Below, piece after piece: positions 1 through 64,000 of a stretch of 64,000 nt of DNA. This DNA is from Halichondria panicea. Taxonomy: Eukaryota > Porifera > Demospongiae > Suberitida > Halichondriidae. The position numbers were made by a program, and so were the translations under genes. The notes beneath the pieces are model-generated. The model worked only from the letters and a program-made list of their open reading frames with translations, had not been told where the DNA came from and ran no database searches. The stretch is from contig NC_087378.1 in the NCBI RefSeq assembly GCF_963675165.1, forward strand, positions 7,548,273 to 7,612,272. Direction: 5' to 3'. Numbering within the stretch: the stretch's first letter is position 1; each line of letters starts with the position of its first letter.

Positions 1-1282
1 GCCGTACTTGGAGAGAGAGAGGGCTCTCTGGTTCTCCTCACTCGTTACCCACGGAAGTATGCCTTGTTTCTGAGGGGGGGGGGGGGATGGATTGCTTTAA
101 GACTTAACTCTGTAAGGTGCATGTGTATTATGAGATTTAACTGTACAAAACATAATTATACGTTACAGTTGTTGTTCAATGGAATGGGCAACAGCAAATA
201 GTACAGTCAGATATGTAATCATTAGGTTTTAAGGAGCCAAGCAGTAACGATTTTTTGGTATAGAGTAGTACATTGTATTGGGGTAGGGTACGTTGGGGTT
301 GTGAGTGCATCATACCTGAGCTGTATCGATTGCTGCTAATGTTTTGATCTGGTTGTCAGAGGAGGTGTCTTGTGGAGAATCTCGCATGTGCCCCAGATAC
401 TTCACAATGAACAGGGAGCTCTGTGCGTAGCTGAACAGGTCCGGATTACCTACAGCAACTGTTGGAGTGAAATAAAGAAAGTCACTATTTAGTAAATCTA
501 TACAAGCAGGAGTAGATTATTGTACAATATACATAGAACACAACTCAATTCCACGGAAAAGGGCCAGCATGCACCTATACGTGTATATTCATGCAGTATT
601 ATTTATACTGTGCATAGCGGTATAAACAACCTAAAGGTAAGGAGTAGTCAGCACAGGCCCAAATGACCATCTATTTTTCGTATAAATCAGGAGTATATAA
701 AAAGCATTAGCCATGCACCTGAGTTTTTGCTGCTATTGAAATCCTGTTCAGCTGCCCCTCTATTCTTTGCGATCTCCGAGTAGTCTAATTCTTGATCGTT
801 TTCCCAAGTCCTTGGCTCTCTTGACTCCTCAGCTGCCCAGAACTCAGCCATGCGCTGCTGCTCATCTTGTGAGGGAGTGGGAAGGTTGGGAACTGGACTG
901 TCCATCTCATCAGGCATAGGCTGTGAAAATAGTTGAATACTTGGGATGAACATCATAATTACGATTTAACAAGTATTTTTGACTTATCAATCAACACTAT
1001 AATTATACCATGATTTGCCTGAGCGTATACGTGTGTTGAGCTGTCTTTTTTTAAATATGTCAACCACACATGAGTACATACTAACATGTAGTGCTATGTA
1101 GCTAAGTGGCGGCCTATGTCTATTTTGCAGGTGTCACATTTTCACATCACCAATTGGCTATTAGATCTATAGCAAGATCTACTCACCTCATTAGGTAGCC
1201 AGACCTGAGGCAGTGATGCACCTGAGGAAGCCTGCTCCTCGGGAGACGATGCCTGCTTGCCTTTGCTACCTTTCTTAGGCAT
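1..1282 (-). CDS. PTB-like adaptor protein, 5' part only (runs off the left edge)
   Basis: Four exons can be chained in phase: 1187..1282 (ATG at 1282), 719..920, 316..449 and 1..69, giving about 167 N-terminal residues. The start reads MPKKGSKGKQASSPEEQ, a basic then acidic, probably disordered leader. The third and fourth exons read FIVKYLGHMRD and, after a gap, LSLSKYG, which look like the first strands of a PTB/PID phosphotyrosine-binding-type domain (KYLG and the following beta hairpin). The same two motifs and the intron between them resemble the neighbouring CCM2 PTB domain, so it may be a distant paralogue. The start codon lies only 135 bp from that of CCM2 on the other strand, so a shared promoter is likely. 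Family membership is inferred from short motifs; the rest of the gene is outside the window. Confidence 0.5.
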
Positions 1283-1417
1283 TTTAGTTCAAGAGCTCAC
1301 TACAAGACTAACCAGCCACGCCCCTGTTTTTGCTGCAAGTTGCTATGATTACATAATACCTCTAGCTTCTCCAAAGTATCAAGAAAACCAGCAGCAAGCG
1401 AGCAGCAGCTATAAACT
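1283..1417. promoter_or_regulatory. Putative bidirectional promoter between the PTB-like gene and CCM2
   Basis: Only 135 bp separate two divergent start codons (1282 on minus, 1418 on plus). No clear TATA box is visible. The role is inferred from spacing alone. Confidence 0.4.
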
Positions 1418-4301
1418 ATGAATGAGAAGAGCAAGAAAGTCAGGGCAAAGGTAAAGAGTGTGTGCTATTAAACAAAAAACATGCAACCCCTTCACAAACA
1501 TGCAATCTAGCTCTCTGCACACAAAAATGGGTGGGGCTGGTTGAACCAAATGTGTGTTTGTTGTTTGTTTACACAGCCTGTAAACAGACCCAAGTCCCGC
1601 TATGAGCCTGGGACTAGGATGTCTGTCCTCCTCTCCAACCCAGACTACCTTCTGGAGGGCTATGCAGAGAAGAGATGTCAGGTAGATCTATTTGTTCTCA
1701 AGTTATGCTATTTTTGCTTTATGCCTGGGGCGTACATTGAAGGCCATTGCAGTATAAAGACAGACCTCTGACCAAAATTGTTCCATAACAATTCCCTTCT
1801 TACATGCAGTACATTGGAGTGCTTGAAGATATTCCCACGTCAACTGATATGTCCAACAGAGGGTTCTTGTTAGCGGATCTTGATGAAAAGAGGGTGGGTC
1901 TGCATAACATAAATGTACTCAGCCACACTCAAAATCACACCCCTCTCAGAATCTCGGACAGTTGCCATGGGTACTGGGGAGAGACAATGATGTATCTATA
2001 CGACTATCAGCGTACAACATAAAAATCACCAAAGAGGATCGAACTGGGGTATGTGGGGTAATACTTTATAGGCAATACTTGCCATCTGAAAGAGCTCTTT
2101 CTATAAGCTTTCCACCTATACACCAATGCAAATACAGTTAGAGGCTGCATGGCATAATTATAAACAGAGGGCGCATAATCAGACTGAATAAAACATTTGT
2201 AGCCTATAAAATAATTATGGCCTGCATCTATATCAAGAGTATTGTACCAGGAGGAGCAGCAGCCCTTGTGAGTGTGTGTGTGTGTGTGTAGTGGGTGGGA
2301 GGAATAGCAGCCCTCGTGCTAGCTAGGGACAACAATGCTTACATATGTTACAATTCTTGCAGACGCTTCTTCATCGTATTCCAATCCACGAGGTGGCGTC
2401 CATCAGCTACGTGAATGATGATGATGAGCACCTGGTGTTCCTCAAGGCTGGTGATGCCTCTCGACTGTGCTGTCCCTGTTATGTACTCTGCTGTGACAAA
2501 AGGGTGAGCTCATTGAATATGCAGTGAAGCCTCAGAAATAGCTGTAAAATAAAATAAATTGAGGCGTTCAATTAGCAAAATAAATCAGGTCGGGTATAGA
2601 CAATTCAATTTCGAAGCACGTAGATCTTAATTATCGTACATGTATTACTAGAATATTTTGCTGGTGAAAACCTTTGCGAATGAGCCAAATCAGCAGAAAA
2701 TTTGACCCTTTGCGATGTAACTATTGCGTTCTGGCAAGGATCGTGTGTATTTACTAGTACTAATTTAGGTTTTGCGGATTTTATTGTTGCAAATTGATCA
2801 ACCACCGCAAAGTTCGCATATGTTTGATGCTCGCAAAACATTCTAGTAATACAGGTACCAAAAAAAGTACATTTCTCAATGCTACTCCCACACGCTACAC
2901 AGGGAGATGCTGAGGAGATGTGCACCATTCTCCAGGAGGCATTTCAGCTGGTCTACACGGAGGCCACCATGGAGCACTTTAGCGAGTCCATCAACATGGG
3001 AGAAAAGGGGCGTGGCTCTATACTCGTACCTGCCCCCCTCTCACCCATCAGGAAGCAGCAAATAATGCAGAGTAAGTGTGTACACGGGGAAACCTGCTAT
3101 ATATTGTAACACTCATATAGGGCCCATTATAATAATTATCCCCTAAAGTCTTTCACATGCACTAACCCCCCCCCCCCCCGAACCATAACTATTGTTCATA
3201 ATAATTATTATAGTAACCCTGTACATTGTATACAATACTGAAACTCGCCAATTTTAATTTGTTCCACAAGCTATCTCTCGTACCTAGTTACCTATAGTAC
3301 ACTTAACAACATGCAGGCGAGAGTGGGGGAGAGTATGTGTCAGCAGAGCAACTTGTGCAAGAGTACATGGAGAGAGTGAGTTCATTATAATCATAGGGTA
3401 ATTTCTCGAGGTTTGACACATCATGTAATTCATGTTACTCACTAGAAGTAATTCAGAAACTTATCCCTTACAGGAAATTGCATTGTACAATAGCAACAAA
3501 AAAAACAAACCAGCGTACATGTATAATTATATGTACAATGACATGCTAATCGGTTCGTTGAAGTTATTTTGTCCTATTAGGCTCCATTGACTTTTATTCC
3601 TTTAGTCATTGTCCAGTTATCTGTATATACGGAACAAATGAAAACAATTTGTAATGTTTTGACAACTATAATCATCTTTCACACATGCAGCTACACAAGC
3701 TACTAGACTTCAAAGAACTGGGGGAATTTGCCAACCTACTCAAGCGTTATCGAGACAACTTACCAGTGGGAGAGTTTCTGCCCAAACTACGCAATCTTTA
3801 TGGAGACAAGAGGAAGTTTCTCATTCCAGGTACACACATGTCCCTAAGCGTGATTAATTGATAAATAGGATAAACATGTGATAGGAAATGAGCCCACCAG
3901 TGAGTGAATACTGAAACTAACTTTGTTGCACTTCCTCTATATACTACAGGGCTAACAAATTACTTGTCTGTTCACACAAACACTGTTTAAACTTACTTCG
4001 TGAATGAGTTCACCACACACATACAATGTCATGCTGTTTATAATTATATATAGGGATGAATCCGTTTATACCTGAGGAAGACAAAGAGGCATTCGAGAGT
4101 TATCTATGGGACAATGATTTGGAACCAGTAGCCACGGAGACGAGGCCCATTACACAGCCAACAGCAGCTGCTGCCTCGAAACAGAGTGGAGGCAACAAAC
4201 GAGGAAGTGGTCGCCGGGGACACGTTGCCGACATTGACAAGTTTTTACACGATATAGACTCTCAAATGGACAAAGTACTCGAGGGTACTACTAACTTTTA
4301 G
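1418..4301 (+). CDS. CCM2: CCM2 (malcavernin) adaptor protein
   Basis: Nine exons join in phase: 1418..1450, 1577..1681, 1810..1893, 1962..2048, 2363..2503, 2903..3071, 3317..3375, 3691..3829, 4054..4301, giving 354 aa (the human protein is about 440). CCM2 is a cytoplasmic scaffold that binds KRIT1 and signals through MEKK3 and small GTPases. The PTB domain occupies roughly residues 45-185, with the segment LLHRIPIHEVASISYV matching the human core. FQLVYTEATMEHF follows. The C-terminal harmonin-homology domain (about residues 230-310) contains LPKLRNLYGDKRKFL and NPFIPEEDKEAF. An acidic tail ends the protein. The start was chosen as the first ATG giving an in-phase first exon (MNEKSKKVRAK). 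Compared with vertebrates the linker between the two domains is shorter. A MITE-like element sits in intron 5. Confidence 0.9.
2221..2272 (+). other. PDZ-like exon fragment in CCM2 intron 4
   Basis: An open stretch reads YIKSIVPGGAAAL and is followed by a good GTGAGT donor. This resembles the PDZ segment after the carboxylate loop. No in-phase acceptor joins it to CCM2, whose exons 4 and 5 already match the family contiguously. It may be an exon relic or chance. Confidence 0.25.
2636..2858. mobile_element. MITE-like element with ~26-bp terminal inverted repeats
   Basis: The ends (from 2636 inward, and from 2858 inward on the other strand) form an inverted repeat of about 26 bp with two mismatches, built on TGTATTACTAGAAT. 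The 223-bp interior has no coding capacity. A related, inverted copy lies in an intron at about 49395-49611. It is a non-autonomous repeat in CCM2 intron 5. Confidence 0.65.
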
Positions 4302-5178
4302 CCTTCTTAAAACTTGCACTCTTTAGACATTGTGTTTATTTACTATATACAAATTAATATTTATTTGCAAAACGAATGAAACTGAAATGGTATCGTATAT
4401 ACAAACTATTATGCACTATTAACGGACAACAAGTGTCGTTTCTGTTTTTAATTAAGTTATTTGTGTCTTGTGAGAGCTACACAAACACATTATAGGGATA
4501 AATAACTTTCAAGAGTGGCGAATAACATACAAAGTTTCAATAGACATTACTAGAATAGTAGACATTTTTTGGGGGGCTTTTTTGAGTTTGTTCACAGTAA
4601 GACACAGCTAGAGTCTTGACAGGGTTTTACTTTTCTTGGTTTCATTTTGTCTGCATTGTTGTGTTTGTGTTTCCTGTGAACATTGTTTGGCAGAGAGAGT
4701 GAGAGAGATAGTTGCTATTAGAGAGAGTGAGAGAGATAGTTGCAATTATTGTTACTACCGATTTGTTTTGAGAGTCTTCAGTCACGTAAAATCAGAGGGT
4801 AGAGGGACCATTATTTTACACGACATAATTATACGGAAACAGTACAGTACATCTTTTAGCTAATCGGCAATTAATTGATGTCTATAATTATTATTTTACT
4901 AATTATAATTATGCCTTTTGAGCGAACAAATTTCCAACATGGACTCTCTCCACTTGCCAACTGTCAAACAAGAGAGAAAGTCACTTTCAAGGTTTTAGCA
5001 ATATGCAAGTATGCATTATTCGTTTGTTAATTTCCATGATTATTGCATCTGTTAAAAAATACGGTGGAGCATTACTATTCCTCAAGAGTGACCGAATCAT
5101 TTAGTAGGGACAAACCCATGCATCCATTCAGTAGCGAAATACATGCCATAAATATTACATCACATGATTTACAGCTGC
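4302..5178. other. Convergent intergenic region, CCM2 / KHDRBS
   Basis: This 877-bp gap separates the CCM2 stop from the KHDRBS stop. It is AT-rich and contains a short GA-rich direct repeat at about 4690-4745 (GAGAGATAGTTGC twice). No gene is supported. Confidence 0.5.
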
Positions 5179-8100
5179 TCAGTAGTGTCCAGCGGAGGGG
5201 CCCTGAGAGTAAGGGTGGTGTCGAGCTCCCTCCCTGCGACTGCTAGGACGAGGGGACTTCCAGTCACTGCTAGAGCCTGTAGGGGGAAGGGAGGAGGGGG
5301 GAGTTTAAAATACATTTCCTACACCTCTGTGTGTTTTGAATTACAGTACCTCAACAGATACTGATACCGTAGCCTTTAACAAAAGACAATAGAAAAATGT
5401 TGCTAGTGGTTACAATTACAAGAGAGGAGCTGTTGCAGATTTTTGCAACACATGAATAACAGTGCTGAGAGCTGTGCTTCCTTATATGGAAAATGCGCTC
5501 CTACACTAAAGTAGCAAAACAGTCAAAATGTCCACATAAGGAATGTGTAACACTTGACGTTTTTTTTTTACTCGTGTGTTGCAAAGATTCTGCAACTGCA
5601 GTACAATAAGGCTAGTGGCTAGTAACAATAACAAATGCTGTAATCCTGATGTGTAAACTATGTAACTAGGTAGTTTCCTTTCTGTCAATCTCGCCAAATA
5701 CCCGAGTGGTCATTCTGACCTGCCTATCTGATTTGTGCGAAACACTGTTGCATACATACATGTAATGAACAGTAACTATACAACCTAAGCGAACCAAACC
5801 TAACCCTAATAATGTCTGAGTGCATGGAGCCACACGCAAGAGTGAGGCTCACGAGTGGACTATGTACAACAGTTCATTGCTGTGTGGCCTTGTGAGGGGA
5901 ATTCCCTGCTGAGCTAGTAAAACACTAACCAGCAGAGAGAAGCAGAACTAAGCATCTGCCTCAACCACCTCTAAGCCAATAAAAAAATAAGAGGCTCCTA
6001 CGATATTCAATGCTGTGACAGATACAAGGCACTTTTGTTGCATTTTCAGCACTACAGTTAATCTCCCAACACGCACAAACATACATGTACAGTTTTACCA
6101 ACAGCAAGAAATGCCATAAACCTAAAACATGATTTGGACAAACCAATTCGTAACATGCTCCACCCATACTTACCATGATGGTAGTCGACAGTTCCTAAAC
6201 TATCTCGTCCTCCATACTGGCCACTTCTGGGTGGCGGCTTATCGGCAAAACTGTAGTAGGGATCAGGATCACCAGAGTAGCCATCAGAGGGGGCGCGCCC
6301 GAAGTCAGCACTCCGCCTCTCCTCTCTGTATGGTGGCCGCTCTCTGTTCTCACGTCCAAAATCATCTCCCGCAGGAAGCCGGCTGGGGGAAAACATAAAT
6401 TAATCCAAACCCCCCAAAATAATATCGAGCACTCTAATCCAGTAAGCGACATACATCTTGCATTCTATGTACGTTTGACTAACAGATTTTAGCCCTAGGG
6501 AGTTTACAAGGCATGCACGGAAATTGACCAGTACCTTGCTTCTTCCCGGGGCTCTCTCCAACCACCACTATACAGAAAAAAAGACACACTTTGAACTTAG
6601 ATAAGAGATAAGAACCCACAAGGTTGACAGAACACCCCCCTCCCCATAACGACTTGTACATAATTATGGAAAAATGGTCCATAAATATATCGAGTTATGC
6701 AAAGGACAAATGGACAATGTTGATACAAAAGGGAACTTCATAATTATACACTCTTGTTTAAGCATCCTGTTGACTCACCCATCACTGTAAGGGTCGCCCA
6801 TGGAGCGCCCCCCTCCAGACTGACCATGACCCCCTCGGCCACCACCCCGCCCACCAGCACGGGAAGAGTCAAACCTGGGCGCAACACAGGTGGTAATATA
6901 ATCACCTAATTATAGCACACAAATAACAATTACCTAATAATTATTATTCACTTAATTGAAGACATGTGCATTAATTATCATGTGCTGTGATACTTGTACT
7001 GTTTGCAAACTCTACGCCCACACAGCAGGGCTTAAAAGTACAGTAGAGGCCAAATTACTGTTTTTCCCCATTTGCGTAGTACTCGTGCATTTTGTTTTGA
7101 TTCTGTTGCACGCATACAGGGTTTTATCTAGTGGGGGAGGGAGCAGGGGTGAACCTTTCTCCCCTCCCCCCAAATATTTGTATAATAATGACATCATCAC
7201 ATCATCACATGAGTACTGTCTATGATGTGCAATATGTAACTAGATCTACTGTGCCCGTAATAGGGGGTAGCCAAACATTTGTGGCATGCCAAACCTTCTC
7301 TCTCCCCCCCCCCCCCCCACTCACTCTTACCCTGGCATATGTACTGTTTACAAACTCTGCCCACACAGCAGAACTTCAGGCCAATTAGTAACATACAGGA
7401 TTACCGAACATCATGCAATAACCGTTAAAATTCCTAGCTGTTGACCAACAGGAAGAGCATACTAAGATTTCTACTCTCTCTCTTTCTAGGTACTTACGAA
7501 GGTCCCCCTCTCCTGGGACCACCCCGTCCCCTGCCCCGACCACCAGGTGAGGGCATGAGACTGCCTCTACCACGTCCACGATGGGTAGAGCCTGGCGTTG
7601 ACATGCGCGGTGGCCCACCACCGGCATTCGAATAACCTTCAATTATACGTGGATCAAGGTAGCGGGCCAACAGTGTGTCCGGTTGACCAGGTACCTGTAG
7701 GAGCAAAAATCATAATACATAGCAAAGTTAGGGTCGCCAGTTTTGCACTGTGAATGTATAACTATTGGATGCTCAGAGACTTGAATATAGGTTCCCACTT
7801 AGTGTCTTGACTTTCAAGTCACCAGTCAAGGAAATGAGTTCACATCATATGCACCACATTACGTATGAGCTAGCATTTTAATACGGGCAAGTCGAAATAG
7901 GAAACCTTTTAAGTACATGATAAGTAACAAAATTAGTGGGCGAAAATTCGAGATTACAGCTGAGATTATTCTCACAGGTGGTATAAGCATTTTGTCGATC
8001 TCAGACACTCCAGCAGCTAGCTTCATGTTAGCAAAGGGAGGCATGGCCTCTATCTGTATGTGGAGGTCATCCTTGAGGTGCTCGTACATGGGCTCGTTTG

Positions 8101-8802
8101 AATTCCTTAGCTCCTCTTCTCTCTTCCGATCTTTGATGGACCCTCGACCCAGGATGCTTATTCGGGTGCGAGACTCTGTCTGTATAGCCTTTAAGGTCAT
8201 GCCCTTAGGCCCCAGGAGGCGACCCACCATATTGTGCTGTGGAAAAAAGACATTGTAATTAATTTTTCAATTAACAACGATTTCCCAGAAGACATAGTTA
8301 CTGAGGAAACCGAAAGTATGTATGTACATGGAATTAATATAATTACTACCAAAGACATTAATTATTATTGCAGAGTCACATTTACTTATCATGTGCAGGA
8401 GCAAAAGGGCAAACTCACTTCTTTTTGAAGCTCCATAGGTACATAGATGCGTTCCACCTGAGGACTATTACCATTTCGCATGTAATACCCTTTCCCCATG
8501 TTCTTTCCTGAACTCTTCACGTTGGTAATTTCTGCGTAAAAAATACACACAATAAAATTCAACTAGGCATCGATAGAAACAATAATGGTAGTAGTAATAT
8601 TTCCAGCCATTTATATACCTTCATTCAATAGTCTGAGTGAGTGCGCAAAGTTTGGGCCCAGTGAACCTTTCTCTGCCATAAGCTCTTCTAGTGTGTTCCC
8701 GCTGCCACTGCCCGTTGAGGGTAGGGGTTGAGGAGGGGCCCTATGGTTGGGCTCTTGGGATTGAGAGTCGAACAAGCCGGGGATACCACCACCTGTAGCC
8801 AT
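5179..8802 (-). CDS. KHDRBS: STAR-family KH-domain RNA-binding protein (Sam68/KHDRBS type)
   Basis: Eight exons join in phase: 8619..8802, 8419..8531, 7976..8236, 7498..7694, 6779..6874, 6535..6567, 6174..6382, 5179..5276, giving 396 aa. STAR proteins bind UAAA-type RNA motifs and regulate splicing and signalling in the nucleus. The maxi-KH domain spans about residues 95-185. It begins at VPMELQKE, has the KH signature MVGRLLGPKG, and continues with SILGRGSIKDRKREEELR and LKDDLHI. RG-rich segments follow (about 205-270). The tail is rich in Y, R, S and P and ends SQGPSAGHY, as in Sam68. ATG 8802 is preferred over an upstream in-frame ATG at 8853 because the conserved part starts after it. It diverges from UGDH with 330 bp between starts. 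Orthology to a particular KHDRBS member is not resolved. Confidence 0.88.
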
Positions 8803-9132
8803 CTTGGATAAGTGATTCTTTGGCACCACGAGGTTGTGTGTGTGCATGCGCATTAGGCGCGGCTACCCTACCCGAGAAATTCCCCATTGACCACACCGCT
8901 CCCATAGATACAATCATACGATCTACACTGCTACTCCCCTCTCTTGTCACATTTGCACCAAGCTGCTAGGTATCTATCAATATCAATATATAGTGAGTGC
9001 CATATGCCATATTCATTGTAAATGTATGCACTTAAGTCACGTACTTAATATAATGACACATTGTTTTGTTGTCACCACACAACCATGTACATTGTTTTCC
9101 CTTCAGAGTCCCCAGCACGGTTAACGACTGTC
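8803..9132. promoter_or_regulatory. Putative divergent promoter, KHDRBS / UGDH
   Basis: A gap of 330 bp lies between opposite starts. A splice-acceptor-like TTTTCCCTTCAG at about 9093-9104 may end a 5'UTR intron of UGDH. No other motif is clear. Confidence 0.35.
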
Positions 9133-10527
9133 ATGCCTGTGAAAAACATATGCTGTATTGGGGCAGGGTATGTTGGTGGACCATCTTGTAGTGTGATTGC
9201 GTACAAATGTCCCGACATTCAAGTCACTGTTGTGGATCTGAGTCAACAACGTATCGATGCCTGGAATTCGAAAAATCTCCCGATTTACGAACCTGGACTT
9301 CTAGACATTGTCAAGGAGGTTCGCGGTCGAAATCTTCACTTCTCTACTGATGTTGAATCGGCGATTCTCAAGTCCGAGCTCATCTTTATATGTGTGAACA
9401 CACCCACTAAGACCTTTGGTCAGGGGAAAGGAAAAGCCCCTGATTTGACGCACATTGAGTCCGCTGCCAGGAAGATTGCTGAAGTTGCTAAAGAGTCAAA
9501 AATCATTGTTGAAAAAAGTACAGTCCCAGTGAAATCTGCCGAGAGTATTGTTAAAATTATGAATCACCTTTGCCCTCAATTTGCAATGAGTGTTCTCTCA
9601 AATCCGGAATTCCTAGCCGAAGGAACAGCTGTGAAAGATCTGTTACATCCCGACCGTGTTCTGATTGGTGGAGATAAATCCGAGGCCGGCCACAGGGCGA
9701 TTGCCGAGCTTAGTGCCGTATATGAACATTGGGTGCCCAAAGAGAAAGTCATTACAATGAATACCTGGTCGAGTGAGCTATCAAAATTGGCTGCCAATGC
9801 GTTCTTAGCCCAGAGGATATCTAGCATCAATGCAATCAGTGCTGTGTGTGAGGCAACTGGAGCTAATGTGGAGGAGGTGGCGAGTGCTGTCGGTCAGGAC
9901 TCTCGAATTGGAAACAAGTTCTTGAAAGCCAGTGTCGGATTTGGAGGCTCGTGTTTTCAAAAGGATGTGCTCAATTTGGTATATCTCTGTGAAGTGCTTC
10001 ATCTTCCCGAAGTGGCTGATTACTGGTACCAAGTCATAGCCATCAACGACTATCAGAGAAAGAGATTTGCCGGGAAAATTGTTGAGCGATTGTTTCAGAC
10101 AGTGAGGGGGAAAAAGATTGTCATTTTGGGGTTCTCGTACAAGAAAAACACAGGTGACACTCGGGAGAGCTCAAGTATTCATATCTGTAAGCATCTGCTT
10201 GAAGAAAACGCTCAAATTGTAATATACGATCCGAAAGTCGAGCATGAGCAGATAAAGACGGATCTCACTGACCCCTCGATTCTACCCGACCCCACGAAAT
10301 TTGAGAAATGTGTGTCGATCGCGAGTGAGCCGTATGCAGCGTTAGAAGGTGCTCATGCACTCGTGGTTTGCACCGAATGGGACGAGTTTGTTTCCCTCGA
10401 CTACCAACGTATCTATGATGGTATGAACAAACCTGCTTTTGTTTTCGATGGAAGGCTGATTTTGGATCATGAGAAACTGGTCAAAATAGGATTTCAAGTT
10501 GAAGCAATAGGGAAAGTAGTAAACTAA
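9133..10527 (+). CDS. UGDH: UDP-glucose 6-dehydrogenase
   Basis: An uninterrupted frame of 464 aa oxidises UDP-glucose to UDP-glucuronate with two NAD+ in the cytosol, feeding glycosaminoglycan and glucuronide synthesis. The Rossmann loop GAGYVGGP is near the N-terminus. [26 protein letters not shown] and the catalytic-cysteine motif [10 protein letters not shown] are all present, as is GDTRESSS in the C-terminal domain. The frame is open further upstream (from 9061), but ATG 9133 ([12 protein letters not shown]) fits the family. It is about 30 residues shorter than human because it lacks the C-terminal tail. No coding introns are present, unlike most neighbours, so it is either an old retrocopy or an intron-loss gene. 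All catalytic motifs are kept, so it should be functional. Confidence 0.97.
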
Positions 10528-10913
10528 GATATTATAAGCTAGTTAATACTTATATTAATCTTTCTATGTACATGTACATTATAGTTATTTAATATAGCTG
10601 ACATAATTATGGTTTAATGAGTTGAGAATGATGGACTTTATAATGATAGACGTATATATATATATACACTTGTAATTACGACTGCAGTTATATAGTATAT
10701 AGTTATACTACATGTATATATAAGTGGAAAATTCATTTTCAATTTGATACAATGTTTTAATGACAATTTGCATGATTGTACGTGTACATGACTTGGTGAC
10801 TACAAATTAAAAAGTAACCGGTGGTTTGGCAGTTTAAATTAAAAATGATGGTGGTTTGGAGGTTTAAAAATGTTCAAGTAATGGTGGTTGTTGAAAATGT
10901 TATGGGTATAGTC
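10528..10913. other. UGDH 3' flank and left edge of the tandem block
   Basis: AT-rich 3' flank. From about 10690 the sequence becomes homologous to that at about 17400 and 23536, marking the left edge of the first repeated block. Confidence 0.6.
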
Positions 10914-11578
10914 TCAGTTGCAGCTGGTGGGATAGAAAAGTTTGAGGCACTCTTGCCTGAAGCCATCGAGATCTTTATCACATAGGCAATCAAACTTTTG
11001 GAATTGCTGCATAGAATAGAGAGGTAGCATGATAAATAATGAGTACATGCACTGAGACGTCTTTACTGCACCCACGCTACTATAGCAATGGTCAAGCTAT
11101 GTAAATAGTTTTGTTGCTCTGTACATTCTTGCAGTGACTCTTATACATACACGCCTCAAATAGAATAGCAAGAACTTACTTTCTCCATAATAAGAACAAG
11201 AAGTGTGTCAAGGTATTCGCTCATAGCTTCATAATCGCCGGAGCTACTGATCAAGTCCCGGTAGAAGACAGCATCGCACATGATTTTAATATTCGCATCT
11301 TCTGCAGAGCAATTTTTCTGCAGAGAGGATAAGAAAATGATCAACGCAGCTACACATTGATTATTATACGTATGTATAATTATGACAATTCAATTTAAAG
11401 AAGAGAGAATTAGATTACTTACCGGCGCAGCATCCTGACATGTAGGTGCATCTGTAGGTATAGGTGTTGACGTAGATGCCTGTCTAGGTGCTCTAGGTAT
11501 AGGTGTTGCTGATGCAAGCAGGTATGCCAGGCCCAAGATGACGGTGACATTGAGGATGAGGATTGTGTTGGAATTCAT
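10914..11578 (-). CDS. Small secreted cysteine-rich protein, copy A
   Basis: Three phase-0 exons (11423..11578, 11180..11317, 10914..11006) encode 128 aa. A hydrophobic signal peptide (NVTVILGLAYLLASA) is followed by a Pro/Thr-rich stretch with two PIP repeats. The helical C-terminal part has seven cysteines in the mature chain, ending CLCDKDLDGFRQEC and FYPTSCN. I do not recognise the family; function is unknown. An extracellular four-helix or saposin-like fold is only a guess. The exon borders and splice sites are conserved in copies B and C. Relative to them this copy has an extra APT before the first cysteine and several substitutions. A TATA-like motif lies about 100 bp upstream. Confidence 0.78.
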
Positions 11579-12501
11579 TTTCTTTTGGTAAGTAGTTTGA
11601 AGGATGAGATTTTGTTTTAGCTGTTGCTGAATTGTTGGCTTGCTGATGAGTTGATGGATTGAGCCTATAACGTCAGTGCTTATATACCAACTCTTAAACC
11701 TCATTAGTATAAGATGATTCATTTTAGCCGTTGAAGTAAATAATCGGCGGACTCTTTCCATTGCATAGCAACAATGAACATTCTAAGAAGCCTGAATGCA
11801 ACAACAGACGGTAGATGGTTCCAGGTTGGCTGGTGAGTAGGTAGAACATGTTACCTGATGTCGTTAACTATGCACGACATGTATAATGGGGAAAATATGC
11901 ATTTTACATTTACACATTGTATGCAGTAGAGGTCCAGCCCCTACACCAAGGTAAGCATAGCAAGCATTTCATTTCCACATGGTGAAAGGTAGCTATATAG
12001 GGATGTACTATAATTACTCATTTCCTAAACATTACCCATAACAATAACTTCCACTGGATGTTGAATGAAAATAAACAATGCATGTCACAACATTAACATG
12101 CAACGAGCCCCGTAGCGCTAGCGATCGATTAAAGATGTAAATCTTAACGAATTAGGAATTATCGTCTGAGTGGGTAGAAATAATGATTATGTCATGTGTA
12201 AACACATTTTGTTGGTATTATTACAGGGGTACGTTTAATATTGAAAACTTGGTATACCGAAAACTTACTTACTTGAAAGAGGCTAGCTAGTTGTCTGTAC
12301 TGCACGGCTGTTCGCGAGACTACTGCACAGTGCAGTATACATCTTCATCATGTCATATTGATATCAGTCCGGTAAATCTACGGTTTTTTCTAGTTTAGCA
12401 GTGCAGTCTGGGTAAAGGTTGCAGCAGAATGATTTGCATTATAGAGTGAGGCACATGGTCCACAGAAGTCTCCCAGCACAGTACAGGAGGACTGATCAAC
12501 C
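11579..12501. other. Divergent spacer between copy A secreted gene and MRPL13
   Basis: Holds the TATA-like promoter of the secreted gene and, at about 12062-12417, a roughly 350-bp insertion absent from copies B and C. No gene is seen in it. Confidence 0.5.
11670..11686 (-). promoter_or_regulatory. TATA-like box with TGACGT motif, copy A secreted gene
   Basis: On the minus strand TATATAAG is followed by TGACGT about 100 bp upstream of the start codon. The same pair is conserved at 18370..18386 and 24505..24521 in copies B and C. The role is inferred. Confidence 0.45.
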
Positions 12502-13365
12502 ATGGCTAGCAAGTTGAGCCAGGTAGTTTACTACACTCTTAATACTCAGTCTAATAGGCCTGATTGGATTATGGTGACCTCTTTGTTCTTGCCTCCTCCT
12601 ATATTTATCAGAGCATTGCTACCCATACCCGGTTGTGGTACTTGATAGACGCTCGTGGGCAAGTAGTCGGGAGGTTGGGCTCAATGGTCTCTCTACTATT
12701 GCAAGGCAAAACGAAGCCGATCTACCACCCAGCAGGTATTCATGTGAAAGCATGCTATCGAGCGCTGAGATTGTGTTTTGCTCCCCACAGTTGACATGGG
12801 TGATAATGTGGTTATTATCAATACAAGAGACATTGTGTACACTGGAAACAAGTGGAAAGATAAACTCTTCAGGCACCACACAGGGTAAGAAATCATACTT
12901 ATTGACTTTATGTCGTTGACTTATCTACTGCCTCCAATCTTACACACACACACACACACACGCACACGCACACCTCCCTAATAAGTAGTAAGGTGTGTAT
13001 GTTAGCCGATTTTTTCCTCTAGCTATCCAGGTGGGCTAAAAGAAGTGGCAGCTTGGAGGTTGCATGAGAAGGACGCAACACAAGCACTCAGGAAAGCAGT
13101 CAATGGAATGCTGCCAAAAAACAATCTTCGCAAAAAAAGAATGAGACGGCTACATCTTTTTCCTGACAGTGTAAGCATGTCAGGACTCTAGAATGTACAG
13201 TAAACACTCAACCACTGATTGTTTCCATTATTACAGGACCATCCATATGCCCTGAACATTTACAAGGTATTAGAAGGACCGTCAGCAGTTTACAAGAAAC
13301 TGGATGAATATACAAAGGATGAAGTTCAGAACTTTCCCGAAATTGTTCGAGTTCCCCATTTATGA
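12502..13365 (+). CDS. MRPL13: Mitochondrial ribosomal protein uL13m (MRPL13), the intact copy
   Basis: Five exons (12502..12522, 12612..12735, 12791..12884, 13023..13170, 13237..13365) give 171 aa, a little shorter than human (178). It is a protein of the large mitochondrial ribosomal subunit. Matches include [69 protein letters not shown] and [15 protein letters not shown]. The reading frame is intact through all exons, in contrast with the copies at 19348 and 24918, so this is the functional gene of the triplicated block. A CA microsatellite sits in intron 3. Confidence 0.92.
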
Positions 13366-13506
13366 TTCATCTACACTTATATGTATGTTAATTATTATGT
13401 ATGTATTATGTATGTTAAATTTATGTACCGTAACCGCGTTTATGATGTTAAGTTCATGTACCATTCTGTATTGGTATTATATGTATGATGCAATGACTCT
13501 AATTTG

Positions 13507-14540
13507 TCACTCCTCATTGTTCTGGACTACTGTCTGCATGTCCTCAAGTATGTTGATTAGTTTGAGACGCTCAGCAGTGAGTTGCTCAATGTGTTGCTTG
13601 TCCTTGTCCTGCTTTGCTCTTAAAGCCTCCATTGAGTCCTTATATTCAGCCTCAAATAAGGCCCTGCATGTAAAGGGTAAATAGGTAACTTTTTTAATTA
13701 ATATACAGGTTCTCACATTGTTGAGGTCCACGTTTTCTCTGTCACTCCTCCAAGTGCCTCTAGTACCGAGGGTTTATTGTGCTCAATGGTTGCTTCTTCA
13801 AGCTGCGTAGAGAGCTTGTCCAATTGTAGTTTGTTGGTAGCAACCAAGGCAGTGTGTTCATCCATCTCTCGCTCGTATTGAGCTAGTTGTAGATCTATAG
13901 CGTCATCACTCTGTATCAAATTTATAAGAGTAAGATTACATAATGAATTTCGTTTACTTGAGTTTGCCATGTTGTCCGGAACATTTCTGTTAGTGTTGTC
14001 ATTTGACTTTCGTATGTGTCCCTGTAGTAATTGAATCATTGTATTGAGTTTATTGAGATCCATATTTCCACTCACATGTGATTTTGTCATTCTTCATTTT
14101 CTGTGCAATTTGTGAATTGAGCTGAGCAATTTCGTCTCTTCTTTCACAGTTCAGCTGTTTAAACCTATGGTATGGTAAGTATACGACTGTAATCAGCATA
14201 TATAGATATGAAGTACAATCGAATCATGTATAAAACTAATTAACAAAAATGTAGTATACATTTTTTACATTTTTGCTTGTGCCTGAGTTTGGGCAACTTT
14301 GAGCTCAGCCACTTGAAGTGTCTCCTTCATTTTGTTTTGTTTCTCTGACGTTGCAATTAGCTTTCCATTAGTTACGCTTCAATTTGCTTTCGTTTAGCGT
14401 ACTCTCCAGCCAGCACTCGTTCATTCTGGGCCTTTGCTGGGGGTAATATAATCAATGGTCAGTGTTTAAGAGTGTTTGCTACCTTTCTGTAATTCCCTCA
14501 AACTGCTCAGAATCACATCCACTTGGAAACCACCTTCCAT
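13507..14540 (-). pseudogene. Coiled-coil gene, broken copy A
   Basis: All five exon regions of the intact gene at 25955..26995 can be found. Compared with it, the second exon lacks 10 bp (junction near 14374), which shifts the frame to an immediate stop. The third exon also lacks one A in a run near 14100. Splice sites are largely preserved. Residual open parts include the acidic heptad-rich segment ending TAERLKLINILEDMQTVV. Confidence 0.8.
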
Positions 14541-14697
14541 CTTCTTTGCACAGTCTCTAAGTTACTTCTCACAAGACGCATGTCCGTTCTCTCCTTCTCC
14601 ACGTGGTTCTTTCTAACCCAAGCAAGAAAACGGTTGTGTTAGGTTCACCGCTGTTCATAAGCTTTGAATACGTCGGCCTAACTTTTATAACAGCAAA

Positions 14698-15230
14698 ATG
14701 GTAAGTTAGAGGGTCGCTGATTATCCTGCTTGCTCCTTTTTTGTTAAAAATTGACTCTAGGGCCCGTAGTTAAAGTTTGGTGTGTGTCTATTGAAAAATC
14801 CTATCTACAATTCAGTTTTTATATCACCCTCATATAGTCAAGGAAGGAGTACAGGAATAGTCTCAGGTCCACAAGATCAGGATCACTCTCACCAGCCGAA
14901 ACGTCAAAAGTCTTGAGAAAGGTTCGTAGTTAGCTGGACTAGACTGTTTGTTTAGCGTTGAGAGAGAGAATAAAATTATGTAATAAAGCTATCCATACGC
15001 TACTATACTGTTAGTGTAGTACGTTCAAAGACTGGTTCATTTGTTAGTGTGTGACAACCTCATTCGTCGGGCCAAGGACTCTGACCTCAAAGTGAAGGCC
15101 TAATGTCCTGAAGATCACCACCAGGAAGACCCCCTGTGGTGAGGGCTCCAAGACTTGGGACAGGTTCGAGATGAAAATCTACAAGCGTGTCATTGATTTG
15201 CACAGTGCTGCCGAGACTGTGAAGCAAATC
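14698..15230 (+). pseudogene. RPS20 (uS10) pseudogene, copy A
   Basis: The exons of cytosolic ribosomal protein uS10 are recognisable ([36 protein letters not shown]). A deletion at the start of exon 2 (near 14839) shifts the frame. A second deletion removes the coding for the GPVRMPTK segment and creates a stop near 15100. The last exon ([16 protein letters not shown]) is missing because the block ends before it. Not functional. Confidence 0.87.
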
Positions 15231-15344
15231 GTATCCTGAAATATTTATTTTAAGTATTAGTAGAAGTCTTAAGTATTGTTATCCCTTGTACTATTCTGTA
15301 CAGAAACTGTCCACAATTAGGTGGTTTATTTACTCTTTCCTTAG

Positions 15345-16205
15345 TATGGGAGGTGATCACTGCCAAAACTAGTGTTCAAGCTGGCGCTGTGCTAATGCCT
15401 CTCGCCATGTTTTTGCTTTCGCTCAAAAGTATTAGAGTGTTATCTATAATGAATTTTATATTAAAGTTAGCTTATCTATATAAAGTCACTGAGAAGAAAA
15501 GACTTATTTACATGCATCTATTGTTGTTATTTATTGTATTATGTGGCTTACCAGGACCTCAAGAAAGAAGAAAATTGATTCTTCCAGGATCTGTAGTTCA
15601 GTGTATATAATATCTAAGAAGAAAAGACCTGTGTACATGCATATTGTTATCTATATTGTTATATGGTAGTGTTTTGTGGCTTACCAGGCCCTCAAGACAA
15701 AGATGATTCTGCCAGGATAATCTGGATCTGGATCTTGGATATCACACATGGGGAATGAGCACGCATGCGCATTACATCCACAGGAATAATTAAAGGGTGT
15801 GTCCAAAGAGATCAATTTCACAAATGGCTACTGCTAGCTAGCTGTTTTAACAGATATTTTCTGAGTATTGTAGCTAACAAAAAGCTAGCGCTTTAGTGCA
15901 AGGCTAACTCATATGTTGAATAGAAAGTTTGTGCGGACAGATGATGCTATGAAAGATTCTGAAGAGACTGCAACAGCCTTCAATGTGAGTCAAACTAGCC
16001 ATAACTCGAGAAAGAAGCTTTAGTTTGCTAATCCACGAATCAAAATCCAAGAGAACGTGGCTAGAAGCCTATAGAAGCTGTTAGTTTTCGTCGCATTGCA
16101 ACCGTTGAGCAGTTATAGCTGGAATACACACACACACACACAGACAGACAGACACACACACAGTCAGCTTTACCGTATCCCTCGTGCGGCTACGCCTCGA
16201 GGCAT
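15345..16205. repeat. Copy A-only insertion with internal duplication and CA/GA microsatellite
   Basis: About 860 bp has no counterpart in copy B. Inside it, two diverged segments of about 110 bp (15493-15600 and 15612-15730) repeat the pattern GTGGCTTACCAGG-CCTCAAG followed by a TTCCAGGAT-like end. A CA/CAGA microsatellite follows at about 16122-16163, then a CG-rich tail. No convincing gene. Confidence 0.5.
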
Positions 16206-16994
16206 AATTAGCAGTAAAAAAATGATCCAGTTTTTTTACAGAGGTGTGTTTTAAAAAATGATGCTGTTTTTTACAAAGGGTTTTAAAAAAATGGTGCTGT
16301 TTTTTTACAGAGGTGTTTTAAAAAAATGATGCTGTTTTTTTACAGAGGGTTTTATGTTCCTTTTTGCAGAGGTGTAGATCTATTTTGTAGAGAGTTTGTT
16401 GTATTTCAGAGAGCAATGCAGAACCAGAGCAACAGCAGGCATGGCAATGGGCAGACACTAGCTGTACATCATAGATAGTAGAGGAATACCTCAGGCAGCA
16501 GGTAGTTGAAAGCACAAAGCTGCTGCTAAAGGCTTTTGACAGACTCGAGTGCAAGAGCAAGGGGGGTAGGTCAAGCTCAAGTGCCTTGGCGGTGCCATCT
16601 ATGCCTACGTCGTCCTCTAGCTCTACGTCTGCTTCCCAAACCCAAAGTGCCTCAAAGTTGGAGATGAACAAACTCTTTAATTGGAGTAGTGGGAGCAATC
16701 CTGAGGTCGAGGGTGGTCCGCGAGACTATCTTTGTCTTCCATCTCTAGCTCTCTTAGCAAAGCCATGTGGGAGAATGTCCTTCTTTTTTGCCTCCACCAT
16801 GTGCTTAAAAGTGGAGGCAAGAAAGAAGATCTCACTCAGTGGTCACAATTTTTTTTAATTAAAACCTCTGTAAAAAAATAGCACCATTTTTTAAAAATCC
16901 TCTGTAAAAAAAACAGCATCATTTTAAAACAGCACCATTTTTTTTAAATCCTCTGTAAAAAAACAGCATTTGGCCAGGTCGGAATTCCGACCTG
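16205..16994. mobile_element. Foldback-like element closing block A
   Basis: The left arm (about 16210-16365) is an array of ATGCTGTTTTTTTACAGAGG units separated by T/A runs. The right arm (about 16855-16970) is the same unit inverted, so the arms can pair. The interior of about 480 bp contains an open stretch (roughly 16480-16720) that reads like protein (for example KLLLKAFDRLECKSKGG, then Ser/Thr-rich). The element ends at a perfect 20-nt palindrome, CAGGTCGGAATTCCGACCTG (16975-16994). No transposase is seen. Confidence 0.6.
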
Positions 16995-17620
16995 ACCAAT
17001 CAGATCAAGGATTGATTCAAGGATTGATAAAATTAAAGGAAATAAAGAATGACAAAAAGTGTATGCGTTCTCTACAGTAGGACGCATTTATAGCTAGCGC
17101 TAGTAAGCCTAACTGTGGCTACTGTTATAGCCAGTCAAGGAGCTATAGTAAGTTGAGTTGACTGCACTAGTGCCGTGCAATCTTTTTCATGTTGTTTAGC
17201 AACGAGTCAAACAAAAATTCATAGCTGCTAGTCAAGCGTTCGCGGTTGACCTTTTGCATGCGTTGGACGTAATTGAATTCTTCTGGTTTTGACACTGACG
17301 TAATGACAATTAACATTCCATTGTGGAATGACCTCTAGACTAAAGTGGTCAGACTGACTCTCTCCCAGCAGGCTGATTCATGAGACTATATAATAATATT
17401 ATTTATACTATACATGTAAGTGGAAAATTAATAAGCCATTTTCAATTTGTTACAATGTTATAATGACAATTTGCATGATTGTACGTGTACATGACTTGGT
17501 GACTACAAATTAAAAAGTAACCGGTGGTTAATTGGCAGTTTAAATTAAAAATGATGGTGGTTTGGAGGTTTAAAAAATGTTCAAGTAATGGTGGTTTTTG
17601 AAAATGTTATGGGTATAGTC
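16995..17620. other. Spacer between block A and the block B secreted gene
   Basis: No gene is seen. It contains a 22-bp stretch (17371-17392) that recurs at 23506-23527 and in an intron at 42640-42661. The block B homology with the left edge of block A begins at about 17400. Confidence 0.5.
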
Positions 17621-18290
17621 TCAGTTGCAGCTGGTGGGATAGAAACGGTCGAGGCACTCTTGCCTGAAGCCATCGAGATCTTTGCCACATAGGCAATCAA
17701 ACTTCTGGAAGTGCTGTATAGAATAGAGAGGTAGCATGATAAATAATGAGTACATGCACTGAGACGTCTTTACTGCACCAACGATACTATAACAATGCAT
17801 GGTCAAGCTATATGTAAGTTAGTTTTGTTGCTCTGTACATTCTTGCAGTAAAAAATTTGACTCTTATACATACACGCCTCAAATAGAATAGCAAGAACTT
17901 ACTTTCTCCATAATAAGAACAAGAAGTGTGTCGAGGTAGTTGCTCATAGCTTCATAAGCATCGGTGCTATTGATCAAGTCCTGGTAGAAGACAGCATCGC
18001 ACATGATTTTAATATTCGCTTCTTTTGCAGAGCAATTTTTCTGCAGAGAGGATAAGAAAATGATCAACGCTGCTACACATTGATTATTATACGTATGTAT
18101 AATTATGACAATTCAATTTAAAAGAGAAAATTAGATTGCTTACCGGCACATCCTGACATGCATCTGTAGGTATAGGTGTTGACGTAGATGCCTGTCTAGG
18201 TGCTCTAGGTATAGGTGTTGCTGATGCAAGCAGGTATGCCAGGCCCAAGATGACGGTGACATTGAGGATGAGGATTGTGTTGGAATTCAT
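17621..18290 (-). CDS. Small secreted cysteine-rich protein, copy B
   Basis: Exons 18144..18290, 17903..18040 and 17621..17713 encode 125 aa with the same signal peptide as copy A. The mature part has seven cysteines (TDACQDVP, KNCSAKEA, IMCDAVF, DCLCGKDL, RQEC, TSCN). It differs from copy A at about a dozen positions (for example NSTDAYEAM for SSSGDYEAM) and is predicted identical to copy C. Function unknown. All splice sites are intact. Confidence 0.75.
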
Positions 18291-18639
18291 CTTCTTTTGG
18301 TAAGGATGAGATTTTGTTTTGGCTGTTGCTGAATTGTTGGCTTGCTGATGAGTTGATGGATTGAGCCTAACGTCAGTGCTTATATACCAACTCTTAAACC
18401 TCATTATTATATGATGATTCATTCTAGCCGTTGAAGTGAATAATCGGCAGACTCTTTCCATTTGCATAGCAACAATGAACATTCTAAGAAGCCCGAATGC
18501 AACAACAGATGGTAGATGGTTTCAGGTTGGCTGGTGAGTATAGGTGGAACAGTTACTATGCAAAACATGTATAATGGGGCATTTTACATTTACATTGTAT
18601 GCAATAGAGGTACAGCCCCTACACCATGCAAGGTAAGCA

Positions 18640-19360
18640 TTATAGCAAGCAACTTCCACTGGATTTTGTTAATGTATGAATACAATGCATGGTCACAGCA
18701 GAATGATTTGCATTATAGAGTGAGGCACATGGTTCACAGAAGTTTCCCAGCACAGTATAGTACAGGAGGACTGATCAACCATGGCTATATATAGACTCTT
18801 TCCATTTGCATAGCAACAATGAACATGAACTTCCACTGGATGTTGTTAATGTATGAATACAATGCATGGTCACAGCAGAATGATTTGCATTATAGAGTGA
18901 GGCACATGGTCCACAGAAGTTTCCCAGCACAGTATAGTACAGGAGGACTGATCAACCATGCATGGCTATATATAGACTCTTTCCATTTGCATAGCAACAA
19001 TGAACATGAACTTCCACTGGATGTTGTTAATGTATGAATACAATGCATGGTCACAGCAGAATGATTTGCATTATAGAGTGAGGCACATGGTCCACAGAAG
19101 TTTCCCAGCACAGTATAGTACAGGAGGACTGATCAACCATGGCTATATATAGACTCTTTCCATTTGCATAGCAACAATGAACATTCTAAGAAGCCCGAAT
19201 GCAACAACAGATGGTAGATGGTTCCAGGTTGGCTGTTAATGTATGAATACAATGCATGGTCACAGCAGAATGATTTGCATTATAGAGTGAGGCACATGGT
19301 CCACAGAAGTTTCCCAGCACAGTATAGTACAGGAGGACTGATCAACCATGGCTATATATA
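18640..19360. repeat. 179-bp tandem repeats around the MRPL13 5' end in block B
   Basis: Three to four direct copies begin at about 18651, 18829 and 19009, with a partial one at about 19234. Each carries AACTTCCACTGGAT..., the MRPL13 5' flank and its ATGGCTATAT start region. Block C has a single copy, so this is a recent local amplification in block B. Confidence 0.85.
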
Positions 19361-20220
19361 GCAAGTTGAGCCAGGTAGGTTACTACACTATTAATACTCA
19401 GTCTAATAGGCCTGATTGGATTAGGGTGACCTCTTTGCTCTTGCCTCCTCCTATATTTATCAGAGCATTGCTACCCATACCGGTTGTGGTACTTGATAGA
19501 CGCTCGTGGGCAAGTAGTCGGGAGGTTGGGCTCAATGGTCTCTCTACTATTGCAAGGCAAAACGAAGCCGATCTACCACCCAGCAGGTATTCATGTGAAA
19601 GCATGCTATCGAGCGCTGAGATTGTGTTTTGCTCCCCACAGTTGACATGGGTGATAATGTGGTTATTATCGATACAAGAGACATTGTGTACACTGGAAAC
19701 AAGTGGAAAGATAAACTCTTCAGGCACCACACAGGGTAAGAAATCATACTTATTGACTTTATGTCGTTGACTTATCTACTACCTCCAATCTTCCACACAC
19801 ACACACACACATGCACGCACACACACGCACACATGCACACACACACACACGCACAACGCACACAGGTACGTACACCTCCCTAATAAGTAGTAAGGTGTGT
19901 GTGTTAGTCGATTTTTTCCTCTAGCTATCCAGGTGGGCTAAAAGAAGTGGCAGCTTGGAGGTTGCATGAGAAGGACGCAACATGCAAGCACTCAAGAAAG
20001 CAGTCAATGGAATGCTGCCAAAAACAATCTTCGCAAAAAAAGAATGAGACAGCTACATCTTTTTCCTGACAGTGTAAGCACTCTAGAATGTACAGTAAAC
20101 ACTCACCCACTGATTGTTTCCATTATTACAGGACCGTCAGCAGTTTACAAGAAACTGGATGAATATACAAAGGATGAAGTTCAGAACTTTCCTGAAATTG
20201 TTCGAGTTCCCCATTTATGA
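19348..20220 (+). pseudogene. MRPL13 pseudogene, copy B
   Basis: Exon structure is preserved, but exon 2 lacks one C (near 19480), giving a rapid stop. Exon 4 has a 2-bp insertion (near 19982) and a 1-bp loss in an A run (near 20024). Exon 5 has lost the part encoding HPYALNIYK. The 5' end differs from the intact copy by an insertion after ATGGCTA. Not able to make uL13m. Confidence 0.87.
19793..19866. repeat. CA-type microsatellite
   Basis: Interrupted (CA)n tract in intron 3 of the MRPL13 pseudogene. The corresponding tract is at about 25363-25436 in block C, and a shorter one is at 12943-12972 in block A. Confidence 0.9.
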
Positions 20221-20354
20221 TTCATCTACACTTATATGTATGTTAATTATTATGTATGTATTATGTATGTTAATTGTTGTTAAATTCATGTACCGTAACC
20301 GCGTTTATGATGTTAAGTTCATGTGGTATTGTATGATGCAATGACTCTAATTTG

Positions 20355-21389
20355 TCACTCCTCATTGTTCTGGACAACTGTCTGCATGTCCTCAAGTATG
20401 TTGATTAGTTTGAGACGCTCAGCAGTGAGTTGCTCAATGTGTTGCTTGTCCTTGTCCTGCTTTGCTCTTAAAGCCTCCATTGAGTCCTTATATTCAGCAT
20501 CAAATAAGGCCCTGTATGTAAAGGGTAAATAGGTAACTTTTTTAATTAATATACAGGTTCTCACATTGTTGAGGTCCACGTTTTCTCTGTCACTCCTCCA
20601 AGTGCCTCTAGTATCGTGGGTTTATTGTGCTCAATGGTTGCTTCTTCAAGCTGCGTAGAGAGCTTGTCCAATTGTAGTTTGTTGGTAGCAACCAAGGCAG
20701 TGTGTTCATCCATCTCTCGCTCGTATTGAGCTAGTTGTAGATCTATAGCGTCATCACTCTGTATCAAATTTATAAGAGTAAGATTACATAATGAATTTCG
20801 TTTACTTGAGTTTGCCATGTTGTCCGGAACATTTCTGTTAGTGTTGTCATTTGACTTTCGTATGTGTCCCTATAGTAATTGAATCATTGTATTGAGTTTA
20901 TTGAGATCCATATTTCCACTCACATGTGATTTTGTCATTCTTCATTTTTCTGTGCAATTTGTGAATTGAGCTGAGCAATTTTGTCTCTTCTTTCACAGTT
21001 CAGCTGTTCAAACCTATGGTATGGTAAGTACGACTGTAATCAGCATATATAGATATGAAGTACAATCGAATCATGTATTTAAAACTAATTAACAAAAATG
21101 TAGTATACATTTTTTACATTTTTGCTTGTGCCTGAGTTTGGGCAACTTTGAGCTCAGCCACTTGAAGTGTCTCCTTCATTTTGTTTTGTTTCTCTGACGT
21201 TGCAATTAGCTTTCCATTAGTTACGCTTCAATTTGCTTTCGTTTAGCGTACTCTCCAGCCAGCACTCGTTCATTCTGGGCCTTTGCTGGGGGTAATATAA
21301 TCAATGGTCAGTGTTTAAGAGTGTTTGCTACCTTTCTGTAATTCCCTCAAACTGCTCAGAATCACATCCACTTGGAAACCACCTTCCAT
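20355..21389 (-). pseudogene. Coiled-coil gene, broken copy B
   Basis: Five exon regions align with the intact copy C, but the same 10-bp deletion as in copy A interrupts the second exon (near 21223). The last two exons remain open, which indicates fairly recent loss. Copy B keeps the A run in exon 3 that copy A lost. Confidence 0.8.
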
Positions 21390-21546
21390 CTTCTTTGCAC
21401 AGTCTCTAAGTTACTTCTCACAAGACGCATGTCCGTTCTCTCCTTCTCCACGTGGTTCTTTCTAACCCAAGCAAGAAAACGGTTGTGTTAGGTTCACCGC
21501 TGTTCATAAGCTTTGAATACGTCGGCCTAACTTTTATAACAGCAAA

Positions 21547-22067
21547 ATGGTAAGTTAGAGGGTCGCTGATTATCCTGCTTGCTCCTTTTTCGTTAAAAAT
21601 TGACTCTAGGGCCCGTAGTTAAAGTTTGGTATCTACAATTCAGTTTTTATATCACCCTCATATAGTCGTACAAGAAGGAAGGAGTACAGGAAGAGTCTCA
21701 GGTCCACAAGATCAGGATCACTCTCACCAGCCGAAACGTCAAAAGTCTTGAGAAAGGTTCGTAGTTAGCTGGACTAGACTGTTTGTTTACCGTTGAGAGA
21801 GAGAGAATAAAATTATGTAATAAAGCTGTCCATACGCTACTATACTGTTAGTGTAGTACGTTCAAAGACTGGTTCATTTGTTAGTGTGTGGCGACCTCAT
21901 TCGTCGGGCCAAGGACTCTGACCTCAAAGTGAAGGCCTAAGGTCCTGAAGATCACCACCAGGAAGACCCCCTGTGGTGAGGGCTCCAAGACTTAGGACAG
22001 GTTCGAGATGAAAATCTACAAGCGTGTCATTGATTTGCACAGTGCTGCCGAGACTGTGAAGCAAATC
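21547..22067 (+). pseudogene. RPS20 (uS10) pseudogene, copy B
   Basis: Exons 1 and 2 match the functional gene, including [10 protein letters not shown]. Exon 3 has the same deletion of the GPVRMPTK region as copy A, giving a stop. A further TGG-to-TAG change hits the KTWDRF motif (near 21992). The last exon is absent. Not functional. Confidence 0.88.
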
Positions 22068-22204
22068 GTATCCTGAAATATTTATTTTAAGTATTAGTAG
22101 AAGTCTTAAGTATTGTTATCCCTTGTACTATTCTGTACAGAAACTGTCCACAATTAGGTGGTTTATTTACTCTTTCCTTAGTATGGGAGGTGATCACCGC
22201 CAAA

Positions 22205-23123
22205 ATTAGCAGTAAAAAAATGATGCTGTTTTTTTTATAGAGGTGTGTTTTAAAAAATGATGCTGTTTTTTACAAAGGGTTTCAAAAAAATTGTGCTGTT
22301 TTAAAATGATGCTGTTTTTTTTACAGAGGGTTTTAAAAAAAATTAATGGTGCTGTTTTTTTACAGAGGTGTGTTTTAAAAAATGATGCTGTTTTTTTACA
22401 GAAGATTTTATGTTCCTTTTTGCAGAGGTGTAGATCTATTTTGTAGAGAGTTTGTTGTATTTCAGAGAGCAATGCAGAACCAGAGCAACAGCAGGCATGG
22501 CAATGGGCAGACACTGTACATCATAGATAGTAGAGGAATACCTCAGGCAGCAGGTAGTTGAAAGCACAAAGCTGCTGCTAAAGGCTTTTGACAGACTCGA
22601 GTGCAAGAGCAAGGGGGAGGGTAGGTCAAGCTCAAGTTCCTTGGCGGTGCCATCTATGCCTACGTCGTCGACTAGCTCTAGCTCTACGTCTGCTTCCCAA
22701 ACCCAAAGTGCCTCAAAGTTGGAGATGAACAAACTCTTTAATTGGAGTAGTGGGAGCAATCCTGAGGTCGAGGGTGTCTTTGTCTTCCATCTCTAGTTCT
22801 CTTAGCAAAACCATGTGGGAGAATGTCCTTCTTTTTTGCCTCCACCATGTGCTTAAAAGTGGAGGCAAGAAAGAAGATCTCACTCAGTGCCATGTACAGT
22901 GTCACAATTTTTTTTAATTAAAACCTCTGTAAAAAAACAGCACCATTTTTTTAAAACTCTCTGTAAAAAAACAGCATCATTTTTTAAAACACACCTCAGT
23001 AAAAAAACAGCACCATTTTTTAAAAACCCTCTGTAAAAAAACAGCATCATTTTAAAACAGCACCATTTTTTTTAAATCCTCTGTAAAAAAAACAGCATCT
23101 GGCCAGGTCGGAATTCCGACCTG
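22205..23123. mobile_element. Foldback-like element closing block B
   Basis: This is the same element as at 16205-16994, with longer arms: left about 22207-22415, right about 22915-23098. Both are made of inverted ATGCTGTTTTTTTACAGAGG-like units. The same protein-like interior is present (about 22530-22790). It ends at the same 20-nt palindrome (23104-23123). Here it directly follows the truncated RPS20 region. Confidence 0.6.
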
Positions 23124-23755
23124 ACCAATTAGATCAAGGATTGATTCAAGGATTGATAAAATTAAAGGAAATAAAGAATGACAAAAAGTGTATGCGTAAC
23201 CGTTCTCTACAGTAGGACGCATTTATAGCTAGTGCTAGTCAGCCTAACTGTGGCTACTGTTATAGCCAGTCAAGGAGCTATAGTAAGTTGAGTTGACTGC
23301 ACTAGTGCCGTGCAATCTTTTTCATGTTGTTTAGCAACGAGTCAAGCAAAAATTCATAGCTGCTAGTCAAGCGTTCGCGGTTGACCTTTTGCATGCGTTG
23401 GACGTAATTGAATTCTTCTGGTTTTGACACTGACGTAATGACAATTAACATTCCATTGTGGAATGACCTCTAGACTAAAGTAGTCAGACTGACTCTCTCC
23501 CAGCAGGCTGATTCATGAGACTATATAATAATATTATTTATACTATACATGTAAGTGGAAAATTAATAAGCCATTTTCAATTTGTTACAATGTTATAATG
23601 ACAATTTGCATGATTGTACGTGTACATGACTTGGTGACTACAAATTAAAAAGTAACCGGTGGTTAATTGGCAGTTTAAATTAAAAATGATGGTGGTTTGG
23701 AGGTTTAAAAAATGTTCAAGTAATGGTGGTTTTTGAAAATGTTATGGGTATAGTC

Positions 23756-24425
23756 TCAGTTGCAGCTGGTGGGATAGAAACGGTCGAGGCACTCTTGCCT
23801 GAAGCCATCGAGATCTTTGCCACATAGGCAATCAAACTTCTGGAAGTGCTGTATAGAATAGAGAGGTAGCATGATAAATAATGAGTACATGCACTGAGAC
23901 GTCTTTACTGCACCAACGATACTATAACAATGCATGGTCAAGCTATATGTAAGTTAGTTTTGTTGCTCTGTACATTCTTGCAGTAAAAAATTTGACTCTT
24001 ATACATACACGCCTCAAATAGAATAGCAAGAACTTACTTTCTCCATAATAAGAACAAGAAGTGTGTCGAGGTAGTTGCTCATAGCTTCATAAGCGTCGGT
24101 GCTATTGATCAAGTCCTGGTAGAAGACAGCATCGCACATGATTTTAATATTCGCTTCTTTTGCAGAGCAATTTTTCTGCAGAGAGGATAAGAAAATGATC
24201 AACGCTGCTACACATTGATTATTATACGTATGTATAATTATGACAATTCAATTTAAAAGAAAAAATTAGATTGCTTACCGGCACATCCTGACATGCATCT
24301 GTAGGTATAGGTGTTGACGTAGATGCCTGTCTAGGTGCTCTAGGTATAGGTGTTGCTGATGCAAGCAGGTATGCCAGGCCCAAGATGACGGTGACATTGA
24401 GGATGAGGATTGTGTTGGAATTCAT
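23756..24425 (-). CDS. Small secreted cysteine-rich protein, copy C
   Basis: Exons 24279..24425, 24038..24175 and 23756..23848 encode 125 aa, predicted identical to copy B; I noted only a silent change in exon 2. Signal peptide, PIP-rich linker and seven-cysteine helical part as in copy B. The TATA-like promoter is conserved at 24505..24521. Function unknown. Confidence 0.75.
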
Positions 24426-24917
24426 CTTCTTTTGGTAAGGATGAGATTTTGTTTTGGCTGTTGCTGAATTGTTGGCTTGCTGATGAGTTGATGGATTGAG
24501 CCTAACGTCAGTGCTTATATACCAACTCTTAAACCTCATTATTATATGATGATTCATTCTAGTCGTTGAAGTGAATAATCGGCAGACTCTTTCCATTTGC
24601 ATAGCAACAATGAACATTCTAAGAAGCCTGAATGCAACAACAGATGGTAGATGGTTCCAGGTTGGCTGGTGAGTATAGGTGGAACAGTTACTATGCAAGA
24701 CATGTATAATGGGGCATTTTACATTTACATTGTATGCAATAGAGGTACAGCCCCTATACACCATGCAAGGTAAGCATTATAGCAAGCAACTTCCACTGGA
24801 TGTTGTTAATGTATGAATACAATGCATGGTCACAGCAGAATGATTTGCATTATAGAGTGAGGCACATGGTCCACAGAAGTCTCCCAGCACAGTATAGTAC
24901 AGGAGGACTGATCAACC

Positions 24918-25820
24918 ATGGCTATATATAGCAAGTTGAGCCAGGTAGGTTACTACACTATTAATACTCAGTCTAATAGGCCTGATTGGATTAGGGTGAC
25001 CTCTTTGCTCTTGCCTCCTCCTATATTTATCAGAGCATTGCTACCCATACCGGTTGTGGTACTTGATAGACGCTCATGGGCAAGTAGTCGGGAGGTTGGG
25101 CTCAATGGTCTCTCTACTATTGCAAGGCAAAACAAAGCCGATCTACCACCCAGCAGGTATTCATGTGAAAGCATGCTATCGAGCGCTGAGATTGTGTTTT
25201 GCTCCCCACAGTTGACATGGGTGATAATGTGGTTATTATCGATACAAGAGACATTGTGTACACTGGAAACAAGTGGAAAGATAAACTCTTCAGGCACCAC
25301 ACAGGGTAAGAAATCATACTTATTGACTTTATGTCGTTGACTTATCTACTACCTCCAATCTTCCACACACACACACACACATGCACGCACACACACGCAC
25401 ACATGCACACACACACACACGCACAACGCACACAGGTACGTACACCTCCCTAATAAGTAGTAAGGTGTGTGTGTTAGTCGATTTTTTCCTCTAGCTATCC
25501 AGGTGGGCTAAAAGAAGTGGCAGCTTGGAGGTTGCATGAGAAGGACGCAACATGCAAGCACTCAAGAAAGCAGTCAATGGAATGCTGCCAAAAACAATCT
25601 TCGCAAAAAAAGAATGAGACAGCTACATCTTTTTCCTGACAGTGTAAGCACTCTAGAATGTACAGTAAACACTCACCCACTGATTGTTTCCATTATTACA
25701 GGACCATCCATATGCCCTGAACATTTACAAGGACCGTCAGCAGTTTACAAGAAACTGGATGAATATACAAAGGATGAAGTTCAGAACTTTCCTGAAATTG
25801 TTCGAGTTCCCCATTTATGA
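24918..25820 (+). pseudogene. MRPL13 pseudogene, copy C
   Basis: It shares with copy B the single-base loss in exon 2 (near 25050) and both exon 4 frameshifts. In exon 5 it retains HPYALNIYK coding but lacks 10 bp just after it (near 25732). The shared lesions show that B and C descend from an already broken copy. Confidence 0.87.
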
Positions 25821-25954
25821 TTCATCTACACTTATATGTATGTTAATTATTATGTATGTATTATGTATGTTAATTGTTGTTAAATTCATGTACCGTAACC
25901 GCGTTTATGATGTTAAGTTCATGTGGTATTGTATGATGCAATGACTCTAATTTG

Positions 25955-26995
25955 TCACTCCTCATTGTTCTGGACTACTGTCTGCATGTCCTCAAGTATG
26001 TTGATTAGTTTGAGACGCTCAGCAGTGAGTTGCTCAATGTGTTGCTTGTCCTTGTCCTGCTTTGCTCTTAAAGCCTCCATTGAGTCCTTATATTCAGCAT
26101 CAAATAAGGCCCTGTATGTAAAGGGATAAATAGGTAACTTATATACAGGTTCTCACATTATTGAGGTCCACGTTTTCTCTGTCACTCCTCCAAGTGCCTC
26201 TAGTGCCGTGGGTTTATTGTGCTCAATGGTTGCTTCTTCAAGCTGCGTAGAGAGCTTGTCCAATTGTAGTTTGTTGGTAGCAACCAAGGCAGTATGTTCA
26301 TCCATCTCTCGCTCGTATTGAGCTTGTTGTAGATCTATAGCGTCATCACTCTGTATCAAATTTATAAGAGTAAGATTACATAATGAATTTCGTTTACTTG
26401 AGTTTGCCATGTTGTCCGGAACATTTCTGTTAGTGTTGTCATTTGAGTTTCGTATGTGTCCCTGTAGTAATTGAATCATTGTATTGAGTTTATTGAGATC
26501 CATATTTACACTCACATGTGATTTTGTCGTTCTTCATTTTTCTGTGCAATTTGTGAATTGAGCTGAGCAATTTTGTCTCTTCTTTCACAGTTCAGCTGTT
26601 CAAACCTATGGTATGGTAAGTACGACTGTAATCAGCATAATTATATAGATATGAAGTACAATCAAATCATGTATTTAAAACTAATTAACAAAAATGTAGT
26701 ATACATTTTTTACATTTTTGCTTGTGCCTGAGTTTGGGCAACTTTGAGCTCAGCCACTTGAAGTGTCTCCTTCATCTTGTTTTGTTTCTCTGACGTTGCG
26801 ATTAGCTTTCCATTAGTTACTTCCAATTGAGCTTCAATTTGCTTTCGTTTAGCGTACTCTCCAGCCAGCACTCGTTCATTCTGGGCCTTTGCTGGGGGTA
26901 ATATAATCAATGGTCAATGTTTAAGAGTGTTTGCTACCTTTCTGTAATTCCCTCAAACTGCTCAGAATCACATCCACTTGGAAACCACCTTCCAT
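25955..26995 (-). CDS. Coiled-coil protein of unknown function, intact copy
   Basis: Five exons in phase (26938..26995, 26714..26891, 26516..26605, 26157..26348, 25955..26111) encode 224 aa. The start MEGGFQVDVILSSLREL is followed by nearly continuous charged heptads, for example KRKQIEAQLEVTNGKL, NQ/E-rich KIAQLNSQIAQKNEERQ, and HIEQLTAERLKLINILE. No catalytic motif or membrane segment is seen. A weak resemblance to synaptonemal complex central element proteins (SYCE1) was considered but is not established. The start lies 175 bp from that of RPS20 on the other strand. Copies A and B are frameshifted, so this is the only working one. Confidence 0.72.
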
Positions 26996-27170
26996 CTTCT
27001 TTGCACAGTCCAGTGCACAGTCTCTAAGTTACTTCTCACAAGATCTACTGCGCATGTCCGTTCTCTCCTTCTCCACGTGGTTCTTTCTACCAAGCCAAGA
27101 AAACGGTTGTGTTAGGTTCACCGCTGTTCATAAGCTTTGAATACGTCGGCCTAACTTTTATAACAGCAAA

Positions 27171-27972
27171 ATGGTAAGTTAGAGGGTAGCTGATTATCCT
27201 GCTCTCTCCTTTTTCGTTAAAAATTGACTCTAGGGGCCATAGTTAAAGTTTGGTGTGTGTCTATTGAAAAATCCTATCTACAGTTCAGTTTTATATCACC
27301 CTTATATAGTCGTACAAGAAGGAAGGAGTACAGGAAGAGTCTCAGGTCCACAAGATCAGGATCACTCTCACCAGCCGAAACGTCAAAAGTCTTGAGAAAG
27401 GTTCGTAGTTAGCTGGACTAGACTGTTTAGTTTAGCGTTGAGAGAGAGAATAAAATTATGTAATAAAGCTATCCATACGCTACTATACTGTTAGTGTAGT
27501 ACGTTCAAAGACTGGTTCATTTGTTAGTGTGTGGCGACCTCATTCGTCGGGCCAAGGACTCTGAGCTCAAAGTGAAGGGCCCTGTGCGTATGCCCACTAA
27601 GGTCCTTAAGATCACCACCAGGAAGACCCCCTGTGGTGAGGGCTCCAAGACTTGGGACAGGTTCGAGATGAAAATCTACAAGCGTGTCATTGATTTGCAC
27701 AGTGCTGCCGAGACTGTGAAGCAAATCGTATCCTGAAATATAGTATTAGTAGAAGTCTTAAGTATTGTTATCCCTTGTACTATTCTGTACAGAAACTGTC
27801 CACAATTAGGTGGTTTATTTACTCTTCCTTAGTGACTATCAAGGTCTATTATATAGGCTGTGTGTACTGTCAAGAGTACTTTGTACACTGTGTAGTTTCC
27901 TTGACCATAGGTTAGACATCCATCAGCATTGAGCCCGGTGTTGAAGTGGAGGTGACCATTGCAGACGCCTGA
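27171..27972 (+). CDS. RPS20: 40S ribosomal protein uS10 (RPS20), the intact copy
   Basis: Four exons: 27171..27173 (only the ATG), 27310..27400, 27528..27727 and 27916..27972, giving 116 aa (human 119). It is a small-subunit ribosomal protein in the cytosol. Matches include [48 protein letters not shown] and the end [16 protein letters not shown]. Reading past the third exon gives an early stop (VS*). The donor GTATCC after KQI and acceptor GTTAG before TSIS restore the family sequence exactly. This is the only complete RPS20 of the three, because the other blocks end before exon 4. Confidence 0.95.
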
Positions 27973-28144
27973 TTGATTCAGCTCACTGGTGTGTTGAAAG
28001 AGAGACTGTTTCTTAATAATGCTTTATTCTTTGTACTGATGTTTTGATGTTGAAAAAAACATTCAAATGATCATAATCATGTTTTACAAGTGATACAATG
28101 CCAAGCAATAATATACATGTAGTCCAAAGTCAATAAGTGATAAG

Positions 28145-28851
28145 CTAGCTAACTTCTACTCCAAATTTGTCAAAGTTTCTCAGAATGATACCCAGCCTTA
28201 GTGATACATTGCCCATTGCTTCGGTCCTTAAATTCTGCCTGTCCTGAGTAGTGTATATGCTTGTTTCATCTTTAAGTTCAGGGTTTCCACCAAGAAAGAA
28301 ACCTGTGCAGTGTATACAATTAATGTCTGTTATTGAGCCTCAATATTAAAGCACTTGCCAATAAACTGTTCTTTGAATGTCCCTATGGGTTTCCAAGTTA
28401 CACACTCGAGGTTGTGAATTCCAGGTACTGTTGGAACATGGCAAAAGCCATATCCATCTGAAATGTTATATAAACATTCTCAGGGTCAATCCATGATAGC
28501 ATAATTTATTCAGCTTACAAAGCTCTTGTCGTCCGAAGAAATCTTCGTGAAGGACTTGGAAATGTAGTTTTGGCCATCCTTGTAGACCTTTGCAGGCGAG
28601 GTGAATGTTGATAGGATGTGACCACTTAGCAAAGCTTCCATCCTGGACACCAAGAGCATTAGATACATAAGCTAAAATCAAGAGTGCATGACCTTACGTA
28701 CTTGAGGGTGATCTACTTGTGTTTGTCCTTCTTGGAGACCTTCCAGCACTTTCCAAGCACTGCCCAGGGTTAGCCCCCACTTGCAGCTGAGACTTCCAGA
28801 TGGAAATCCATTAGCTCCAACCAATTCTCCAATGATATGCACTTCAGCCAT
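28145..28851 (-). CDS. B9D2: B9 domain-containing protein 2 (ciliary transition zone)
   Basis: Four exons (28702..28851, 28519..28642, 28359..28457, 28145..28302) give 176 aa, matching the human length of 175. B9D2 is a subunit of the MKS/B9 complex at the ciliary transition zone. It starts [16 protein letters not shown], and continues [46 protein letters not shown] and ends [13 protein letters not shown]. Intron 3 appears to use a GC donor (GCAAGT). It diverges from the HUNK-like kinase with 466 bp between starts. Confidence 0.95.
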
Positions 28852-29317
28852 TCTTTCCCAGAGCTTGATGTTCATAAAAATGGGCGTGGCCTGTAACAAC
28901 CCGGACATGGGGTGGATCTGGTCACGCCCCTTTACAGGCCTTAGAAAAAAGGGCGGAGATTCTAGTTGCAGCGAGCATGTGCAAGTTCTGCAGCCTTTAG
29001 GGGGGCGTAGCTCAACACAGCCAGTCTAGCTGAGTCCCGAGCATTGTAAACGTCAAGCTGCAAGAGATCTAACTCGTTATCTAATTATCGCCTATTTGTT
29101 CTAAAGGTGCTTTCTCATCAATTTGCAGCTCTCAAAGGTGAGCATTTTCGCACCTGTATAAGCATTCAGCCGACAAGACAACAGTAACAGAGCTGGAGCT
29201 GTATTCAGCCCGCAAGACAACAGTAAACTGAGCTGGAGCTGTATTTAGCTAGCAAGACAACAGTAAACTGAGCTGGAGCTGTATTCTGTGAGCTGATCTG
29301 CTACCCAGTGTGTCTTG
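28852..29317. promoter_or_regulatory. Divergent region B9D2 / kinase with 40-bp tandem repeats
   Basis: Three tandem units of 39-40 bp (29164-29202, 29203-29242, 29243-29282), each with CAAGACAACAGTAA and GAGCTGGAGCTGT, lie just upstream of the kinase start. They are probably in its 5'UTR or promoter. Confidence 0.6.
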
Positions 29318-33844
<4,527 letters not shown>

Positions 33845-34194
33845 CTTGCACTAACTAATTACTATAATAACATGTAGAGATATTTTTGCACTTTCCATTA
33901 TGTTTTTTTGATCATACATTATACCTTTAATTATTTAATTTGTGTCTGTGTGTGTGGATGCATGCTGTTTTTATACCACCAGCCCTTGAGGTCTTTGTCA
34001 ATCATAATAACTATGCTGTATGGTTGTTTCTCTAGAGATTGAAGATCAATCTCTGGTTTCTCTAGGAGCTCTGCAAAGCCTGGGTCACATGATGTTTGGG
34101 GGAGGGGCTGATACGGCCTTTCTCAGGCTTCCTGCAAAGTTGCACAGCACACAGTAAATATCTATGAGTACTTCAAGAAACCGTGTAACTCGTC
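33845..34194. other. Intergenic region, kinase / receptor
   Basis: About 350 bp AT-rich 3' flank followed by the putative promoter of the receptor at 34195. No recognised motif. Confidence 0.4.
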
Positions 34195-37100
34195 ATGCCT
34201 ACTTGTGTGGCCTACTGCTTGCTGCTGGTCTTCCTTACACACTCCTGTATCCTGCCCTACAAGACAGCAGAGGCCCAAACTGACTACAGCCAGGTGATAC
34301 CAGCCAACTTCCCTAGCCCTGCTGGAGGCAACTACACAGTCAAATATGTATCAGAAGATGGCGCAGATGACATAAATTGCCTAGAGAATCAACAATTCTC
34401 TCCTCCTGATAATTCAAACGTCATAATATACTGTCGAACACTTCGCTATGCTCTGTTTGGTAACCACGATTATCAAAACAACCAAAGCGTGGCTAACATC
34501 ATTGTGCTAATGCAACCTGGACGATATCCTTTCGGGAATGTGTCAATTGTATTGGAAGATTTTACCAACCTCGTTATTTCTAAAGTGCCGAACTCAGTTG
34601 GAGAGGTGGTGTTGTATTGTCAGGAATATCTCGAGCATGACTACAACAATTTGTATATAACGTACTCCAGCTATGTTGCCGTTAATGATGTGGTGTTTGA
34701 GAAATGTGGTCCCTTGTCTCCAGGAATGGGCATACGTTCAGTGGAATGGCTGAATGTCTCTAACTGTATTGCTAGGTGAGCGCTGTGTGTGTGGGTGTGT
34801 GCGTGTGTGTGCGTGTAGTATTGCAAATCACTATCACACATTGTTTATATGTACGTAACTATGCAATCTCTATGTGTACTATCTACGTAGTACCTAAGGT
34901 ACCTATTAACCATGCTATTAAAAATACTATTTTTCTTCCCCCAGGGATAATTATCACAGCGGGATCATAACGTACCAAAGTGTCAACATGACCTTTGAGA
35001 ACTGCACATTTGAGAACAACAACAGTACAGCATCGTACAATATATCAGTTTATCTAAACCCTGGGGAAATTCGTTTCGCCGGTGCCCTGTCTATCAGCTG
35101 GCAAAATCTTAGCAATTCGGTCGGATTTGCCGAGATTACAAACTGCAAATTCATGAACAACACTGCGTGGATATCACGTCTAAACATGAACGATACTCGA
35201 CCGAACCTGTACATCCCACAAGGTCACGGGGGTGCAATTACTACACACTTCGATAACACCACCAACCACATGATCAGAATTGACAACACTATTGTTCGTG
35301 ACAACACAGCGAGATTCAACGGTGGAGGTGCTTTCTTCTCGTTTTACCAAAGGGCCAGTAACAATCAGATTATGATCACAAACTCTAGTTTCGAGGATAA
35401 TGAGAGCATACTTGGAACTGGTGGAGCAGTCAGTATGAGCACTTTCTATAAAGCCAACAACAATCATCTGTTTATATCTGACACCCTCTTCTTGAACAAC
35501 ACTGCTTCTCTTGGAGGTGGCGGGTGTAGCGTCAACATTCAAGTAAGCTACGTAACCCCAGCCATATAATAATGTCTATAACTAGAGGCACATACGTAGG
35601 TCTGGCCTCACACACACATACCCACTACGTAATTTTTTTATTTCCTTTTAATGCCTGTACAGTAGTGCCTTTACATGTAGGTCATTTATGAGCTGTTTTA
35701 ATTCGTTTTTACTGACCCAATACATGTTTGTGAGTTTCTATAATTAATACATTATTGTCTGAATACTTTCGTACATTTTGTGTATATAGGATCAGTTGAT
35801 TGAGAAGACAGAGTTGCTTATATCCAATGTGGCTAATTTCGAAAACTGTACGTTTGAGAGCAACTCATCTCCCGAGGGTGGAAGTGCCGTGAGTCTTGTG
35901 TCCAATGCAAGAGTGGACCAGGCACTCAGTACAACCGACTTTATTAACTGGTGCGTCGTTATTAAGTATTATGTACATGTGTAACTATAAGCCTTTCAAG
36001 TGGATGAAATGCCTGCTAAATTGTAGAAGAGGTTGGTCTCTTTTGTTGAGATTTCCTCCTTTTATTGGAGAATTATGATAGTGGGAAATCAATGAGTCAG
36101 TAGCTCTATACTTACTTTGTTGTGGTACACTTTTTGTTGTTAGCCTCTGAAATGTATCTTTATTCTCTCTCTCTCTCTCTCTCTCTTTTGTTCAGTTCTT
36201 TCCTGAACAACGTAGCTCACGAAGAGGGGGCAGTCCTGAGTCTGCGATTCCCCATCAAATTCAACGGTAGAACAGTTTTCAAGAACAATATGGGAGGAGG
36301 TGTGGTAGTCCTCCAGTCCCGGATGGATGTGAGTGGGTGGGTGTGGTTTGAAGGGAACACGGCCGATCAGGGAGGAGCTCTGATGCTGAGAGAAGAGAGT
36401 GTTGTAAGTTATGTACACTCTTAGCCTTCATTAGCCTTATAAAACTGACCATAATTCATGAATTTTATTTGCTTCACCTCTACGCTCAGTTGTCCCATTT
36501 TGTGCCCTAACACTGAGTATGAACATTCTTACATTATAATGGTTGCAATGTGGACACTGTAATCCCTTGCCCCACACTAGATGCAAGTATTAAGAGACAC
36601 CAACATGACCTTCATCAGGAACTCAGCTAGACGACAAGGAGGAGCTATTTCAGTCATATCGCCATCTGTCGGCCTGGACACGGACATTATCAGATTGTTC
36701 AACACGAGATGCTTCATTCAGTATGACGTTATTGACACACCCGACTCAATACAACCATCAGATTGGAATGTACGTAATCACACACCCTTAAAATGTACAG
36801 TCTACATGTGCGTGCCTTACATACAAAGATATTCAACTACAACCCCCCCGTTTTAATCAATGGTTTGGGGATTCTTTCAGCTGCCATAACCTGAATTCCG
36901 TGGATACAATTCAACGATTTTCTAAAAGCTTAGACAGTAAACAGAGACCTTTCAAATAGTGTTATCAAAGTTCATAGTCGAGAGATGCGCAGTCCCCAGA
37001 GTATGCATGTTATTGTGGGTACCATACTTTTATATAACCATGTCTGGTAATGTCAATTGAACAACGACTCGCTGGTCCCTGAGCTTTGTATGTTGGTTTC

Positions 37101-40100
37101 TAAAATATTACCACACGGCCTTTCCTCTGGCCTTAGTTATACCAGGAGCACATGAATAGGGAGAATAGCTCCTGGTTAGAGGCTGTACTAATATTTGCCA
37201 TGGGCTGTCTTCATTTGGTACGTTTCATAAATACATTTTTTTGCACAGACTATTATTACAATACTGTTGGCTGTGTTGCAGGCCACCTTCAGGTTCATTG
37301 ACAACAGAGCTGAAATCAACGGTGCTGCTATACATGCCACGGATATCGCCAGATGCACCTACACCCCCTCACTGAACACCACGGATACAGTCACAGTTAC
37401 TGAGAGATCCATCTTCTCACTCAATACAGTCTTCTATTTCAGGTAAGTGGGAACTGGCATAATTTGCACGAGGAGTATGTTGCAAGATTAAATGTTACAG
37501 TGTACATGTACAGGACTGGCGTGTATGTGCAAGCTAGGTGGTAGTACTTCTCATTCGTTGCCTTTCTATATATCAATGAACATTATAAGCAAGTATGGCA
37601 GGAGTACATTGGATTGGTGCCCTTGGAAGGACATACTGTAATAACAGGATGCCTGTGTTAGCTTTTGTGTTGAAACATGTGCTATGGAGATTTTGTGTGC
37701 TATTGATCTTGTTACACTCTAGTATTAGTGTGTCTTGCTAGAGTATGGCCACAAAGCTAGACTGTGTTGAGGTTGTTCTACATAATCTGACTCATCATGT
37801 GTTTTGTGTCTCCAGTGGTAACGAGGTGACTGACAACACGACAGTCAGGGCCAACATGTCAGTAGCCTCATCACCCTCCAACCTGCTCTTAAGCCCACAG
37901 GTGAGCAACATTATTTGTGAGTTAGTAAACATAACTAGGGCTCAAATAAACAATAACTTGTGTGTTGTATTTGCCCTGAAGTAAGCAATCATTCGTTTAT
38001 TTGCCCTGAAGTAACAGTTACTGTAGCTTGGTTGTGTATTTGTCCTGAGGTAAGCGATTACTGTGTGTATTTGACTAGCAGTACCAACTTTCAATGTTGT
38101 AGTTGTGCAAAACAGTTAATAATTAGAAGTCACTAGCAGTCACTAGCAGTCGATCTTGTTCGTATTGTTGCACCATATCAGCCTTGAGTACAAACATGTA
38201 GATGTTGACACCATCCTGACACTTCCCCCCCCCCCGTGTGTGTGTGTGTGTGTGTGTGTAGGAGGTGACTGGTGCTCCGGGGGAGGTGATTGAGTTCAAA
38301 ATAAGGGCAATTGATCAGAGTGGGAACTGGAGGAGGGCCGTCTGGAGTCTCAATGACAATGGAGTCACTACGGTACGTGTGTTAAACCAAAAGTTATAAT
38401 TATGTCATACATTTGCCAAGCACCTGCTGGACTGTACGTACTCTAGATATTGTTATAATAATAATTATTGTTAAATTTTTCAATGTACATACGTATGCTT
38501 TATTCCAACTTGGCTTTGCATTTTTTATACCTCAATTAATATACAGTAATTTTGGTATGCATTGATCACAAAAATGAATTGCACTACGTCACACGCATGC
38601 AGGACCCAACTGAAGGCCAGGAGTTCTTCGTGCTCACTCCAGCTGGCAGCACACACAGATACACTGTACAGAGCAAGGACGGTTATTCTTATGAGAATTG
38701 CTCCAACAGCAAAACACTGCATCAGAACAAAATTGATTTCAGCCTCGTTCAAATTATTGCTGGAGACATCGTGAGTTAATTGCTCTTCCATTTCGGTGGC
38801 TATATTTCTTTGAGAGCCTGTAAAGTTTGAGTTCAGATTTCCCAAATTCATTTGTCTAAATCCATGAATTTTGGCAAAAACTACGGCTCCACTATATTGT
38901 GTGTTGTTTCTCGCTCCCCTCAGGCTAATATCAGCACCTCTATTGTGGGTGTGGCCTGTTGTCACCCTGGTTACGTGTTCAACGACAACAGATCCACGTG
39001 CGAGTATAACCGCGACAACAAAGTGATTCTGAGAGGAGACATTAACCATCGCTACCTGTACATAGAGGTACGTGCAGGTAGTAATTATTTGCTGTTATTC
39101 TGACTGTAATAATTGTATATACTGTGATTTCAATAATCTGTTGACACATGTTTTATATGAGGCATAGCTAATTGACAATTAAGCTTTATAGTACGGCATT
39201 AATTCACTTTAAGTGTGTTTTGTCCCCTCTCTCACTAGCTTGAGTATTAGTGTTGTGTAGTTTACCCCTCTCCTCTCCTCTCCTCTCCCCTCTCCCCTCT
39301 CCCTCTCCCTCGTATAGCCTGAGCACTATGCTTCAATGCGGAATGGGAAGCTGGTGTCGGCCGTCATCCCACCCACATTCCAGAACTGCTCTACTCAAGG
39401 AGCACTTCGTGGATGTCTGTACAAGTTTGACGGTGAAGATGACCAGTGTGACTACAATCGCTCAGGTGGGTCTCCTGTTAGGTCGGTAATATCTCTTTCT
39501 TCCCCACTGTCCCCCACCCTCTACCATTTCCTATAATTATAGGCACACATACTAGCCTTGTTGAACCTGGTTGCTTTAGAAGCCTTGTAATTTAGTGATT
39601 AAGTATGCATTTTGTGTAATTGTAGTGCATTTCTATGGCAACTGACATTGATGCTAGCTAGGTTGTGAGTATATGTTAATACGCACAAATAGTTTATTCA
39701 CAACAATTTTCTATATTTGTAGGGTTCCTGTGTGGTAATTGCCCTGAGGGTCAAGGTCTGGACCTCACGCTCAGGTTCTGCAAAGAGTGCACTGTGAGAG
39801 ACACCATCTGGGTGACAGTAATCGGTACAAAATCACCATATTGTTAATTGCATGTGGTCTAACTTAATTGTGTATTGTACGTGCAGTTATTCTCTGTATA
39901 ATTGCCGCTGTTCTTGTGATTGTGTTCAACATTGGAGTGCCTAACGACCTCAAAGGATGCTTCTTCTTTGTTCAAGTAAGAAGAAGAAAGTGTTTGTTTA
40001 CCTATACCAGATAAAGATGTGGGTGTATGGTGGATAATGGCAGTGCATGGTGGGTAATGGCAGTGCATGGTGGACAATGGCAGTGCATGGTGGACAATGG

Positions 40101-43100
40101 CAGTGCATGGTGGACAATGGCAGTGGTCTCTCTATTATGTATAAGTATACTGCCTGTCCTAACAGTTCTAACACTTCAATTTTTATTTGTACATTCAGGT
40201 CGTCGGTTTTGTATATCAGGGAAGCACTGATTGGGTAAGTCATTGTTATATTTACTCGAACTTAATCCATTGATGTCTCCCCCTCTCCCTCTCCCCTCCC
40301 CTCTCTTTCTCCAGGACTTCCATTTGTCTCGTCTACTGGCCAGTTTCTACCTGTTCCTGTGCCCCCTGCCCGCCCACAGTGCTTACGTTACTGCCTTCTA
40401 TGGATTCATTCTCTCCATAATAGCAGGACTAACAATCATTGTATACGTCATATGGTGAGTGAATACCCTTAGGCAGTTTGTATATATTACATTTATACAT
40501 AGTAAAAAGAGCAGTTCAGTTATTTTTATCTTTTATCGACAGTGCAAGGTTCATTGGTAGACTGGGACACCACTCGGCTCTGGAGGGGATATGGTTGCTA
40601 TGCATCATCACTATCAAGTACGCAGCTGACACAGCGTATCTACTACTACGCTGCCAGAAAGTGACTGGAAAAGACGTACATGGAGAGTTTGTAAGGCCAC
40701 CTCCATTAATGGATGGATAGTAAAATAGCCGTGCATGGAGAGTTTGTAAGGCCACCTCCATTAATGGATGGATAGTAGAATATATAGCCGTGCATATCAG
40801 CAATGCCTGATTATAGATATACATGTACCATATTTTTTTACTGGCATTAGATCATGTTAGCCATAAAATACTGCAATGTTAGGAACTACTAACATTGACT
40901 TAGGAAACTTGACATATGTGACAGGGCCTAGGAAAACAACCCTTATGGAGCAAACTAATAATGTTCAGTACACTACAAAGTAAAATATTTTTTGCTATTT
41001 TAGGATTTTGGTTTTCTTTCATAAGAAGTAACTTCAATATCTCCTCTAACTAAAAAAAAAATTTTTTATCCGAAAATTTTTTTGTATAGCCGTTACAAGG
41101 CAGCCATTGAATTTTTTCATGCTGTTCTTGTATGCGGATAGAACTTCGAACATTAGTTTCTCAAAACGGTAGGTCAATACTGTCCCCCTTTCACCCGAAA
41201 ATATTTTGGGGTAGGAAGGTGCAAAGTGAGTGATATTGTAATCAATTTGAAGCTTAAGCACTGCTTTATTTAATTAAGCAATAAAATACAATTAATTAGT
41301 TTGCTCCATAAGGGTTGTTTTCCTAGGCCCTGTCACATATCATAATTATACCGTCTCATGTGGGCTGTACTTTCCACACCCCCTCACACACAAGAAGCTA
41401 GCTACATGTATACATGCATGTATAGTAACACTGTTTAAATTAAATTCACATCTTACCATTCCGTAGGTATACTTTTACGATGGGACCAAAGCATGTTTCA
41501 CATTCGATGAGAACAGCCGTCATCTTGGCTTCGCCATCATGGCAATAGTCCTACTGCTTGCAGTCATTGCGGCCATAATAGCCATCCTCGTCATCAGCTA
41601 TAGAAGGTTTAAAGTAAGTATATATATACATGCATGCATAGTTTACTTAGTATGCATGAGGAAAGGATCTGTTGTGGCTACATATATTTCTGTTAGAATT
41701 AAGTATGGCTATGTAATTATACTATATAATTTATGCACGTGTATACCCTCTCCCCATTAGCACACACAAGCCTTCACGGATATACTGACAAATGGTGTCA
41801 ACGTGTCCTGTCGCTGGTGGAGTGCTTTTGACCTCTTAAGAAGGCTTTTGATAGTACTGGTCGCATTGGGCCTCAACTACATACAGCCAGACTTCAATCA
41901 GGTGGGTGGGTGTCTGCAGTATACCGTGTAGTATTGATTACGTATGTGTATTATGATCAAGAAAGCCACCTCTTTATTGCGTCCATTGCTAAATCAATTT
42001 GTTTAAGCGTGACCTCTATGAACAGCTAGTAAGTTACACTGTAGTTGTGCCCATACATTTCAGAATAATTATATGCATGCATATTATATATACTCCCGAC
42101 TGACTGACCACAAGTCTGTTAGTATTCAGTGGTTTATAGTGTTCTGTGTATCGACCCTGTTTACCTCCTATAGTGAAGAGAAAAAAACCAACCAATTTGT
42201 TATATTTTCCACACACTACTTTTCCTCCACAGCTGGCACAGTTTGCGGTCGGTCTTGTCATCTTCTTCACATTTGCAATTTCCCAACCGTATAAAGAGAG
42301 AAGGTCAAACATCATTGAAGCACTCATTCTCCTCGACCTTCTTATACTGACGTCTCTCTTCCTCAACACAGCTGACCAGAGCCAGGACACGGTGAACGGG
42401 CTGGCCGCACTATTGCTCCTGTTGCCTTTCATCTACGGTGCTCTGTATATCGTGTTCAGCATTGTCAGTATTGTATGGTGAGTTGAATGATCCAGTGAAT
42501 TGTGTTGTATAGATTGAAGGTTGTATATAGATCAAATAGGTTTTATAGAATTAATATCTAGTGTTGTGTTTTATGGTAAGTTGAAACATAATAATATTGT
42601 AAAGATTAGGTACTTAGTCTCATGAACTAAAAGAAGGGCGGCTGATTCATGAGACTATATATAGATTAGGATAGTCTTATCCTCAGTTTGTTTTTGACTA
42701 ATAGAAAAGCCCCATGCAAGACCAAAATCAATGGTTGCTATAATCATTTTTTGATCAGTGGTGAATTAATGGTTGCCTAGTCTTGTAATCTTAAATCCTC
42801 AAACAATGGTATTATAAGTTTATATTAAGTTTTAAGTTTTTTCAACTCACTTAAGATTGCTATTTAATTTTTTTGTAGGAATAAATGTTCACCAACAAGC
42901 TTTATGAAGTTTTGTCAGCAAGTGAGTCACCTGATGGTGCGAGGCAAGTGGAGGGAGAAGGTGGAGGGAGGCATTAGTCACGACCTGGATCGGTTCATCA
43001 GTGTTAGAAAAACTAGCGATGGATCTGTCGTCGAGACTGAGCTGGTGAGGCTTGTGTGTGTGGTGTGTGTGTGGTGTGGGCGTGTGGTGTGGGTGTGTGT

Positions 43101-43330
43101 GGGTGCATTGTATAATATGGCACTAAATTGATACTTCGTACTGCTTTACTTATAAGGCTACTGTGAGCAAAATACTTAGTTTGTCAATCCTATAATTATT
43201 GTTCGATGTTTGTGGCTAATTAATGGCCAGTGCTGAGTGTGTGTTTTCCTTCATGCAGCACGACTCTGCTGAGTTCTCCTCTGATTACACAGAGCTCAGG
43301 GAAGAGCTATTGGAAACCTCTCCTTCATAA
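34195..43330 (+). CDS. Beta-helix multi-pass membrane receptor-like protein 1
   Basis: Twenty-one exons join in phase to 1279 aa: 34195..34775, 34945..35542, 35790..35950, 36196..36403, 36581..36769, 37282..37442, 37816..37900, 38262..38372, 38603..38770, 38924..39067, 39318..39465, 39723..39824, 39887..39975, 40199..40234, 40315..40454, 40543..40690, 41467..41613, 41761..41901, 42233..42477, 42879..43044, 43259..43330. A signal peptide (YCLLLVFLTHSC) is followed by a right-handed beta-helix-like region with NCTFENN / NNTA repeats (to about residue 620). A Cys-rich region with FLCGNCPEGQG precedes about eight hydrophobic segments (for example ILCIIAAVLVIVFNIGV and MAIVLLLAVIAAIIAILVI). The tail is cytosolic and charged. 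The ligand is unknown. Paralogous to the gene at 43543..51363, tail-to-tail. No name can be given. Confidence 0.82.
36878..36985. repeat. Dispersed intronic repeat fragment (GCCATAAC / AAGCTTAG family)
   Basis: GCTGCCATAAC, TTCAACGATTTT, AAAGCTTAGA and AGAGACCTTTCAAA occur in the same order as in the inverted-repeat element of the FBXO16 intron (56612-56880). A shorter relative occurs near 48405-48440. Confidence 0.5.
40026..40125. repeat. 20-bp minisatellite in receptor 1 intron 13
   Basis: Five near-identical tandem units containing AATGGCAGTGCATGGTGG. Confidence 0.95.
40679..40792 (+). repeat. Tandem duplication covering the exon 16 splice donor
   Basis: A unit of about 55 bp (from CATGGAGAGTTTGTAAGG) is present twice, 40679-40733 and 40734-40792. 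The first copy contains the donor used for exon 16 (GGAGAGTTT then GTAAGG). The second reproduces the same donor in the intron. Confidence 0.85.
40914..41340. mobile_element. MITE with perfect 46-bp terminal inverted repeats
   Basis: Positions 40914-40959 and 41295-41340 are exact reverse complements, beginning ATATGTGACAGGGCCTAGG. The 335-bp interior is AT-rich with no transposase. No clear target-site duplication is seen. The identical ends suggest recent insertion, within receptor 1 intron 16. Confidence 0.85.
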
Positions 43331-43542
43331 AACAATTATATAGGCAATTAACTTGTGTATGTTAAATTGTGTTTTATTGTGAGTGTATGTACATGATGAC
43401 TGTCTACAAAATTAATTTCGCGATTCTTTTTATTCGTAATAAAATCCCAATTATTTGTTATAAAATAAAAAATTAACGTCAACAATGTTTGTAAAAAGTG
43501 CATAAAAAGTGCATAACAAAACACATTAAAACGACAGCTGTG
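43331..43542. other. Tail-to-tail spacer between the two receptor genes
   Basis: 212 bp, AT-rich, with AATAAA-type signals on both strands (for example AATAAAAT near 43438). Probably holds both 3' ends. Confidence 0.5.
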
Positions 43543-46500
43543 CTAATTGTCAATTGTATTGTCAACTCGAGTTACACTAGTGGCTGCCTGTTCAACGAAT
43601 TCATACTCATCTTCTACATCGTCGAAGCTCACAGTTGTCATAGTGACATTCTGGGGCTTCCCAGTAGATAAATTAGACCTTAGCGAAAAGGACGATTTGA
43701 ATTTCTGCAGTCGACTTTGTTGGTTTGCTGCAGAGTTTCTTATACGCCTCTTGACACTCCGTCTTCGAGCTTTGCACCAGTTCCTGCATGGAAAGAGGTC
43801 ATTGCTAGTTTTAATTTTGCATGGAGGTGGCTACACATACATATAGCTGTGTATATCATACAGCAAGAAGCTACATACATTGGTTTTTGAGGCACAATTA
43901 TAAAAGCACAGCCATGTGCATTTTTGTAGATCGTAACAGTACATTACCATAATTATTCTAACTATAATTATACTGCCGATACATCACTGGCCCCTAATTT
44001 AACATACCCTAGTTGGTAAGCCATCTTGACGACGAAGACCACAGCCCCTATAGCCACTGGCAAGAAGAACAGAGGCCAGAGAGTGAAGTGATCCAGGTCC
44101 TTGCTTGCAATAATGACAGGTGTCGTGTTACCCAGAGCCAACAGAGCCACTAGCCAGAACAGTACAAATATCTCTGCAGCATTGGCCCACTTGTTCTTGT
44201 AGGGCAGGACCGTTATGAGCAGCACCAGATACACCAGGGAGAGAATGAGAGGCACAAACTGCAGGGAGGAGAATGGTGGAGGAGAATGATGGAGGAGAAT
44301 GATAGAGAGAGAGTACCATCATTAGCACTGCATGCATGTGTATACTGCCATAGACATGCACGTGGTTTGCAGTATAATTATATGAGGCTTGCTATGTTGC
44401 TATGCTATAATACAAAAAATTGCTCTAATACTGTTATATAAAATGCTGGCTAATTGTAGTTAGTACGAATACCTATTATCAGCACTAACAATAAAGGTTA
44501 GGGCTCAGGCATTGTACACATGTAGTGGTTGTTATAGGGAACCAAGAGATAATAATAGTATTAGCTATCACAGCAGAGTATGTACGTAAGCAACATTGTA
44601 TCAAGTGTCAGGGTTCAGTGGTACTTGTATATCACCACCACCATACACTATGAACAGACTCACAGTGAGACCAGGTATGACCAGCACCACGGTGATGAAG
44701 ATGAGTCGAGACGTGAGCTCCACCACTGGCCACCATTTGCACTCGTCCTTGAACCCAGTCGTGATGGCTACTGACAGTTTCTCAACTCTCTCCAGAGATG
44801 AACCCTGTGATAGAGGGGGGAGAGGGGAGAGAGTGAGGGATTGTGGGATAGTGGGGAGCTATTACCCTGAAAACTGTCCTAGCCTGAGAGGTAAAGTTGT
44901 AATGGGTGATGGAAATTAAGCAAACAGTATAAATGTATTTATTTACTGTTCTTTTGATCTTTCGATGGTAGATGATGAGTGCAGTGAGAGGTATGAGTGC
45001 TATCAAGAAGAGCAGCATGGCCAGAGACACAATGGTGAGGAAGATGTGGGCTCCTTGGAAACATTGCACACTGCCATCGAAGAACCACGGCTGTACAATG
45101 GTACCAGCATTTATGAGTGTGCACATTATTATACTTCAAGGAGAATGCACAACAAGTGGCATTAGTTAAATGATAAATTGATAAAAAAATTAATAGGTTT
45201 CCAAAGACAAGGGACTAGCAAGGGGCTTGTTAATAAGTTGGTTGGAATTTGGGCTTGTTGTAAATACCATACTTAATTGTATGTGCAGGCTCTAGTTTTG
45301 TTGATGCTATACTATAGTTTAGCGCCAGCTACTTACAGTGATAATGTCGAGCTCTCCTGTGGACAGCTGCCCGTGAAGTGTTGGACAGTGGAGGAGGGAA
45401 ATGGACGTATCGACGGCACGTGTGTACATGAGAACAATGATGGTCCACACTCCGTGCCAGTACTTGGAATGAGAGGAACGCCTACACGATAATTGTGATG
45501 ACGTAATTAACCTTAGGGACACAAATATTCACTCACAATACAGATTGCACGGGGGAAATAGCAAATTGGGTTGGTTGCATATTGTAAGAGGGTTGGTTGC
45601 ATTAGAATTGCCTGGCCACTCATTAAAGTTTAAATTTAGTGTTGAGGACATACGTGATTGTGTGCACTAAAGGAACATTTAAAGTCTATAGTCTAGTTGG
45701 TTGTCTCACCCAGCTCTGGCTGCAATCGGTACAACAACGAGTGCTATCAAAGGTGTCAGGTATCTCAGTCCATACGACTCCAGGGAGGTGAGGTTGGCAT
45801 GGAAACTGAAGTCGTAGGGGACGTACAATGCAGTGGCACTCCATATACAATCCATCTGCACACACAAACAATAACAATAACAAAATAAACAGATAAACAA
45901 TAACAATAACAAAAACAATTAAACAAGAATAGGTGCTAACTTTCATTTTATTTGGCAAACAATAATGTTTATAGGTCCTGAGCAATGTAAATACAACAAG
46001 AGTATGTACATGTATGTACACCTGGCCTGGGGCAATAACAACTACACTTACACAATTACTTAAAAACAATATTGTTTGTGTTAAGCTTGTAGGATGGTTC
46101 TAATGGACACCATGTTATTTAGTGCTATACTACGCGTACCTACGTACATGTATGACAGAAATTGTTAAGTAATATTAATATTGGCACCACCACATACGAT
46201 AATATCGATCACGCTTTCACTGATTGACTTTTTGAACTGATTATAACTTACCACGTCTGTTCTGAGTCTAAAGGTCACTGGTAGGTAGGCTACAGCCACT
46301 GACGACACTTGTATGTAGAAGAGGAACCCTCGGAATATAGTGGGTAAGTGAATACCCAGTCGCACAATCAACACCAGCCCAACCACGAGTAGCGTCACTA
46401 AGAGATTGAGGAAATAAGAATAATGATAATTTTAGCTAGTGCACGATACGCACCAAATACACTATTATATAGCTGAGAGATAATAAATGAATATTTTGTG

Positions 46501-49500
46501 GTGATGACCGTTACCTCTTATTGTGTGCGCGTGTGTGTGTCTATACTAACTGCACTTACGGTATATTGGTACGAGGAGGTAAGCTTGTGCAAAGGCGTAC
46601 TGGTACTCCCTGCAGAGGTTGCTGAGTAGCCCCACCCCCCAGTCTCCTTTACACTGGCCACATAGCAGTCCTGTGATTGATACATTACAGGAAGTTCGAA
46701 GGCATGCATGGTGGTGGCACTACAACTGAAAGGTTGCAAATGCCAGCAATGTAACATACAGGTGGAGCTGCATAACCATTAGAAATTGCTCTACAGTACG
46801 TTACCCAATACAAGAGATACAGAACGAAATAGAACACTCCTAAAGTCAAGTTATGCCCGGGTGCTCATTAATATAAGTACGTACATGTATGTTACATTGC
46901 AAGTGTAAACTCTCACCTTCTCTGGTGTCATCACAGATTCTGTTCGAGTCCTGATAGAAGAGAGGGCATCCTTCACTCTCCTGGAACTCTCTGTCTCCAG
47001 TGCAGTTGCAGTAACCAGAGGGGCAGGTGTGAGTGACCAATGAGCGGCTCCAGCTGGGAGGGGCTCCCCACAGTCCATCCTGTGTTAGGAGAGGGCCGGG
47101 GTGATAGAGATGACATCATGATTATACAATCATAAAGTACACTGTGGGTACAGGGCACATTGCATTTAAGCATATCTGTTTAAACATACGTATAATTATA
47201 AGCGGAGGAAAGAAATTATGGGATCATAGCAGTTGCTTTGTAAAATTAACTTACCCTTGAGTGTGACTAAACAAAGGCTCAACAAAAATAAGAATTGTAC
47301 ATGTATGTACATGCAAGTATAGGTCGTCCTTGGTTAAAGTAATTAAATCAATTGTTGAATTTCAAGTATTTTCCCTCATACAATTTTCTACAGACAGACA
47401 CGCATGTAAGTAGATATACAGTGACACTCACAGCCAGTAAGACCCCTCTCTGGTCAGGTAGACAGAAGAGGACAGTATTAGTTCCCTCCCGACACTCACA
47501 CCTGTCACCCTCGAGGATGTAACCAGGGAGACAGGGCTCGTGGATCAGAGTCAGGTTAGCACTCGGTATCTGGAGGAATGGAACTCAATCAATACATTAT
47601 AATAATAATAAGGCCATTAATCCACAGTCAATGCTGTACCATACATACAGTCGATGCTGTACCATACATACTTGTCTTGACTGTCTACATTAATTCTTCA
47701 ATTGCAAAAATAATTATTTGAAGGGGACTACAAAATGCATGTTTTTTTAATTGTGAAAATACACAATCCTAACTCAAGTTATGAGGACTCAAAGGCAGCT
47801 ATCAAAACAGACCAATCTGATAATAATTACAGCCCATACTTTTTCTTCAAGAATGGAACGTTTCGATCCAAACGCAATATCACAATTAAGTGACCGTTTA
47901 TTATAGTTTACAGCTGACAGTTAGTATGTACAGTAGATTGTAGTGTTCTCACCTGTTCAGTGCTGATGAAGGATGCCCTCAGGATCATGTCAGTCTTCCC
48001 TAGCAACTTTTGGCTGCTGTAGGTGAAGCTGATGTGTTCGCTACCAGCCACTGTCTGAGCAATGCTCGGCTCAAATACAACATTGTCATCTGCGTCCTAT
48101 ATAGTGCAGTGGTATAATTATGACTATCAGTGATATTTGTTCACACTCCATCGCACATTTACTGTTAGCAATAAAATACTCAATTTTTTAAGTATACACA
48201 CATGTAGTTTAAGCTAAAAGTTGTTTTTTTAGCTGTAAAAGTTTCCCGCTAGTGTGATAGCTAGCTAGCTCACCTGATCATTGAGCAGCTCCAGAAATGC
48301 AGACGTGTTTCTATTGAATTGGTCCAGTGCTATCGCATCCAATGTCACGATGGTTCCAGGGGAAGCAGTCTGCAGTAAGAAATAGTGAGCATAAAGAGCT
48401 CCTTTTAAGCTTTCAGAAAATCAGAAAATTGGATCATTGCAACACAAGATGGCTGTTTAAAGATGCTACGCTAGATCTTAGGTTCCATGGTTATACACAT
48501 GCATGCACCTGTGTATAGTATGTGCATTTCTAGTTGCTAGACAACAAAGTGGTACGTACAGCTGTCACTCACAATGCTGGTGATGTTTGGGATGAGGAGT
48601 GAATGTATCTCAGTTTGAACATAGTCCTCAGGGGATAATATCAACTCATTTCCACGAATGATGTAGTTTTCTCTACAGAATTATAAAGTGTGAGATCATT
48701 TATTCATTTACATGTACAGAGAAACTCGACATTTATTTTTGGATATAGCTAGACATGCATATGCACATGTACACACATGCAGTGAAATATGCATTACCTC
48801 ATTTCCATGAATGGCCACACGATAGAGCTGTTAAGAGAGAAGAAAGGCTGCTCTCGGTTGTACCATTGACAGGGGTTAAAGTCGGAGGTGAAGATGATCG
48901 GTCCAAGCTGAGCCTTGTTGCCCTCAAACAACATGGTCACCTATTCAAATGATATTCATGGCTTATTGTCACATGATGGCTATGCACACGTAGTACAATG
49001 ATTACTATCCTACATTCCAATTTAATGGCATAAATAATATATACACATGAAAATTCCCTTGTCAATTGTACACGCTAATTAATATAGACACCTGGGGAAA
49101 TTGCTTGCACATAGCTTACAAATGGCTCTGAAACATAATACATTGTTGATCACCTCCTGTTAGCTATACATGTATAAGGCCCTATGTGAAACGGATAACT
49201 AACTAGCGTGTCTAATATCTCACATTCCACTCGTGTGGTGGGAAAACGGGCTCCTCGTACTGGAGGAAGCACTGCGGATTGTACAGCTGCTGTGGAAACC
49301 CTGCAGATAAGAGCTGCCTCCTCACCACAATGCAGGCACCCTCTCTACAATTAATGACACAATAAATTAAGACACATAAAAGTTGATTGCAGTATCTCTA
49401 GAATGTTTTGCTGAGCTTCAACATATGCGAACTTTGCGAGGGTTGCGAGGGTTGATCAATTCGCAACGCAACACCTAAATTATTACTGGTAAATACACAC

Positions 49501-51363
49501 GAACCTTGCCAGAACGAAATAGTTAGAATAGCAAGGGTAAAATTTCTTCTGATTTGGCTTATTCGCAAAGGTTTTTCACCAGCAAAATTTACAAACTATA
49601 GTTAGACTTACTTTCCAGTGTTGTTGATGAAGCTGATGCTCACTCCTCTTCTCAGTAACACCTGTCCGTACTGAGAGAAATACAGAGCACCTGAGAAACC
49701 TTCAGGGTGGGCATGGTTGCCTAGGAACGATATCTCACCCCCAAGGGAGACAAGACAATGAAGAATCTGTTAGGAAAATAAAAAGAATCTTAAACATTCT
49801 GAGTACTTACTCTTAGAGCCGGACCAGTGTTGTTCCTGAACACTGTATTGCCACGGATACCAACAGAGTTTTGAATGACAAAGAGAATGCCACGATTTCC
49901 ATTGTTATTCTCAAACGTACTGAAAGGGGAAAATTTCATAAATTCCTCCAGAGTCTGATTATCACTAGGACAATTAACTTACCAGTCCTCAATGATTGAG
50001 TTCTCCAGCAGAGTTACCAGAGGAACAGTGAAGACAGACTGCAAATACAATGCACCTCCCACTTGAGCGGAGTTGTTGATGAATGTACAATTATACAGAT
50101 TCACTGTATTCAAGTACACGAAGATTTGAATGCTCTTGTATCCTCCGCCAAATGTGGCGACATTTCGTAAAAAATTACAATTAATGAGGTTCACAGCATG
50201 ATGGGGTTCGTCGATGCGTACGTTTGAGTACTGCGTTATCTCCAATCCACCTCCGTCGGGTCCATTATTCTCGATGAAGTTAGTATCTATAATTTTGATG
50301 CTGTGGTTATTGTTTTCCCCACCAATGTTCATGTAGATACCCCCTCCGGAATCGAGAGCTTGATTGCCTTTGATAGTGCAATTTTGAATGAGAATTTGCG
50401 CTGTATAGTTTGGAGACCCGATGTAGATTGCCATGGCACCACCTCGCTGATTGAATATGTTCGTTTTGAGCACATAAGACACTTCATAAACGAAAGCCCC
50501 ACTTGCGTTAGCAGAATTGTTTGTGAATTGAGTTTCAGTGATAAATATTTCAGGGGGTATACTTTGAAATTCAGGGGGTCTCGGAGTTCCATCAAATCCG
50601 ATTGACATACCCCCAGAGTTTCCACTGTATCTTGTTTTGCCGATTCCCTGACTTGTGTTGTTGGTGAATTGACAGTTGTCCACGATAATCCGAGGACTGT
50701 TGGATATCTCCAGAGCTCCAGCAGGATTAAAGTTGCTGCACATGTGTGGACACCATAGGAATTGGGGTGATGCATGTACTAGATCTAGTGGCTTTTTATG
50801 AATAAATAGTCTAGACATGCAGAAACAGTATTATTATATCCATCGAGACAACTTTTTAACAATCCAGCTACAGTATTGTAGCGGTTACTAGTCTATGAAA
50901 GATTAATATAAAGCCACAGATAAATTTCAATAACCCACCTGAAAGTTGTATCAATCAACGTCACCTCCTTGACCCATAGTATCTGTACAGGCCTCATACA
51001 TCCAACAAAGTCAATATTCTCAATCACAACAAACTTAGAAGTGTTGAAAATGAGTGGAAACACATAATAGTCTGTCAGTGGCAACACCACACTGTTGTTG
51101 CAGGTCACAGTAGACCTTTCCCCAGACACTGCAGGTTTTATCACAACACTAAAAGGCACCGTCATGTTGCTATACTGGAGCACTTCTTCCATAGATTCAA
51201 GCTCGACACATATCACCAAGTTGGAGTCCTGAGGGTCTACTTTCAACAATTCACTCAAAGAAGACACATTCTGACTACAGTTGTATTTGGTGGTTGGTAG
51301 CGTTTGACTAGATGCTTTGATGACTAGCAGCCCAGCTGCACATAGCAAATACACCCAGTTCAT
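43543..51363 (-). CDS. Beta-helix multi-pass membrane receptor-like protein 2
   Basis: Nineteen exons in phase give 1223 aa: 50939..51363, 49983..50735, 49811..49919, 49612..49766, 49224..49344, 48798..48940, 48573..48672, 48274..48369, 47953..48096, 47432..47569, 46917..47079, 46560..46670, 46252..46397, 45710..45855, 45337..45481, 44947..45090, 44664..44804, 44008..44258, 43543..43783. Signal peptide NWVYLLCAAGLLVIKASS. A beta-helix region follows with NCTFINNSAQVGGALYL-type repeats, then a QCFLQYEEPVFPP motif, a Cys-rich region (CPSGYCNCTGD, REGLLCGQCKGDWG), and about eight hydrophobic segments. The tail NWCKARRRSVKRRIRNS is basic. It shares the architecture of the gene at 34195..43330 but has diverged strongly, so the pair is old. 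The ligand is unknown. Confidence 0.82.
49395..49611. mobile_element. Second, diverged copy of the 223-bp MITE family
   Basis: In the opposite orientation it matches the element at 2636-2858: TCTAGAATGTTTTGCT, CATATGCGAACTTTGCG, GTAAATACACACGA, TTCGCAAAGG and CACCAGCAAAAT occur in the corresponding order. The ends are degraded. It lies in intron 4 of receptor 2. Confidence 0.6.
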
Positions 51364-51823
51364 TCTAGTCAGCTACACTGTACTGCTTTTAGCTATTTTG
51401 CTTAGATCGAAGGTTAGCCTTGTCTGCATTTAACGAGCCCCTCCCACTTAATATTTCTGTGAGGATAACTCCACCTACAGGAAACACAGTATTGGGCAAT
51501 AATCGTATAACTAGTCGCATATGGGATTGCAAGAGTGCACGTGATGTTCGGTAATGATATTCATTATGCTAAACAAGTCAACAGACAGAGCTAGAGAGTG
51601 AGCTTGCTGCACTTTCTCTCAAAGATCCAGGAAGCAAGCAAGCAAGAGCTTTACTTGAGAGCAGGGAGAGATAGTTAGCAGCTTATCTGTGTCTGGTCAC
51701 TTGGGTAAGTGTTATTATGTTGTAGCCAGTTTGTTGAGGGCTTGTTGTTTCAAGAACAAGACTTGTACATGTACCTGGCTGGCTAGCTCTAAATTTTTTT
51801 CTTCTCCACTCTAGGCAGCTGAA
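51364..51823. promoter_or_regulatory. Divergent spacer, receptor 2 / ABHD10
   Basis: 460 bp between opposite starts. A splice-acceptor-like CCACTCTAG near 51806-51814 suggests a 5'UTR intron in ABHD10 (donor candidate GTAAGT near 51704). No other motif is supported. Confidence 0.4.
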
Positions 51824-53819
51824 ATGGCAGAAGGAGGTGGTAATCAGCTTGTCTCGTCAGACGGAGATGCCAAACAGAAGACACCAACCCCACTGCAGTT
51901 CCTGGAAACACCTGAGGGCCGACGACTGGCCTATCATCAACTGTCTGGTGAGATATTGACATTATAATGAATGCAAGCCATTCACTATTACAATCCAGCA
52001 TTATGCTCCAGCCTGATAGCAACCTTTAGATAGACTGCATCAGGGAAGCTGTGATGAACACATTATTTTGTACCCATGATTGCTTTCTGTAAATATTAAG
52101 TTTGCAATTTCCACCCTGCATGGCCTTACGACGCATTTAACGTTACATGTACATACGTATATGCATACATGTATCTGATTAATGATTACCAAGTGTTGAT
52201 AATACACTCCCAAACATCCCAGGGTCTTCTCCTGGTGTGGTCTTCATCCATGGCCTTAAGTCTAACATGAATGGACAGAAGGCACTCGCAATAGAAGATT
52301 TCTGCCGTAGAAGAGGCACAGCATTTGTGAGATTTGAGCTCTCAGGTCACGGAGACTCATCACAAAACTTTAAAGACTGTAATGTCACTATGTGGCTAGA
52401 AGATCTGAATGCTGTCCTGTCTTCCCTCACCAAAGAACAACAGATTCTTGTCGGCTCTAGTATTGGAGGGTGGCTCATGTTCTTGTACACAATGAGAAAT
52501 CCTGATATAATCTACGGGTTGCTAGGCATCTCCACGGCACCAGACTTCACTCAGCAGTTGTGGAAGGGATTGGACAAGGAAACAAAGAAGGAGGTGAGGA
52601 GGACGGGTGTGTATCATATGAAGAGTGCATACAGCAATGAGCCTTATGAAATATCACTGGACCTGATTCAAGATGGGGCCAAGTACACAATTCTGGACAT
52701 GCCAGGTATATCATTAACTATACTCATCGTTAAATTTCCACGTACGTATATTATTCCTTTCATTGTGTTTAGTAATTTTGTGTCCTCTAGAGAGTAAAAT
52801 TGACAAGCATTTTGATGTTAGTTAATGAATACAAACAGGTCAAATGTATATTTTGCCATTGTATCATGTCTCACCCTATTAAAGCCTGGATCTATTGTTC
52901 TTATCACGTGTGCAGGTATTGAGTATGTCAAGTGTCCAGTTATGTTGTTTCATGGGGAGAGGGACTCAACGATACCTGTAGGCACAGCCATGAATCTGGT
53001 GCAGAGGTGAGAAGCATGTGTATATATATGTAGCTAGTGTAACTGTACAGTGTTGGTTATCACAACTGTATTTGGTTATCACAATGGTGGTATAAACTGA
53101 TATTCTAACCTCTCACTGTGTCGCGTAGACAAAGCAACTGGGTGGCCTATAATAACTACTAGAGGCTGTATTTGGCTTTATTTATAAGTTAGGTGTACTT
53201 ATAACCTAGCTCCCTTAGAAGCTGCTTGGACATTTTTTTTTTTAGGGCTACCCGTTTTAAGTGTTGGTCTGTGTGGGTGCTGTTATCTCTTCACATTGAC
53301 AGTGTACATGTTCCTTACCTAGCGTGTAAGGCGTGGAAGTTTTGCACTGATTGTTTATAAATCTATACAGCCACCCTGAAAGTAAATAGTGGTCCCAAAG
53401 AGACTGTTGTAAATATTTAATCAGATAAATAGCTGTTGTTGTGTAACATGCACAATACATGTGCTGCAGTTCATGTCTTAGTTGGTCAACTTTAATGTTG
53501 CTACATGTACTTGTTCCCTCCCTCACACACCACACACTCCCCCCACACACACCACACACTCCACCCACTCACCTCCACACACACCACACACTCCCCCCAC
53601 ACACACCACCCACTCACACCCACTCTCTCACACACACACACACCACACAGACTACAGTGCCCAGTGGGGCTAAAGACAATAGACGACGGAGAGCATCGTC
53701 TCTCACGCCCTCAGGACATCCAGCTGATACTAGAGGCACTGAACGATCTCCTCTGTCCCTCTTCAGACAAGAACGATCTCGAGGCCAGCGGTGCCGACTC
53801 TTCAGGACTGGATGACTAG
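51824..53819 (+). CDS. ABHD10: Alpha/beta hydrolase, ABHD10-type
   Basis: Four exons (51824..51947, 52223..52705, 52916..53006, 53651..53819) encode 288 aa. Human ABHD10 is a mitochondrial serine hydrolase with acyl-protein thioesterase and acyl-glucuronide esterase activity. The sequence shows VVFIHGLKSNMNGQKALAIEDFC, the nucleophile elbow VGSSIGGW, the acid residue in FHGERDSTIP and the His in DDGEHRLS, in the right order. Unlike the human protein the N-terminus (MAEGGGNQLVSSDG) is acidic and polar, not an obvious mitochondrial presequence. The site of action may therefore differ, or an upstream start may be missed. A CA-rich tract precedes the last exon. Confidence 0.9.
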
Positions 53820-54270
53820 ATTTTTATCGACATTAACACTTAATTTTTCCAGTGCATTTTTACTCTTAGTGATCGATCTGTCTACATGTGTCCTGTCTGT
53901 ACATGTGCCTCTTGGTGTTGTGTTTTTTTTCTTGTACATGTACATGTATAGACATGCTTTTATTAATTATGAGTGGTGTTTTGTTGACTGTTCTATGTGT
54001 GAATACATACATGTAGCAATATTTTGCGGCCTGACCCCGAGGTTAAACCATAATATATTGAATTGATGACGTCACGGTTAATATGAATATCATTAATTAA
54101 TCATTGATTGGGAGTGTGTTGTCATACACAAACCACATTTAATTGGTTTTTTATCCCCCACAAAATAAGTCCACATGCATTTAGCACACCCTGAGTACAC
54201 ACGACAAAAATCAAGCAACAATAATAATCCATTCAACGTCATTATTCACAGAGAGAAATCAAATGGTTTT
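53820..54270. other. Tail-to-tail spacer, ABHD10 / RPL7
   Basis: 450 bp AT-rich sequence with repeated TACATGTACATG motifs near 53933-53948. No gene is seen. Confidence 0.5.
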
Positions 54271-55984
54271 TTAGTTCATTCTTCGAACAAGCTGGTTGAT
54301 AAGTCCCTCCCTGTTTCCATGGTCACCACCCTCAATGTAATGCCTGGTCTTCTTTCGATAGCCACCACGAGCGTTACTCAGTTGGAACGGCCAGAGGAAG
54401 TTGTTGGCCTCCTTGAAGTTAGAACCAACCGTCACTATCTCGTGAATCAAGTCCTCAATACATATGATCCCGTATTTGCCAAGGCACTATGAGGAAAAAA
54501 TCACAAAGAGTAAAATATCGGAAGCAAAATAGTACACACCTAAAGCTTGCAAGAATCTTAACTTTTGCACAAAATATACTATGTAACCGCAGAATAGTAT
54601 AATAATGTTTACAGCACTGTAACAGTAGATTACTCGGAGGCAATAATTATGTTACACATATGTACGGCTACAACCCCTCCACAGAAAACAAGTAACATGA
54701 TAGATTAGCATGTTAAAATGATACGCCATATGTCTTACCTCCTCTATAACCGAGTTCTCAGTCAGGGGAATACGTCTTTTGTCCACTTTCCCGTAACCTC
54801 TCTTGTAGATTAGCTCTCGCACTGTCTTCAGGTTAGGGTACCTGTGTGTGTGTGAGAGAGGGCATGTGCGTGTGTGTGTGTGAGGGGGCGTGGGCGTGTG
54901 TGTGTGTGGAGCACTTGATCACTGGCATGCATGTTGGGCATGGTTGGTCAATGCATGAAAATTTATGAAGAGCCCTTAAAAATTCTACCGTCTTGTTCAT
55001 GTTTTTACTAGCAATGCATGTGGAATAGAAAACTCACCCATAGGCAATGTAAGGCTCCACCAAACGCAGCATGTTGACGGTAGCCTTGGTGAGCTTGACA
55101 AACGTGCCGTTGTTGATCTGTCTGAGACGAAGCAGCTGCAGAATCTTGCGAACTCGTGGGCTCACTCCGTTTATACTGTGTACAACAAACAAATATGCGA
55201 TAAGAGATAGTTTCGATGGACTGTCACTCATGTTATTCACAGGGGAATGAACATATTTACCAAGAGGAAAAGAAGTACTTACATGCACTAGATAAAGGAG
55301 CCCATTTTCCTCAAACAATAACAGGCAACTTTGAGAGGTCCTAAGAGTAGTGTCCACAGAAAATATGTGGTTTCGTAGCTCTTAGGGAGCTTTCTACGGA
55401 GTGGTATACTCTTAAATACTGTTTTTCTCACCCTCTGATTCTGATGATGAAGGCGAGCTTGGGCTCATCGGGTATGTAAAAGTTCCCGTTCTTTTTGGCT
55501 TCTCGTTTGAGTCGAATCTCATCACGCTCCTTCAGTCGGTACTCCTTCACATACTGCTCGGCACGCTTGAAGATTGTCTTGCGAGTCTGTCTTCTAAGCT
55601 GTAAAAGAACATCACGTTACGAACAGTTAGTACACGTGTGCACAGTTGATCGAGCTAGATAATACTGGTTCGCAGACCGCATTAAACAGGAATAGGGAAT
55701 CAAGAGTGGTGTAACAGCGTGCAGCACAATCAAACTAATAGCTGTACTACATGTACATGTTTGATGCTAACCTTAGATGTGGCCTGTCTGGCAAAATTCC
55801 TTGCTTTGCGGATTTCTTCTACCTTCTTTCTGCGCTTAAGCAGAGTCTCTGGTACAGTAGGCAACTTCTGCTCACTACAAATAAGGAAAAAATAGCATCA
55901 ACATTCAACACACATGCAAGTATGCTTCAAGTATTCATCAATATGGATAGATTCTAGTGGATTAACTTACCCGGTAGTAGCCAT
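54271..55984 (-). CDS. RPL7: 60S ribosomal protein uL30 (RPL7)
   Basis: Six exons (55971..55984, 55772..55874, 55432..55598, 55038..55175, 54739..54841, 54271..54486) give 246 aa, close to human (248). It is a large-subunit cytosolic ribosomal protein. Matches: [93 protein letters not shown] and the end [10 protein letters not shown]. The very short first exon is typical of ribosomal protein genes. It is head-to-head with FBXO16 (160 bp between starts). Introns were not found to contain a clear snoRNA. Confidence 0.97.
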
Positions 55985-56143
55985 TGCCACACGTGTCTGT
56001 AAAGAAGGAGTGTAAACTGCGCATGCTCAACAAACAGCCACTTGAATGGGGAAATCCCCTATGCTGGTGCGACAGAGGGGTGGGGCTGGTAAAGGTTGCA
56101 CCTAGGAAATACAAAAGTCTTCTTTGTATATATCTGCCCTGTA

Positions 56144-58392
56144 ATGGCTCTCCCTGCCACCCTAAGAGAAAACAGTACATGGACACCGAAAACCCATAGA
56201 CCCTCCAATCAGAAGGTCAGTTGAAAACACTGTTAAGTGTTGATTCCATGCTTCATACCCTCTTACAGATATTTGAAGAGAGGATGACATTGATAAAGAA
56301 ATGGGTAAGGTCTTTACTATGTATACCAATGATAGACCATTACCAGTACGTATTCTCTCTCTAGTATTCAGCCTGGGATGAAGGACAAAGATGGACTCTC
56401 CTGGAATACCTCTTACGTCAACAGAATGACTCGCAGTTGTTGCTCATCCATAGCCTCCTACATCCTACAATGCTCCCACCCGACCACGACTTCACCAGAG
56501 TGCTGCCTAGGTACATTACACTCAATATATTCTCTCTGTTGGACCCCCAGAGTTTATGCAGAGCTGCACAAGTAAGTACTGCATATACACCGTTAAATAA
56601 ACTTGTTCACAGCTGCCATAACTTACAGTCTGCTGTAAGTTGTAAAGCTTAGAAAGAGATCTTTTATAACTGGTGTCATCAATGGTCATATTTGAAAGAT
56701 GAAAGAATTTACCAATTTCGGCCAAAATTAATAGTGTGACCCAAGGCCGAACAAAATTATGACCCCGACGAAATTTTGATTTGAACTTATCTGAACACAT
56801 CACTTGAAAGGTCTCTTTCTAAGCTTTCAGTAAAATTGTTGAAAAATTGGATTAATGATACTAAAGTTATGGCAACGCTAAACTCACCACAGTACGTAGT
56901 CATGTGTAGACGTATCTAGACAAAGGGCACTATAGCTAACAGTATCTATGATTCCTATGTAACACCTACCTATACACTCATAATAAGCTCAAAATGAGTC
57001 AGGTAACCAAACAAAATGTTTGAATTCAGGTTTGTTGGTTTTGGAAATTCTTGGCTGAGAGTAACAGCATCTGGCAGAAGAAGTGCCTGAAGTTGGGTTG
57101 GTTCCTACCTATACCCTCACTGTCCTTTGACTACACAGTGTGGAAGAGGCACTACATTGCCTGTGTGTGCCAGCTGCACTGGAATCCACCACAGGTGACG
57201 ATGGCTACTGTCGTTATGCATGTACAGATTTGTTATAATAAAATCTAAAACACTGTACTGGCTATGATGCACTCTTAACTGAACACATGTTTCTCTATAT
57301 AATTATCATTAAAGGCTCCTGAGGTAGAAGAGGAAGAAGACGTTGATACATTTGATTTGGATGCTCAGCTAGAAGAGACAAATACGAAAAAAAAGAAGCG
57401 TTTGAAAGCGCACCAACATACTCTATCTAACGAGGAGCGTAAGCCGTGGCGAGACCCGGACAAGAACCCACATGACACCCACTATCAGCACGATTCACTT
57501 TATGCCAGTATGATAGGTCTCAGGTGAGTGTGGTCAACCTAGGGAGAATTCAACCTTATAGCTATCCATGTGATATTTTCGGAAATTTGGTAAACATAGA
57601 AAAATTTTCACTTGCCTACTAAGCACATAGTCTACACATGTACATACATATACCGTTCGTGGTGATATTTTGCTCGTTAGAATAATTATAGCTTCTCACT
57701 TGCAGGCGTACTCAGCAGCTCAATCAAAGCCAATCTCCTCTTACCCTGGCCCCGTACCAAGTAGCCCTTCTTGGAGCTACCAGAGACAGCACTGTAGAGC
57801 TACCTCCTCCTGACAGCCTCATACATCCTGTTCTCCTCGAGAAAATGCGACTGAATGGCTCGCCCTCTACAAGACACACACAGTTAACCACTCTCAATAT
57901 CGACCAGTCGCAACAAGATATTCATGAAGCTTTCTATGACCTACACAAATCCAACCCCTTCCCAAGATTACCTCCTTACTATGTGCACAAGTCCGAACAC
58001 TCGCATGCAGGCCAGATTGAGACAAGCTCTTACACAACCAACAGGCCACCTAGTGGAAGATCAAGATCTGATGCAAGGAGAGTGACTACAGAGGACCTTG
58101 GCACTCAGTCTAAGCCAAGCACAACACCTACTTCCTTACTAAAGTACCGCAAAGAATCACCAGGTTGGTATAATTATACATTTAAAGTAGACTCTAGTGT
58201 GTATCAGTAATTCATTTTCAGGGCCGATATGCCTTCACTGCTATTATTATGCTCCTGTTATTGAACATGCAATCAATTTACACAAGCATAATTATTATTT
58301 TCTTCTATACAGGTAGTACAAGACAACATCACACAGGCTTGAGGTCACGACCATGGACAATTCCAAATGATTCAGAGGATGATGAAACATAA
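56144..58392 (+). CDS. FBXO16: F-box protein, FBXO16-type
   Basis: Seven exons (56144..56215, 56269..56304, 56365..56571, 57030..57194, 57315..57523, 57706..58163, 58313..58392) encode 408 aa. F-box proteins recruit substrates to SCF ubiquitin ligases. The first exon STWTPKTHRP and second IFEERMTLIKKW follow the FBXO16 N-terminus. The F-box (about residues 75-125) reads RVLPRYITLNIFSLLDPQSL, CRAAQVCWFWKFLAES and WQKKCLKLGW. The C-terminal half is low complexity and longer than in human FBXO16 (about 290 aa), and no substrate-binding repeats are visible. The start was chosen because its first exon joins in phase and matches the family. It ends only 44 bp from MRPS7. Confidence 0.87.
56612..56880. 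repeat. Imperfect inverted-repeat element in FBXO16 intron 3
   Basis: Left end GCTGCCATAACTTAC and right end TAAAGTTATGGCAAC are near reverse complements. Inside, AAGCTTAGAAAGAGATC is mirrored by GGTCTCTTTCTAAGCTTTC. Related fragments lie in other introns (36878-36985). No coding capacity. Confidence 0.55.
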
Positions 58393-58436
58393 TTGTTCAA
58401 AATAATGGTGATTGAGAAACAGTTCAGTTTTGTCGG

Positions 58437-59397
<961 letters not shown>

Positions 59398-59996
59398 CTC
59401 CTAGATGGGCAACCCGGCTTCTTTTTATAGGTTCTTTAAATATAGCACACCAAAAAGCCAGAGTGCCTCACCTCGAGGGAAGTAGAGTGAGCAAAGTCCA
59501 CCAGCCCCACCCACCTCTTTTTATGCTAATTTTTGTATACAGTCTAGAGTACTCTTATCTACTCTTGATACAGTAAAACAGTTCATGTTCACACAGAGAT
59601 TGAAATTATCTGTACACACCAGAATATACTGTATATCAAAAGAGTGAAATAAAACACTATAATTATTGTTAGGGGGGAAATTGTTAGATCCCTAAATAAC
59701 TAATAGCTTCGCTGGAGAAAGTTCTTGTCTGTCTCTTTCCTGCACAGGAAAAACAGTGTGTAATAGTATACCATATAAATACAGGTATGACACATTCCAT
59801 ACAGTAGATTAATACTTGAGCACGTACATAAGGTAACTAAGCTGAGAACTAAAGTGCAAACACAAGTTGAACATCCTACATGTATAAGCTTACAGCTGAA
59901 ATAGATACATAATTATATTGGTACACTGTACTAGTACACTTGCAAGCCTCAAATCGAGATAGAAGTTGTGAGCACAATCTACCAGTAGAGAAGGCC
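59398..59996. other. Intergenic region upstream of MRPS7 / 3' of TMEM30
   Basis: About 600 bp, AT-rich, holding the MRPS7 promoter and the TMEM30 3'UTR. No other feature is seen. Confidence 0.4.
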
Positions 59997-60854
59997 CTAC
60001 AGTATAGGCAAGTACCATTTAGAGCAGGTGAGATGAATGATGAGCAGTGCAATCCCAGCCACAATAAGGAAGGCACCAACCACAATGTAGGCTACACCCA
60101 GGAACAAGTTCCTCCCTCCTAGCCACGACACCTCGGCCAGAATCACAGACTTTTCTCCGTTGAAGTTAGTCACAGGATAAGCTGATACATTGAGTCAAGG
60201 GTTACACATTATGGCATTCATATTGAGCGAATAACATGCACATACTATGCATTGTGTAACACATGCACTAACTTGAACTGAAACCTATGCAATTTTTTAC
60301 TTTAGACTTACTCAGGCAATACAAAGCGCAAAAACTACAGCAAATATTTACAATACATACATGTAGCATTAAGAAGTAGGAATAGTAGCTAGGTAAGCAA
60401 ATAGAACTGTGAAACCCAATGAAAAGAAACAACCCGGGTAGCACGTGTAGAGGATACAATAGGAGATGGTAACAGTGTAAGTGGAGGCGGGCATTTCACT
60501 GTAAATCCTGCCATAGAGTTTCCTGAACCAGGGAAAGGCGGAGACTCGGAACCACACGATGAGTGCTTCGTTGTTGAGGCCATTTGGTACATCCAGTATC
60601 CCTTTAGGCCAGTTAGGGGGCTTGGCTATCTCACTTGCATTCAGGATTTGAGGGTCACCAGAGGTGGCATTGAATCGATATTCTTTGTCTGTATCCCAGG
60701 CAATGCCGGTGGTGTCAATGGTGTAGGTTTGGTTGTCAGTGACATTTGTATCTTCGATCTTGACAATAGTGTCTGTAAATAGAAATCAAGTCAATGCATT
60801 CCAATAATGAAGACTGCTAAGTTAGTCGTTGCCATAACACATTCTGACTATATG

Positions 60855-60897
<43 letters not shown>

Positions 60898-62097
60898 TAG
60901 GTCTACAACATACTCTTAAATACAGCCATGAAATTAATAGCGTACAAAATGTAACAACAGCAAGGGACACTATCTACATGTACAAGTACAGGTCGTATAT
61001 TGTAAAAAACGCACTCACCATTAAACCAGCTATTAGCAATAAGTCCACAGGGCAGAATCGGAAGGTTAGTGCCATTTTGACGGATAATGGGTCTACACTC
61101 TTCCGTGGGTGACTTCAGAAAGTCTCCATGAAGCTGCTGCAGATCCAAAGAGTTCAAGTACCTCCTGTGATTCTGGTAGTAGTTGTTGATGGCGTAATAC
61201 ACATGTACAGGAGAGCGAAAGGGTAGACTTGATGTGATATTGACTTGACACTGACACACGGGGAGATCAAGCTGACACGAGCTTGACGCGTTGAGTTTTG
61301 ATGCATTAAGAAATGCAGAACAAACGAGATCCTCATGTGTGCCTCGGCAGTTGCTCTTACAGGCAACATACTGGGCACAGGTCGAAAAGTTGGCATTACT
61401 GACATCAGAATTTGATGGTGCACACTGAGTGTAGTCCATACTGACTTCATTAAGCTGGAGAGGAATGGATACAGTAAAACACAATAATAAAACTAATGTG
61501 GGACAAAAAAAAACTCAAAGGGATAAAAAACATACAATGGAAATGCACTCCTTTAGTCATATTTTCTAATGTTATATCCTGTAGCAGGCCTGTGTGGTAG
61601 TAGAGGCAAGTCTAAACTGAACTGTACAGTAGGTGCATGATTATACATCCACACAGCTAGCTCAAGCTAACATTATACATCGAAAATTTGGCTCTCATAG
61701 CACAAATCTTAGGATGCTCGTCATAGATAATCACAGGGACTCACCCCTGCAAGTGTTACTGTGAATAGTATTCCAAGACAAATGAACACAAATCCAATGA
61801 CACCAAATGCCAGACACACATGTTTGGCTGAGAAGACGGGCCGACAAGCTGGTATCTGTTGCTGACGCCACTTGGAGTCTGCATTAAAAGCACAAAAACT
61901 AATAATTTAACGCACAAAAACTATCGATTATTTTTAAAATTACCTGATGGCCTCTTTGTCCCATCGGTATTTCCCTTAGTGATCCTCCTCCTGAGCTTGC
62001 CAAATTTAGAGACATTTTCTGTGGACTCAGTTTCTTCAGACGTGGTCTTGTTGGTGACTTCTACCTCAGGAACTTCAGTGACAGTGGTAGTCGCCAT
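59997..62097 (-). CDS. TMEM30A: CDC50/TMEM30 family, P4-ATPase flippase beta subunit
   Basis: Five exons (61944..62097, 61745..61878, 61019..61454, 60458..60772, 59997..60181) encode 407 aa. CDC50 proteins are chaperones and subunits of phospholipid flippases. The cytosolic N-terminus is Thr/Glu-rich. SKWRQQQIPACRPVFSA and TM1 (CLAFGVIGFVFICLGILF, about residues 72-92) follow. The large glycosylated ectodomain has paired cysteines, PVHVYYAINNYYQNHRRY and PCGLIANSWFN. TVTISYSYPVTNFNGEKSVI leads to TM2 (FLGVAYIVVGAFLIVAGIAL). The length is near that of the family (361 in human TMEM30A) with a longer tail and N-terminus. Assignment to A, B or C is not resolved. Confidence 0.92.
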
Positions 62098-62250
62098 TTT
62101 GGTTCACTCCCTGTTTATCCCTAATTTAGCGAAATATTGGCCTTTGACCTGGAAAATGTGAAAAATAGAAAATTGTAAATGATTGTCATCTTATAAAGAC
62201 ACAAGTTCTTCATCATTGATGCTATCTAGTTGTTGCTACTGCTCATATAA

Positions 62251-63872
62251 ATGGCTACCCCACTAAAGCAATGGGAGATGAATGCAAGGACACCGCTCTC
62301 TCAGAGTAACAGCTCTAGATCTGGAGTCAACAGCTCAGTACCCACTTCTACCAGTAGCACGGCCCCTCCCACTCTCCCACCAAGAACAGCAAATAGTGAG
62401 TTGCTGTTTGCATGTATTGTTGATATGCTGTGTTTAGTGAGCTAGCTAGAACTGTCAGAGGATACATATACAGTATAAATGTACATAGGGCCAGGGGGTG
62501 TGTCTCTTAATTAGGGGAAGTTTATTTCCCCTTTGTGGTCAGAATTAGCTCGATACAGTGACATGGGGTAAAAATGAGCTTCTAAAAATAGACTAATTAA
62601 GTTTGTGGTGCAATTTGGCTAGCTATAAAAGCAGGTGAGGCTTTAGCTAGCTAAGCTCAATTCAATTGATATAACAGAGTCTGTTGGTGGATACTGTAGC
62701 AGCTCCCTCTCAAAATGGCAACCAACACAAGTGCCCTGATAAAGCAATACAGAGATCTGGTTCGAAACATTGAAAGCTTTACCGATGGCCAAGGAACTGT
62801 CAAGCATGACGATGATTCTGACAGCCTCGACAATGTTAATGTCACTTTCAACATCAAGGGTGGCCTATTTCGTGGTGCAGTAGTCGACTTTAGGATCTAT
62901 GTAGCCAATGGATTTCCAAATGTCCCTCCTGCTGTGACGTGTCTAACAGAACTGTACCACCCCAATCTCGATTTCTGCGAGGATTATTATGATGATGAAA
63001 ATGATGGAAACGTTTGTTTGAATCTGTTTGACGAGTGTTGGGACGGCGATCGCACACTCGAGGATGTTGTACAAGGCCTTCTGTTTCTGATACACAATCC
63101 TAACCTTTCTGACCCCCTCAACACGTTGTTTTGTGGCAACCAACTAGAGGACGATTTTGAAAAGAATGTGCGAATCTCACTGAGAGGCGGGACCGTGGAT
63201 GGTGTGACCTTTACCAGAGCCCTGCCAGATGGTTACGAATCAGACTTTGACAACGAAGAAGACGACAGCAATAAGCCTCTAGTAGTTCCCGATGTTGCCC
63301 ACACTGAGATTACACAAGAAGGGGATCCTGAGATTATCAAACAAGACAATATGGAGCCTGAAATTAGCAAGGTTGATCAGCTAAAAGAAGAAATTATCGT
63401 ACCTGCTGCAGAGTCAACAACAAATACGGCTGCCACAAGTCACAGAACGCCCCTTCTGAGAAACGTTTTCAGTAATATCGGGAAATTATTTACCGGCTAC
63501 TTTTTGACTAGGCAGAACAGAAGAACTATTATTGAAAGTAGTGTAGACCCTATTAATTACGATGTGCATGTCACATGACATTAGTCTTATATAATTATGT
63601 ATAGTTCGTGTTTGTTTGTGATTCATTCATTTTAATCTTGTACTGTGTATGTTCGACATGACTGTCTGCAATGAAACATTAATTTTTATTATTTTGACTT
63701 TATTGAGAACTTGAACTTGTCCTGAAACACTTCACTTTCAGAGATATTTGCGATGACATCCGTGCATGTTCTATTATATACAATGTAGACAAGTACAGTA
63801 TCACATGAGCTGACAGTTCCCTCTCCTCCCATGCAGGTTACTCCTCTACCTACCCACCATCTTATGGATCTG
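62251..63872 (+). CDS. PEX13-like peroxisomal membrane protein, N-terminal exons only
   Basis: Two in-phase exons (62251..62395, 63837..63872) precede the window edge. The product begins MATPLKQWEMNA. A Ser/Thr- and Pro-rich region (TAPPTLPPRTANS) then leads into SSTYPPSYGS, which resembles the start of PEX13 (KPWE near the N-terminus, then a Tyr/Gly/Ser-rich segment). PEX13 docks import receptors at the peroxisome membrane, but its SH3 and membrane segments would lie beyond the window. Its start is 153 bp from TMEM30 on the other strand. The intron 62396..63836 contains a complete UBC12-like gene. Identification is tentative. Confidence 0.5.
62624..62630 (+). promoter_or_regulatory. TATA box of the nested UBC12-like gene
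   Basis: TATAAAA lies about 85 bp upstream of the start at 62715, suggesting the intronless gene has its own promoter. Confidence 0.4.
62715..63578 (+). CDS. Intronless E2 conjugating enzyme, UBC12/UBE2M-like, with C-terminal extension
   Basis: A single exon of 287 aa. The UBC fold covers residues about 8-172: GFPNVPPAVTC, YHPN (81-84), the active-site cysteine in DGNVCLNLF (Cys101), GLLFLIHNPNLSDPLN and NVRISLRGG, the last two closest to UBE2M, the NEDD8-conjugating enzyme. Unusual points: an acidic insert (CEDYYDDEND) just before the catalytic Cys, no N-terminal UBC12 extension that binds NAE1, and an extra C-terminus of about 115 aa that is acidic, then basic and amphipathic (LLRNVFSNIGKLFTGYFL), possibly a membrane anchor. 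Lack of introns suggests an old retrocopy. Whether it carries NEDD8 or ubiquitin cannot be told. Confidence 0.85.
   Translation: MATNTSALIKQYRDLVRNIESFTDGQGTVKHDDDSDSLDNVNVTFNIKGGLFRGAVVDFRIYVANGFPNVPPAVTCLTELYHPNLDFCEDYYDDENDGNVCLNLFDECWDGDRTLEDVVQGLLFLIHNPNLSDPLNTLFCGNQLEDDFEKNVRISLRGGTVDGVTFTRALPDGYESDFDNEEDDSNKPLVVPDVAHTEITQEGDPEIIKQDNMEPEISKVDQLKEEIIVPAAESTTNTAATSHRTPLLRNVFSNIGKLFTGYFLTRQNRRTIIESSVDPINYDVHVT
63579..63836. other. Remaining part of the PEX13-like intron
   Basis: 3' flank of the nested gene (AT-rich; polyadenylation-like ATTAATTTTTATTATTTTG) and then the intron 3' end with acceptor CCCATGCAG at 63836. Confidence 0.5.
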
Positions 63873-64000
63873 GTAAGTGCAACCGACCTTGATCGTCTGT
63901 GATCTAAAGTTAGCTACCTTCGATATAATTATTATGTACGTGTATTGGAAGGTCTGTTATTGTCTCTTAGTTAAGTCAAGTGATATCTCTACTATTCTCT

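What the first reader, a model, noticed from the sequence alone, without database searches (positions are those of the whole stretch)
10690..27972. Triplicated four-gene block with complementary gene loss
Three direct blocks carry the same four genes. MRPL13 is open only in the first block. RPS20 and the coiled-coil gene are intact only in the third. The short secreted gene is open in all three. Each essential gene thus survives once, at opposite ends of the array, and any unequal exchange between outer blocks would delete one of them. This may lock the array in place. It also suggests that only the secreted gene is kept in multiple copies.
Basis: partly seen in the sequence, partly recalled or inferred. 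Interest (0 to 1): 0.78.

Follow-up and report, generated by a model that had tools for sequence, protein, structure and literature searches.

The report
Tandem gene triplication with hybrid middle
A stretch of four animal genes was duplicated, each copy lost different genes, and an unequal exchange then made a third, mixed copy in the middle; it is a clear example of a known process, and the surviving genes do not lock the array in place as first proposed.

Summary
Three direct blocks (A 10689-15368, B 17387-22205, C 23522-27972) carry the same four genes. MRPL13 is intact only in A; RPS20 and a coiled-coil gene (SYCE1-like, tentative) only in C; the small secreted gene is open in all three. 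Scans of the 131-Mb assembly found no other intact MRPL13 or RPS20.

The interpretation mostly fails. Block B is a hybrid: left of about A:13667/13677 it matches C (0.42% differences), right of it A (0.79%), while A and C differ by 2.96% and 1.95%; 0 of 5000 permutations reached the max-chi-square value. So a two-copy array with reciprocal loss became three by unequal exchange between A and C. The reciprocal product would hold every intact gene in one block. Deletion by exchange keeps all three conserved genes at 20% (AxC), 50% (AxB) and 77% (BxC) of break positions: no lock. RPS20 in A and B lacks its last exon because the duplication ended in the last intron.

Selection for several secreted-gene copies is only weakly supported. 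A known kind; an assembly error over B cannot be excluded without reads.

The parts
10689..15368 (+). Block A (left copy)
17387..22205 (+). Block B (middle copy, hybrid: C-like left, A-like right)
23522..27972 (+). Block C (right copy; homology to A and B ends at about 27833, RPS20 runs on to 27972)
12502..13365 (+). MRPL13, intact, 5 exons, 171 aa (block A)
   Evidence: Ribosomal_L13 162.4 bits; mammalian uL13m in the PDB, E 3.8e-50
19348..20220 (+). MRPL13 pseudogene (block B)
24918..25820 (+). MRPL13 pseudogene (block C)
13507..14540 (-). SYCE1-like pseudogene (block A): 10-bp loss shared with B, further 1-bp loss
20355..21389 (-). SYCE1-like pseudogene (block B): the same 10-bp loss
25955..26995 (-). 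SYCE1-like coiled-coil gene, intact, 6 exons, 246 aa (block C)
   Evidence: Pfam SYCE1 27.9 bits, cut-off 27
14698..15230 (+). RPS20 pseudogene (block A): 7-bp and 17-bp losses, a stop, no last exon
21547..22067 (+). RPS20 pseudogene (block B): 17-bp loss, no last exon
27171..27972 (+). RPS20, intact, 4 exons, 116 aa (block C); start codon 175 bp from that of the SYCE1-like gene, head to head
   Evidence: Ribosomal_S10 102.5 bits; 40S S20 in the PDB, E 3.2e-56
10914..11578 (-). Secreted gene, block A, 3 exons, 128 aa
17621..18290 (-). Secreted gene, block B, 125 aa, same protein as C
23756..24425 (-). Secreted gene, block C, 125 aa
20515..20525 (.). Switch point in B from C-like to A-like sequence (A 13667/13677; allowing for changes private to A, anywhere from about A 13466 on)
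15369..16207 (.). Multi-copy 839-bp element in spacer 1, absent at the matching site of spacer 2 (22205/22206)
16208..17386 (.). Rest of spacer 1: fold-back repeat and a repeat of about 420 bp, both multi-copy
22206..23521 (.). Spacer 2: the same two repeats
18603..19350 (.). Repeat of about 181 bp, four copies in B against one in C

Best explanation
A segment running from downstream of a UDP-glucose dehydrogenase gene into the last intron of RPS20 was duplicated in tandem, giving A and C; the new left copy of RPS20 lacked its last exon from the start, so RPS20 could only survive in C (shown from structure; the order of events is inferred). One copy of each redundant gene then decayed: MRPL13 in C; the SYCE1-like gene and the RPS20 remnant in A. 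Later an unequal exchange between C on one chromatid and A on another, at about A 13466-13677, inserted a third, hybrid block B that holds C's left half (dead MRPL13) and A's right half (dead SYCE1-like and RPS20). After that the blocks collected private changes and spacer 1 received a mobile element. B keeps only the secreted gene open. Nothing in the arrangement locks the array.
For: Mosaic pattern: left of the switch 67 substitutions and 27 indels set A against B=C while 4 and 0 set C against A=B; right of it 24 and 11 set C against A=B while 8 and 4 set A against B=C; max-chi-square 80.0, reached by 0 of 5000 permutations of 145 characters. Lesions follow the same split: B shares the MRPL13 lesions of C and the 10-bp SYCE1-like and 17-bp RPS20 losses of A. 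The longest A-C identical tract, 169 bp at 13482-13651, lies within the switch interval. The last RPS20 exon lies only after C, and a fragment of it was not found in either spacer (exact-word check). Both spacers hold the same two repeats. No Ns in the window.
Against: No outgroup, so the single-block ancestor is inferred. Divergence of the stretches that should have the same age is not quite even: B-C left 0.42%, A-B right 0.79%, spacers 2.3% as first aligned (26 of 1123), and outside the fold-back arms 3 of 383 and 6 of about 417. A-C itself differs between halves (2.96 against 1.95%). Without reads the middle block could be an assembly product.
Confidence: 0.8

Rival explanations
1. Block B is an assembly artefact: two haplotypes, each with A and C only, were joined inside a block, so that B is C-left of one haplotype and A-right of the other.
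For: It predicts the same mosaic; the B-C and A-B differences of 0.4-0.8% could be allelic; the element in spacer 1 and its absence in spacer 2 could be one heterozygous insertion.
Against: No Ns in the window and no second copy of the blocks elsewhere in the assembly in the searches made. B carries its own changes: 11 private substitutions and 5 private indels and extra 181-bp repeats. None of this is decisive.
Confidence: 0.13
2. B arose as a plain third copy and was made a mosaic by gene conversion from a neighbour.
For: Conversion between tandem copies is common (general knowledge); the slightly larger spacer divergence would fit an older third copy with later homogenised halves.
Against: One switch point is enough, and similarity runs without a second clear switch from spacer to switch and from switch to the RPS20 junction. 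Conversion needs an extra event.
Confidence: 0.1
3. One reading: complementary survivors hold the array in place because exchange would delete an essential gene.
For: Some exchanges do delete one: 80% of AxC, 50% of AxB and 23% of BxC break positions.
Against: The rest are harmless, and AxC breaks at 13265-14096 rebuild a complete single block; the tighter mirror arrangement is not what is present. The array itself records one exchange.
Confidence: 0.03
4. The array is kept because extra, diverging copies of the secreted gene are favoured.
For: Open in all copies with intact splice sites; its two coding indels are both multiples of 3, against 10 of 45 elsewhere in the blocks; 18 neutral substitutions would leave it open in 51.5% of 20,000 simulations; first exon 1 of 147 changed, later exons 17 of 231, Fisher P 0.002; 15 amino-acid-changing against 3-4 silent changes.
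Against: dN/dS of 1.1-1.5 fits relaxed constraint; later exons against introns give P 0.12; B and C encode the same protein; no expression data. It does not compete with the history above.
Confidence: 0.2

Closest known systems
Triplicated alpha-globin alleles of the anti-3.7 kind (recalled; only listings seen)
   Same: Unequal exchange in a two-copy array gives a triplication with a hybrid in the middle and, reciprocally, a single hybrid copy.
   Different: Here the unit holds four different genes with reciprocal losses, so the reciprocal single block would be complete and the middle block has lost all three conserved genes. The reciprocal product has not been seen.
Tandem duplication and random loss (DRL model of mitochondrial gene order; start of abstract of PMC5745709 seen in a listing)
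   Same: A run of genes is duplicated in tandem and one copy of each duplicated gene decays, leaving pseudogenes.
   Different: Nuclear rather than mitochondrial; the survivors keep the same relative order as within a block; the fate of RPS20 was fixed by the duplication end; a third copy was added by exchange.
MRPL13 (uL13m) and RPS20 (uS10)
   Same: Ordinary family members over full length.
   Different: Nothing unusual in the intact copies.
SYCE1, synaptonemal complex central element protein 1
   Same: Collinear Pfam match, residues 6-131 to profile 6-131, just over the cut-off.
   Different: Not matched in the PDB search and not found by the exon-by-exon genome scan with PF15233; homology tentative.

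Membership tests
Triplication by unequal exchange | Three direct copies in tandem | tested here: met
Triplication by unequal exchange | Middle copy switches once, from right-copy-like to left-copy-like | tested here: met
   max-chi-square 80.0, 0 of 5000 permutations
Triplication by unequal exchange | Equal age of B-C left, A-B right and spacer pairs | tested here: inconclusive
   0.42%, 0.79%, about 0.8-1.4% outside fold-back arms
Triplication by unequal exchange | Reciprocal single-hybrid haplotype in the population | not testable with these tools
   one assembly only
Tandem duplication and random loss | Duplicated multi-gene run with one surviving copy per gene | tested here: met
   3 of 4 genes; the fourth is open in all copies
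Tandem duplication and random loss | Changed gene order as outcome | tested here: not met
   Survivors MRPL13, SYCE1-like, RPS20 stand in the order they have within a block; ancestral order itself not seen
MRPL13 (uL13m) | Full-length Ribosomal_L13 domain, closest to mitochondrial uL13m | tested here: met
   162.4 bits; best PDB matches are mitochondrial L13
RPS20 (uS10) | Full-length Ribosomal_S10 domain, closest to cytosolic eukaryotic uS10 | tested here: met
   102.5 bits; best PDB matches are 40S S20
SYCE1 (PF15233) | Score above the Pfam cut-off | tested here: met
   27.9 against 27; 0 of 9 controls, one reversed and eight heptad-preserving shuffles, match SYCE1
SYCE1 (PF15233) | Match specific rather than general coiled-coil likeness | tested here: inconclusive
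   A repetitive coiled-coil frame on C3 scores 27.2 with the same model and the array exons are not among its matches; PDB search gives chorismate synthase and Spindly, not SYCE1
SYCE1 (PF15233) | Place in the synaptonemal complex | not testable with these tools
   needs an experiment

The most novel reading that the evidence does not exclude
The order of survivors makes the array an accordion: because the good left gene stands in the leftmost block and the good right genes in the rightmost, blocks can be added freely and a fraction of deletions is harmless, so copy number of the diverging secreted gene can vary in the population, down to a rebuilt complete single block, at limited cost to the ribosomal and meiotic genes beside it.
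Probability: 0.2. Interest if true: 0.55.

Novelty: new member of a known kind. Interest (0 to 1): 0.35.

Why it matters
It is an unusually readable case: duplication end, reciprocal loss of three genes, and the exchange that made a third block can be put in order from one sequence. It corrects the idea that complementary survivors always lock an array: what counts is the order of survivors along the blocks. It predicts haplotypes with one, two and three blocks. If the SYCE1-like gene is real SYCE1 and the animal is not bilaterian, it would also bear on the published view, cited in PMC4132317 (passages seen), that SYCE1 appears in Bilateria.

Tried and rejected
Rejected: the lock. Considered and dropped: a stop in exon 2 of RPS20 in all blocks, a misreading of the alignment on my part; the spliced translation shows it in A only. 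Considered: other ribosomal copies elsewhere; the C15 and C16 matches read as MRPS10 and RPL13A by my own reading of the translations, with no database match made for them. Led nowhere: tRNA scan (0 found) and Rfam scan (0 matches) of the window; naming the organism. The window reads like a sponge to me (compact genes, repeats, beta-helix-like frames; recall and judgement), but two literature searches for an assembly of this size gave no matching record among the rows shown, and looking for mitochondrial DNA to test it failed. Structure prediction was not used, since spliced proteins may not count as letter-for-letter products of the window. Left out of counts: the stretch A 11951-12421 and everything beyond 15335, and 16 characters private to B in the max-chi-square test; the stretch 11967-12421. 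Lesion positions were entered by hand, and the exchange model takes all break positions as equally likely.
Full report
Setting. The window lies at C2:7548273-7612272 of an unnamed 131.5-Mb assembly in 39 contigs and holds no N. It is animal DNA: MRPL13 and RPS20 are closest in the PDB listing to mammalian or other animal proteins at the top. I judge it sponge-like, which was not confirmed.

The blocks. A self-comparison gives 10689-11966 and 12422-15372 (A), 17387-18651 and 19263-22209 (B), and 23522-24788 and 24833-27833 (C) as the matching pieces, aligned base by base. Each has, left to right, the secreted gene (minus strand), MRPL13 (plus), the coiled-coil gene (minus) and RPS20 (plus). In C the two last start codons, at 26995 and 27171, face away from each other with 175 bp between.

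Which copies are good. MRPL13 reads through only in A; B and C share a 1-bp loss in exon 2, a 2-bp gain and a 1-bp loss in exon 4 and a loss in exon 5 (10 bp in C, 40 bp in B). RPS20 reads through only in C, with its last exon at 27916-27972; A and B share a 17-bp loss, and the last exon is missing after both. The coiled-coil gene reads through only in C; A and B share a 10-bp loss. A alone has a 1-bp loss in the coiled-coil gene and a 7-bp loss and a stop in RPS20. The secreted gene reads through in all three. Assembly-wide scans show no other MRPL13, RPS20, coiled-coil or secreted copy, apart from the C16 and C15 relatives noted above and two C14 matches below cut-off.

The middle block is a hybrid. 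Of 161 variable characters in the compared stretch, 145 group B with C or with A. Left of the switch 94 set A apart and 4 set C apart; right of it 35 set C apart and 12 set A apart. The best switch lies between A 13667 and 13677, chi-square 80.0, and 0 of 5000 shuffles reach it. Since the A-private rate in the right half is 8 in 1617 sites, the two last left-type sites (13651, 13667) could be private to A, so the exchange may lie anywhere from about 13466 on; the longest identical A-C tract, 169 bp at 13482-13651, is there. Differences: left A-C 71 of 2399, B-C 10 of 2367; right A-C 32 of 1638, A-B 13 of 1636. Lesions follow the same split, so reciprocal loss came before the exchange.

Ends and spacers. 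A and B run together into the spacer to 15368/22205, while C leaves them at about 27833 and goes on to the true last exon of RPS20. Both spacers hold a fold-back repeat and a repeat of about 420 bp, both found at many other places (79 matches, 40 of 146 candidates scored). Spacer 1 alone has an 839-bp element, nearly identical to copies elsewhere (47 matches, 40 of 3198 candidates scored; best other copy 100% over 851 query bases as rounded); spacer 2 has the empty site. Spacer divergence is 26 of 1123 as first aligned; in a second alignment the fold-back arms account for much of it, with 3 of 383 and 6 of about 417 outside them.

Why there is no lock. An exchange that deletes joins the left part of one block to the right part of a later one. 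With the lesions as mapped, all three conserved genes survive at 832 of 4159 break positions for AxC, 2100 for AxB and 3199 for BxC. If the survivors were swapped end for end, the figures would be 0, 0 and 1452. So the order present is the permissive one. The event that made B had a reciprocal product, A-left with C-right, that would be a complete single block.

The secreted gene. A against C: 15 amino-acid-changing and 3 silent changes (B: 15 and 4), pN 0.052, pS 0.035-0.046, introns 0.036-0.040; B against C one silent change. Exon 1, with the signal peptide by my reading, has 1 change in 147 sites, exons 2-3 17 in 231 (Fisher P 0.002); exons 2-3 against introns P 0.12. A neutral copy would stay open through 18 substitutions in 51.5% of 20,000 simulations, and 10 of 45 other indels in the blocks are multiples of 3 while both in this gene are. 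Selection to keep it is suggested, not shown. It has no Pfam match above a cut-off.

The coiled-coil gene. Pfam gives SYCE1 at 27.9 bits, cut-off 27, collinear over residues 6-131, and 0 of 9 controls match it. Against: an unrelated repetitive coiled-coil frame on C3 scores 27.2 and the array exons were not found by the same model; PDB and NCBIfam searches give no SYCE1. A literature search for SYCE1 with sponge and synaptonemal complex listed 4 papers, and SYCE1 with Porifera 1; passages of PMC4132317 report the view of Fraune et al. that SYCE1 appears in Bilateria.

Verdict. Real, well resolved, and of a known kind: tandem duplication with reciprocal loss, enlarged by unequal exchange. The main doubt is assembly of the middle block.

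Noticed in passing
25955-26995: Candidate SYCE1 homologue in an animal that may be a sponge; the published view seen in passages of PMC4132317 is that SYCE1 appears in Bilateria. Homology and organism both tentative.
   Followed up: partly
15369-16207: Multi-copy 839-bp element, nearly identical to copies on other contigs, present in spacer 1 and absent at the matching site in spacer 2: probably a recently active family.
   Followed up: partly
9085-10527: UDP-glucose dehydrogenase in one open frame of 480 codons without introns, while its neighbours have introns.
   Followed up: partly
34189-35569 and 49979-51372: Two sets of frames with repeats like Chlam_PMP (Pfam 27.8 and 23.8 bits for one frame each), presumably beta-helix cell-surface proteins.
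   Followed up: no
18603-19350: Repeat of about 181 bp with four copies in block B and one in C, overlapping the MRPL13 upstream region.
   Followed up: no
16970-18564: 11 of 12 substitutions between B and C (with the 420-bp repeat) are transitions.
   Followed up: no
L017 and L018: The MRPS10-like gene on C15 also has a second, partial copy about 4 kb away (91% identical over about 800 bp) without the upstream exons of the first, another local duplication in this genome.
   Followed up: no
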